In this document: positions 1 to 64,000 of the stretch, in pieces
How positions within the stretch are numbered: position 1 is the first letter of the stretch
How the letters are laid out: each line of letters begins with the position of its first letter
Assembly (NCBI RefSeq): GCF_028372415.1
Contig: NW_027325142.1
Coordinates: 264,843 to 328,842 of the forward strand
DNA: 64,000 bases
Reading direction: 5' to 3'
Source of the DNA: Notamacropus eugenii
Taxonomy: Eukaryota > Chordata > Mammalia > Diprotodontia > Macropodidae
Notes under the pieces: model-generated
What the model was told of the DNA's origin: nothing
Database searches by the model: none
What the model saw: the letters and a program-made list of their open reading frames with translations, nothing else
Program-made: the position numbers and the translations under genes

Positions 1-27
1 TTTCTCAATCGTTATAACTTTATCCCT

Positions 28-30
<3 letters not shown>

Positions 31-91
<61 letters not shown>
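31..91. repeat. (TC)n microsatellite
   Basis: An almost uninterrupted TC dinucleotide run of about 60 bases, followed by TCTG variants, inside the first copy of the satellite-like unit. Confidence 0.95.
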
Positions 92-95
<4 letters not shown>

Positions 96-451
96 GTCTT
101 TGTCTCTCTGTTTCCCTCTCTCTGTCTCTCCCCCCCCCCATTTATCTCAGTCTATTCCAGTCTGAAACACAACAGCTGTTAATTCCTTTCTCATACATTG
201 TCTGTCTCTCTCACGGACCATATCTTCCATCCTTGCCACACACGCAAATATTTTTTAACAAATATTTCTCCGTATCTCCCTCATAGACACATATTCACTC
301 CCTTTATCAGTCTTTCCCTCACCAGCGTTACTTCACAGTAACTTACCATCTCGCTCACAGAAGGAATCTCTCTCACTCTCAAATGGACTCATGAAAACTC
401 CAATTATCTCTTTCTCTGTTTGTCAAACTCTCTCTCTCTATTTATCAATCA

Positions 452-452
<1 letters not shown>

Positions 453-512
<60 letters not shown>

Positions 513-528
513 CCTATCTATCTATCTC
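453..528. repeat. (TCTA)n microsatellite
   Basis: About 18 copies of the tetranucleotide TCTA/TATC with a single TACC variant near the 3' end, then a TC run. Confidence 0.95.
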
Positions 529-1274
529 TCGCTCTCTCTCTCTCTCTGATTCTGTGACTCTAGGTCAATTCCGTTATCTGTCTCAGTCTCCGTTAATATC
601 TCTCAGTCTGTGACACACTTTCTTCCTATCTAGCTCAATCTCTGACTCTTCTTCTTTCTCCCTCCACGTTCTCTTTTTCTTTTTCTCTTCCTCTTTCTCA
701 TTCTCGTTTTCTCAAGCGCAATAACTTTCTCCCTCCTTCTCTCTCTCTCTCTCCCTCTCTTCCCCACCCTCTCTGTGTTAGTCTATTCATTTCTTAAAAA
801 CACCAGCTGTCAAACCTTTATCAGAAGTTATCCTCTAAAGGTTGCTCTCCTCCATCCTGAGCCCCAAGTGGGTGGAGCCCATAAGCCCCAACACCAGGAC
901 CCCAGGCATGCCTCAGCACAGTCAGGGGAATCAGGAAGATCTTAGTGGAGATGGGGTTTACCAGCTGCTAAACCTGCCTGTGCTGTAGCTCAGGAGAGGA
1001 GACCTCCTGCAGTCAGACCACCCCTATCACACACCTCACACAGTGAGCTCCAGGGAAACTTCGGGGAAATTCAGAAAGACTTCAATTGGCCTCTGCTTTG
1101 GCACATCAGCCATCCCAGTACCAGGTAAACGGCACCTTTCTAGCTTCTAGTTGAAAGAACCAGAGACTACAATTCACAGAACTTCAATTTCTTAGCACAA
1201 GAGTGGTGGGACACAGCCCTCTGAGCCCCAGAAACAGAGATCCACTTTAAAAGCCAGGGAAAAGGCAATTGTCA

Positions 1275-2252
1275 TGAATAGAAAACAAAGCAGAAAAGAA
1301 CAGATCATAGAATCTTATTATGGGGACAAGGACTAAAACATAAAAACCAAAGAGGTCAGCATTGAAACTGTACTCTCATCAAAGACTTCAAAATAGAATA
1401 TGAGCTGGTCTTAAACCCAAAAAGCATTCTTAGAAGATCTCAAAAAGAATTTTAAATGCCAAATTAGATAGGTAGGAGAAAAATGGCCAATGATTTTTAA
1501 AATATGAATAAAAATAATTCGCGGAAGAATTTAAAAAGAAAATTGGACAAATGGAAAAGGAGGTACAAAAGTTAACTGAAGAAAACAATCTATTAAAAAT
1601 TAGAATTGGGCAAGTAGGAGCTAATGACTCTCTGAGACATCAAGCATCAGTCAAACAGAATCTAAACAATGGAAAAAATAGAATAAAATGTAATATATCA
1701 CATTGGGAAAAAAATTCACCTGCAAAACAGATCCAGGAGAGTAAATCTAAGAATTATTGATCTACTGGAAATCTATGATAAAAAAGAACCTGGACAATAT
1801 CTTCCAAGAAACCATCAATGAAAACTGCCATGATTTCCTAGATCCAAAGGGGAGAATAGTCATGGAAAGAATCCACTGATCACCTCCTGAAAGAGATCCT
1901 AAACTGAAAACGCCAAGGAATATTGTTGCCAAATTCCAGAACTATCAAGTTTAGGAGAAAATATTGCAAGGAAACTGAAAGAAACAACTCAAATATCAAA
2001 GAACTAGAGTCAGTAACACATGGGACCTTGCAGCTTCTACATTAAAAGATCAGAGTGATTGGAATAAGATATTTCAAAAGGTAGAGGAGCTCAGATTACA
2101 ACCAAGGATCAATTACCCAGCAAAACTGAGCATAATATTTCAGCAAGCAGATGGTTATTCTATTAAATAAAGTATTTCAAAACCTTCTTGATGAAAACGC
2201 TAGAACCCAATAGAAAATTTGATCTTCAAATATAAGTCCCAAGAGGGGTATA
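1275..2252 (+). pseudogene. L1 ORF1 remnant
   Basis: The ATG at 1275 opens MNRKQSRKEQIIESYYGDKD, matching the start of ORF1 in the young L1. A 69-residue open piece at 1551-1760 carries the coiled-coil motif EVQKLTEENNLLKIRIGQ. Downstream frames contain the RNA-recognition-like part (near 1740-1890) and the C-terminal part (near 1910-2250). ORF1 protein is a trimeric RNA-binding chaperone of the L1 particle. This copy has numerous stops and frame shifts and contains about one 21-residue coiled-coil unit, against five units in the young L1. Confidence 0.8.
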
Positions 2253-2789
2253 AAAAGGTAAACAGGAGGGGAAAAGACTTATTATTCAATAGAAGCAAAC
2301 TGTTTGCATACCTGTAAGGAAAGGAAACACCTGTAAATGTGAAGAATTGTATATTATGACATTTTAAAAGGGATATACATATATTGAGGGAGCAGAAATA
2401 AATTAAATGATGTGGTGATAAAAAAAAATGTGATTTAATAGTATGAAGGGATTGTTATGGGAGATGTGAAAAGGAGGCAGGAAAAGGCAAACTGCACCAC
2501 AGGAAGAGGCACAGAAACATATTACAGTAGAGGGAAAGAGAGGAGGGAGATGAGCATCGTTTGAGATTTATCTCATCAGATTTGGTTCCAGGAAGGGACA
2601 ACAAACTCAGTTAAATGTAGAAATCTAAGTTGCCCTATAGACAGTAATAGGGGGAAAGGGAGAGAAAAGGGAGGGGAGGCTAAAAAAGAGGAAAGAAGTA
2701 GTAAAAAAAAAAAGGGAGGGGGAAGCAAGGGGTCTGATAGAAGGGAGGGAAGATTGAGGGAAGCAGTGGTTAAAAATTAAAGCTCTGTT

Positions 2790-5350
2790 GTGGAGAGGAA
2801 GGGAGAAGGGAGAAATAAAAGCATAAAAGGGAGGAAATAGGATGGAGGGGAAAAGAGAGTAACTGTAACTGTGACTGAGAGTGGGATGAGCTCTCCCATA
2901 AAATGGAGGTGGATAGTAGAATGAAATAGAAACTATAATCCAACAACATGTTGTTTACAAGAAACAAATTAAAATAGAGGGATACACCCAAGGTAAAGGA
3001 AAAAGTTTTGAGCAGAATATATTATGCTTCGGATGATGTAAAAAAAAGCAGGGGTAGCAATCCTAATCTCAGACGAAGCAAATGCAGAAATAGAGCTAAT
3101 CAAAAGAGATAAGGAAGGAAACTGTATCCTGCTAAAAGGCACCATAATAAAATGAAGTAATATCATTCTTAAACATATATGCACCAAGTGATATAAAATC
3201 TAAATTCTTAGAGTAGAAGTTAAGTGAGTTACAGGAAAAAACAGACAGCAAAACTATACTAGTATTGGAGCCCAACCTCCCCTTCTTTGAACTTGTTAAA
3301 TCAAACCTCAAAATAAAGAAAGAAAGAATTTAAGGAGGTGTATGACATTCTGGAAAAGGCAGGTTTGATCTCTGGGGAAAATTGAATGAGGATAGAAAAG
3401 GAATATAGCTTTTCGTCAGCAGTACAGGGCACATATTTAAAAACTGATCATGTACTAGGGCATAAAAATCTCACAATTCAGTGAAGAAAGGGCAGAGATA
3501 GTCAATGCATCCTTCTTAGATCATAATAAAATAAAATTATATATAATAATAGGCCATGGAAAAATAGACCAAAAATTAATTGGAAACTAAATAATCTAAT
3601 CCTAAAGAATAAGTGGGTTAAACAACAAGTTATAGAGACAGTCAGTAACTTCATTCAAGAGAATGACAATAATGAGCCAATCTACCAAGGCTTATGGGAA
3701 GCTGCAAAAGTAGTTCTTAGGGAAGTTTTATATCATTGAATGCCTAGATGAATAAAAAAGAGAAAGATGAGATCGATGAATTTAGCATATAGCTGAAAAG
3801 GCTAGAAAAAGAACAAATTGAAAATTCCCAAGTAAATACCAAATTAGAAATAATGAAAACCAAAGGAAAGATAAACAAAACTGAATTTAGGAAAGCTATT
3901 GAACTAATAAATGAAATTAAGGGTTGGTTTCATGAAAAGCAAACAATAAAGTTGATAACCCTTTGGTCAATTTGATTGAAAAAATTACAGAAGAAATCAT
4001 GAATAACAAAAATGAAAAGGGTTCACTCACCTCCAATGAGGAGGAAATTTAAACAATAATTAGAAATTAATTTGCTTAACTGTAGGTCTATAAATTTGAC
4101 AATAAGAGAAATGGATAAATAGTTTTTAAAATATAAATATAAAAAGTATAAATTACTTTAAAAATGTAAACATAAAAATTATAAATTCTCTTTTTTAACA
4201 GAACAGAAACTTGAATACTTTAATAACCCTATCTCAGAAAAAAAATTGAACAAGCTGTTAATCAACTCCCTAGGAAGAAATAAATCTCCGGGACCTCATG
4301 GATTTACACGTGAATTCTATCGAACATTTAAAGAACAATTAATTCCAATACTATATAGACGATTTGGGAAAATTGGTTAAAAAGGAGTCCTACTAAATTC
4401 TTTTTATGATACAAATGTGGTTCTGATACCTAAACCAGGAAGAAGCAAAACAGGAAAAGAAAATTATAGATCAATTTCTCTAACGAATATAGATGCAAAA
4501 ATTTTAAATAGGATATTAGCAAAAAGAACATAGCAACTTTTCATGAAAACAATATATTATGATCATGCAGGGTTTATATCAGGAATGCAGGGCTGGTTCA
4601 ATATTAGGAAAACTATCATCATTATTGATCATATCAACAAACTAACAGAAACCATATGATTACCTCAATAGACGTAGGAAAAGCTTTAGACAAAATACAA
4701 TACCCATTCCCACTGAAAACACTGGAAAGTATAGGAATGAATGGAGCTTTCCATATAATAATAAGCAATATCTACCTAAAACCATCAGCAAGCATTATAT
4801 GCAATGGGGAAAAGCTAGATGCATTTCCAGTAAAATAAGGAATGATACAAGGATGTACGTTATCACCAGTGTTATTCAATATGGTACGAGAAAGTTAGTT
4901 TTAACAATTAGAAAATAAAAAGATATTGAAGGAATTAGAATAGGCAAAGAAGAAACTAAGTTGTCACTCTTTACACATGATATGATGATATACTTAGTGA
5001 ATCCTAGGGACTCAAGCAAGAAATTACTTGAAATAATAAAAAATTTTGGCAAAGTTGCAGATTACAGAATAAACCCACATAAATCGTCTGCTTTTCTATA
5101 TATTACCAACAAAGTTCAACAGCAAGAGATAGAAAGAGAAATCCCATTTAAAGCTAAAGGCAGACACTATAAAATATTTGGGAGTCTGTCTGCCAAAACA
5201 AACCCAGGGACTATATGAACACAATTATAAAACACTTTTCACACAAATAAAGTCAGATCTAAGTAAGGGGAAAAACATCATTTGCTCACGGATAGGCCGA
5301 GCCAATATAATAAAAATGACAATTCTACCTAAATTAATTTACTTATTCTA
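2790..5350 (+). pseudogene. L1 ORF2 remnant (endonuclease + reverse transcriptase)
   Basis: These are broken frames matching L1 ORF2. Endonuclease remnants occupy about 2880-3560, including the [24 protein letters not shown] segment near 3410. Reverse transcriptase occupies about 4200-5140, with IDVGKALDKIQYPFPLKTL at 4668 onward and LSLFTHDMMIYLVNP near 4962, where the catalytic FADD has decayed to FTHD. The piece KQTQGLYEHNYKTLF near 5195 is useful because it keeps the tyrosine codon that is a stop in the young L1 copy. It ends about two thirds of the way along ORF2. Confidence 0.8.
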
Positions 5351-5465
5351 CTTCAGCCCACTTCCTGAGAGGTGAAATTCTCAATAAATGCCTTTGTTTG
5401 AATTGAAATTGGTCTGAATTAGTGAATCTTTTCAGAAAACTTCACAACATACTATGAAACTACAA
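5351..5465 (+). mobile_element. LTR 3'-end fragment (unclassified ERV)
   Basis: A short segment with an AATAAA signal at about 5382, followed by 'gtctgaattagtgaatcttttcag' type sequence ending near CAACA. The same arrangement recurs around 60660-60712, which suggests a shared LTR R-U5 end. It is fossil and partial, and the family is unknown. Confidence 0.35.
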
Positions 5466-5960
5466 CACAGGGAGAGACTTTAGATAATGACAGGAAGGAT
5501 CTCCAGGTGCTTCAGCACAAATTTCAGCCAAGCACAGAACAAACAGGTGTTTTTCCAGTCCAGACCTCTACATGCTTCAGTGTAACCCTGTGGAAACGCA
5601 GAAAAAACCTCCCCCCAGCCCTCAGCACATGCCAGAAACCACCACTGGGACCTCAGCTCAGCACCAGGTAAGCCAAACCCCCATGGCCTCAGCAGAGCCA
5701 CCCACCCCCAACCTATCCAGGCAAGACAGCACCAGGCCCTGTTGACCCCAGGATGTAGTAGCAGGTAAACAGCTAGAGCCTGCAGTCACTGGAACAATAA
5801 GCCAAAGACAGAGCCCCTTCCAACCTGAGAGAAAAGACAAAACTTTGAAAAAGGAAAAAGGCCAAAAAAATGAGCCCCTGTGGAGCTATTATTTGTTCCA
5901 GTGAAGCCCAGGGATAATATCAAACTCAGCTCTTTTGAACTGTGCAGGAGGCCTTTCTTA
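5466..5960 (+). mobile_element. L1 5' UTR-like fragment
   Basis: A GC-richer stretch containing CACCAGGTAAGCC near 5661. It resembles the corresponding part of the 5' UTR upstream of ORF1 in the copies at 836-1274 and 53802-54374, which have TACCAGGTAAACG and CACCAGGTAAGCT (minus strand). A possible ORF1 start context (AAAAAAATGAGCCC) lies near 5865, after which similarity is lost. It has no open frame of note. 5961-6085 shows nothing I recognise. Confidence 0.45.
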
Positions 5961-6503
5961 GCAGATGACATTCTTGTAAACCCAGAGCAGTATTTAGTGA
6001 TTCAGTTGTAATACAGCTTGGCACGGTCCTGAAAGTCCTGAATAATATCTCCTGAAACCACAAGTCCTGTCTATTAGTTGTTTAATGCAATTTACTGTTT
6101 CTCCAATTCATTTTTTAGGATTAGATTATTTAGCTTCCAATTAATGTTTAGTCTATATTTCCATTGTCTTTCATTACAAATAATTTTTATTGTATCATGA
6201 TCTGAAAAGGATGAATTTAATATCTCTATCTTTCTGCTTTGGCTTGTGAAGGACTTTATGCCCCAGCAGTGGTACCATGTACTACTGAGGGAAAGGTATA
6301 TTCCTCTGTATCTGCATTCAGTTTTGTCCAGAGGTCTATCCTATCTAACTCCTGTAAAATTCTATACATTTTATTAATTTCTTTCTTGTTTATTTTATGG
6401 TTAGATTTATCTACTTATGAGAGGGAGAGGTTCAGGTTCCCCACTGGTATAATTTTGCTATTTCTTGCTGTAACTCAACTTGTTCTTTAAGAATTTGGAT
6501 GCT

Positions 6504-7131
6504 TTAGGTGATCTCAAGGGAAGAGTGGGAGAGCAGCTGTGAGGTGGGATTCTCCAGACTCAATTTCCCCAGACACCTGGCAGACTTTAAGCCTGACTGA
6601 ATGCAAGTGGACAATCTACTGCTGCCTGGAAAAGACACGAAGTTGGGGAGATATTGTTTCCCTGCAATGTCCCTACTCTTGGTGGCAATTTCCTATAGTC
6701 AAAAGGTTTGTAAGCTTAATACCAGATATATTCAATTCCAGATTATGGATAGAGGAACATCTGAGGCTGTCTAAAATTAAGCTATTAGGCATAGGACTTT
6801 ATGCCAACAATGTTGAGTTAGGGTCTTTTTATTCTTAGTAATACTGTGGAGACAATTAGATCAAGAGATTGTGAAGTTAGCAACATAAATATTATCTGTG
6901 TCTCAGTTGGCTTATGTTTAAAAAAAATTCTTTTGTGGTCCATATTGTAAATGCTTTAAAAAGATGTGTCATCTGACCAAAAGTTTAAATTGCTTTATCT
7001 GCTATATAAGATGTTAAAAAGAAAGAAAGGAAGGAAGGAAGGAAGGAAGGAAGGAAGGAAGGAAGGAAGGAAGGAAGGAAGGAAGGAAGGAAGGAAGAAG
7101 GAAGAAAGAAGGAAGGAAGGAAAAAGAAAGA
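6504..7131 (+). mobile_element. 5'-truncated long-tail HAL1 insertion
   Basis: The sequence matches the last 600 bp of the full-length HAL1 at 11192-14827, from 'tgatctcaagggaag' through 'catctgaccaaaagtttaaattg' to 'gatgttaaaaagaaag'. It ends in an A-rich tail that has become a GGAA microsatellite. It is flanked by AAGAATTTGGATGCT at 6489-6503 and 7132-7146. A 5'-truncated body, A-rich 3' tail and direct repeats are the standard marks of L1-driven target-primed insertion. Confidence 0.85.
7020..7130. repeat. (GGAA)n microsatellite in the retrotransposon tail
   Basis: About 20 tandem GGAA/GAAA units grow directly out of the A-rich tail of the inserted element, and the 3' target-site copy follows at once. 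The long open frames across it (Lys/Gly/Arg or Leu/Pro/Ser repeats) are artefacts of the repeat. Confidence 0.95.
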
Positions 7132-7455
7132 AAGAATTTGGATGCTATGCCACTTGCTGCATATATATTTAGAATTGTTTTTCCTTCATTTTCTATGATA
7201 TCTTTTAGCAAGATGTAGTTTCCTTCTTTATTTCTTTTTATTAGATCTGTTTCTGCTTTTGGTTTGTCTGGGAGCACACAAAGCATTTTTTTCTTCAGCT
7301 GAAAGAAAATAGATTCTGCTCCAGCCTGTAAATATTTACTCTAAATCTCTCTATTTCAAATGTGCATCTTGTAAAACACACACTGTGATATTATGGTTTT
7401 TTATTAACTTCGCTGTCTGCTTCTATATTATAAGAGAGTACAATCCATTCACATA

Positions 7456-7930
7456 TGCAGGCATGAGTAGACCAGGCCATCCTAGTGCAGTGAGCAAACC
7501 ACCAACAATTAAATCCACACCACAAGAGCCAGTGCCCAGGCCCTTGTTCCCCAGCACAAGAAGCTAGGGACAGTGTCCCCTTTGCCACAGGACCAGATTT
7601 CAACTTTAAAAGTTTTGAAATAGCCAAAAAAATGTGCAAGAAGTAAACAAGAACCTTGACTATAGTAAATGACAATCGTGACAGGAAGATCCAAACATAA
7701 ACTCGGAAGATGAAAACATTGTCAATAAACCTACACTGAAAACCTCAAAGAATTATACAAATTGTTCTCAATGGCAAAACACCTTTTTGGAAGAGTTCAA
7801 AAAGGATTTTAAAAGTTAAACGTAGAAGAAAATGGGGAAAGAAATGGGAGATATGCAAGAGAAAGTTAACAGGTTGGCTAGAATGGAGACACAAGAAATT
7901 CCCCTGGAATTTCAATATTATAGAAAATGG
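7456..7930 (+). mobile_element. L1/HAL1 5'-end fragment
   Basis: A 5' UTR-like stretch (about 7456-7640) is followed by a degraded ORF1 N-terminus (about 7645-7900). The phrase 'ttggaagagttcaaaaaggatttt' encodes LEEFKKDF, as in the ORF1 N-terminal region of L1 and HAL1. It is truncated before the coiled-coil repeats. 7931 onward has no similarity that I can see. Confidence 0.5.
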
Positions 7931-10900
7931 AGGCTCTTTCACATTATTCTGTTGATTTGACATTGCTCTGGTAAATCATCGAAAATGTTTGGGTTTGCTG
8001 CTCATGGAATATATTACATATCTTTCCTCAGAAATTAGAAAATGATATTGATCTTTCAAGTGAAAATTTTCTATCATCTAGACATTTGGATCATTTTATG
8101 AGGACATGAAGCATCCCAAAGTATGAAAATTAAAATGAAGTTCATTGACAGAGGGACAAATCGTATCTGTGAGGATTTCACGGCATGAGGTGCACTGCAG
8201 AAAACACGAAGGAATTCCTGCAGAAGCTTCTGGTTCCGTTTTGACTATCACTCTCTAGGAGTTCCAAAAAGAATCATTCACATGATGACCTTTGTGAAGA
8301 ATGGGTGACTAGGCATTGTTTTCTGGGTGAAGTCTCAACAGTTGACCTCAGAGTAAAAATTTGGGGCTCCACACACCACTGGATCTCAAAGAAACATTGG
8401 ATCAGGAGCATTAAAAATATCCAGAAGGAGAGAGGGAGAAAATATTTCTATCTTGAGGTCAGGTCTTGAGTCAAGTCTTTGTAATCAGTGTACCATAGAA
8501 AAGAGGTTTTCAAATAACAGTCTTTCTGAAATATTCCTAGACATCGATTTGATAGATGAGGTTCTGTTCCTGTCTTTAGACTCCAAGTTAATGCAAAGAC
8601 GATTGATCTTACATGAGTCTAAATGGTATCCAAAATAGAGAAGAATACAATCTTCCCAGATTGGAGGCTTGTTCTATTCTAAATGACAAATTTTAGATGG
8701 GGAAGAACAGAGACGGCTACAAGGACAATGGGTGAATTACATGACGTTTAGAGTTCCATTTCAATGCTTTTCTTACCAGACTTCTCTTTCAGGGAGAAGC
8801 AATTCAAGATTGGTCATTGGAGGTCAGCAAAATATGGGTTTATTGTATTCCACTGCAAAACTCTGTGTCAAGCTTTCCTTGGAACTAGGTCTCTGGACTT
8901 GTGGTCCTATTCAAAATGGCTCTGCAAATCCAAGAAACATATAGAAAGGGCTCCGTTCATTTATGGATTTTATTAATATAGAATAACATTTGTGTCCCTT
9001 TCAGTAGAATAGACAAAACACTCTGAGAATGCCAAAAGCACAAATCTGAAATCTGAAAAGACAAGAGTCAGAGTAGTCTTGGAAATCAGAAACAATTTTA
9101 TTGGGGACTTCTCCCTTGACAAGTGAAGGCTTATTGGAAAATAATCCACCAGTTCTCAGCCAGTACACTTGCATCTTGGTTAATAGAGTGTAAAATACTG
9201 ATTTCAATGGAAAAGTTAGCTAGCTAGCTTCTCTCATGTCCTCACATCAAGGAGCTTTCATTTTCATTTTGAAGTAGTTAAGAAACTTTCTCATTTTTCC
9301 TCCTCCAAATCCATGATATAGATGTAAAGGAAGATGGAAATAAAATAGATGGAGTGAAAATGAAGGGAAGAGAGATTACTAAGGACTTTCTGCAAAGATT
9401 TTGTTAGGTAAGGTAATGGATTAAAGAATTAATTAAGCAGTAAAAGTCATGAATTAAATATGAGCCAAGAAAATGTTTCTGTTGTTGGAAATAAAATAAA
9501 AATGTGACGAGATGAATACAGAGGCGGGTGGTTCCAAAGTTGAGCCAGTGATGCTATTGTAGGATAGAAGTCAAAGAAACAGTGTGTATTTCCTGTCAAA
9601 AATGGGTAGTTTTCGTCCATCATACTTTTATCAGCAACTATCCTCTACATCACCCATGGAAGACAGAAATGTTTTTTCTTATGATTCCTCAATAGAAATC
9701 TCCTTCAAAGCAGAAACTTACAACTATTGGTACTACTATTAAGTGAGGCTAAACCTAAAGATTATATAGAAATAGTGAAGCTTAGCTTCATTCCTCTTTG
9801 CATCTGTTGGTTCAGACACAATATCAGTTTATGCTCATATACCCACTGGCAACAAAATCCCTTGAAATGCCAAAACCTTTCAAGAAATAGGTTATTTTAT
9901 ATAAATTTAAGTACATTGTATAGTGTTCCTGAATGATATTGGTTCAGAATGATCTTATATGAAGGGTGCCTCTGATTTTCTCCAATATCTTTTTCCTGGG
10001 ACTCAGATGTGTGACAACCATTTTCCTATAAACATCTAGAAAGACTTTAGCCCAACAAAGATCTTAGGCAGCAGCCCTGAAATAACTAAACAGTAGCAAT
10101 ACCTGATTGATGTGGACATAAAATAAGTCCATCTTAAGTTTCCATTTCTCCTTTTTAATTCATCAAGATACAATATTAAGTTTTTAAAATAAAAACAGGA
10201 AAAACTTAAATTGATGGACCTAAAAATTAATTTTAATTGGGACAGGAGTTTGTGAAGTGATTCAAAGAAAGTCTTGTGATATCTGAGGAGCTTAGGCAGA
10301 AAGGGATAAGAGAAGATTTAGATTCAGTAAAATTTACATGATATATTGGTAAGGATAGAGTCCCAGGTGTAGCTAAACACGAAAGAGCCAGGTAGCAGCA
10401 TCTACTTTCCCTCCAAGGAGAACTTTGGGAAAAACTTGGACAATTTTCAGAAACATAGGCATTTTCTTGGACCAAATTTGAGTTTCCTTCCGTATCAAGG
10501 GAAAACCGAAAAACAAAGGATCATGATGACAGAATAAGAGACTAAAATGTCAAATTTCAGTACAAATGGGGTTATAAGGAAAGGCAAGTTGAAGATTATC
10601 TAACATTTCAGAGTTTATTTGACAGTTCTCATGGTTAACCATGTGATAAAACAAGACTTTAGGTGTTCATGGAATAATTCCACACATATTTCCTCAGTAG
10701 GAATAAAAATAAGTGAATCCTAAGATGGAAAGGTTTTCTGTGTTTGGAGAGACAGGTCTTCTAAAACATGGGCAGGAAGCACAGAAAATCATGGAATGAA
10801 TGGAGAATTTAGGGGGAGAAGAACAAATCAAGTCTGAGGAGCTGTTAAGACATTAGGAGCAGTGCTCAGTACTTAGAAACCCAAGGGGGTTTTTACCAGA

Positions 10901-11177
10901 TAATGTCTCCTTTTTTTTTTTTTTTAACTTACATTAGACTTTACGGAGAAACCTGAAATATCAAATGCAGGTAGTACATCCTTGTTAAGAACTAGTGGGC
11001 AGGCATGATTTTCTCAGCCTGATTTCAGATGACAGAGAAGTTTTACCAACTCAGCTCACAAAGAAACCTTTAGGCTCACCACCAAAATGGATTGGTGAAC
11101 CTTTTAAGAATGAAAGAAAACAGAACAACACTGTATTGTGAAAACCAAGTAGATGTCCCAGAGGATTCTTATGGGTA
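7931..11177. other. Unassigned AT-rich DNA
   Basis: I find no gene, no recognised repeat and no open frame longer than 80 codons with protein-like composition. The segment 8470-8745 resembles 14865-15050 ('catagaagagattttcaaat' and 'ggtgaattatgtga' type matches), so part of it is probably an old unnamed interspersed repeat. Poly-T/A stretches at 10911-10925 are the only simple sequence. Confidence 0.4.
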
Positions 11178-11814
11178 AAGAGTTCTACCTTGGGGCGGAG
11201 CCAAGATGGCTCTTCCCTCGCAGCCCATAAAATACCTGTAAAGAAGGACTCTCAACAAATTCTAGAGGAGCAGAAGCCACAGAACAACGGAGTGGCAGAG
11301 ATTTCTAACCCAAAGTGACCTGGAAGACCGATGAGAAAGGTCTGTTGCTCCAAACACGGAGCAGAGCCCAGCTTAGCCTTGGAGGAGCAGGATCAAGCAG
11401 GCTTCAGGGACAGAATCTTCAGCTGAAGCGCTGATCCCTCAACCCACGGGCGCTAAAGGTCAGTGAGAGAGTTTACTCGACTGGGCAAGAAGGGAGCACG
11501 GTGTCCCCATTACTCAGACCTCCTCAGGTGGCAGCACTGGAGGCAGCAGTGGACTGAGGGGCCCAAGGCAGGCAGCAGCCTTCATCCATACTTGAAGGCC
11601 TCATATAAAAGCCCCTGAGGGAACTGAGCCCAGTGTGGCAATCCTACCAACCTGAGCAGCTGATCTTAATCTCACACTGATTAGTGGCCCTGCCCCCGCC
11701 TAAAGCCCCTAGGAGACTGGAGTAGCTCATCTGAATCTCAGCCCCTAGTGCTGGTTTGGTGGAACTGGAGGTGAGGTGTTTGTGGAGAGGAAACTCAGAA
11801 GTCAAGTAACTGAC

Positions 11815-12841
11815 TGGAAAAACACCCAAAAAAGGGGAAAAGATAAGACCATAGAAGGTTACTTTTTTGGTGAATAGGTGTCTCCTCCTGTCCTTGCAGA
11901 TGAAGAAGAACAAGGCATACTGTGAGAGGAAGTCAAGGGCCCTGCCTCCAAGGGATCTTAAACTGGGCTCAGGCAATAGAAGAGCTTAAAAAGAGAGTTA
12001 GCAGCTTACTAAAGGGAGAACCAAAAAAAAATGCTGAGGAAAATGACACCTTTAGAAAGAGGCTAACTCAATTGGAAAAAGAGGTCCAAAAGACCAGTGA
12101 GGAGAAGAAGGCCTTAAAAAGCAGAATTAGCCAAATGGAAAAGGAGGTTCGAAAGGTCACTGAACAAAATAATTCTTCGAAAGAGAGAATTAAGTTCAGG
12201 GAAATGAATGACTATGAGATAAACCAAGCAGTTAAAAAACAAAACCAAAAATTTGAAAAAGTAGAACATAAAGTGAAACATCTCATTGGAAAAACAAGTG
12301 ACCTGGAAAATAGATCCAGGTGAAACAATCTAAAAATTATGGCACTAATGAAAGTCATGATCAAAAAAAAGAGCCTAGACATTATCTTCCATGAAATTAT
12401 CAAGGAAAACTGCCCTGATATTCCAGAACCAGAGGGCAAAACAAATATTGAAAGAAGCCACCATCGCCTTCTGAAAGACACCCGAAGAGAGAAACTCCTA
12501 GGAATATTGTGACCAAATTTCAGAGTTCTCAGATCACAGAGAAATTACTGCAAACAGCTGGACAGAAACACTGTGAGTATTGTGGAAATACGATTAGGAT
12601 AACACAGGATCTGGCAACTTTTACATTAAGAGATGAAAGGGCTTGGAATAGGATATTCCAGAAGTCAAAGGAACTAAGATTAAAACCAAACATCACGTAC
12701 TCAGCAAAACTGAATATAATACTTCCAGTGAATAAATGGTCATTCAATGATATAGAGGACTATGAAGCATTCATATTGAGGAAAAGACCAGAATTGTATA
12801 GAAAATTTGTCTTTCAAACACAAGAATCAAGAGAAACATGA
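11815..12841 (+). pseudogene. HAL1 ORF1 remnant
   Basis: Open pieces at 11922-12323 (133 codons) and 12509-12841 (110 codons) cover the coiled coil and the C-terminal domain of an L1-type ORF1 protein. The coiled coil includes LTQLEKEVQKTSEEKKALKSRISQ and MEKEVRKVTEQNNSSKERI. The C-terminal domain includes RITQDLATFTLRDERAWNRIFQKSKELRLKPNITY. The RNA-recognition part between them (12320-12500) is broken by a stop at the end of DLENRSR and by frame shifts. The N-terminal start is degraded, so the start position is approximate. In a live copy the product would bind element RNA as a coiled-coil trimer. Confidence 0.8.
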
Positions 12842-13819
12842 AAAGGTAGGCAGGAAAGAGAAATCATAATAGAACTTTCTAAAGCTGAACTGTTTACATT
12901 CCTACATGGAAAGAAAATATTTATAACTCTTGAATCTTTTCTCAGCATTTGGGTAGATGGAGGGATTGTACATACATACATACACACACACATACATACA
13001 TACAGATATGTAGATAGAGAGTACAGATTGTGTTGAATCAGAAGGGATGATATCCACACACAAATAAAATAAAATAAAAATTAAGGGGTGAGGGAGGAAA
13101 ATACTGGGAGGAGAAAGGGAGAAATGGAATGGGACAGGCTATAACTCATAAAAGAGATAAGAATAATCTTGTTCAATGGAGGAGAAAAGGGAGAAGGGGA
13201 GAGGGGAAAAATGAAGCTACTCCCTCGACATATGGCTGAAGGAGGGAATAATATGCTCACTAAATTTAATATGAAAATCTATCTTACACCACAGGAAAGT
13301 AGGGGAGGAACTGACAAGTGGGATGAGGGGAATGATAGAAGGGAGGGCAAATGGGAGAAGGGAATAACTAGAAATAAACACTTCTGGGAAGAGACAAGGT
13401 CAAATGAGGGAATAAAAAAATAAAAAAAAATAAGGGAGGATAGAGTAGGATAGAGGGCAATATAGTTAGTGTTACACAACATGATTTTTATGGAAGTCTT
13501 TTGCAAAACAATATATATTTAGTCTGTATTGAATTGCTTGCCTTCTCAGTGGGCATGGGTAGGTAGGGAGGGAGGGAGGGAAAGAAGTTGGAATTCAAAG
13601 TATTAGTAACGAATGTTGAGAGTTTTTATTGCATATAACCAGGAAATAAGAAATACAGGCAATGGGGTATAGGAAGTTATCTTGCCTTACAAGAAAAGAG
13701 AGAATATGGGGATAAGGGAAGGGTGGGATGTGATAGAAGGGCTGGTACACTGAGGAAAGGAGTAATCAGAATGCAAGGTATTAGGAAGCAGGGGGGAGGG
13801 GAGTGATGGGGAGAAAAAT
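12842..13819 (+). repeat. HAL1 purine-rich block with internal microsatellite
   Basis: The plus strand is strongly A+G-rich and non-coding. It follows ORF1 and contains a CATA/CACA microsatellite at about 12968-13010. The same block occurs at 48120-49065 (plus), 26260-26971 (plus) and, on the minus strand, in the copies at 27060-28020, 28740-29640 and 51000-51960. It looks related to the purine-rich inter-ORF spacer of the L1 at 23526-24041. Confidence 0.7.
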
Positions 13820-14841
13820 TGGACATGTTACAAAGTGATGTAAAAGCAATTAGTATGAAAACCATTGAATGAATTAATGACTGAGAATCAAAAACATCTT
13901 TAGTTTGGGGAAAAGAATTTTAGTCTGAATTTCCTAGAGGCAGGTAACCTTGGGTAACATTTGGTATTCATGGAACAGTTAAGGTTTTAATGGTAAATTT
14001 GATTCTATGATTTCTATTTAATCAGGAACTAGGACACGCATAGAAAGGCATGTAAGTCACTTAAGACTTGCCTCAAAAGATGCTCATTAGCCAAAGTGAA
14101 ATTATAGTCACAATTGAAACCTGGTTATTGGAAGATGCTATTTTAAGACTCAATGAGACTATTAAGTGATTGTTCTTCTAACTCCAGGTATGGATAGCAA
14201 GAAAGGCGGTCTGAGCCTCCAATCCATGAGGCCAGTAAGCCTGTGAGATGCTGGTATGAACTGCAAAATAATCTCATGGGAAGGGTGGGAGAGTGGCTGT
14301 CCAGCTTGGGCTGAGGTAGGATTCTCCTGACTCAGTTTCCCCACTGACACCTGGCAATCTTTAAGCCTCACTGAACCCAAGGTGACAATCTACTCCTGCC
14401 TGGAACTGACATGAAGTTGGGGAGATGTTCTTTCCCTGCAATGTCCCTACTCTTATTGGAAATTTCCTATAGTCAAAAGATTTGTAAGGTTAATACCAGA
14501 TCTATTATATTATAGATTGTTGGTAGGGGAACATCCGAGGTTAAGTCTAAAATTAAGCTATTAGGCTTAGGGCTTTCGACCAACAACAATAAGTTAGTGT
14601 CCTTTAATTATTAGTCATAGTATGGAGACAATTAGGTCAAGGGCTTGTGAAATTAGAATACATAGTATTATTTGTGTCTCAGTTGGTTAATGTTAAAAAA
14701 AAAAATTGTGGTCTATGTTGTAAACGCTTTAAAAGAAAGCATTTTGGTCACCTGACCAAAAGTTGGAATTGTTTTATGTGAAAGGAACTGTGTTAAAAAT
14801 GAAAAATAAAATAAAATTAAGAAAAATAAGAGTGCTACCTT

Positions 14842-15164
14842 TAAATTTTTATTATGATCTTCAGTTAAGTCTGTACAATGAATGCTCCATAGAAGAGATT
14901 TTCAAATGCTGCTTTTGTGAACAGGTTTCATCGGGTTCTATGTATCTGGTATGCCAAGGAGACCCTCTTTAGGCCCTCTTGAACTTCAACAACATTTCAT
15001 CTAAGAACAATAAACTGCCAGAAGGACACTTGGTGAATTATGTGAGATGGCTTTAAAATGTTTTTGATATTGATTTCTATTGATAACTGACTGCACTTTG
15101 AGGAAGTTGCAATATCATGTTTGATCACAAGATATCAGTGAATTACTCTTTTTTTAATTTATAT
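14842..15164. other. Unassigned DNA between two elements
   Basis: No gene or named repeat is visible. Part of it (14865-15050) is similar to 8470-8745 in the same orientation, so it may belong to an old unnamed repeat. Confidence 0.35.
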
Positions 15165-17684
15165 TCTGATATAGATCCAAGAGTGATGAATTTAAAATTA
15201 TTGAATTACCTGAAAGCCATGATAAAACAAAAAAAGTGTGGATAACATCTTTAAGGAAATTATTAAGGAAAATTATTAAGGAAAATTAAGGAATTGATTT
15301 GTGGATTCTCTCAATTTCAATTGAACCAGAGGGTAAAATTGAAATTGAGAGAATCCACAAATCAATCCCTAAGACAAATCTCAAAATGAAAACTGCGAGG
15401 AATATAACAGCCAAATTTTAGAGTTCCCAGATCAAGGAGAAAATATTGGAAGCAGTTAGAAAGAAACAATTCAAATATTGAGAAGATAGGTTCAGAACGA
15501 CACAGGATTTAACAGTTTCTAGACTAAAGAATCAGAGGACTTCCAATACGATAATTTTGAAAGGCAAATTAGCTTACATTATAACAAGGAAACAAATACT
15601 GAGAAAAATTGAGCATAATAATTCTTCAGAACAAAAAAATTGATAATAAATAGAATAGGAACATTTCAAACATTCTGCAAAAGAAGAAATAGATCTAATC
15701 AAAAGAGATAAGGAAGAAAACTATATCCTGGTAAAAGACACCACAGATGATGAATTAATTGCATCACTAAACACATATGCACCAAGTGGTATAGGATCCA
15801 AATTCTTACAGGAGAATTTAAGGGAGTTACAGGAAGAAACAGACAGCAAAACCAAACTAGCAGGGGACTTCAACTTCCTTTTCTCTGAACTTGATAAATC
15901 TAACCTCAAAATAAACAAGAAAATAGTTAAGAAGGTAAATTAAATTTTAGAAAAAGTAGATACGGTAGACCGCTGGAGAAAACTGAATGGGGATAGAAAG
16001 AAATACACCTTTTTCTCCGTGGTACATGACACACACACAAAAGTTGACCATATTCTAGAGTATAAAATCCTCATAATCTAATGCAGAAAGGCAGAAATAT
16101 TAAATGCACCCTTTTCAGACCATGATGCAAAAAAATTATATGTATAATAATAAAGGTCCAAGGAAAGATAAACTAAAAATTAATTGAAAATTAAAAAAAA
16201 TTATTCCTAAAGAATGAATGGGTCAAATAATAAGTTATAGAAATAGTCAATAACTTCATTCAAGAGAATGACAATAATAAAACAGCATACCAAAACTTAT
16301 GAGATGCAGTTTTTAGGGGACGTTACATATTTCTGAATGCTTACATGAATAAAATAGAGAAGGAGATCAAGGCATTGATCATACAACTGAAGAAGTTATA
16401 AAAAGAACAAATTGAAAGTCCTTAACTAAATACCAAATTAGACGTACTGAAAACCAAAGGAGAGATTAATAAAATTGAAATTAAGAAAACTGTAGAACTA
16501 ATAAGTAAAACTAAGAGCTGGTTTTATTTAAAAAAATAAAGTTTTGGTTAGTTTGATTTAAAAAAAGAAAGAAGAAAAGCAAATTACTAAAATTATCTAA
16601 AGTGAAAAGGGTAAATTCACTATCAGTGAAGAGGAAGTTAAAACATTAGAAATTATTTCATCCAACTGTACGTCAATAAATGTGACAATCTTAGTGAAAT
16701 GAATAAATATTTACAAAAATATAAATTACCAAGATTGACAGAAGAGAACATTAAAAAATAATAATCCCATCTCAGAAAAAACAATTGAATAAGCCATCAA
16801 AAACTCCCCAGAAAAAAAATCTCCAGGGCCAGAATGAGGTACAAGAAATTTCTATCAAACATTTAAAGAACAAATAATTCCAATGCTGTATAGATTACTT
16901 GAGGAAACTGGTGAAGTAGTCTTATGAAATACTTTTCATAATACAAATATGGTACTGATACCTAAGCCAGGAAGAGTCAAAACAGAGAAGCAAAATTATA
17001 GACCAGTTTCCCCAAGGAATACAGATGCAAAACATTTAAATATAATATTAGCAAAAAGGTTAACAAAATTTATCAAGAGATAATACCCTTTGATCAGGTA
17101 AAATTTATACCACGAATGCAAGGTTGTTTCAATATTAGGAAAACTCTCAGCGTAATTGATCACATAAACAAAAAACAAAACAAAACAACTAACAAATCAT
17201 ATCACAGTAGAAGCTTTTGACAAAATACCACATCCATTCCTATCAAAAAGTACCAGAGATCAAATGAATAAATGGAGCATTACTTAAAATGATAAGGAAC
17301 ATCTACCTAAAACCATCAGCAAGCACTGCATGTCATGGGGATAAGGTACATGCATTTCCAATAAGATCCAATAACCACTATTATTCCATATGTTAGTAGA
17401 AATGTTAGCCTTAGTAATAAGAAAAAAAAAAAAGAAGATTTTGAAGGAATTAGAATAGGCAAAGCAGAAAGTAAGTTATTATTCTTTGCAAATGATATGA
17501 TGACTAGAGAATCCTAGAGAATCAAGTAAAAACCTACTTGAAATAATAAACTTTAGCAAAGTTGTGAGACATAAAATAAGCTCAAACAGATCATCGGCAT
17601 CTCTACATACTACTAAAAAAAAAAAAAAAAGACCACAGCAAGAGACAGAAAGAGAAACTCATTTTAAAGTTACTAAAGATGGTA
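15165..17684 (+). mobile_element. Old L1 LINE fragment, plus strand
   Basis: The segment runs from the ORF1 RNA-recognition region (about 15165-15600) straight into ORF2 in the middle of the endonuclease (about 15670), so the inter-ORF spacer and the ORF2 start are deleted. It continues through reverse transcriptase to about 17684. Recognisable pieces are the endonuclease 'KKYTFFSVVHDTHTKVDHILEYK' near 15995 and the RT region from about 16740 onward. The RT part ends where another element's 5' end begins. All frames are heavily broken, making it one of the older copies in the window. Confidence 0.8.
15293..15366. repeat. Perfect 29-bp inverted repeat (hairpin)
   Basis: The left arm 15293-15321 and right arm 15338-15366 are exact reverse complements, with a 16-nt loop. 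The right arm is ordinary L1 ORF1 coding sequence (KIEIERIHKS). The left arm replaces the bases that encode NCPEIIE in sister copies. Confidence 0.97.
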
Positions 17685-19234
17685 GGGATAGAGACAATGT
17701 GGTCGAGTAAAATCAGGGACTTCCCTGAGCTCTTCCCCCAAATCCTCCAAATGTCTGTAAAAATGACTCTAAACAAATTCTAGAGTTACAGTACCCCCAA
17801 AATGACAGAGTGAAACAAATTCCCAGCCCAAGACAACCTGGAAAGCCAACAGGAAGTGTTTTTCATACCAAACAGGTAGTGGAGCACAGTCACAGCACCA
17901 ATACAGACCAGCCAAAACAGGGCTCATGGGACTGAATCATTGGCAGCAGTGTCAGTTTACAGGCTTCTCAACCCACAAATGCCAAAAAGGTCATTGGGAA
18001 AACCCTGTGGTAAACCTAGGTGAAGGAAGAGACCATGATCTAGTGGGGTCTAGCTCCACTCTCAGGGTGATGTAGGCGGTGGTGGAGGAGGTAGCAGCAG
18101 GAGTGAGAACAGCAGGTAGTAGAGGCAGCTTCTGGAGCTTTGGGCCCACAGACAGTGAGGCATTGAACGGCTGATGTAAAATCCCTGAAGTCTGGGACAG
18201 TACATTCAACCACACCTCCACTGGAAGCAAAGACCTACCTTGGCAAAGAATTAGAAAGTATCTGGGAAAATGAGTAAATATAAAAAAAGATCTCAGACTG
18301 TAGAATCTCACTTTGGTGACAAAGAAAATCAGGCATACAGCCAGAAGATGAAAGCAGAGTCAAATCTCCTACATCTAAAGCCTCCAAGGAAAATATGAAT
18401 TGGTCTTAGACCATGAAGGAACTCAAAAAGGATTTTTAAAATTAGGTAAGAGACGTAGAGGAAAAATTGGGAAGAGAAATGAGAGTGATGCAAGAAAATC
18501 ATGAAAATTGAACCAACAACTTGATAAAGGAGACCTCCCCCCCAAAAAATGCTGAAAAAAATAAGACCTTAAAAATAGACTAAACTCAAATGGAAAAAGA
18601 AATCCAAACAGACAAATGAAGAGAAAAATGACTTAAAAGCAGAATTGGCCAAATGAAAAAGGAGGTCCAAAAACTCATTCTTCAAAATTAGAATGAAGCA
18701 CTTGGAAGCTAAAGACTTTATGAGAAATCAAATATAAAACAGAACCAAAAGAATTAAAAAATAGAAGACAATGTGAAATATGTCACTGGGGAAACTATTG
18801 ATCTGGAAAATACATCCAGAAGACATCATTTCAAAATTAATATACTACTGGAAAGCCGTAATGAAAAAAGAACCTAGAGATCTTTCAAAACATTATCTAA
18901 CGTTCTAGAACCAGAGGGCAAAATCGAAATTGAAGAATTAACTGATTGTCTTTGGAAAGAGATCCCCAAAGGAAAACACCTAGGAATATTGTATCCAAAT
19001 TTGAGAGTTCCCAGGTCAAGGAGAAAATATTGCAAGCAACAAGAAAGAAATTCGACTATTGTGGAAACAATCAGGATTACACAAGATTTAGCAGGTTCTA
19101 CATTAAGGGATCAAAGGGCATGGAATAGGATATTCCAGAAGTCAAAGGAACTAGGATTAAAACCCAGAATCACCTACCCAGCAAAATTGAGTGTAATGCT
19201 TCAGGAGAAAAGTGGTCCTTCAATGAAATAAAGG

Positions 19235-19250
19235 ACTTTCGAGCATTCTT
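19235..19250. repeat. Target-site duplication of the young L1 (left copy)
   Basis: ACTTTCGAGCATTCTT, 16 bp, is repeated exactly at 26181-26196. It lies in the HAL1 ORF1 C-terminal coding region that the L1 split. Confidence 0.97.
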
Positions 19251-19625
19251 TTTTTTATTTTGTAATGTTTAACAATCACTGCCATACAATTGTGATTTTA
19301 TCCCCCCCACCTACCCCCCACTCCCCCCCTCCCTCCCCACAACTGCATACAATTCTGTATAGATTCTACATATACTTTCCTATTGAGTATATTTTCACTA
19401 TAGTCATGCTATGTAGTCAGACTAAGATAAATGAAAGAAATCGTATAACAAATCAGATCATGATACACAAACACATACACATACACAAACATGATCTGCT
19501 ACAATATGTGAGTGACTTCCATATTTCTCTCTCTGAGTGTGGCAGGCATTTTGCCTTGAGATCCTCCATTGGGATTTTTTTTTTTTTTTGGTAAGAAGTT
19601 CTTGTGTTATTACACAAATCTAAGT
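19251..19625 (-). other. L1 3' UTR with A-rich end
   Basis: 375 bases follow the ORF2 stop. On the minus strand they hold T-rich and CA/TG-rich parts (about 19460-19490), a run of G-tracts near the end, and an A-rich tail at 19251-19258. The tail is short for a young L1. Confidence 0.85.
19302..19338 (-). other. G-quadruplex-type motif in the L1 3' UTR
   Basis: Five minus-strand G-tracts of 4, 3, 7, 6 and 7 bases lie within 37 nt (plus-strand C runs at 335-338, 331-333, 323-329, 314-319 and 302-308 after 19000). Placental L1 3' UTRs are known to carry such a polypurine G4 tract, which stimulates retrotransposition. Confidence 0.8.
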
Positions 19626-22600
19626 CTACCAGAAAAAACTCTCACACACTGTGGTTGTTGCTGTGCATAAAGTTCTTCTGGTTCTGCTCCTTTCACTCAG
19701 CATCAGGTCATATAAGTCCTTCCAGGCCTCTCTGAAGTCTTCTTGTTCATCATTTCTTATGGCACAATAGTACTCCATTACATTCATATACCATAATTTA
19801 TTCAGCCATTCCCCAATTGATGGACATCCCCTTGACTTCCAGTTTTTGGCAACTACATAGAGTGCTGCTATAAATATTTTTGTACATGTGGGACCCTTTC
19901 CCATTTTTATGATCTCTTGGGGATATAGTCCTAGTAGCGATATTGCTGGGTCAAAGGGTATGCACATTTTTGTAGCCCTTTGGGCATAGTTCCAAATTGC
20001 TCTCCAGAAAGGTTGGATGCGCTCGCAGCTCCACCAACAATGAATTAGTGTTCCAACTTTCCCACATCCTCTCCAGCATTTATCATTTTCTTGTTCTGTC
20101 ATGTTTGCCAATCTTATAGGTGTGATGTGGTACCTCAGAGTTGTTTTGATTTGCATCTCTCTAATCAATAGTGATTTAGAGCATTTTTTCACATGATTAT
20201 AGATAGCTTTAATTTCTTCCTCTGAAAATTGCCTGTTCATATCCTTTGACCATTTATCAACTGGGGAATGACTTGTATGATTATACATTTGGATCAGTTC
20301 TCTATATATTCTAGAAATGAGGCCTTTATCCCCGAACTTAGCTGTAAAAATTCTTTCCCAATTTACTACATCCCTCCGGATTTTGGTTGCATTGGGTTTG
20401 GTTGTGCAAAAACTTCTCAGTTTAATGTAATCAAAGTTATCCATTTTGCATTTCATAATGCATTCTATCTCTCCTTTAGTAAAGAATTCTTCCCTTCTCC
20501 ATAGATCTGATAAATACACTATTCCTTGCTTCTCCAGTTTGTTCATGGTATCAATCTTTATACCTAAATCATGTACCCATTTGGACTTTATTCTTGTGTA
20601 CGGTGTCAGGTATGGGTCTATGCCTAATTTCCGCCACACTGTTATCCAGTTTTCCCAGCAATTTTTGTCAAACAATGAGTTCTTATCCCAGAAGTTGGGG
20701 TCCTTGGGTTTATCAAACAGAAGGTTGCTATATTCCTTGCCTACTGCATCTTGAGTGCCAAGTCTATTCCACTTGTCTACCTCTCTGTTTCTTAGCCAAT
20801 ACCAAGTGGTTTTGATAATTGCTGCTTTATAGTACAGTTTGAGGTCTGGTAGCGCTAGGCCACCTTCCCAAGCATTTCTTTTCATTGGTCCCTTTGATAT
20901 TCTGGACCTTTTGTTTTTCCAAATGAATTTTGATATTATTTTGTCCAGCTCTAGAAAGTAATTGTCTGATAGTTTAATTGGTATGGCACTAAATAGGTAT
21001 ATTAATTTGGGTAAAATTGTCATTTTTATTATATTAGCCTGGCCTACCCATGAGCAACTAATGTTTTTCCATTTACTTAAATCTGACTTTATTTGTGCAA
21101 AAAGTGTCTTGTAATTGTGTTCTTATAATCTCTGGGTTTGTTTTGGCAGGTAGACTCCTAAGTATTTTATACTGTCTACCCTAACTTTAAATGGGATTTC
21201 TCTTTCTATCTCTTGCTGTTGGACTTTGTTGCTAATATATAGGAATGCAGAAGATTTGTGTGGGTTTATTTTGTACCCTGCAACTTTGCCAAAGTTGTTT
21301 ATTAATTCTAGTAATTTTTTACTTGAATCTCTTGGATTCTCTAGGTAAATCATCATATCATCTGCAAAGAGTGATAACTTAGTTCCTTCTTTGGCTATTT
21401 TAATTCCTTGGATATCTTTATCTTGTCTAATTGCTACAGCTAACATTTCTAGTACCATATTAAATAATAGTGGTGATAATGGACAACCTTGTTTCACCCC
21501 TGATCTTATTGGGAATGCATCTAGCTTATCCCCATTGCATATAATGCTTGCTGAAGGTTTTAGATAGATACTGCTTATTATTTTATGGGAAGTTCCCTTT
21601 ATTCCTACATTCTCCAATGTTTTTAGTAGGAATGGATGTTGTATTTTGTCAAAAGCTTTTTCTGCATCTATTGAGATAATCATGTGGTTTTTGTTAGCTT
21701 TGTTGTTGATGTGATCGATAATGCTAATAGTTTTCCTAATATTGAACCAGCCCTGTAGTCCTGGTATGAATCCTACCTGATCATAATGTATTAATCTCGT
21801 GATAAGATGCTGTATTCGTTTTGCTAGAATCTTATTTAAAATTTTTGCATCTATATTCATTAGGGAAATTGGTCTATAATTTTCTTTCTCTGTTTTGTCT
21901 CTTCCTGGTTTGGGTATCAAAACCATATTTGTATCATAGAAAGAATTTGGGAGGACTCCTTCTTCCCCAATTTTCAAGAATAGTGTATGTAGTATTGGAA
22001 TTAACTGTTCTTTAAATGTTTGATAGAATTCACTTGTGAATCCATCTGGCCCTGGAGATTTTTTCCTAGGGAGTTCATTGATGGCTTGTTCAATTTCTTT
22101 TTCTGAGATGGGGTTGTTTAAGTATTCAACTTCCTCTTCTGTTAATCTGGGCAATTTGTATTTTTTAAAATATTCATCCATCTCATTTAGATTATCGAAT
22201 TTGTGGGCATAAAGTTGGGCAAAGTAGTTTCTAATCATTGTTTTAATTTCCTCCTCATTGGAGGTGAGTTCACCCCTTTCATTTTTAATATTAGTAATTT
22301 GGTTTTCTTCTTTCTTTTTTTTAATCAGATTGACCAAAGGTTTATCAATTTTATTAGTTTTTTCATAAAACCAACTATTGGTTTTATTTATTAATTCAAT
22401 AGTTTTCTTAATTTCAATTTTATTAATCTCTCCTTTGGTTTTCAGTATTTCTAATTTGGTATTTACTTGGGGATTTTCAATTTGTTCTTTTTCTAGCTTT
22501 TTCAACTGCAAGCCTAAGTCACTGATCTCCTCTTTCTCTATTTTATTTATGTAAGCATTCAGATATATAAAACTTCCCCTAATAACTGCTTTTGCAGTAT

Positions 22601-23525
22601 CCCATAAGTTTTGGTATGTTGTCTCACTATTGTCATTCTCTCGAATGAAATTGTTGATTGTTTCTATGATTTCTTCTTTAACCCAACCCTTCTTTAGAAT
22701 TAGATTATTTAGTTTCCAATTGATTTTTGGTTTCTCTTTCCATGGCCTTTTATTACATGTAATTTTTAATGCATTATGATCTGAAAAGGATGCATTGATT
22801 ATCTCTACCTTTCTGCACTGGATTGTGAGATTTTTATGTCCTAGTACATGGTCAATTTTTGTAAATGTTCCATGTACCGCTGAGAAAAAAGTATATTCCT
22901 TTCTATTCCCATTTAATTTTCTCCAAAGATCTATCATATCTACCTTATCCAGAGTTTTATTTACCTCCTTAACCTCTTTCTTGTTTATTTTGAGGTTGGA
23001 TTTATCGAGTTCAGAGAGGGGGAGGTTGAGGTCCCCCACTAGTATAGTTTTGCTATCAATTTCTTCCTTCAACTCCCCCAACCTCTCCTCTAAGAATCTG
23101 GATGCTATACCACTTGCAGCATACATGTTTAGTAATGATATTGCTTCATTGTCTATGGTGCCTTTTAGCAGGATATGGTTTCCATCCTTATCCCTTTTGA
23201 TTAGATCTATTTCTGCTTTTGCTTTGTCTGAGATTAGGATTGCTACTCCTGCCTTTCTTACATGAGCTGAAGCACAATATATTCTGCTCCATCCTTTGAC
23301 CTTTATCCTATGTGTATCCCCCCGTTTCAAATGTGTTTCTTGTAAGCAGCATATTGTTGGATTATGGCTTTTAATCCATTCTGCTATCCGTCTCCGTTTT
23401 ATGGGAGAGTTCATTCCATTCACATTCACAGTTATGATTACAATCTGTGTATTTCCCTCCAACCTCTTTCCACCATTTGTGCTTTTAGCTCTCCCGTCTC
23501 CCTTCCCCTCCTCAATAGTATTCAC
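19626..23525 (-). pseudogene. L1 ORF2 (endonuclease–reverse transcriptase) with one in-frame stop
   Basis: This is the ORF2 protein gene of the young L1. It nicks target DNA and copies element RNA at the nick. A single reading frame of 1299 codons runs from 23525 to 19626 with one TAA at 21125-21123 (codon 801); the old copy near 5205 has tyrosine TAT here. The endonuclease residues are present: N34 (NVNGMNS), E63 (QETH), D165/N167 (GDLN), D249/H250 (SDHNALKI). RT carries the catalytic FADD at 720-723. Beyond the stop, 498 codons remain open and contain the cysteine-histidine knuckle CWRGCGKVGTLIHCWWSC. Relative to human ORF2p there are about 20 extra N-terminal residues. As read, the product would stop just after the RT core, so the copy is probably non-autonomous. 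Confidence 0.95.
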
Positions 23526-24041
23526 TTTTCTCCCCCTCCTCCTGCAGCCTTCCCCTCCTTCTTTTGACCCCCCTCCCTTTTAGTTCCCTTTACTCTTATT
23601 GCTTCTTTCCTCCCTTTTAGCCACCCTCCCCTTTCTTCCCCCTTCCCCTCCTACTACCTATAGAGCTAGTTAGGCTTATCTACTTACGATTATTGTTCCC
23701 TCCTTTGAACAAATCAGATGAGAGTACCTCTCAAACAATGCTCATCTCCCTCCCCTCCTTCCCTCTACTATAGTTTTGTACTTCTTCCTGTGATATAATT
23801 TGCCATTTTCTGCTTCCCCTTTTCCACACCTCCTATTACATTCCCTTCTCATACTTAAATCATATTTTTGACATGACATCATTTACTTTATGCCCTTTCC
23901 CTCTACATATATCCCTTTTATCATAATAGCTGCACAGTTCTCAAGATTAACAGGTATCATCTTCCCTTATAGGGAGGTAAACAGTTTGCCCTAATTGAGT
24001 AGCAAGTTTTTGTTTTTGTTTTTTCCCCTCTGTTTACCTTT
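23526..24041 (-). other. L1 inter-ORF spacer, purine-rich
   Basis: 516 bases separate the ORF1 stop from the ORF2 ATG, against about 63 bases in human L1. The coding strand is strongly A+G-rich, as seen from the plus-strand pyrimidine runs at 23455-23660. It holds no open frame. A homologous purine-rich region lies between ORF1 and ORF2 of the old copy at about 2253-2789 and seems to be the source of the HAL1 purine-rich block. Confidence 0.8.
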
Positions 24042-25223
24042 TTATGATTCTCTGGAGACCTGCATTTGAAGATCAAATTGTCTATTGAGTTCTGGTGTTT
24101 TGGTCAGGAAGCTCTGGAAATCCCTTATTTCATTGAATGACTTTCTCCTTGACTGAAATGTTATGCTGAACTTTGCTGGGTAGTTGATCCTTGGTTGAAG
24201 TCCCAACTCCTTTGCCTTACGGAATATTGGGTTCCAATTCTTTCGATCTTTTAATGTAGAAGCTGCAAGGTCCTGTGTGATCCTGACTGTGTGTCCTTGA
24301 TATTTGAATTGTTTCTTTCTGGCTGCTTGTAGTGTTTTCTCCTTCACTTGATAGCTCTGGAATTTGGCAACTATATTTCTTGGGGTTTTGAGTTTGGGAT
24401 CCCTTTCGGGAGGGGAACGGTGGATTCTTTCGATGACTATTTTGCCCTCTGAGTCTAGTACTTCTGGACAGTTTTCCTTGATGATTTCCTGGAAGATATT
24501 GTCCAGACTCTTTTCTTCATCATGGGTTTCTGGCAGGCCAACAATTCTTAGATTTTCTCTCCTGGATCTATTTTCCAGGTCAGTTGTTTTTCCAATTAAA
24601 TATTTTACATTTTCTTCTATCTTTTCATTCTTTAGATTTTGTTTGACTGATTCTTGTTGCCTCATTGAGTCATTAGTTTCTACTTGCCCAATTCTAATCT
24701 TCATCGTAGTGTTTTCTTCAGTTAGCTTTTCCATCTCCTTTTCCATCTGACCAATTTTTCCCTTTAGGGAGCTATTTTCTCCATTTAATTTTTGTACTTC
24801 TTTTTCCAATCGACCAATTTTCCCAGTTAGGTTTTGGGTTTCCTTTTCCATCTGATCAATTTTCCCAATTAGGTTTTGGGTTTCCTTTTCCACTTGATTA
24901 GCTCTTCCTTTTAGGGAATTATTCTCTCCAGTTAATTTTTGAACTTCCTTTTCCATTTCTTCAATTTTCTTTTTCAGGGTGATGTTCTCATCAGTGAATT
25001 CTTTTTTTATAGTTTTAAAATCATTGGCCAGTTTTTCTTTTATATCCTTCTTCAGACATTCCAGGTAATCTAGTTGTGCTTGCGAGAAATTCATAGTCCC
25101 ATCTGAGGTTTCAGATGGAAGTACAGTCTCAGCCCTAACCTCTTTGGTGTTTGTGTTTTGGTCCTTATCCCCATAGAAAGATTCTATGGTTTTTTCACTT
25201 TTCGTCTGCTTTTTCCGATTCAT
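24042..25223 (-). CDS. L1 ORF1 protein (intact, 393 aa)
   Basis: This is the RNA-binding nucleic-acid chaperone of the L1 ribonucleoprotein. It acts in cytoplasmic particles on the element's own RNA and is needed for retrotransposition. Residues 1-50 are the N-terminal region (MNRKKQTKSEKTIESFYGDKD). About 50-215 is a long coiled coil that should trimerise, including repeats of MEKEVQKLTGENNSLKGRANQ type. About 222-285 is the RRM-like domain (LRIVGLPETHDEEKSLDNIF). About 286-375 is the C-terminal domain (RITQDLAASTLKDRKNW). It is longer than human ORF1p (338 aa) mainly because of the coiled coil. The start is the first ATG after the 5' UTR and matches the start in older copies. ORF2 follows after 516 bp. 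No stop or frame shift is visible. Confidence 0.95.
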   Translation of the reverse strand: MNRKKQTKSEKTIESFYGDKDQNTNTKEVRAETVLPSETSDGTMNFSQAQLDYLECLKKDIKEKLANDFKTIKKEFTDENITLKKKIEEMEKEVQKLTGENNSLKGRANQVEKETQNLIGKIDQMEKETQNLTGKIGRLEKEVQKLNGENSSLKGKIGQMEKEMEKLTEENTTMKIRIGQVETNDSMRQQESVKQNLKNEKIEENVKYLIGKTTDLENRSRRENLRIVGLPETHDEEKSLDNIFQEIIKENCPEVLDSEGKIVIERIHRSPPERDPKLKTPRNIVAKFQSYQVKEKTLQAARKKQFKYQGHTVRITQDLAASTLKDRKNWNPIFRKAKELGLQPRINYPAKFSITFQSRRKSFNEIRDFQSFLTKTPELNRQFDLQMQVSRES

Positions 25224-26180
25224 GATGTTGGCTGAGTGTTGTAGCTTTTGGTTCTTTCAGTCAGAAGGTACAGATCTTTAAGTTGGGCTGATGTGTGTCT
25301 GGGCTAAAAGCAGGCTTTTGTTTTTTGTTTCCCCGATCAACCCTGGGGTTAGCTTGTTAGGTGTGTGGGAGGTGTGGTCTGGTCTCAGGCTATCTCCTCA
25401 GCTGACTTGAGGCAAAGGCATGGTCAGGGGATGGTAATCCCAGCTTCCCTATTGTCTTCCCTTTTCCCCTGGAGGGCTGGGGCACGCCTAGAAGCTAAAG
25501 CGTGTTCCCGCCCCTCCTGGGGCTCGTCTCCTGGCTCTGAGGCTTGCCTGGGTCTCAGTGCGAATTTTCTCTGCCCTGAGTCATCTGTCCCTCCAGATCG
25601 CCTCCACCACAGTAGGAAGAATCCCCCTTTGCCACTTTTCCAGCCTCTGGTGTTATGAGACCACCCGCCCCCTTCTGCTGTTCCCGCTGATCCAGGATTA
25701 ATCTGGGGAAGAATTTTATGGTTCCCTCACGGTCATCAGGGGGGAGGAGAGAGCACTTACTGATCACTCTGCCATCCCAGTTCCTGGAAGTTCAAGTAGT
25801 GACCCACCGAAGTCCGTCTTCAGGCTGAATATTTCAAGGGCTGCTGCGGTGATGTCTGGCACTCAGCGGCTCTCACCGGCTTGGCCTGGCTTATCTCCTG
25901 CTCCGCTGGTCATGCCCGCCACTCTCGGGCTCCTCTGGTCCCCTCCGCCCTGCCGCGCCGACCGCGCTGCGCTGTGCGCCGGGGTCTTACCCCCGCGGAA
26001 CAGATCCTTCCCGTGGACCCTCAGGTTCTGCTTGGGCTCCGAATCCGTCAAAGTCCGTCACCCACTGGATTTTATACCTCCAAAGTCTGGTCAGACTCTC
26101 CCCCCAGAGATATCCAGAGGAGTTTTTCCAGGAGCTTAGGTGAGTCGTTGCTTTCACTCCGCCATCTTGTCTCCACCCCC
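25224..26180 (-). promoter_or_regulatory. L1 5' UTR and internal promoter, CpG-rich
   Basis: This 957-bp leader of the young L1 is GC-rich and holds many CpG pairs around 25860-26100, unlike the AT-rich surroundings. By analogy with placental L1 it should act as the internal RNA polymerase II promoter. A YY1-type site lies at its first bases. The minus strand also reads TGATCAGTAAGTGC near 25760, a good 5' splice-site match. CpG retention fits a recent insertion, because methylated CpGs decay quickly. Confidence 0.75.
26161..26169 (-). promoter_or_regulatory. YY1-type site at the L1 start
   Basis: CAAGATGGC on the minus strand, 12-20 bases into the element. In human L1 the equivalent CAAGATGGC near +13 binds YY1 and sets the transcription start. 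Confidence 0.7.
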
Positions 26181-26196
26181 ACTTTCGAGCATTCTT
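26181..26196. repeat. Target-site duplication of the young L1 (right copy)
   Basis: An exact second copy of the 16-bp target site, directly after the L1 5' end. The lack of any mismatch supports a recent insertion. Confidence 0.97.
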
Positions 26197-26971
26197 GATG
26201 AAAAAAAGTAGAGCTGAGTAGAAAATCTGATTTTCAAATAAAAGACTCAAGTGAAGTATAAAAAGGTAAAGAGGAAGGAGAAATAATTAGGGACTTAGTA
26301 AAGTTGAACTGTTCACATACCTACATATAAAGATGATATTTGTAACCCAAGACATCTTTCTCAGTATTAGGGTACAGAGAGAGAAAGAGACAGAGAGAAA
26401 GAGAGAGAGAGCACAGAATGAGTTGTATATGAAGGGATGATATCTAAAAAATGAAATTAATGGGTGAGAAAGGAATGTCTTGGGAGAAGAAAGGGAGAAA
26501 AAGAATGGAGGTAGATTATCTCACAAAAAAGATGGAAGAAAAAACTTTTTTGTTGGAAGGGAGAGAGTGGAGGTGAGAGGGAAAGAGTGAACCTTACTCT
26601 CACTGGATTTGTCTTAAGAAGCAAATAATAAACACACTCAATTGCGTATGGATATTTATCTTAAAGTACAAGAAAGTTAGAGTGTAAAGGGATAAGAGAA
26701 GGGGTGGGAATGAGACAATGGAGGGCAAATGGGAAAAGAGAGTAACTAGAAGTAAAGACTTTTGAGGAGGGACAGGTCAAAAGAGAGAAAAGAATAAATG
26801 GAGGATGCGATAGGATGGAGGGAAATATAGTTAGTCTTTTACAACATGACTGTCATGGGGGTGTTTAGCATGACTGCACATTCACAGCCTATATTGAACT
26901 TCTTGCCTTCTCAATGAGGGTGGGTGGGGAGGGAAAAGTAAGAGAATTTGGAACTCAAAGTTTTAGGATGT

Positions 26972-28303
26972 TTTTGTTTTTTGGGTTTTTTAAAAAAAAA
27001 TATTTTGAGGTATACTTTAATAATTTTATTTACTTATTTTTTGTTAGATTTTGACATTTATTTCCACAATATTTTGAGTTCCAATTTTTCTCCCCATCTT
27101 TCCCCTCCCACCACCCCATAACACCTTGTATTCTGATTACCCCTTCCCTCAATGTGCCCTCCCTTCTATCACACCCCACCCTTTCCTTATCCCCATCTTC
27201 TCTCTTTTCTTGTAGGACAAGATAAATTTCTATACCCCATTACCTATATTTCTTGTTTCTCAGTTATACGCAATAACAATTCTCAACATTCGTTTCTAAT
27301 ACTTTGAATTCCAGCTTCCCTGTCTCCCTCCCCATCCATCCCCACTAAGAAGGCAAGCAATTCAATACAGACTGTAGATGTGTCATTTTGCAAAAGACTT
27401 CCATAAAGTTGTGTAAGACTAACTCTATGGTCCTCTATCCTACCCTGTCCCCCGCCTCTTTTTTTTCCTATTATCTCATTTCACCTTCTCCCTTCAAAAA
27501 AGTGTTTACTTCTAGTTACTCCCTTCTCCCATTTGCCCTCCCTTCTACCATCCCCTTCACTGCACTTGTCCCTTTTCCCCCCACTTTCCTGTAATATAAG
27601 ATAGGTTTTCATACCAAATTTCGTGAGCATGTTATTCTCTCCTTTAGCCATATGTGAAGAGAGTAAGCTTCGCTTTTCCCCTCACCTCCTCCCTTTACTC
27701 CTTCATTGAAAAAGATTCCTCTTATCCCATTTATGAGTGATAGTCTGTCCCATTCCCTTGCTCCCTTTCTCCTCCCAATATTTTCGTCTCTCATCTCTTA
27801 ATTTTATTTTTTTATGGATAGATATTATCTCTTCTGATTCAACCCAACATGTACTCTTTGTCTATCTGTGTGTGAGTGTAATCCCTCCACCTCTCCAAAT
27901 ACTGAGAAAAGTCTCAAGAGCTACAAATATTATCTTTCCATGTAGATATGTAAACAGTTCACCTTTAGAAAGTTTTTTTTTTATCATTTCTCTTTCCTGT
28001 TTACCTTTTCATGCTTCTCTTGTGTTTGAAAGTCAAATTTTCTAAACACTTCTGGTCTTTTCCTCAGTATGAATGCTTCATAGTCCTCTGTATCATTGAA
28101 GGACCTTTTATTCACTGAAAGTATTATACTCAGTTTTTCTGAGTAAGTGACGCACAGTTTTAATCTCAGTTCCTTTGACTTCTGGAATATCCTTTCATCC
28201 CTTAATGTGGAAACTACCAGATCCTGTGTTATCCTGATTGTATTTCCACAATACTCGAATTATTTCTTTCTGTCTGCTTGTAATATTTTCTCCTTCACCT
28301 GGG
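26972..28303 (-). mobile_element. Short-tail HAL1 fragment, minus strand
   Basis: Read on the minus strand it holds the ORF1 C-terminal domain (28303 to about 28040), the purine-rich block (about 28020-27060), and the short HAL1 3' end ('ggaactcaaaatattgtgg' followed by A-rich sequence, about 27100-26975). The ORF1 part is broken and the copy is truncated inside ORF1 at its 5' side. It meets the plus-strand HAL1 at about 26971 tail to tail. Confidence 0.75.
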
Positions 28304-28640
28304 AACAAAACAAAATATAACACGTGTCATTTGCAAGAATCATTGATTGTGAAATGCTTTAATAGGAAGTTTAACAATTCTCAGTTGACAGCGTCTTGTG
28401 GGGCACATTTTAAGGATTTATTTGTGCAGAAAAGTTTTCTTCTTAGAACATTTCTTTGAAGAGTCAAAGGAATGCTTCCTTTTGGTTGAAGCCTGATAAT
28501 TTTGAGATCTGACTAGGTTTCCTTGATTAACAAGCTAGACTGAAGTACTTGTTCTCACATTTAAATTACACAAGAGTAGTCTTTTTTCATTGTGTTTAAA
28601 GTGCCACAACTGTTGCTTCTAATTCTCTCTCTCTCTTTTT
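28304..28640. repeat. Unnamed diverged repeat, first copy (left part)
   Basis: This aligns by eye in the same orientation with 32735-33060. Shared words include 'tgattgtgaaatgct', 'tttatttgtgcag', 'atttctttga', 'gataattttgagat' and 'ttctcacatttaaattacacaag'. Its continuation, 31096-31305, lies across the HAL1 insertion. I do not recognise the family, and it could be a segmental duplication. Confidence 0.55.
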
Positions 28641-29469
28641 CTTATAAATTTCATTTATTTATTTAGTTTTTAACATTCATTTTCACAAAATTTTGGGTTC
28701 CAAATTTTCTCCCCTTTTGTCCCCTCCGCCAACCCTGAAACACCGAGCATTCTAATTACCCTTATCACCAATCTGCTCTCTCTTCTATCATCCCTCTCTG
28801 CCCTTGTCTCCATCTTCTTTTTTGTCCTATAAGGCAAAATAACTTTCTATACCCCTTTATTGTATTTTTTATTTCCTAGTGGCAAGAACAGTACTCGACA
28901 GTTGTTCCTAAAACTTTGAGTTCCGACTTCTCGTCCTCCCTCGCTCCCCACCCCTTCCCTTTGGAAGGCAAGCAATTCAATATAGGCCAAATCTGTGTAG
29001 TTTTGCAAATGACTTCCATAATAGTCGTGTTGTAAAAGACTAACTATATTTCCCACCATCCTATCCTGTCCCCCATTACTTCTATTCCCTCTTTTGATCC
29101 TGTCCCTCCCCGTGAGTGTTGACCTCAAATTGCTCCCTCCTCCCCATTCCCTCCCTTCCATCCTTCCCCCCACCCTGCTTATCCCACTCTCCCCCACTTT
29201 CCTGTATTTTAAGATAGGTTTTCATACCAAAATGAGTGTGCATTTTATTTCTTCCTTTAGTGGAATGTGATGAAGGTAAACTTCATGTTTTTCTCTCACC
29301 TCCCCTCTTTTTCCCTCCACTAAAAAGTCTTTTGCTTGCCTCTTTTATGAGAGATAATTTGTCCCATTCTATTTCTCCCTTTCTCCTCCCAATATATTTA
29401 TCTCTCACTGCTTGATTTCATTTTTTTAAGATATGATCCCATCCTCTTCAATTCACTCTGTGCACTCTG

Positions 29470-29472
<3 letters not shown>

Positions 29473-29503
<31 letters not shown>

Positions 29504-29518
29504 TGTGTGTGTGTGTGT
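29473..29518. repeat. (TG)n microsatellite inside HAL1
   Basis: A TG run with one CA interruption. It is in the same position, just after ORF1, as the microsatellites of the other HAL1 copies. Confidence 0.95.
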
Positions 29519-29653
29519 AATCCCACCCAGTACCCAGATACTGAATAGTTTCAAGAGTTACAAATATTTTCTTTCCATGTAGGAATGTGAATAGTTCAAC
29601 TTCAGCAAGTCCCTGAAGACTTCTCTTTGCTGTTTACCTTTTCATGCTTCTTT

Positions 29654-30742
29654 TCATTCCTGTGTTTGAAAGTCACATTTTCTTCTCAGCTCTGGTCTTT
29701 TCATCAAGAATGCTTGAAAGTCCTCTATTTCATTGAAAGACCAATTTTTCCCCTGAAGCATTATACTCAGTTTTGCTGGGTAGGTGATTCTGGGTTTCAG
29801 TCCTAGTTCCTTTGACTTCTGGAATACCCTATTCCATGCCCTTCGATCCCTTAATGTAGAAGCCGCTAGATCTTGTGTAATCCTGATAGTATTTCCACAA
29901 TACTTGAAGTGTTTCTTTCTAGCTGCTTGCAATATTTTCTCCTTGACCTGGGAACTCTGGAATTTGGCCACGATGTTCCTAGGAGTTTCTCTTTTGGGAT
30001 CTCTTTCAGGCGGTGATCTGTGGATTCCTTGAATACTGATTTTGCCCTCTGGTTCTAGAATCTCAGGGCAGTTTTCCTTGATAATTTCATGAAAGATAAT
30101 GTCTAGGCCCTTTTGTTGATCATGGCTTTCAGCTAGTCCCATAATTTTTAAATTGTCTCTCCTGGATCTATTTTCCAGGTCAGTTGTTTTTCCCATGAGA
30201 TATTTCACATTATCTTCCATTTTTCTCATTCTTTTGGTTTTGTTTTGTGATTTCTTGGTTTCTCATAAAGTCATTGGCCTCCATCTGTTCCATTCTCATT
30301 TTGAAAGAACTATTTTCTTCAGTGAGCTTTTGAACCTCCTTTTCCATTTGGCTAATTCTGCTTTTGAAAGCATTCTTCTCCTCATTGGCTTTTTGAACCT
30401 CTTTTGCCAATTGAGTTAGCCTATTTTTCAAGGTGCTATTTTCTTCAGCATTTTTGGGGTCTCCTTTAGCAGGGTGCTGACCTGCTGTTCATGCTTTGAC
30501 TGTATGTCTCTCATTTCTCTTCCCAGTTTTTCCTCCACCTCTCTAACTTGATTTTCAAAATTCTTTTTGAGCTCTTCCATGGCCTGAGCCCATTGGGTGG
30601 GCTGGGATACAGAAGCCTTGACTTCTGTGTCTTTCCCTGATGGTAAGCATTGTTCTTCCTCATCAGAAAGGAAGGGAGGAAACACCTGTTCACCAAGAAA
30701 GTAACCTTCTATAGTCTTATTTCTTTTCCCTTTTCTGGGCAT
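29654..30742 (-). pseudogene. HAL1 ORF1 with two frame shifts
   Basis: The minus-strand start MPRKGKRNKTIEGYFLGEQ is at 30742. The frame runs to about 30430, where it shifts in the run after LKETPK. A second frame (30431-30210) carries LAKEVQKANEEKNAFKSRISQ and MEKEVQKLTEENSSFKMRMEQ, two 21-residue coiled-coil units, and shifts near 30225. A third (30229-29654, 191 codons) holds the RRM-like domain and the whole C-terminal domain to FQTQE. With only two visible breaks this is one of the better preserved HAL1 ORF1 copies. It is a dead RNA-binding protein gene of a non-autonomous element. Confidence 0.85.
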
Positions 30743-31095
30743 TTTCCCAGCCAGTGACTTGACTTCTGAATATTCTCTTAACATCCACTTAGCCTCCAGA
30801 TCCTCCCAGCCAGTGCTTGGGGTCTGAGATTCAAATGCTGCTTCCCAGCCTCAAGGCTTTGGGCGGGGGCAGGGCTGCTATTCAGTGTGAGATTAAGTTC
30901 AGGTGCTCAGGTGGGGGCAGGGCCGCCTCACGGGGCTCAGTTCCCTCAGGGGGTTTATGCAGAGACCTTCAACAATGGATCTGGGCTCCTGCCTGCTTGG
31001 GGAGCCCGGGTCTGCTGCCGCCTCTTTGCTTCCTCCCGAGGGGGCCTGAGTTATGGGGACACCCCATTCCCCTCTTGACCACCGAAAATTGCTGA

Positions 31096-31305
31096 GTTTT
31101 GTTTTCATGTGACAAGAATTTATGGCAATTGAAAGAACTGAAAAAACATTTGATCATGTGTCCTAGGCAATCTCCAGGAAATGCAAATACTGTCCAATTT
31201 ACAGGGTGGGTCTGGGACTTCAGAGGAACATTGAATGATGATTCCTATAGGAGGGGAACAACTTCTTATGTGAAAATGTTGATTGAGTCCTCACTGTAGG
31301 ACCTG
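31096..31305. repeat. Unnamed diverged repeat, first copy (right part)
   Basis: Similar to about 33300-33500 in the same orientation ('gaa-tttatgg', 'ttttcaggaaatg', 'cttatgtgaaaatgttgattgagtcc' type matches). Together with 28304-28640 it represents one unit opened by the HAL1 insertion. Confidence 0.45.
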
Positions 31306-31309
31306 TAGC

Positions 31310-31735
31310 AGGAATGCGATATGCACAGCACCTAGAGCAGCTATAAATATGTCAGCACAGTTCTGAATCACTAAGTATAATAGATTCTCCACATGAAAGA
31401 TAGAACCAAAATATTTATTCAAAAACCGGAAAGCCAAATCTCAACACCAGAAAGCAAAATCCATCATAGTAACAAAAAGAATATATACAATAACAATGCA
31501 GAAGGCACTACCCTCCCCAAGACTTTCCTCTGTAAAGCTTCCCACAAACTGGCTTTTTTAAAGAAATCACAAACTCTTCTACTCACACTAGTTACTGCCT
31601 TCTGTTTTCTAGTTGTGACTCACTTCCTGATGTGCCAGTTCAGCAATTTCCTCCATGTTAATCAGACTTCTATGTGACAAGTCACAAGGGTCTATTAATG
31701 GATGAGAAAGATCTTCCCATTTAAATTACCATTAT
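31310..31735 (-). mobile_element. LTR-like interspersed repeat, minus strand
   Basis: The minus strand of this segment aligns with the plus strand of 62376-62814. Shared blocks are 'atttaaatgggaagatcttt', 'ttaatag-cc', 'gtttgtgggaagct', 'tttttgttactatgatggat', 'gctttctggtgt' and 'attttggttct'. It carries an AATAAA on the minus strand. Two separated copies mean a dispersed element. Size and signals suggest a solo LTR, but the family is not known to me. It is fossil. Confidence 0.5.
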
Positions 31736-34184
31736 ACTGTCCTTTCAAATTACTTCCACTGAGTGCCATTTTATATAAGAATGCCCACATAGGTTGAACC
31801 TTATGACAATTTAGAAGCAGGGGAAATAGATGTATCCGTTGATCTTTATTTTTTTCTGGTATGCTACCCAAAGCACATCTTCTAAAGGCAATTAAATTCC
31901 AATTTGTCTATTGAATTTGAAACTTCTCTGACAATATTTACATTACCAATCATTTCTTAATCAAAGAAATACAGAGAATTGGCAAACTTTGCTTACCATG
32001 GAGAACATATGTGGAAAAATCACAGACTCAATTCTAGTCTAAATAGGTTTAGTCCTTGCATCTTTCTTATCTCTGTTCACTCGGTCCATGTTTAACAATT
32101 AACAAATCTCTCCAATTTCTGTTTGGCACTGACTGGCCATTCAAGTTTATTCCAAAGCTCAATAGCAAATTTTTGGTGCTGCACAATCTTCTCTGAGGTT
32201 CTGTTTGTCCTTATTTTTAAAGAAATGGAGAAACAGCAAGTATTGATAGTAAAAAATATACTACATACGCGATCATGTTTAGTGTCTTGCAATGGAGACA
32301 GGAGGTTTCAAGTAGTTAAACTGCTGGCCTTGGAATGCAAGTCCCATATTTTCCCTTGAGCTATAATGAGTTACTATTTCTGTGTGAATTATAGAAGTCT
32401 CTGTGCAAAGAAAATGTTTTTTGGTACAGATTGGCATTTCAGATAACTTCCATTCAGTACCATCTGGCATTAGAATTTTCTTTTGAAGCATCATGATACT
32501 TTGGTTGCATGACATATATTTGTTTGACATTAATTTTTCTTGTTTCTGGATATCTTCTTTGTACAATCACCTCCCTTTGCTTACAATACTATAAAGATTC
32601 CTTAGAAAATTGCATTTTGGACAAATTTATTGTTCATTTTTTGCATGCTATATTGTTTTAATTTCCCTGTATCTTTCTCTGCTTTTCTGAATGATCCATC
32701 CAATAAAGAACTGCTCTCTTCTGTGCAAGTTTTCACACTGTCGTATGTGTCATTCCTGAGAATGATTGATTGTGAGATGCTCCAACAAAATATTTGACAG
32801 TTCTTAAGCCACACTATCCCATGTCGTGCATTTCAACTAATTCTTTATTTGTGCAGGAAAGGTTTCTTCCTGCAATATTTCTTTGAGGAGTAAGAGTCTT
32901 CATTTAAACTGAGATCTGATAGTTTTGAGACTTTGATTGGTCTGACTTGACCAACAAGTTTATATCAAGTATTAATTCTCACATTTAGAATACACAAGAT
33001 CAGTCTGTCCACATTGAGCTTGTAATGACATTTCTATCATCTCTGATTATTTTCCCACTAGACCTATCACTTTACTTGAGGGTGCTTTTTGAAAAAAACT
33101 GGTAAAATGAAAGAGAAGGTGCACATAAAAGATGGTTGGCTGCATGTCTAAAGATCCAATTGGTTACCATTTTTATCAAAGTTGCATAACTTTTTTCCTC
33201 TCAGAGAGGCTTTTTCTGCCTTGAATTGGCCAGGGACTCTCAAATCCCAAATACCTTGCTTACTGCAGGAAGGTACCCAATTGGTTGAAGTTTGCTTCTG
33301 TGGGACTGAACTTTATGGACACTGAACAAGTTGAAAGCTCATTGCATTATCTGTCCCTGGAAATCTCAGTAACTTATTTTCAGGAAATGATCACTATATT
33401 CCAGTTTGGATTTTGAACTCCACAGGCAGAGTGAGTGACAGTTTCCATGAGAAACAATTCCTTGTGTGAAGGTATCAGTTTGGTACTTGATGACCTTTTT
33501 GGGTTGCCTGATCTCAGTAACATCTAAATTCAGAATGCTCACTTAGGTAGATGATCATTAGAATTCAGCAGAAAGGAAAAGGTTGGTTTATCGTTGGCTT
33601 TTCTTGTTCCTTTTTATACATTCTGTAACAAAAATGCCTCCTGTTGTTTATGCTATATGATTAGAATTGTCTATTTTAGAGCTTCTCCTTTCAGGTGAAA
33701 ATAAATTTCATTAGGAAGTTTTCAAGAAGACTAAAGGAGAACCAGCATCTCTTCCTTGATCCCAACACTACCACCAAACTGTCATAATTGAAATTTAACA
33801 ACTAAATAAACCAAGGCACATTTCTCCAAACACATTTCTACACATTTCTCAACAGTGATGCATATGCTTGTCAATAAATGGATCAATGTCCTGCCTCACT
33901 TATGTCAAAAACCCCAATGCAAGGGATAGGTCCCTTTCTAGAGGTTTTGGAGGGTAAAAAACGAAGAACAGAACACAGTAGATGACATCATCAGACTGAG
34001 AAAAACATAATTACTTACAGAGATGAGGAGGAGGGGGCAATATAATTGACTGGAAGTTTGGTAATGAAAAGCTAACAACAACCTCTCATTGTTTTAATCC
34101 ACCTGCAAAGTAGCAGTCCAGACTTTTTGAACATCAGATCAGACAACTGAATTCTGAACCAAGTTCAGAAATAAAAAGCCATGG
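31736..34184. other. Unassigned AT-rich DNA with one unnamed repeat copy
   Basis: No convincing gene is present, and the open frames near 32092-32566 are short and do not resemble a family I know. 32735-33520 is the second copy of the unit described at 28304-28640 and 31096-31305. The rest shows no feature. Confidence 0.4.
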
Positions 34185-36495
34185 ATGTGGATTTTCCATC
34201 ATGAGTCTTTTGGAATTGTCTTAGATCTTTGAATTGCTAAGAAAAACTAAGTCTATCAGTCATCACACAGTGTGGCTGTAACTGTGTATAACGTTCTGGT
34301 TCTCATCACTTGACTCAGCATCAGTTCATATAAGCCTTTCCAAGATTTTCTAAAATCTGTCCCTCATTTCTTATAACACGATAGTATTCCAGTACATTCA
34401 TATACCAGAACTTTTTCAGCCATTCCCCAGGTGACTGGCATTCCCTCATTTTCTAACTCATTCACCAGGAAAGGGGCTGCTACAAATATTTTTGTACACG
34501 TGGGTCCTTTTCTCATTTTTATGCTCTCTTTGGGAGATGGATCTACAAGGGGTATTGCTGAGTCAAAGGATATGCGTGGTTTTATAGTTCTTGGGGCGTA
34601 ATTCCAAATTGATCCTCAAAATGGTGGAATCAGTTCACAACTCCACGAGCAATGCATCAGTGTTCCAGTTTTCCCGCATCTTCTCCAACCTTTATCATTT
34701 TCCTGTTTTATCATCTGAATCAGTCTGATAAGAATGATGTGGTACTTCAGAATTGTTTTGATTTGAATTTTGCTAATCAAGTGATTGAGACCATTTTTTC
34801 ATCTAACTATAGAGAACTTGAATTTCTTCTTCTGAAAACTGTCAATTCATATTCTTTGAGAATTTATCAACTGAGGAATAACTTATATTCTTACAAATTT
34901 GACTCAGTTCTCTCTATATTTTAGAAATGAGGCCTTTATCAGAGACACTGTCTATAAAAACTGTTTCCCAGCTTTCTGCTAATCTTTCTGCATTGCATTT
35001 GTTTTTGCAAAAACTACTTAATTTAATGTACTTGCAATCATCCATTTTGGATTTCCTAGTATTCTCTATCTTGTTTGGTCATAAATTCTTCTGTTCTCCA
35101 TAGACTTGAAATATCTGAGAAATTATTCCTTATTCTCATAATTTGCTTATAGTATCAACCTTTATGCCTAAATCATGTACCCATTTCGACTCTATCTTGC
35201 CATGTAGTATAAGATCTACATAATTTCTGCTATATTCCTGTCCAGTTTTCTCAGCAGTTTTTGTTAAATACTGAGGTATGTCTAAAGACGGAGTCTTCGA
35301 GCTAATCCAACAGATTACTACAAGCATTGACTATTGTGTCTAGCATACCTCTCCTATTCCGCTGATTCACCACTCTATTTTTCAGTCAGTATCAAATAGT
35401 TTGGTGAGTACTGCTTTATAATGTAGTGTTAGGGCTAGTATGGCTAGGCCACCTTTCTTTCCACTTCTTTTCATTAATTTCCTTGATGTCTGGAACTTCT
35501 CTTCTCCTAGATGACTTCCGTTATTATTTTTTCTAGCTCTTTAGGATAATATTTTGGTAGTCTGATTGTATGTCCCTAAGTAAGTAAATTAATTTAGGTA
35601 GAATTGTCATTTTTATTATATTTAATCAGCCTACCATTAGCAAGTTGTATTTTCCCAATTACTTAAATCTTATTGGGGTGAAAAATGTTTTGTAATTGTC
35701 TTCATGTAGTTCCTGGGTTTGTTTTGGCAGGTGGACTCCCAAATATATTATAGTCTTTACAATAACTTTAAAAGGAATTTCTCTTTCTAATTCTTGATGT
35801 TGGACTTCATTAGTAATATGTAGAAATGTCAATTATTTATGTAAGCTTACTTTCTATCCTGCAACTGGGATTTTTTTTTATTATTTCAAGTTATGGTTTA
35901 CTTGATTCTCTAGGATTCTCTAAGTATACTATCATATTATCTCCAAAGAATGATAGCTTTGTTTCTTCTTTGCTATTCTAATTCCTTCTATTATTTTTCT
36001 TCTTATTGCTAAAGCTAACGTTCTTAGTACTATATTCAATAACAATGGTGAAGATGGCCATTCTTATTTCATCCCCTATCCAATTGGAAATGCTTCTAAA
36101 TTATCCCCAGTACATATAATGTTTGCTGATGGTTTTAGAAGGATGCTATTTATCATTTTGAGGAAGGCTCCATTTATTCCTCTGCTTGCTAGTGTTTTTA
36201 ATGGAATTGGTGTTGTATTTTGTCAGAAACTTCTTCAGCATTTATTGAAATCATCATATGATTTTTGTTAATTTTCTTGGTAATATGATCTGTTATGAAG
36301 ATAGTTTTCCTAATATTGAACCAACTCTGCATTCATACTATAAATCCTACCTGGTCATACTGTAATAACTTTGCAAAAAGTTGCTATAGTCTCATGGCTA
36401 TTTTATTTAAATTTTTTGCATTTGTATTCATTAGGGATATTGCTCTATAATTTTCTTTCTCTCTTATGACTCTTACTGGTTTAGGTGTCAGTACT
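34185..36495 (-). pseudogene. L1 ORF2 remnant, RT to C-terminus
   Basis: This matches 19600-21930 of the young L1 in the same orientation, covering the 3' end, the C-terminal region and the RT core. Only short open stretches remain, such as the segment around 35136-35327 encoding IESKWVHDLGIKVDTISKL. It is cut at 36495 by the LTR complex. Confidence 0.75.
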
Positions 36496-38771
36496 AATAA
36501 CTATGTAAACTAATTTCACTAGCCTCATTAACCTGATGGTCTCCATACTATGACTAGGAATTAAAATACCTTAATTTATTGTTGTCTAAATTTATTATTT
36601 GGGGATTAAGGAATTAACCTGATGGTCTCCACACTATGACTAGGAATTAAAAGACCCCAATTTATTATTGCCTGAAGTTCTAATCCTATTAGCTCAATTT
36701 TAGACTTAACCTCAGATGTTCCCCTACCAAACAATCTATAATTTAATAAATCTGATATGACTACAGGAGATTGCTACTAAGAGTAGGGACATTGCAGGGA
36801 ATCAATATCTCACTAACTTCATATCAATTCCAGGTAGGAGCAGATTGTCAACTGGCATTCAGCCAGGTTAAAAGTCCGCCAGTTGTCAGTGGGGAATTTG
36901 AGTCAGGAGAATCCTACCTCAACCCAGGCTGAACAGTCACTTTCCCAACCTTCCTATGAGATCACCATTTTGAAGTTCATACCAGCATCTCACAGATCAT
37001 GGATTGGAGGCTCAGACCACCTTTCTTGTTACTTTTACCTGGAGTTAGACTCAAAAAAACCAGTCAGTTAATGGTCTAATAAAATCTTAAAATGGCAAGC
37101 TCCAAAACTGGGTTTCAGATATAACTATAATTTCACATTGGCTAAGGAACATCTTTTGAAGCAAATCTTAAGGCTTGTATATCTTTCTATTTACATGTTC
37201 TAGTTCCTTATAGATTTACATCTGCTTCCCATGCTTATAACCCTGCTCAGTCTAAAAGAATGAGCTACATATATAACAATTTCAAACACTAATTTCAATT
37301 TATGTTCATGAAATGAATTCAGATCAAAACAGAAACATTTAACTTTTCCATAAATGCCAAATTTTACCAGAGATTACCTGCCTCTAAGAAACTTAGACTG
37401 AAATTCTTTTCACTAAAGTAAAGATGTCTCTATTTTAGCTTCCGTAATTAATTCAGTCAATTGTTTTAATAATTGCCTTTACTTCATTTTTTAACATATG
37501 AAGACCTTATTACAAGTTGGGACCTTTATCCATTACCCCCAAAGAGTTTTAGTCCCATTTGTCTAAAAAGACCCTAGAGAACCTCACTTTGTGCCATGTA
37601 TACTGACTCTCCAGAGGCCCACAGAAACATATCAGTAATCACTATTCCCTATTAATCCAGTTCTACTAGCCACTCCTATCAAAACCATGCTGGGAACCTC
37701 TAAACTTCCTGGGCTCTTTCCTCAGTCTCTTTGTAGATGATGAAAACAATGAGGAAACTGAGCCAGAAGAATTCCATCCCAGTCTGAGGACACAATTATC
37801 CCTTGAGGCTTGTACATTAGATAATAGATTTCACTAATCAAAAATTTTACCAAGACACATCTTAAACTTTAAATTTGTCCTAAAAGCCAAACACTAGAGA
37901 TTATCACCTACACAAATTCCTAGTTTAGGAATTCCATACACAGCTTACACTTTACATAGAGATTACAACTTTAACAAAGTGAGGGGCCATACCTCTTGGG
38001 AGATCATTTAAGACTCTTCAGATCTTAGGGGCCCCTAGGTGGGACTGAAGCCACTCCCTTCCTTCACAATAAGAAATAGTTAACATCTGTCCTCAGAATC
38101 TCCAGTTCAAATTAGATGTTAAGTCTTTCTGTAATGACTGGACTTCTAAAGGAAAGGGGGATGAAGCCAGGAGGCTTTCCACAGAGCTACCCAGAACCAT
38201 AAAATTTTTGGTCTCCTTTCTTATACCAAATTAACTTACAAATATAAATTTTATAGGTAAACATTTCAAAAATCATACAAAAGATTTCATAAAGCATTTC
38301 TTAATCTTCCTCTTTTTAAGAACACTTTACAATTTATCATAAGACATTCATGAACCTAATTAGCAAAAATTACAAGACCCAAAGCCCAAGATCTTTTCAC
38401 ACTTAGCCATAAGCTTCCTTTTACATACTTTTGTAAATACTTTATTCCTAGCAAAAACCAATTTTAGTTAAAACTTACTTAGCAACAGAAATTAACTTTT
38501 TAATGTACTTAATACATCCTTAGATGGAACAGACTTAAAATCACAAACCAATTCATCATTAATTTAACAATGCAATTTCTACATGCCAAATAATATATCT
38601 TTCTGCTTGATCCTGATAGGATGAGTATTCTCAGATGCTGCCTATTATTCCTGCAGGACAGATTTTAACTTGAAACCATATCAAACCTAGATTTATAAAA
38701 ACATTTTAACCCTCCTCTTTCTTTTACTCTATTCCCTTATAGAGCTTTTTCAGGTAAGGGAGAGAATTGCC
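36496..38771 (-). mobile_element. Inverted internal segment of the LTR element
   Basis: Read on the minus strand it aligns with the plus strand of about 41360-44500 inside the neighbouring LTR element, including the HAL1-shared block (37480-36500). The match is diverged with many length differences, so it is a second, separate fossil copy of the same family, not a recent inversion. A short direct duplication near 36530-36650 ('ttaacctgatggtctcc') lies at its left end. No coding frame of retroviral size is present. Confidence 0.65.
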
Positions 38772-39162
38772 TGTCACTCACATCTCTGAGGAGGGGAGAC
38801 TTTCCCCTTTTTCTTTAGTTTGGGGGTGGTGGTGGTGGTGGCAGGGAATGGAGCCACCAAGCCCTCTGCAAAGCTAATGTGCAGGCTTAAGGAGCTGTAT
38901 GGGGAAGGGCCTATGAGAGAGGGCAACATGGAGTCACATGGCCAGGGAACACTGTAGCGGGGGATCCAAAATTCAGAAAACAGTATAAGAAGCCCATCTT
39001 TCTGCATGTGTTGTAGTCTTCCTGTAACCTTACTGGAAGAGGCTACCCATACATTCAAGGACATTGTATGTAAAGATTGATTTCACAACAGGTTATGTTC
39101 TTTATTTAAGGTGAGTATGTTTCTCATCGTTGCGGGCTTGTTAGACAGGCTCACTTCTAACA
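38772..39162 (+). repeat. 5' LTR of the LTR element
   Basis: From about 38885 it aligns with the 3' LTR ('aaggagctgtatg', 'catctttctgcatgtgttgtagtcttcctgtaacc', 'gaggctacccatacattca') to the common end TCTAACA. The first ~110 bases are poorly matched, so the exact start is uncertain. A GGT microsatellite sits at 38823-38841. Confidence 0.7.
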
Positions 39163-39167
39163 ATTCT

Positions 39168-39185
39168 TGGGGGCTTGTTGCGGGA
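39168..39185 (+). promoter_or_regulatory. Primer-binding-site-like sequence (tRNA-Pro type)
   Basis: TGGGGGCTTGTTGCGGGA starts six bases after the LTR end. It closely resembles the proline-tRNA primer site used by gammaretroviruses and many class I endogenous retroviruses. Confidence 0.65.
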
Positions 39186-39199
39186 CCTTTAGCATCAGA

Positions 39200-39834
39200 A
39201 AGGTTAGGATGGAATCTTGCTTGTGGGGAATGGGAGCACACCATTGACTTTTCAGTGGCCCAGACACCCACAAAGCCTGTTTCCCCACTTCTGATTGCTA
39301 ATTTCTCCTGGACTGTTTAGAATTGTTTTGACTCAGACATGCAGCTAAAACAATGGATTGAAGGAGAGAGGCAGCATACATCAGGAACCTGAACAATGGC
39401 AGGAAAATCGGTGGCTAAGTGTAACGGGCTCAGGGAAGTTCGAGTCCCATGATCAAGGCCATAGCAGAGGCAAAACTTGTTCCCATGGCACTTGTGCTTA
39501 CTCAAGCCTTGGCAGATGCTCTCTATGACCCTGGAACCTGATGTTCCTGAAGATACTGACGTTCTTTGCAGAAAAGTTGCAGTTGGGTCTGGGAACTCAG
39601 GAACTAGCTTCAAGAGCTAGATAAGCTTCGTTACTTGCTTTGGGCACAAGGACGTGGGTTAGTCATGAGATGGTGAAGTAATGGGATGAGCTCAGCCTGC
39701 ACTTGATTGTGGTTACAGCCTTTATAAACCCTGATTTTCAGCTGAATAAACGGAGTTGATTGCCATCCTGCCTCCCGCCTCATTCATTACTCCCTCACAG
39801 AACAAGATCTCTTGCTGGACAAGAGCACCTTGGG
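39200..39834 (+). mobile_element. Second LTR-like segment in the leader
   Basis: It carries a TATAAA-type box (about 39722) and an AATAAA signal (about 39745), followed by 'ctcattcattactccctcacag', the arrangement of an LTR promoter and polyadenylation region. The hexamer CTGGAC flanks 39314-39814, but the 3' boundary does not end in CA, so the limits are uncertain. It may be a solo LTR of another family inserted into the leader. It is fossil. Confidence 0.4.
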
Positions 39835-39854
39835 TCTGGGGTCTCGCGGACCTC

Positions 39855-40059
39855 AGGGTCGTGGGTCACAAAACCCCTGAGGGTCAGGGGGGGCACACAG
39901 CCCCCGACAGGTTGGCACAGGGGTCTTGTGGACCCAAGAGTAGGGGGGCACAAAGCCCCCAAGGGTCAGGGGGCACATAGCCCCTGACAGGTCACACAGC
40001 CCCCAACAGGTCACACAGCCCCCGACAATAGGGTCGGGGGGACACACAGCCCCCGACAG
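39855..40059. repeat. GC-rich minisatellite with hairpin-forming units
   Basis: About eight imperfect copies of a 17-28 bp unit of the type GGGGGCACACAGCCCCCGACAG are present. Each unit pairs a G-run with a C-run across a short CACACA loop. It is strikingly GC-rich in an AT-rich element. Open frames across it are repeat artefacts. Confidence 0.85.
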
Positions 40060-43000
40060 CTAAGTACTGTCTTGTGTGCCTGGGAATCTTATTAAGTCCT
40101 AAGAGGGGAATGAGTGCTTGGTACCACGGTGGGGATGAATTATCCTGTGGGTATTCCTTCGGAAGTCCATGTGAAGGAATACTAGCTATATTCCTTCTTC
40201 TGTAGGCTCTGGAGAGAGAGAGAAGAGAGAAAGAGGGGGAAGGGAGAATAAGATTCTGGGAACGATTCTTTTGAAATTGGCTTGAAATCAGAGCAAACTG
40301 AAAAGAATAGTTGGATTTTGACCAGTCTAAATCTAAAATTAGTTTATTTGCTTAGAAAATAGGATTTGTATTGCTCTATCTGTTCTGTGTTTGTCTGTGT
40401 GTTTGTGAAGTGTTTTGTTAAATTGCAAATGCAGTCATGCAGCCAGCCAGAGGACTTTCCCTTGGAATTCTGCTGTCTCTTAATCTTCCCTTCCCTTTCC
40501 CTCCCTGATTACAGCAGCCTCGGAGGAGTGAGTGGGCTGGGGAGAGAGAAAAAGGGGGGAAATGCTTTACCGTTTGGCCTGATAATGGTGTTAATTGAAG
40601 ACTTTTAGGTTCTTTTAAAAAATCTTTCTTTCTGCATTCCAAACTCTGGCCAGGTTGTTAATATGAAAAGAAACATTTTGGCTCTTTGCAGAGTTTTCAA
40701 CTTTAAAAAAGAAATGTGGCTCTGTTAGTGAAATAGTTAAATTAATTTAAATTATTACGCTCTTAACCATAAAGTTTCTTGTTAAGAAACAAAGAAGCTG
40801 GAAGAAATGGTGACTATTTGGTTTAGTTGAAGGGGAGGATACAGGGAGGATGGTGGAGTGTTCAATATGCTTGGACCTCGTACTTCCTTCCCCATCCCAC
40901 TTAAGAAAATGTTTAGTGTGATTGGGAAATCAATAGACAAAATTAAGAAGGGTTATTGAATTTAAAAATTGCTTACTGTGGTTTGTAATTATTACTAATT
41001 ATTACTAAAAGCTCCCAAGCCTCGTGTTTGGAAGTCACCCTTTATCAGCATTAAATTTTTTAGGCCCTTTTGCTTGGGCAAGGAGGATCTCTTTTTGTAA
41101 TGCAAATTAACAGAATAAAAGACAGGCAGTCTGGAGTGAAAAGTTGAATTTTGATTTAATGATGTCTCAAAGCTAAAATTCGTACTTTATTTTTAAATAA
41201 ATATATCTGATGCCAGACTATGTATGTAAAATTGCAAATTCACTTTAGAATTTCAGTGATTTCTCTAGAAGCATTAACTCTGTCCATGTGCTCAGACCAC
41301 GTGGACAAGGGGAAGATTCCCCACACCCCCATATTATTTAAAGGTTGGAATGAAACTGGGAGAGCTGATCTGGGAGGGGAAAGGGGAGCTGGAAGAGGGT
41401 CTTTCAGTTCCCTAAGTGAGAAGAGTAAAAAGAGACTACAAGTTATAAATAAAGTTTTCTTTTAAGTAGCAAGAGTATGAAAAAAGAGGGCTAAAATGTT
41501 TACCATTAGAGATTATAAATCAAGGATTGGTACCATTCAAGCTAAAAATCCGTCCTGAAAGAATAACCAACAGCATTTGAGAATGATCTTCCTATCAGGA
41601 TTAAGCAGAAAAATATATTGCAATTTGGCATTTACTATTGTAAAGTGCTTCACACAAAAATCGGTATAAGAATAGGTATATGTAACATTAATCTCATGTA
41701 ATTGTTACACAATTTTTAAATTTGGTGTTTGTTACTTGTAGACTGGAGTTTTTAAAAGGATGTGCTAGAAATTTGATAATTTGACATTTATATTTGGTTA
41801 TAAATAAACAATGAAAATGCTGATGTTTGTTATATAACAGTAGATTTAAGCTAGGAAGGGATTCCAGTGTAGACAGTTATGGTTAAGATGTAGAGGAATG
41901 GGATAATCTGAGTAAGCGGATTGAGAGACTTGGAAACATGAACAAGGTTTTAATAGTTCTGGAGGGGTCAGTTTCAGATGGTTTCAGTAAGTAGTGAGGG
42001 TGTGAGGAAGTATTTTAAGAAGAGAGAAAAAATTATGTAACTTGATTTAGTATAGATAATAGCTCAATCAAATTAGAGATGACTCTGTCTGAAAGGATAT
42101 CAGGTGATAAGAGTGTGCCCACGTGGTGGTAAGAAAATGAATTACTATGCAAAGCGATGTGGAAATGCATTCAGCTGAATGAGTAACGGCTTATTTAAAG
42201 TTTTAAGTAAACTTAATAGTTTATATTAGGAATTGCATTGTTAAATTAATGATAAATTGGCTTAACAAGCTGCTATGAATTTTGTGTAAGAGTTTCTGTG
42301 TTGTAGAGTTCCTACTGTGAAAATGAGAATCCTTGGAAAAAATACATACACATTTTATATATAGATATGATTTTCAAGCCTGCTCCGTTTAAGGATGTAG
42401 TAAGTTTATTTCTGCTGTTAAGAAGGAAGTTTTAACTAAAGTTGTTTTTGCTATGAATCAAGCATTTACAAAAGTATGTTTGTAAAAGGAAACTTATGGC
42501 CAAATGTGAAAAAGTCTTGGTTTTAGATCTTGTAATCTTTGCCAGTTAAGTTCATGAGGATTTTGTGATAAACTGTAAACTGTTCTTTAAAAAAGGAAGA
42601 TATTTGTTGTATGAAGAAATGTTTTGCAAAATCTTGTGTATTATTTTTGAACGGCCCACCTACCAAATTTATATTTGTAAGCTAATTTGTTATAATAACT
42701 TCAGGTTTTATTGGGGGAGAGGTGTTGGAAGATAAGAGGCAAGAGAAGAGAGACCAGGAATTTTATGTTTCCAGGAAGCTATGATCACCCCAGTAGTGTA
42801 GCCCTCACTTTGTTAAAGTTGTAAAGTATAAACTGCTTGTATGTGAAACCTGATATCTAATGTACAACCCTCAGGGGACAATTGTTTCCTCAGCCTGGGA
42901 TGGAATTCTTTTGGCTCAGTTTCCCAACTATGTTCCTTTGAAAAGGAATGTTTCCCACTTGAGTATTCCTGAGTCTGACTATGAGGTAGAATTGATAGTA

Positions 43001-45176
43001 TATGTTTTCAGAACTTATGGTTTATCTAAGCATGTCCTTGTTTTTCTTTTTTATAGTAAATTTCTGTAATCAAAGTCAGTGGTCAGTCAATGGGTAGTTA
43101 TTCTATAATCCAGTTGGGTAAATTAGTATTCCTGCATAGCCATGTGAAAGATTAGATCCCTGGAAGAGAACATTATTTCTGAATGATATGAAAATAGTTA
43201 AACAAAATGAAAAGTAGTTGTGAAACTACTTTTGAAGGTACAAACACAATATTGAATCATTATCCCATAGATTAAGGTTAGGATACATCTGTGATACTGG
43301 ATCAAAATGTGTGTTGAAGATCTGGGCTATTCAGCCTAGGATTATATTCCTTTTTATTTTAAACAACTTAGAAAATGGAGTATTTGACCTAGTCATCTGC
43401 CTGCTATTAGATCTATGTTTGTATGAAACAAAGTCCTTAAATATCAAAATGATGTTAAAGTAACTGAGTATTGGCACAACTGATTGAAGGACCTACGTGC
43501 TATTCAATTAATTACTGAAACTAGATCAGAAACATCTTTAGTTTGGGGGAAATAATTTCAGTCTAAGTTTCATAGAGGCAGATAACCGCTGGCAATATTT
43601 TTGCATTAATGGAAAAGTTAAATGTTTGTTGTGATATGAATTCATTTCATCAGCATAAGTTGAAGTTAGTGTTTGAATTTATCACATGTGTAGCTCATTC
43701 TTTTAGATTGAACAGATTTAGAAAGTTATAGAGAAGCATGGAAAGCAAATATAAATCCATTAGAGCAATAACTTAAAGTTTTAATGGTAAATTTGATCTT
43801 ATGATTGTTATTTAATCAGGAATTAGAAAAAAGGATAGAAAGGCATGAAAGCCACTTAAGGCTTGCTTCAAAAGATGTTCCTTAGCCCATGTGAAATTAT
43901 AGTCATATCTGAAACTGATTATTGGAGCTTGCTATTTTAAGATTTTACGGGACTATTAACGGACTGTTCTTCTGAGTCTAACTCCAGGTATGAATAGCAA
44001 GAAATGTAATCTAAGCCGTTGATCCATGATGCCATTGAGCCTGTAAGATGCTGGTATGAACTGCAAAAAGGTGATCTTATGGGAAGATTGAGAAAGCGGC
44101 TGAGGTAGGATTCTCCTGACTCAATTTCCCCACTGACACCAGGAAGACTTTAAGCCTGTCTGAATGCCAGTTGACAATCTATTCCTGCCTGGAATTAACA
44201 TGAAATTAGGAAGATATTGTTTCCCTGCAATGTCCCTACTCTTAGTGGTAATTTCCTATAATCCAAAGTTTTGTTAGCATAATACCAGGTTTATTAAATA
44301 ATAGATTTTTGGAGGGGAACATCTGAGGTTAAGTCTAAAATTAAGCTATTAGGCTTAGGACTTTGGACCCACAACGATAAGTTAAAGTCTTTCAATTCTT
44401 AATAGTGTGGAGACAATCCGGTCAAGGGCTTGTGAAGTTAGCATACAATGTTGTCATTTTGTCTCAGCTGGTTAATGTTAAGCGATAAATGGTTTGTGGT
44501 CCATATTGTAAATGCTTTAAAAGAAAAATCACATGGCCATAAGTTGGGATTGTTTTATGAGGTGATAAGTATTGTGTTAAAATTATTATTTATTTATTGT
44601 ATTTATGTAAGTAATGGAACCTGATATCGACTCCTTAGTGAAATCTCATCTTCCTGATGGGGGAAATGAATAGTGAACTAAAGTAAAATGTAAAAAGGGG
44701 TTTCTTATGTGAATTTCTTGCACATGCCAACTGGCCAAAGTTCCAGTTTTGATTCTGTAAGAGTGATAAGTGTATAAAGTTTAGGAATGATCATCTAAAA
44801 TGGTATTTAAGTCAGTTTTGTAGGATAGTGGACATCTGGATTTCTACAAGAAGATAAAGGGTAGAAAATGCTAAGATACTATGCTGAAGATGACTTGAAT
44901 GAGCATCCAAACCAGAAAACTGCATCAGATGATGTTCCTTCCCAGATTGTGGTATGAGATGAAACCTCTGATTAAATAGGTCATTGATCTGCCTTTGTAT
45001 TTGGAATCTCTGTATCTGTACTTGTAATAAGGGAACTACACCCTTGTAATTTGTCAATGATTCAGTCTCCCCATATTCATATAAAGGAGGATAGATGAAG
45101 GGAAGAATTCATAGGGGAAAGAATGTGAGGATGTATTTATTGATTGGATTTAGGTGGAGAAACACAAATTTTAATA
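40060..45176 (+). other. Non-coding internal region of the LTR element
   Basis: 5.1 kb of AT-rich sequence with no retroviral protein frame. From about 41360 to 44500 it has a diverged partner in the inverted segment on the left. The portion 43430-44585 is homologous to the 3' tail of the long HAL1 copies. The 600 bases before the polypurine tract have no partner elsewhere in the window. Confidence 0.65.
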
Positions 45177-45195
45177 AAGAAAAAGAGGGGGGATT
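45177..45195 (+). promoter_or_regulatory. Polypurine tract
   Basis: AAGAAAAAGAGGGGGGAT lies three bases before the TGTGGGAAG start of the 3' LTR, the place where retroviral plus-strand priming occurs. Confidence 0.8.
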
Positions 45196-45197
45196 TT

Positions 45198-45581
45198 GTG
45201 GGAAGTAAGAAAGTTCTATTATTCACATTCCTAGATGATAAGGGTTGTGATCTAGCATGGACACGTTGGAGGTCAAAAACTAATGCATAGGCCCAAGGAG
45301 CTGTATGAGGAAGCATCTATGAGAGAGAATATGGAGTCATATGGCCAGGGGACATTGTAGCGAGAGGTCCAAAGTTCAGAAACAGTATAAGAAGCCCCAT
45401 CTTTCTGCATGTGTTGTAGTCTTCCTGTAACCTTACTGGGAGAGGCTACCCATACATTCAGGCGCATTGGATGTAAAGATCAATAAAAAGCTTTCCTGAT
45501 TTCACAACAGGTAATATTCTTTATTTAGGGTGAGCATGTTTCTCACTGTTGGGGGCTTGTTAGACAGGCTCGATTCTAACA
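45198..45581 (+). repeat. 3' LTR of the LTR element
   Basis: 384 bases, starting TGTGGGAAG and ending TCTAACA, with an AATAAA signal near 45482. The next base begins old L1 sequence. Confidence 0.8.
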
Positions 45582-46500
45582 CCTTTATTACGTATAGCTT
45601 TTGTTTCATCATGATCTGAAAACAATGTATTTAATATTTCTGCATTAGATTGTAAGGGTTTCCCCCCCTAATACGTGGTCAATTTTTATGTAGGTGGATG
45701 TGCCACTGAGAAAAATGTATATTCCTTTTAATCTCCATTCAACTTTCTCCAGGGGTCAACTATATCTAAGTTTTCTTGTTTATTTCGATTTATCTTGTTC
45801 TGGGACGGTAATGTTGAGGTCCTTCACTAGCATACTTTTGCTTTGTCTGAGATCAGGTGTGCTTCCCTGCCTTGTTTTTTTTTTTTTAATTTCAGCTGAA
45901 GCATAATGTATTCAGCTCCAGCCTTTCACTTTTACCGTGTTTCCCTTTCCTTCAAATGTGTTTCTTGTAATCAACATTTTATGGGACTGTGATTTTTAAT
46001 CCACCTTGCTCTCTGCTTCTATTTTATGGGAGAATTCATCTTATTGACACAGTTATAATCGCAATCTTTGCCATTCTTTCCATCGTATTTCACACCAAAT
46101 AGAATTTTCTCTCCCCTTTCTCCATTTCCTTCCTCACTAGTTTTCTTTTGATCACCACTTCCCTCAATCTACCCTCCTTGTTCTCAACCTCCTTTGTTTT
46201 CTTAACATTTTCCCCTTCAATTTCGTATAAGTTGTTAGATTTCTGTACCTGACTATATTGTTCCCTCTCTAAGTCAAATCTGATGAGAGTAAGGTTCCAA
46301 CAATATTCATCTCCTTTCTTTCTTTCCCCGTACTATGATAGGTCTCTCTGCATCTTCATGTGATATAATACAATCCCTTTTACCCCCTAATTGGATTTTT
46401 TATCATTACTTATAAGTCAACTTATATCCACATCCAACGTCTATGTACACCCCTCCTAAATGTTCTAATAAAGATACAGTTCTCAAACTGTATCTTTATA
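45582..46500 (-). pseudogene. L1 ORF2 endonuclease and inter-ORF spacer remnant
   Basis: This matches 22755-23950 of the young L1 in the same orientation ('catgatctgaaaa', 'acgtggtcaatttt', 'catgggagaattcat' type matches), then the pyrimidine-rich plus strand of the spacer (46080-46450). Frames are destroyed. It continues, after the HAL1 insertion, at 50047. Confidence 0.72.
46468..46499. repeat. Perfect 14-bp hairpin at a HAL1 5' junction
   Basis: ATAAAGATACAGTT (46468-46481) and AACTGTATCTTTAT (46486-46499) are exact reverse complements around a CTCA loop. They end one base before the HAL1 start at 46501. Confidence 0.95.
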
Positions 46501-49500
46501 GGGGGTGGAGCCAAGTTGGCAGAATAGAAAGACCCATATACTCTAGCGCTTCCCCCAAAGCCCACAAAACACCTATAAAAATGACTCTAAACAAAGTCTA
46601 GAGTAGCAGAAGCCATAGAACAACAGAGAAAAAGAAGTTTCCAGCCAAAGGTAATCTGGAAGGCTGACAGGAAAGGTCTAGATAGCATGGGATGGTGACC
46701 TGAGCCCAGCCCTGGATACGCAGCACGGGGAAGAATAGGACAGGAACAGATCTCCAGCAGGAACGGTCCCAGATACTTCAAGCCACAAATGACAAAGAAA
46801 GCTCCAAAGGTTAGTGTGGGACAGCTTTCCCAGCTGGGTGAGGGGGAAGGGGTTTCTCCACCAGTAGCCCCAGGCAGCAGCAGAGGCAGAGGCAGCAGAC
46901 TTCAGGCAGCTAAGGTGGTTTGGAAGCAAACTGGGTTCATTGTCCAGGCAGCTCAGCCCAAAGCCTCTGGCAGCAGGGAGCAGTTGATCTAAACCCCAGA
47001 ACTGAGTGACAACCCCACCCCACACCAAAGCCTAAGGGAAATGAGAAGCTCAGTCGAATTTCTGGACAAAGGATTCAGAAGTCAAGTAACTGGCTAGGAA
47101 AATGCCTTAAAAAGGTAAAAAAATATAAGAGCATAGAAGTTTAGTTTCTTGGTGAAGAGGTGTCTCCTCCCATTCTTCCTGATGAGGAAGAACAAGGCTT
47201 TCTGTCACAGGAAGTTAAGACCCCTGCCTCCAGGGCCTCCAGATTGAATTTGAACTGAGCTAAGGCAATGGAAGACATTGAAAAGAGAGTTAGCACCTTA
47301 TTAAAGGAGAACCAAAAAAATGCTGAGGAAAATAACACCTTTAAAAAGAGGCTAACTCAACTGGAAAAAGAGGTCCAAAAAGTCAATGAGAAGAAGGAGG
47401 CTTTAAAAAGCAGAAATGGCCAAGTGGAAAAGAAGGTTCAAAAGCTCATTGAACAAAATAGTTCTTTGAAAGAGAGAATTGAGTTCAGGGAAAGGAATGA
47501 CTACGAGGCAAACCAAATAGTTAAAAAACAAAACCAAAAGTTTGAAAAAATAGAAGGTAATGTGAAACATCCCATTGGAAAAACAACTGACCTGGAAAAT
47601 AGATCCAGGAGAGACAATTTAAAAATTATGGGACCACCTGAAATCCATGGTTTAAAAAAGAGCTTAGACATTATCTTCCATGAAATTATCAAGGAAAACT
47701 GCCTTGACATTATAGAACCAGAGGGTAAAATAAATATTGAAAGAATCCACTGATCACCTCCTGAAAGAAACCCAAAAAGAGAAACTTCTAGGAATATTGT
47801 GGCCAAATTTCAGAATTCCCAGGTCAAGGAGCAAATATTGCAGGCAACTAGAAAGAAACAATTTGAGTACTTTGATACAATTAGGATAACAGAGAATCTG
47901 GCAGCTTCTACATTAAGGGATCGAAGGACTTGGAATAGGATATTCCAGAAGTCAAAGGAACTTGGATTAAAATCAAGAATCACCTACCCAGCAAAACTGA
48001 GTATAAGACTTCCAGGCAATAAATGGTCATTCAGTGATATAGAGGACTTCCAAGCATTCATGATGAAAAGAGCAGAACTGAAGAGAAAAATTTGACTTTC
48101 AAACATAAGAATCAAGAGAAGAGTGAAAAGGTGAACAGGAAAGAAAAATCATAAAGGACTTTCTAAAGTTGAACTGTTTACTTTTCTACATGGAAAGATA
48201 ACATTTGGATAGGTAGAGGGATATCACACACACACACACACACACGCACACACACACACACACCACATAGACAGAGAGTACAGGTTGAGTGGAACCAGAT
48301 GATATCCATATAAAATATAAATATATCCATATAAAAAATAAAATAAAATTAAGGGTGAGAGAGGAAAATATTGGGAAGAGAAAGGGAGAAATGGAATGGG
48401 GCAGGCTATCACTCATAAAAGAGATAAGAAAAATCTTGTTCAATGGAGGAGAAAAGGGAGGAAATGAGAAGGGTAAAAGTGAAGCTTACTCTTCACATAT
48501 GGCTTAAGGAGGGAATAACATGCTCACTAAATTTGGTATGAAAATCCATCTTATGCTACAGGAAAGTAGGGGAGGAGATGACAAGTGGGGTGAGGGGAAT
48601 GATAGAAGGGAGGGTAAATGGGAGAATGGAGTAACTAGAAATAAACACTTTTGGGAAAGGACAAGGTCAAATGAGGGAAAAAAAATAAGGGGGGAAAAGT
48701 AGGATAGAGGGCAATGTAGTTAGCATTACACAACATGATGATTATTATGGAGGTCTTTTGCAAAACGACACATATTTGGTCCGTATTGAATTGTTTGCCT
48801 TCTCAGTGGGGATGGGTAGGGAGGGAAGGAGGGAGAGAAGTTGGAATTAAAAGTATTAGAAACGAATGTTGAGAATTATTATTGCATATAACCGGGAAAT
48901 AAGAAACACAGGTAATGGGGTATAGAAATGTATCTTGCCCTACAAGGGAGAAGATGGGGATAAGGGAAGGGTGGGGTGTGAGAGAAGGGAGAGCTCATTG
49001 AGGGAAGGGGTAATCAGAATGCAAGGTATTAGGGGGTGGGGGGGGAAGGGAGAGATGGAGAGAAAAATTGGACATCTTACAAAGTGATGTAAAAGCAATT
49101 AGTATTCAAACAATTGACTGAATTAATTACTGACAGTAAATCAGAGATATCTTTAGTTTGGGGAAAAGAATTTTAGTCTAAGTTTCCTAGAGGCAGGTAA
49201 CCTTGAGGAAAATTTGGCATTGGTGGAACAGTTAAAGTTTTAATGGTAAATCTGATTGTGATTGTTATTTAACCAGGAACTAGAACAGGTATAGAAAGAC
49301 ATGGGAGGCCACATAAGACTTGCCTCAAAAGATGTTCCTTAGCCAATGTGAAATTACAGTCATATCTGAAACCTGGTTACTGGAACTGGCTATTATAAGA
49401 CACTATAGGGCTATTAACTGACTGTTCTTCTGAGTCTAACTCCAGGTATGGGTAGCAAGAAAGGCGATTTGAGCCTCCAGTCCATGAAGCCTGTGAGATG

Positions 49501-50046
49501 CTGGTATGACAAAGTGATCTCAAGGGAAGGGTGGGAGAGAGGCTGTTCAGCCTGGGCTGAGGTAGGATTCTCCTGAATCAATTTCCCACTGACACCTAGC
49601 AGTCTTTCAGCTTCACTGAATCTATTCCTGCCTGGAACTGACATGAAGTTAAGGAGATATTGTTTCCCTGCAATGTCCCTACTCTTAGTGGCAATGCCCT
49701 ATAGTCAAATGATTTGTAAGCTTAATACTAGACCTATTAAATTATAGATTGTTGGTAGGGGAACATCCGAGGTTAAGTCTAAAATTAAGATATTAGGCTT
49801 AGGATTTTAGACCAACAACAATAAGGTTGAGTCCTTTAATTCTTAGTAATAGTGTAGAGACAATTAGGTCAAGGGTTTATGAAGTTAGCATATATAGCTA
49901 TTACTTGTGTCTCAGTTGGTTAATGTTCCAAAAAAAAAAAAAAATTCATTTGTGAGCTATATTGTAAACGCTTTAAAAGAAATATCACCTGACCAAAAGT
50001 TGGAATTGTGTTATGTGATATGAACTGTGTTCACAATGAAAAAAAA
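46501..50046 (+). mobile_element. Full-length long-tail HAL1
   Basis: It starts GGGGGTGGAGCCAAGTTGGC and ends in an A run at 50038-50046. It contains a 5' UTR, ORF1 remnant, purine-rich block with CA repeat (48223-48263) and the 1-kb tail (49066-50046), collinear with the HAL1 at 11192-14827. It interrupts the old minus-strand L1 in the spacer upstream of ORF2. The flanking 'aactgtatcttta' and 'aactatcatcttctttta' may be decayed target-site copies. Confidence 0.82.
47104..48120 (+). pseudogene. HAL1 ORF1 remnant
   Basis: An open piece at 47268-47753 (161 codons) carries the coiled coil (LTQLEKEVQKVNEKKEALKSRNGQ, VEKKVQKLIEQNSSLKERIEF) and the RRM-like domain to KINIERIH. A stop follows in what should be HRSPPER. 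A second piece, 47799-48095 (98 codons), holds the C-terminal domain (RITENLAASTLRDRRTWNRIFQKSKELGLKSRITY). The N-terminal region 47104-47267 is broken. It has two 21-residue coiled-coil units, like the other HAL1 copies. It would encode an L1-type RNA-binding protein if alive. Confidence 0.82.
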
Positions 50047-50900
50047 GTTACAACTATCATCTTCTTTTACATGGATGTAAACAGTCCATGTCTTTCCTGA
50101 GTCTTGTATTTGAAGATCAAATTTCCTGTTGAGCTTTAGTCTTTTCATAAGGAAGGCTTGGATGTCCTCTATTTCACTGAGTGCCCATCTCTTCCCCTGA
50201 AATATTATTCTCAGTTTTGCAGGATAATTGATCCTTGGTTGCAATCCAAGCTCCTTTGTCTTGAAGAAAGTCATATGTCAAGCCCTCCAAGCTGCAACGT
50301 CCTGCATAATTCTGACTATGGTTGCACAATATTAAAGTATTTCTTTATGGCCACCTGCAGTATTTTCTCTGTGATCTGATAGTTTTGGAATGTGACTATG
50401 ATATTCGTTGGCATTTCCCATTTGGGATTTTTTCAAGAGGTGATTTAATTTACTATTTTATTCTCTGGCTCTAGCACCTCAAGGCAGTTTTCTTTGACGA
50501 TTTCTTGAAAGATGCCTTCCAGCCTCTTTTTTCATCATGGCATTCAGGTAGACCAATAATTTTTAAATTATCTCTACTGTATGTATTTTCCAAGTCATTG
50601 TTTTTCCAATAAGGTATATTATGTTTTCTTCGATTTTTTTTAATTTTGTTCATTTTGTTTAACTGATTCTTGATGCCTAATAGAGTCATTAGAATGACTT
50701 ACCAAGTATTAATTTTTAAAGAATTGTTTTTTCCAATCAGATTTTGTACCTCGTTTTCCATTTGGTCGATTTTACTTTTTAACTAATTCTCTTCAGTGAA
50801 TTTTTGTACGATCTTTTCCATTTGCCTAATTTTACTTTTTAGGGAGATGTTTTCTTCACTGTAGGTTTTTTTTTCCCATTTGGCAATTGTACTTTTTAAA
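50047..50900 (-). pseudogene. L1 ORF1 remnant (C-terminal and coiled-coil parts)
   Basis: Minus-strand sequence matching ORF1 from the C-terminus (ELGLQPRINYPAKL, near 50250-50200) up through the RRM region (LKIIGLPECHDEKR, near 50575) to the coiled coil near 50700-50880. Three decayed 21-residue coiled-coil units can be counted. It is interrupted at 50900 by the minus-strand HAL1 and resumes at 53514. Confidence 0.72.
50881..50900. repeat. Target-site duplication of the minus-strand HAL1 (left copy)
   Basis: TGGCAATTGTACTTTTTAAA, repeated exactly at 53494-53513. It falls inside the old L1 ORF1 coiled-coil region. Confidence 0.95.
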
Positions 50901-51919
50901 AAAAATATTTATTTATTTAACTTTTAACATTCATTTTTCACAAAATTTTGGGTTCCAAATTTTCTCCCCTTTTGTTCCCTCCCACCACCCTGAAACACCG
51001 AGCATTCTAATTGCCCCTATTACCAATCTGCTCTCTCTTCTATCATCCCTCTCTGCCCTTGTCTCCATCTTGTCTTCTGTCCTGTAGGCCCAAATAACTT
51101 TCTATACCCCTTTACCTCTGTTTCTTATTTCCTAGTAGCAAGAACAGTACTCGATAGTTGTTCCTAAAACTTTGAGTTCCAATTTCTCTTCCTCCCTCCC
51201 TCCCCCCCCCCTTCCTTTTGGAAGGCAAGCAATTCAATATAGGCCAAATCTGTGTAGTTTTGCAAATGACTTCCATAATAGTCGTGTTGTAAAAGACTAA
51301 CTATATTTCCCACCATCCTATCCTGTCCCCCATTACTTCTATTCCCTCTTTTGATCCTGTCCCTCCCCGTGAGTGTTGACCTCAAATTGCTCCCTCCTCC
51401 CCATTTCCTCCCTTCCATCCTTCCCCCGACCCTGCTTATCCCCTTATCACTCACTTTCCTATATTTTAAGATAGGTTTTCATACCAAAATGAGTGTGCAT
51501 TTTATTTCTTCCTTTAGTGGAATGTGATGAAGGTAAACTTCATGTTTTTCTCTCACCTCCCCTCTTTTTCCCTCCACTAAAAAGTCTTTTGCTTGCCTCT
51601 TTTATGAGAGATAATTTGCCCCATTCCATTTCTCCCTTTCTCCTCCCAATATATTTCTCTCTCACTGCTTGATTTCATTTTTTCAAAATATGATCCCATC
51701 CTCTTCAATTCACTCTGTGCACTCTGTCTCTATGTGTGTGTGCATGTGCGTATGCATGTGTGTGTGTGTGTGTGTGTTCCCACCCAGTACCCAGATACTG
51801 AAAAGTTTCAAGAGGTACAAATATGGTCTTTCCATGTAGGAATGTAAACAGTTCAACTTTAGTAAGTCCCTTATGACTGCTCTTTGCTGTTCACCTTTTC
51901 ATGCTTCTCTTCATTCTTG

Positions 51920-52999
51920 TGTTTGAAAGTCAAATTTTCTTTTCAGCTCTGGTCTTTTCATCAAGAATGCTTAAAAGTCCTCTATTTCATTGAAAGACCA
52001 AATTTTCCCCTGAAGTATTATACTCAGTTTTGCTGGGTAGGTGATTCTTGGTTTTAGTCCTAGTTCCTTTGACTTCTGGAATATCCTATTCCATGCCCTT
52101 TGTTCCCTTAATGTAGAAGCTGCTAGATCTTGTGTTCTCCTGATTGTATTTCCACAGTACTTGAATTGTTTCTGTCTAGCTTCTTGCAATATTTTCTCCT
52201 TGACCTGGGAACTCTGGAATTTGGCCACAATGTTCCTAGGAGTTTCTCTTTTGGGATCTCTTTCAGGCGGTGATCTGTGGATTCCTTGAATGCTGATTTT
52301 GCCCTCTGGTTCTAGAATCTCAGGGAAGTTTTCCTTGATAATGTCATGAAAGATGATGTCTAGGCTCTTTTTTTGATCATGGCTTTCAGCTAGTCCCATA
52401 ATTTTTAAATTCTCTCTCCTGGATCTATTTTCCAGGTCAGTTGTTTTTCCCATAAGATATTTCACATTATCTTCCATTTTTTCACTCTTTTGGTTTTGTT
52501 TTGTGATTTCTTGGTTTCTCATAAAGTCATTGGCCTCCATCTGTTCCATTCTAATTTTGAAAGAACTATTTTCTTCAGTGAGCTTTTGAACCTCCTTTTC
52601 CATTTGGCTAATTCTGCTTCTGAAAGCATTCTTCTCCTCATTGGCTTTTTGAACCTCTTTTGCCAGTTGAGTTAGCCTGTTTTTCAAGGTGTTATTTTCT
52701 TCAGCATTTTTTTGGGTCTCCTTTAGCAGGGTGTTTACTTGTTTTTCATGCTCTTCTTACATCTCTCTCATTACTCTTCCCAGTTTTTCCTCCACCTTTC
52801 TAACTTGATTTTCAAAATCCTTTTTGAACTCTTCCATGGCCTGAGCCCACTGGGTGGGCTGGGATACAGAAGCCTTGACTTCTGTGTCTTTGCCTGATGG
52901 TAAGCATTGTTCTTCCTCATCAAAAAGGAAGGGAGGAAACACCTGTTCACCAAGAAAGTAACCTTCTATAGTCTTATTTCTTTTCCCTTTTCTGGGCAT
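51920..52999 (-). pseudogene. HAL1 ORF1 with premature stops
   Basis: From the ATG at 52999 (MPRKGKRNKTIEGYFLGEQ) one frame runs to the stop at 51971, interrupted by a single TAA at 52759-52757. The downstream 238-codon part contains two 21-residue coiled-coil units (LAKEVQKANEEKNAFRSRISQ, MEKEVQKLTEENSSFKIRMEQ), the RRM-like domain (LKIMGLAESHDQKKSLDIIF) and the C-terminal domain (RRTQDLAASTLREQRAWNRIF). It ends early in NEIEDF, where sisters read EDFQAFLMKRPEL, so a glutamine codon has become a stop. There are no frame shifts between the two. It is the best preserved HAL1 ORF1 in the window. Confidence 0.88.
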
Positions 53000-53474
53000 T
53001 TTCCCAGCCAGTGACTTGACTTCTGAGTATTCTCTTCATACCCACTTGCCCTCCAGATCCTCCCAGCCAGCACTTGGGGTCTGAGATTCAAATGCTGCTT
53101 CCCAGCCTCAGGGCTTTGGTCTTGGGCAGGGCTGCTATTCAGTGTGAGATTAAGTTCAGGTGCTCAGGTGGGGGCAGAGCCGCCTCACGGGGCTCAGTTC
53201 CCTCAGGGGGTTTATGCAGAGACCTTCAACAATGGATCTGGGCTCCTGCCTGCTTGGGGAGCCCTGGTCTGCTGCCGCCTCTGCTGCTGCCTCCCGAGGG
53301 AACCTGAGTTATGGGGGCACCCCACTCCCCTCTTGGCAAGCCTAGAAGACCCTCTCACCAACCTTTAGGGCCCATGGGTGGAAGGTGCTCCAGAATTTGT
53401 TGCTCCAGAATCTTTTTTACATATATTTTATGGGCTGTGGGTTCAGAGCTAGCGTATGTGCGTCTTTCTATTCT

Positions 53475-53483
53475 GCCATCTTG
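53475..53483 (-). promoter_or_regulatory. YY1-type site at the HAL1 start
   Basis: CAAGATGGC on the minus strand, 11-19 bases into the element, at the same offset as in the young L1 and in the HAL1 at 11192 (CAAGATGGC at 11202-11210). Confidence 0.65.
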
Positions 53484-53493
53484 GCTCCGCCCC

Positions 53494-53513
53494 TGGCAAT
53501 TGTACTTTTTAAA
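53494..53513. repeat. Target-site duplication of the minus-strand HAL1 (right copy)
   Basis: The exact second copy of the 20-bp site at 50881-50900, directly after the HAL1 5' end. Confidence 0.95.
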
Positions 53514-54374
53514 GACTTGTTTTTTACAGTTAATTTTTGTCCTTCCTTTCCCAGGGTCTTGACCCTTTCTTGCTTGCTTCACGTCTTTTCCTAATTTTTC
53601 TTCTGCCTCCCTTATTTGACTGTGAAAATCTCTCTTGAGCTCTTCCAATAAGACTTTGGGATTTGAGACCAATTCATATTCTCCTTTGAGGTTTCAGATA
53701 TAGGTTTATTGACAGTATTGTCCTCTTCTGAATTTGGTTTCCTCTTCCCTGTCCCCATAGGAAGCATCTACAGTCATAGTCTGTTTCTGCTTTTTGCCCA
53801 TGGTGCTTTCTGAATTGCTGACTTTACATGAGTTCTCCTGCCAGAATACAGGGGATAAGGGTGGTGGAGGTCAAAGTGCCTGACTTTGTCCACTAGGGCC
53901 TCAGGTGCTGGCAGCTTACCTGGTGATCAGATGGGATCAACAACACTGAATCTCTCAGGGTAAGGGTGGGGTCTTATCCTTGGAAGATGCCTGCTCACAG
54001 TTGTTTTGAAGCACTTGAAGGTTTGGTTGCAGGAGGATACCAACTTGGATCAGGGCAACTGGCAGGTTCAGGTGTTGGCACTTGCCTCCTCCACCATCCT
54101 GGAGCTCAGGATCTCCCCCTGGTTTGCTGAGGTGGGGCTTACTGCTGGCTTGCTGGGACACCTTCTGTCCTGTACTTCACCTCTTCCACCAAAGCCAGAG
54201 GGACCTTTCCCACTAATCCCCCAAGCTTCCTAGTCTACAAGCCTGTTTCACTCTGTCTTTCTACCAGCTAAGCTGTCCCAAGGTTTTTCCTGGACTGATA
54301 TTTTCTGCGTTTTTAGAGTTCAAGAAGGAAGAGTGACAGCAGCTTACTTATTACTGTCATCTTGATTCCCTGAA
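53514..54374 (-). mobile_element. Old L1 ORF1 N-terminus and 5' UTR
   Basis: The minus-strand ATG at 53801 opens MGKKQKQTMTVDASYGDREE, an L1 ORF1 N-terminus. LEELKRDFHSQIREAEEKLGKDV follows near 53655. Upstream, 53802-54374 is a GC-richer 5' UTR that ends at GAATCAAGATGACAG, a decayed version of the L1 start. It also has CACCAGGTAAGC near 53920. It is the 5' end of the nested old L1 that begins at 34185. Confidence 0.72.
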
Positions 54375-55300
54375 ATCAGCCTCCAGATCGGTAATGGAAC
54401 TGTAATTGTACGATAATAGTCCTTTAATAGGTTGCTCACCACCTTCTATGTCAAATTATTCCTCTGATTTGGACAGTTACTCAAGAAGTGTTAAAAAAAA
54501 AAAAAGGGGACAAACTATGGCCAAAAGAACTGTAGCAAAACAAGATTCATTTCAAGTTCAATGTGGTGAGCCTGTTCTCATGTATCCTAAACTGCAAAGT
54601 TAGTCCTTGAGCCAAGGAATCCCAGTCAACATCTCCTAAGAATCACATCATAACTGAAACATAGCATTTGTGAGATTCCTCAAAGACGATATTAAATGTC
54701 CCAAAGAGAAATCTTAATACAACAAATGCAATTTGTACTAATCAGTAACGGTCAGGAGTGATTTATAAAGCTATGCCAAAAAAAAAAACCAAACTTCCCA
54801 AAGCATTCAAATTCTTGATTTGAGGATTAATTTAGCAAAAAATATAGTAACAGAATTTATGAATTATACCATGAAGAAGAAAGGAAAGGTGAATTCGTCA
54901 AAATGCTTCTTTCTTAAGAATTATTGCTACATGAAGCCTATGAAAAACCAAGTCAATACATAAACATTTCCAATACTACAGGGGCATCAGGATAATCTGA
55001 AGAGGGTATTCAGATAGCAGATAGCACCAAGTGGAAGAAACCCAACTGGCCAGTGAGTACCACATGGTCATTTTCATAGAGAGAGTTGTTCAGTTGCAAT
55101 AAGAATTATTACTGATATTTCTGCACATTTTAAAAAAATAAGCATGGTCAAAAAACCAAAAACAAATTACCTGTTTAAAAACATGTATGTCTCTTTGTGT
55201 TAGGAATGGCTTCATCATAAACTTTTTAGAGATTATTGGTCATTATTGCTGGTCGTTACTTTGATCAACGTTGCTGTCTTTCAAAGCCATTTTTTTAGAA
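54375..55300. other. Unassigned AT-rich DNA
   Basis: I see no gene and no named repeat. Poly-A runs occur at about 54494 and 54779. Confidence 0.4.
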
Positions 55301-55304
55301 AGAT

Positions 55305-55545
55305 TATTTTTATTTTTCAGTCACATCCAACTCTTCTTGACCAGATGGCGTTTTCTTGGCAAAGATGCATGAATGGTTTGCCATTTCCTTCTCCAGCTCA
55401 TTGTCAGAGAAGGAAACTGAGGCTACCCAGGTGAAGTGACTTGCCCGGGGTCACACTGCTAGTAAGAGTCTTAGGCCTCACTGGAACTCTGGAAGATGAA
55501 TTTCTCTCACTCCAGGCCAAGCCCTCTGTGCACTGTGGCACCCCT
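55305..55545 (+). mobile_element. CORE-SINE/MIR-type SINE, marsupial-like
   Basis: The words 'tttcttggcaaagat', 'ggtttgccatttccttctccagctcatt', 'ggaaactgaggc', 'gtgacttgcccggggtcacactgctagtaag' and 'actccaggc' in that order match the SINE family that is abundant in marsupial genomes and related to MIR. It is a non-coding, tRNA-derived retrotransposon. Orientation is given as the usual presentation of these words; in MIR terms it is the reverse complement. Confidence 0.75.
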
Positions 55546-56199
55546 TATGTCCGGTAAAATGATTACACACTTATATAAATATACCCATATAAACAATTCT
55601 GCTGTTCATTTTGTGTCAATTCTCACTACCTAAGATTCTCTGAAATTATCTCTTCCATCATTTCTTTTAGCACAATATTTTATTAAAGTCAAATATCAAT
55701 TGGTTTAGACACTTCTCATTTGCATATTCAAGTCACCTAAGTTACTCTTGCTTTCTTTTCCTTTTCCTTGCCCTTTTAATTCGCCCTTTCAGGATCAGGC
55801 AGTTTACTTTGCTTGCTACTGTTCTCTCCCCAGTATTTTCCTTCCCTAACCCTATCCCCATCCCAGCCTGTTTCCTTGTTAAGACTTATATAGTTCTACA
55901 TCGAACTTATTTTGCATGTTTATCCATGTGTTTCTGTGTATGTCTGTGTTCAATCCTCTTTTGTCCACATCAGACAAGAACAAGATGTCCACTTGATATC
56001 TACTCCTCCAACTCTTCTCACCACATACTACTTCTTAATTCCTCATTTGTAATTATCAAGACTGAGATTACTATCTCATCCTCCTCCTCTCCAAATTTTG
56101 CTTGAAAGATAAAAATAATATCCTTTGTTACAAACATATGTGGCCAAGCAAAACAAATTTTCTCACCGGTCAAGTTTCAAAAAAAAAAGGTCCCAGCTA
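55546..56199. other. Unassigned DNA
   Basis: Mostly unique C/T-rich sequence with no gene. The open frame at 55809-56105 is low-complexity serine/threonine-rich and is not convincing. Confidence 0.35.
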
Positions 56200-56660
56200 T
56201 GTAAAATCTCACCTTTCCCATCCCTTTAAGTCCTACAAGACTTTTCTTTTCTTTCTTATAAACTATTTCCCATTTAAACTATCAACAGCTTTTTTGTACA
56301 CAGTTGTTTTCATGTAGTCTCTTCCATTAGATCGTCAGCTCCCAAAGGTACTACTTTGACCTTTGTTTGGATCCCTGGCTTCTAATTAAAGTTCTTCACA
56401 AACTAGCGTCAATCTATCTCTATGGCTTCATTGTACACTTACTATCTCTCCCACACGCTAATGTTCCAGTCAAACTGTCCCTCTCTCTATTTTTCACAAA
56501 TTATTACCATCTCTTTGCCTTTTCAGTAGTCATTTCCTATACCAGGAATTTGCTTTCTTCACTTCAATCTTAAGGTACCATTCCGGAAGCCTCCTTTAAG
56601 TCTTACCTCAAGGGCTGGCTCCTACAGAAAACCTTACTTGAGAACCCTTGCACTTCTAGA
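56200..56660 (+). mobile_element. L2-like LINE 3' fragments
   Basis: Contains 'aaaactatttcccatttaaac', 'ttccattagatcgtcagctccc' and 'ccattccggaagcctcctttaagtcttacctcaagggctggctcctacagaaaacctt', the characteristic vocabulary of L2 3' ends ('taagctccttgagggcaggg', 'aagtctcacctcctccaggaagcctt'). It is ancient and diverged. Confidence 0.55.
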
Positions 56661-56875
56661 GATCTCAATGTGCCAGGCGCTGTGCCAAATAAGCATTAAT
56701 AATCAGCTTATTATATTATAATAATAAGCAAGTTAAGTGACTTGCCCAAGGTCACACTGCAATAAGTGCCTGAGGTCGGATTAGAACTCAGGAAGAGGAA
56801 CCTTTTTGACTCCAGGCTCACCCGGTACCCACTGCTTTTAAACGTCAAGCTAGAAAATGACTTGTACATAGTTTA
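56661..56875 (-). mobile_element. MIR-type SINE, minus strand
   Basis: 'tgtgccaggcgctgtgccaa...agttaagtgacttgcccaaggtcacactgcaataagtgcctgaggtcggattagaactcagg' is the reverse complement of the MIR core and tail. Confidence 0.75.
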
Positions 56876-58841
56876 TGCTTTATTGAGTTAACTGGATGAC
56901 TGATATACTGACTGGTTTTGAAGAACTGCTCTTTTCCCTTCATTTTAAAAAAAATTCATTGTAAGAAGAAACAGCATACCTGTGGTTAAGGAGAGGGAGG
57001 GTTATAAAAACAATGATGTCAATACAATTTTTAAGTAAAAACAGCAGTTGCTTTTCATTTTTTCTTTTATTGGAATTTGGGGGGGGGGGGGAACACCACC
57101 TTGCATGTAAGAGGAAAAGTATAACAAATCTGTAGCACAAACCTGACCTTGTCCCTTTGTAATTTATTTCAGGACGCTTGTAAGAGAGACAATTTAAATA
57201 GCCTTTCCAGAAGAGAAAGAAAAGCAAACCTTTGGTAAATCTCACATAACAAGAATATAAAACCTTAGCACAACTAGCTCGTAATATTAAATAACTTTAT
57301 GGCCTGAATAATGATGTAAAAAAAATTCTAAGTAAAGGATTCATCTATTAAATATGTCTATAACACAACACCTATGAACCTTACAACAAAAATGCATAGA
57401 CAACAATGGAGTAGTATAAGCGACACCTTAAGTAAGTCATACATGTGATTTTACATGTGATTTTTAATTCTGACTAGGGAAGAAGTTATCTGAACTTGGA
57501 AAACTAGGAAAAACAAATCCTGTTATGACGAAAACTCATATATAAGCTCAGCAAAGTTCTCATCTCAAATCTTCATTGGCACCACCTTCAGTTGTTTGGC
57601 TTTTTTATTCTACTGTAATACTTGTGTCAGTATAAAAAGTGCTTGGAAACTGGCTTTTTATTCAAGCTATTCTCTCTGTAGCTGATAAAAAAAAAAGCCT
57701 TACCAGCTTCTTAAATAATAAAATACTGGTTTTTAAGAACACAATTTTAATAATTGGCTTTTTACATACATAAAAATTCAAAATTGTTCAAAGCAGATGA
57801 CTGTTGGAGTGGAACCTGAGTCAATTATTTTTCTCGTTTCTTATTTTCATTTTTACTGTTTGTATCACCTGCCCCCACACCCCCTCCCACCCCCCAAATC
57901 AAAAGACACATCCAAGATTTCTGGAGTAAGGGGGAAATATCAGACCAGGACATGGTAATATAGTCATCTGAACTGTCAACAATCACCTTCCAAAAGGCAA
58001 ATTTCTTTCTTTTCTTTCTTTTTTTTTTATTTCTTATCTAGCCTTATCTACAGTAATGAAATAATTATTTAAAATACCCATTAGGTGAAAGTGTACATAA
58101 TTTTCAAAATCTTTTTGAAAAGGATTAAAGACTGTATTTTATCAGAATCAATTTTCTTCATAAAACTCTAGACTAATAAAATGAAGGGACAATATTTACA
58201 ACAAATATTAGCAACTTAAATTAGTAGTTAGTGGTTTAAATACGTGTATTCATAGCATAAAAACATAAATAAATATTAGGGGGTTCCCTGTAACTGAATA
58301 TGCTAATTATTTTAAGAGTCATCAAAAAGCTATATAATAACATTAGAGTCATGACTTTCACTGTACTGAGAACATCTTCTATCAAGCACTCAATAAATAT
58401 TTGCCTACAATGAAATGAGCTGAAAAAAATTAGAATACAACAAAGTTCACTTAGCATTGAAACTATGGAAGGTCATGTAATTTTTCTTTGATGGTTTTTG
58501 TGAGTTCTTACTGTACAGCAGTGAAGTTTTAATGGGCTTACAGAAGTACTCTGATATATTTTTTTAAAAAACCCATCCGATGGATTTTTAAACCAAACGA
58601 GGTATCCATTTCCTTGTTTCGTCATAGGTGACTAGAAAGAAAACTTGTGTTCTTAATACTCCGTGCCTGTGTTTTGGAAAACATCGTGAAGTTCTCTGGA
58701 AATTAAAAAAAAAAATACAGCAACAATCCAAAGACACAGAGTATAGCCACGTAGGAAATAACTAAACCTTTGTTTTCAGACTTTCATGTTCACTCCAGGA
58801 TGATATCTCCTCACTGGAAAAACTAAGTCTCAGATAGTGGA
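56876..58841 (-). other. Unique AT-rich DNA, possible 3' UTR
   Basis: About 2 kb free of recognised repeats, unusual in this window. On the minus strand it lies directly downstream of a possible terminal exon. It holds an AU-rich element-like word (TATTTATTTATG near 58276-58265) and several AATAAA-type signals, one near 56884-56879. A G run occurs at 57076-57093 (plus). Nothing proves transcription. Confidence 0.25.
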
Positions 58842-59044
58842 TCACTTAGATATAAGTTCATCTACTGACATAAATGGAGAGCTGGATTCAGAAGGTGGTA
58901 TGAGAGAATCAGTGGTCGTAGTGACTTTAGCTGGTGAACTGCAAGAAGATTCAGCAGGGGGATTATTTCCATCAAAGGTATCTGAAGACAGACTGGAAGA
59001 AATAAATGGCACGGAAGCTGAGATGTGTGAAATGATTTGCCCCA
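58842..59044 (-). CDS. Possible C-terminal exon of a host gene (unidentified)
   Basis: The minus strand has an acceptor-like site (TTTGAATTATTTAG before 59044). An open segment follows that reads GQIISHISASVPFISSSL and continues through a Ser/Pro/Thr-rich tail to SPFMSVDELISK and a TGA at 58844-58842. About 67 residues are visible. I do not recognise the protein. The frame also stays open upstream to about 59110, and the plus strand is open over the same bases (58804-59052), so chance is a real alternative. The non-repetitive 2 kb downstream fits a 3' UTR. Treat it as a lead only. Confidence 0.22.
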
Positions 59045-59059
59045 CTAAATAATTCAAAT

Positions 59060-60075
59060 ATGATGAAAAATATTTAGTGCAATTGTCTTTAAAGGCATTT
59101 GGAGTGAAATTAAAAGGAAAACAATTTCAAGACAAACAAGAATTTTTTTCTTCTTGTGTTTGCTTAGCAAAGCTGAACATCCTACTGACAATACCCTTTT
59201 CTTTTCCCTCAAATAAGTATTTGATCCCTAAGCTGGTACAATTTACACATTTAATCACTTTACGAGGATTTCCCTTTTTTGGCGGGGGGGAGGGAAGGGG
59301 GAAGGTAATCATAAGATTTGACAGAAAGAGTTTCCTTTGTTTGCTCCAGTAATTAAGTGGCAGCACCGTGCAGTGGAGTGAATGAATAAAAAAAGTATTT
59401 ATGAAGTGCATCTACTCTTCCTGAATGCTCTCAGTTCTCTAGGTATTCATGACATTGCTTTCTCCAGATTCTTTTCCCAGATGTTGCCCCACTCCTCAGT
59501 ACTTTTTACTGGATGTGTCTGTCCTAGGAGCTCTCATTTTTTTATCTCTACGTAATAAAACTGCTTGCTGAACTCATGAATTTCCACCGATTTGATAATC
59601 ATCTCTAAGCAGATAATTTCTCTAATTAACAAATCTAATCACCTGCATAACCTGTCTGATAGATACATCTGAAATTCAATGGGTCCAAGTCACAATTTTT
59701 ATCTTTTCCTCCAAACCCTCTCCTTTTCTCAGTTTCCCATGGAAATAACTTCCCATTTCTAACCCAGTCGAAGTGTTGGCATCATCACTTACAATCACTC
59801 CCCGTAACCAATCAGTTGTAGTCCTGTTACAATTACTCTAGTATGCGCCGCCTTCTCTCCACTCAAATAACCACCAACGCTATAACTTTCTAACTGCCCC
59901 AAATTTATCTTTACAAATCCTCCAAAGTGATTTTTGTAATCCATGTCACCTATTCCTCCTCCTCCTCCTCCTCCTCCTCCATAAATTACCACCTTTTTTT
60001 TAATCAAAATTAAATATAAAGTCTTCTGGCAATTTAAAGCCCTTCACAATATTACCCTTTCTGACCTTCAAGTGA
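59060..60075. other. Unassigned DNA
   Basis: No gene or named repeat is recognised. It contains a C/T-rich stretch and the TCC repeat listed separately. Confidence 0.35.
59956..59981. repeat. (TCC)n microsatellite
   Basis: Nearly nine TCC units. The glycine-rich frame on the minus strand across it is an artefact. Confidence 0.95.
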
Positions 60076-60079
60076 AGTC

Positions 60080-60190
60080 AGTGATCACTCATTACATGCT
60101 TATTATGTGCCAGGTGCTGTGCTAAACACTGGAAATACAAATGCAAGAAAGTGTCTGAACTCCAGGTGTTTACACCCTAATGAGGTGGAG
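60080..60190 (+). mobile_element. Old SINE/LINE tail fragment
   Basis: 'ttattatgtgccaggtgctgtgctaaacactggaaatacaaa' followed by 'aactccaggtgtttacaccctaatgaggtgga' is a widespread ancient mammalian repeat pattern (L3/MIR-type). I cannot fix the exact family. Confidence 0.6.
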
Positions 60191-60429
60191 AAAACACATA
60201 AAGAGGAGGGGAAAAAAAGGAAAGGAGTTGGAGTAATGATGTTACTCTGTGTAGGTGATGAGGTAAAAAAGAGTGCTCAAGGCATGAATACAAGATGTGA
60301 GATACGAGGTAAGATTGACAGGATGTGCAAAATCAGAGGAGTGATCAAAAGAGACCATGCGCTGAAGCCCCCCATTATGGACTTAACTGTGTGCTTTCAC
60401 AAAGCACCCCTTTACCTGATATTCTTATG
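60191..60429. other. Unassigned DNA
   Basis: Purine-rich unique sequence without a recognised feature. Confidence 0.3.
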
Positions 60430-60740
60430 TTTGTATGTATGACAAAGACACCTCAGGCCTACCTGGTATTCCAGGCATTCCAGAGTTGTGTTTGACCCTT
60501 CTCCCTTCTCCTTTTCCCCTTTTCTCTGTCCCGTCAAACTGTATGTAGAATACAGCTAATCTGCTTTCCTCAGGCCCACCACCTATACTCTGTCTCATAC
60601 ATGGAGTAGAACCCATTAGGGCTGTACTTCATGGGGAGCAGGCCCACTGGGTGTCACCTCAATAAATGTCTTTCTTTAACAGACACCTGTTTCAGTGAAT
60701 TTCTTTCAGGACACTAGGACTCACCCTTTCCAGTGGCAAC
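60430..60740 (+). mobile_element. LTR-like fragment
   Basis: An AATAAA at about 60660 is followed by 'tgtctttctttaacagacacctgtttcagtgaatttctttcag', resembling the fragment at 5351-5465, and then by a TGGCAACCC stretch that could be a primer site. It is probably an old LTR end, and the boundaries are uncertain. 60741-61085 shows nothing I can name. Confidence 0.4.
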
Positions 60741-61089
60741 CCAGCATTCCTAGAGTGCCCCCTGAACTTATCGTTAGCGGTCAGTATATAGTGTGGGAGA
60801 TTCAGAAATGCACTTGCCAAGGAATGAAGACATGGCTCCTCCTTAACACCGAGGTTCTTAGAGAACCAACCCATCAGAAGACTTAGGGGCAAAGGGTCTC
60901 TTCAGTGTGTGAAGTACAGGACTGGATTGTACTGTGGAGTGTGATTCCAGGGTGAATTACTTTTGTTGAAACAGTACGAGAGACTGAGGAGTGCTGGCTT
61001 GAAAGTAATGAAGTCTTTTCACACCTAACTGCTTCCACAAAGTCAATGACACAACTATATTGTCCTTGCTGTTTCTCATGCATGACACT

Positions 61090-61440
61090 CCAATTCCCAG
61101 TTGTGTGCATTTTCACTGGAGGCCTCCTATGCATGGAATGTTTTCCCTTTTAATTCCCAGGTTCCCTCAAGATGCAGCTCAAAATGCATCTTCTTCAAGA
61201 GGCTGTTGCTGTTTCCTGCTCTCCCTTCTCCCCTCTGAGGTTTATCTTTGATTTAGATCACAACCACACACCCACTCCTTAAAGGTACATAGCTGTTTGC
61301 ATGTTGTTTCCCTGCTGTGAACTCCCTGAGAGCAGGAACCATGTTTTGTCCTTTCTTTGTAGCCTCAGTATTTATTATAATGTCTTGCATATAGTGAATA
61401 TTTAAAAATGCAAGTATAAATGCTTGCTGACTCTCTAAAG
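61090..61440 (+). mobile_element. L2 LINE 3' end
   Basis: A typical L2 order: 'ccctcaagatgcagctcaaaatgcatcttcttcaagaggct', then 'gtgaactccctgagagcaggaaccatgttttgtc', then 'agcctcagtatttattataatgtcttgcatatagtgaat', then 'aaatgcttgctga'. It is ancient. Confidence 0.85.
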
Positions 61441-61479
61441 CTCACCTACAAAACACCAGGCTACCAGGGAGAAAGTTTA

Positions 61480-61740
61480 AATTCCAGTGGGAGGAGGATG
61501 AAAAAGGGGAAAAATACAAAATAAGGCTACAAAGGTAGGTTGCAGGTAGCTGGTGAAGGGCTTTAAATGCCAAACCAAATTTATATTTGAAAATGGAAGG
61601 AAACTCCTGTCGTTTGGAGAGAGTGATGTGGTCTGGCCTGCATTTTAGGGAAATCTGTTTGATGGCTATGTGAAGGACAGAGGGGAGACAGGAGAGACTT
61701 GAGAAAGGAAAACCAATTAGGAAGCCATCACCATATTCCC
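61480..61740 (+). mobile_element. L3/CR1-like ancient repeat
   Basis: 'aaggtaggttgcaggtagctggtgaagggctttaaatgccaaa', then 'gagagagtgatgtggtctggcctgcattttaggg', then 'gagacttgag...aaccaattaggaagccat' is a recurrent ancient mammalian repeat, probably LINE-derived. The family name is a guess. Confidence 0.6.
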
Positions 61741-61859
61741 ATGCAAATCAACGACACCTCACATTATTCTTCCCTTTAAACATATCCCTTATCTCAACTT
61801 TCCCCTTTTTCTTAAAGGCACTACCACCCAATCCTCTAATAATAAAAACTTGCAATTCT

Positions 61860-62090
61860 AGGGCGGCTGCTATAAGCCAGGAATTGTGCTAAGCACTCGA
61901 CAAACACTATCTCATTTAATCCTCACAACAACTCTGGACGGTAGGTGCTCAATGTATTACTTCAACTTTCCACTAGGCAAATGGAGGCAGACAAAGATTA
62001 AGTGACTTGTCTGACTTGGGAGATGAACTCAGGTTTCCCTGATTCCAGACCTAACACTGTATCTGCTATGACACTTAGCTACTTTTACAA
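61860..62090 (-). mobile_element. MIR SINE, minus strand
   Basis: 'gccaggaattgtgctaagcactcgacaaacactatctcatttaatcctcacaacaactc', then 'aagtgacttgtctgacttgggagatgaactcaggtttccctgattccag', is the reverse complement of MIR. Confidence 0.85.
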
Positions 62091-62099
62091 CAATGTAAG

Positions 62100-63000
62100 T
62101 TGGTGATAAGAAAGGGAAATCATAAGGTGACACTGTTTACTTTCTTATATTGCAAGATGGTGTCTGTAACTCACGAGACCTTTCTCATTATTAGGGTAGT
62201 TAGAAGGGGTGTGTACAGACAGAGGACATAGGTGTGAGGTGAATATAAAGGAATGATATCTAAAAATAAAATTAAGGGGTGAGAGAAGAATGTACTGGGA
62301 GAAAGGGAGAGGTAGAATGGGGCAATATGCCACACAAAAGAGGCAAGAAAAAGTCTTTCCAGTGGAGGGTATCACGCTCATTTAAATGGGAAGATCTTTA
62401 CCATTCGTTAATAGGTCCAACTCACCTGCCTGGGTCACGTGAAATCCCAAGCAGGCTGTGATGGGAGAAGGTTGCTGAATGAGTGGAACAGGAAGAGGCA
62501 GAGCCAAGGCAGAGCAAGCTAGTGAGAGAGCAATCAGAACTGAACCCTAAAAGCAGGCAGCTGGTTGCAAGTGAGAGAAGGGCGCTTTGTTTAAGGGAAG
62601 CATGCTTCTGATTTGCTTAATGGAGCTGGTTTGTGGGAAGCTGCTCTCTACCTTGTTATTGCATAAAGATTTTTGTTACTATGATGGATATGGCTTTCTG
62701 GTGTCCAAAACAAAAATATTTTGGTTCTGTTTTTCGTGAGTAGAATCTGTTGCATTTCACGATTCAGAATTGCACCAGCATATTCACGAGCACGGGAGGC
62801 ACTGTGGATATGGTGTAGGTGCCATAGGGGGGAAGAGGGGGAGGTGAGAGTGAGTGAGTGAGGGGAAGGGAATAAGAGAAGGGGAGAGGTGAGAGAAGAG
62901 AGGACAGATGGGGGGTAGTTAGAAGCAAAAGTATTTTGAGGAGAGACAGGGTGAATGAAGACTGAGAACAGAATTAAAGTGGAGGCGGGCGGGAGTTGCA
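62100..63000 (+). mobile_element. HAL1 fragment (purine-rich block), interrupted
   Basis: 62100-62375 and 62815-63000 match the post-ORF1 purine-rich block of HAL1 ('cactgtttactttcttatattgcaagatg', 'ggaatgatatctaaaaataaaattaaggggtgagag', then 'gtagttagaagcaaaagtattttgaggagagacagg'). The pieces are collinear and separated by a 440-bp LTR-like repeat. Confidence 0.7.
62376..62814 (+). mobile_element. LTR-like interspersed repeat, plus strand
   Basis: The second copy of the element at 31310-31735 (opposite strand), inserted into a HAL1. It contains 'cttgttattgcataaagatttttgttactatgatggat' and 'attttggttctgtttttcgtg'. The family is unidentified. It is fossil. Confidence 0.5.
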
Positions 63001-63024
63001 CGGAGGGAGATACAATTAGCCACG

Positions 63025-63130
63025 TAACTGAAAAAAATTTTAAAACAAGTTTCTCTGATAAAAGCCTCATTTCTCAAACATATAGAGAACTGAGTCAAAT
63101 TCATAAAAGAAAGAACTATTCCCCAGTTGA
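63025..63130 (+). mobile_element. L1 ORF2 fragment, plus strand
   Basis: It encodes FSDKSLISQTYRELSQIHKRKNYSPVDKV, matching FGDKGLISRIYRELIQMYNHTSHSPVDKW of the young L1 ORF2 C-terminal region. Confidence 0.8.
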
Positions 63131-63275
63131 TAAAGTTTTATATGTACAGGTTTCATATATAGAAAATGTGTGTATATAATGTTTAGACCTATATGTATAA
63201 ATATGTGTGTTCAGACATGTATATATGTGTTTATGTATGTCTGTATGTGTGTATGTATATATCTATATGCGGTTT
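63131..63275. repeat. TATG/TG-rich microsatellite
   Basis: Impure TATG, TGTA and TG repeats of about 140 bp, between two L1 scraps in opposite orientation. Confidence 0.8.
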
Positions 63276-63279
63276 AATA

Positions 63280-63470
63280 GATTTCAAGCCCAGTTCCAAC
63301 TTGCCTTCCATAATAGCTACACTATTCTATCAACGATACACCTGTAGTAATATACACCACGCACCTACTTTCCAACAAGTCCCTTCAGCATTTGTCATTC
63401 TCCTTTTTTGCTACGTTGGCCAACGTGATGGGTGTAAGGTGGCACCTCAGAAATGTTCCAGTGAGTATTT
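63280..63470 (-). mobile_element. L1 ORF2 fragment, minus strand
   Basis: This matches 19985-20150 of the young L1 in the same orientation ('ttccaac', 'catttgtcattctcctttt', 'gccaacgtgatgggtgtaaggtggcacctcag'). It is short and diverged. 63471-63640 has nothing I recognise. Confidence 0.65.
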
Positions 63471-63640
63471 CTCCATTCTTAGCTGCTTTGCTTTAATTCT
63501 CCACTTTTAATTCTTAAGGCTGTTACCTTTTTAGTCTTCTTTATTGCTTGTCGTGTGGCAATAATTTTCTAACTGTCTTATGTTTCATATGTAATTCTTC
63601 ATTTAAGGACTTTCTGCGAGAGAACACTGGGAGAAGGGAG

Positions 63641-64000
63641 TAGCTAATCCTCTAACTTTCTGGTGATCTGGATTTATAAGAGCAATGCAGGAAGTCTATA
63701 AACATAACACACTACATGAATGACAAAAACTGTAAGATAATATGTAATTATCTCATTAAATAAAAAAATCCCTTTCTCACAATACAGAATAACCACAGAC
63801 TCTTCATAAATATGGTGACCATAGCCTTTCTAAAGCCAAGGAAAAGTGTTATTTGAAAGTGAGAAGCAGAAGCTGTTCTACTCAGGTTAGGGTAAAGCAA
63901 AGGTGCCCACTGTCATCACTATTACATAAGTGCTAAAGAGACAGAAGAACAAAACAAATTTCAGGGAAGAAGCATAGACAAAGATTATAGAAAGAAAACT
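63641..64000 (+). mobile_element. Old L1 RT-region fragment, running off the window
   Basis: 'gggtaaagcaaaggtgcccactgtcatcactatt' encodes RVKQRCPLSSLL, the [12 protein letters not shown] motif before the RT active site. Upstream sequence is too decayed to place with certainty. It continues past the window end. Confidence 0.5.

What the first reader, a model, noticed from the sequence alone, without database searches (positions are those of the whole stretch)
13820..14827. The 1-kb tail of long HAL1 elements is homologous to an internal block of the LTR element
Seen: the last ~1 kb of the HAL1 copies at 11192-14827 and 46501-50046, and the fragment at 6504-7131, aligns with 43430-44585 (plus) and 37480-36500 (minus) inside the retrovirus-like complex. 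Shared words include 'gaattaattac', 'aaagatgttccttagcc', 'tgagtctaactccaggta', 'ggtaggattctcctgact', 'tccctgcaatgtccctactctta' and 'gaacatctgaggttaagtctaaaatt'. In the LTR element similarity between its own two copies extends beyond this block on its 5' side, and the element continues about 600 bp past it to its polypurine tract; in HAL1 the block ends at the A-rich tail. The short HAL1 form lacks it. Inference: a HAL1 gained a 3' end from the LTR element's RNA, with the HAL1 tail starting at an A-rich internal site, and the chimera then spread. The reverse capture cannot be excluded.
Basis: partly seen in the sequence, partly recalled or inferred. Interest (0 to 1): 0.82.

Follow-up and report, generated by a model that had tools for sequence, protein, structure and literature searches.

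The report
Jumping element with stolen retroviral tail
In this genome a LINE-1-derived jumping element (HAL1) ends in a 1-kb piece that also sits inside a retrovirus-like element; the piece was likely captured from the retrovirus in a single copying accident, and the hybrid junction is now found at more than 2,000 places.

Summary
Both long HAL1 copies end in ~1 kb also found inside two LTR-element copies; 6504-7131 is a 5'-truncated long HAL1 with a 15-bp target-site duplication. In the window's own 3.4-Gb genome the sharp HAL1|block junction (13823|13824) recurs in 20 of 20 copies fetched by block similarity and 38 of 38 fetched by HAL1 similarity; a 35-base junction pattern hits 2,249 places, reversed control 0. 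Both uninterrupted parents exist: native L1/HAL1 3' ends (1,205 hits) and LTR elements running through the site (327 hits). LTR copies also run past the block's 3' end (4 of 4 read). Duplications flank the whole HAL1+block unit (10 of 22 significant; 0 of 22 at the junction). A second LTR family shares the junction region, and HAL1 copies lack ~150 nt that donor-family LTR copies have: the LTR element is the likely donor. Best mechanism (inferred): L1 reverse transcriptase began on LTR-element RNA at an A-rich site and switched to HAL1 RNA. Nearest analogue: SVA. New variant of a known kind.

The parts
11178..11191 (+). 5' target-site duplication AAGAGTTCTACCTT of HAL1a
   Evidence: 13 of 14 match to 14828-14841; p=0.002 against 462 mispaired flanks
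11192..13823 (+). HAL1a: 5' end, ORF1 region and 3' UTR up to the junction
   Evidence: weak Pfam ORF1 matches in 12452-12841, below the gathering scores
13824..14800 (+). Captured block (LTR-element internal sequence) forming the 3' end of HAL1a
14801..14827 (+). A-rich tail of HAL1a, containing AATAAA
   Evidence: 7 of the 10 relatives whose tail shows whole read GTGTTAAAAATGAAAAATAAAA
14828..14841 (+). 3' target-site duplication AAGAGTGCTACCTT of HAL1a
46501..49072 (+). HAL1b up to the same junction
   Evidence: Tnp_22_dsRBD above its cut-off in 47754-48095
49073..50046 (+). Captured block and tail of HAL1b
   Evidence: no significant target-site duplication (p=0.90)
6504..7131 (+). 5'-truncated long HAL1 (block only) inserted in an L1; flanked by AAGAATTTGGATGCT
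   Evidence: 15-bp exact duplication; groups with HAL1 copies in the trees
27080..28306 (-). Short HAL1 with native 3' end (parental type)
28699..31081 (-). Short HAL1 with native 3' end
50954..53493 (-). Short HAL1 with native 3' end
38870..39162 (+). LTR element, plus copy: 3' part of the 5' LTR
   Evidence: 83% to 45276-45581, ends CTAACA; K2P 0.123
39167..39186 (+). Primer-binding-site-like stretch TTGGGGGCTTGTTGCGGGAC
   Evidence: directly after the 5' LTR here and in L101, L102; likeness to a tRNA-Pro site is recalled
43431..44577 (+). The block at home inside the plus LTR element
44578..45196 (+). LTR-element sequence 3' of the block, ending in the purine tract
   Evidence: shared by L059-L062
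45197..45581 (+). 3' LTR, TGTGGGA...CTAACA
36495..37497 (-). The block in the minus LTR-element copy, ending at 36495 where an L1 stretch begins
37498..38721 (-). LTR-element sequence 5' of the block in the minus copy; no HAL1 match in the self-BLAST

Best explanation
The long HAL1 elements are chimeras: at 13823|13824 the HAL1 3' UTR stops about 35 nt before its native end and continues as ~1 kb of internal sequence of a retrovirus-like LTR element (ERV), likely joined once when L1 reverse transcriptase started on an ERV RNA at an A-rich internal site and then switched template to a HAL1 RNA. Shown: one sharp junction in every copy examined, both uninterrupted parents in the same genome, ERV sequence continuing on both sides of the block, and target-site duplications around the whole HAL1+block unit in about half of the copies tested. 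Inferred: the direction ERV to HAL1 (strongly supported), the template switch itself, and spread by L1 proteins in trans with the ERV end serving as the new 3' UTR and tail.
For: Same junction in 20 of 20 copies chosen by block and 38 of 38 chosen by HAL1 3' UTR; 2,249 genome hits to the junction 35-mer at up to 2 mismatches, control 0. HAL1-side parent: 1,205 hits to the native L1/HAL1 end, control 0; three copies in the window. ERV-side parent: 327 hits to the uninterrupted ERV sequence at up to 3 mismatches, control 0; the minus copy, L041, L049 and L054 align across the site. 3' side: L059-L062 run through, 4 of 4, to an LTR in 3 of 4. A second ERV family crosses the junction site in 23 of 24 loci. 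A 126-nt probe of the stretch missing from HAL1 finds ten loci, all LTR-element (five distinct copies, the window's duplicate and refetched pieces), and none of the HAL1 loci that reach that part (L001-L028, L063-L074). The tree splits 25 HAL1 from 8 ERV rows once, 100/99. Duplications around the unit in 10 of 22, at the junction in 0 of 22. No HAL1 A-tail at the junction, and no GT donor or AG acceptor within a few bases of it in the one HAL1 and one ERV parent checked, against plain 3' transduction or splicing.
Against: The joining event cannot be replayed; a genomic deletion fusing a HAL1 to an ERV, followed by read-through transcription, leaves nearly the same structure. HAL1 and block distances between copies hardly correlate (-0.23 to 0.24), and the block is less diverged (median p 0.070-0.076) than HAL1 segments (0.101-0.109) in copies chosen by block similarity; chosen by HAL1 the block is 0.079, so equal age is only roughly supported. 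The query behind the 38 of 38 came from a long copy, so its nearest relatives were expected to be long. The second ERV family holds only the first ~190 nt of the block in the stretch read and lacks the ~150-nt piece too. The root of the block tree is not fixed (midpoint). Only 10 of 22 copies have a significant duplication, HAL1b none, and the flank windows were set after a first look.
Confidence: 0.72

Rival explanations
1. Same chimera, other origin: a HAL1 inserted in or beside an ERV copy, a deletion removed its last ~35 nt, tail and some ERV sequence, and read-through transcription to an A-rich site in the ERV made the progenitor RNA.
For: Would also leave a sharp junction without A-tail; two of 38 copies end in an A-tail early inside the block (L078, L081), so 3' ends in this sequence can shift.
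Against: Needs insertion, deletion and read-through in series; by eye no AATAAA stands just upstream of the block's end in the five ERV copies aligned.
Confidence: 0.22
2. Reverse capture: the LTR element took the last 1 kb of a long HAL1.
For: Block identity alone (about 80%) does not say the direction; the second ERV family lacks most of the block in the stretch read.
Against: The native HAL1/L1 end has no such kb; the second ERV family carries the junction region in ERV context; donor-family ERV copies hold ~150 nt that no HAL1 copy reaching that part has; ERV block diversity (0.12-0.18, 8 copies) is deeper than HAL1's (about 0.08, 12 copies).
Confidence: 0.03
3. The block is an independent repeat that inserted separately into HAL1 and the LTR element.
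For: The block occurs in several contexts, and one copy (6504-7131) stands without HAL1.
Against: No duplication at the junction in 22; ERV copies align across both block ends without a break; the lone copy groups with HAL1 in the trees.
Confidence: 0.03

Closest known systems
HAL1 (half-L1)
   Same: L1-type 5' end, ORF1 remnant, no ORF2 match, A-tail and target-site duplications; known as an ORF1-only L1 derivative arisen several times in mammals (PMC5753468, passages seen; Bao and Jurka 2010 itself not held)
   Different: Its 3' UTR end is replaced by ~1 kb of LTR-element internal sequence; no listing or passage seen mentions such a form
SVA (SINE-R-VNTR-Alu) of hominids
   Same: L1-mobilised composite whose 3' part (SINE-R) comes from an endogenous retrovirus (env 3' end and 3' LTR of HERV-K10; PMC12593883, passages seen)
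   Different: SVA has no L1 coding part (recalled) and its ERV piece includes the LTR; here the 5' part is HAL1 and the piece is internal, ending ~620 nt before the LTR
Template-switch chimeras of L1 (U6/L1; SVA-CKS1B pseudogene)
   Same: One insertion joining two RNAs; the SVA-CKS1B case was argued from the same absence of tail and splice site (PMC12593883, PMC4476161, passages seen)
   Different: Those described in the passages are mainly separate insertions; this product became a family with over 2,000 junction copies
MINE of Magnaporthe
   Same: A new repeat type proposed to arise by LINE template switching (mentioned in PMC4476161, passage seen)
   Different: Fungal; other LINE, partner not an ERV (recalled)

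Membership tests
HAL1 | L1-related ORF1 | tested here: met
   Tnp_22_dsRBD above cut-off in 47754-48095 (HAL1b); below cut-off in HAL1a; nucleotide match to the ORF1 part of the window's L1
HAL1 | No ORF2 (endonuclease/reverse transcriptase) | tested here: met
   The L1 ORF2 region (21123-23579) has no match in 11192-14827 or 46501-50046 in the self-BLAST; 13 of the 16 relatives that reach the 5' end span 3.4-3.65 kb's match positions
HAL1 | A-rich tail and target-site duplications (L1-type insertion) | tested here: met
   10 of 22 copies significant; fragment and L005 exact 15 and 14 bp
HAL1 | L1/HAL1 native 3' end | tested here: not met
   Replaced after AAAAATTGGA in the long copies read; this is why it is called a variant
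SVA-type composite | ERV-derived 3' part on an L1-mobilised element | tested here: met
   mobilisation by L1 is inferred from tails and duplications
SVA-type composite | Hexamer, Alu-like and VNTR parts | tested here: not met
   The 5' part is HAL1 from its L1-type start
Endogenous retrovirus / LTR element (donor) | Paired LTRs TG...CA with primer site and purine tract | tested here: met
   of 4 copies whose 5' side was read, 2 have full LTR pairs (L101/L059, L102/L060), the window plus copy and L103/L062 partial ones
Endogenous retrovirus / LTR element (donor) | gag/pol/env coding | tested here: inconclusive
   Only two frames (81 and 84 aa) were scanned, no Pfam match; class not assigned
Repbase/Dfam listing | Whether this HAL1 consensus is already listed | not testable with these tools
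   No repeat library on hand

The most novel reading that the evidence does not exclude
The retroviral tail was not a passive hitch-hiker: by swapping its 3' UTR for ERV sequence HAL1 escaped 3'-UTR-directed silencing or gained RNA export or stability, and this let the hybrid spread to thousands of copies, a LINE-lineage 3'-end replacement taken straight from a retrovirus.
Probability: 0.2. Interest if true: 0.72.

Novelty: new variant of a known kind. Interest (0 to 1): 0.52.

Why it matters
It documents a non-autonomous L1 derivative that exchanged its 3' end for the inside of an endogenous retrovirus and then multiplied, with both parents and the recombinant in one genome. That makes it a natural experiment on what the L1 machinery needs at an RNA's 3' end, and a second, independent route to an SVA-like element. 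The shared junction also gives a clean marker for dating the event across related species.

Tried and rejected
Considered and rejected: splicing (no GT/AG near the break); plain 3' transduction (no HAL1 A-tail between the parts); independent insertion of the block; reverse capture. RNA folding of the block gave no unusual stability (z -0.54, 6 of 20 shuffles as good), so it lends nothing to an RNA-element reading. Rfam found nothing in the window at gathering scores. The distance comparison HAL1 versus block was weaker than hoped: no clear correlation, and one search's first alignment gave inflated HAL1 distances (0.165), replaced by pairwise alignment. Places found by DNA similarity are capped at 40 scored candidates; only the pattern counts are whole, and they include the window and its inverted duplicate. 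The first target-site look was repeated with mispaired controls.

Papers: seven searches were answered. Passages, not whole texts, were seen of PMC5753468, PMC5322556, PMC12593883, PMC4476161 and PMC6500023; of the rest only listings. Bao and Jurka 2010 and Gentles 2007 were not held.

Full report
What was checked. A self-comparison of the window confirms the observation: the two long HAL1 copies share ~1 kb of tail with each other, with the fragment at 6504-7131 and with two copies of an LTR element (plus 43431-44577; minus 37497-36495), at about 74-82% identity. Three short HAL1 copies on the minus strand match the long ones only to 13823 and then show a native end before their A-tail; the copy ending at 27080 reads AAAAATTGGA|ACTCAAAATATTGTGG.... 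The long form reads AAAAATTGGA|CATGTTACAAAGTGATG. The native end goes on about 35 nt further before its tail, so the long form lacks that stretch.

The genome. The genome search placed the window at G000:C60:264843-328842 of an unnamed 3.45-Gb assembly. The block query gave 4,720 first-look places, of which 40 were scored, all matches. Twenty of these 40 were fetched with flanks: 20 of 20 have HAL1 up to the same junction, give or take a few bases, and 16 of 20 begin within 22 bases of HAL1a's 5' end. A query with HAL1 3' UTR alone (13023-13823), which holds none of the tail, scored 40 of 10,317 places: two are the window copy and its inverted duplicate, and all other 38 were read across the junction: 38 of 38 carry the block, none the native end. 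That query is itself from a long copy, so this shows that its lineage is uniformly chimeric, not that short forms are rare. Pattern counts over the whole genome: junction 2,249 (up to 2 mismatches), native end 1,205 (up to 2), LTR-element sequence running through the site 327 (up to 3); reversed controls 0 in all three. The native-end count includes any L1 with that end.

The LTR element. The plus copy has LTRs (3' LTR 45197-45581, TGTGGGA...CTAACA), a primer-site-like stretch after the 5' LTR and a purine tract before the 3' LTR. A query with its sequence 5' of the block (42300-43500) scored 40 candidates (53 matches), 30 given as loci. Apart from the window copy and its duplicate (L029, L030), these 28 fall in two kinds. 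Four (L041, L049, L052, L054; five more such hits gave no locus) match the element over 41479-42783, and all four carry the block downstream. The other 24 belong to a related family that matches from about 42870 up to the junction site at 43430 and, in 23 of 24, on into the block's first ~190 nt (to about 43621); beyond that it differs, so it lacks most of the block in the stretch read. In an alignment the minus copy, L041, L049 and L054 run through the junction site with conserved LTR-element sequence on its far side, for instance ...AACTTGGAATAAGGTCTTTACATGTTACAAAATGATGTAAAAG... in L049; L052 lacks that part. On the 3' side all four (refetched as L059-L062) run from the block into the downstream LTR-element sequence, 3 of 4 on into an LTR, while the HAL1 copies aligned stop at or near GTGTTAAAAAT and enter an A-rich tail. 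Two full LTR pairs differ by K2P 0.069 and 0.091, an 88-nt partial pair by 0.072, the window's plus copy by 0.123.

One unit, one event. Flanks of 22 long copies (20 fetched plus two in the window) were tested for target-site duplications against 462 mispaired flanks, with windows set from the first look: 10 of 22 reach p<=0.01 with the duplication outside HAL1's 5' end and the block's tail; with the junction taken as left end, 0 of 22 do. HAL1b is among those without one. The fragment and L005 have exact duplications of 15 and 14 bp. The HAL1 copies that reach it lack about 150 nt of the LTR element (43622-43772): a 126-nt probe finds ten loci, all of the donor LTR family, and neither a HAL1 locus nor a locus of the second LTR family, among loci L001-L100. 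A tree of 33 blocks (10 of the 20 fetched copies, 12 of the 38, three from the window, eight LTR-element copies) separates 25 HAL1 rows, fragment included, from 8 LTR-element rows on one branch, support 100/99 (an earlier tree of 29 rows gave 99/97). LTR-element blocks differ from each other by 0.12-0.18, HAL1 blocks by about 0.08 in 12 copies. L104, which pairs weakly with the minus copy (82/28), is nearest to HAL1 (0.119); the root is midpoint only.

Direction and mechanism. Both parents pass through the junction, and the LTR element through both ends of the block, without a break; the recombinant is the long HAL1. The sister LTR family shows the junction region in LTR-element context. So the LTR element is the donor (inference, strong). 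For the joining step, the break carries no HAL1 tail and no splice signals nearby, which speaks against plain transduction and splicing. Target-primed reverse transcription beginning at the A-rich TTAAAAAT of the LTR-element RNA, followed by a jump to HAL1 RNA, explains 5'-complete HAL1 plus internal LTR-element sequence with one duplication. A published SVA-CKS1B case was argued from the absence of a tail and splice site (PMC12593883, passages seen). The ~150-nt gap lies between short similar stretches (GTTAAATGTT / CTTAAAGTTTT) and may be a second jump; that is a guess. A deletion fusing a resident HAL1 to an LTR element remains possible.

Results that do not fit neatly. HAL1 and block distances hardly correlate between copies, and the block is somewhat less diverged than HAL1 segments (0.079 in 12 copies chosen by HAL1). 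Fixed windows, selection by block similarity and a star-like expansion could cause this; shared age is only roughly supported. The block folds no better than shuffles.

Novelty. HAL1s, ERV-derived 3' parts on L1-mobilised elements (SVA) and template-switch chimeras are known kinds. A HAL1 whose 3' end is LTR-element internal sequence, expanded to thousands, is not mentioned in the listings and passages seen; repeat libraries could not be searched, so the consensus may already be listed there.

Noticed in passing
window 1-64000 (G000:C60): The window's scaffold (460 kb) holds near-identical inverted copies of window sequence: HAL1a at 446921-447928 and the LTR element at 418246-419446, both minus, sums giving one axis near 363,294. 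Either a large palindrome or an assembly fold-back.
   Followed up: partly
42870-43621: The plus LTR element looks like a mosaic of two LTR families: this stretch is ~82% like a second family (24 loci) that diverges near 43621, the same point where HAL1's ~150-nt gap begins.
   Followed up: partly
L078, L081: Two of 38 long HAL1 copies end in an A-rich tail only ~45-60 nt into the block, so alternative 3' ends occur inside it.
   Followed up: no
G000:C25: 9 of the 40 best block matches lie on C25 (103 of 3,445 Mb), against 1 of 40 for the HAL1 3' UTR query; could be a chromosome with less-diverged copies.
   Followed up: no
28653-31077 and 50907-53335: Two short HAL1 copies on one strand are 94% identical over 2.4 kb, closer than any other HAL1 pair in the self-BLAST.
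   Followed up: no
G000: Many of the 100 LTR-element hits listed (of 327) share the identical variant GAGATCTTTACATG..., pointing to a uniform, perhaps younger subfamily; only one (L105) was read.
   Followed up: partly
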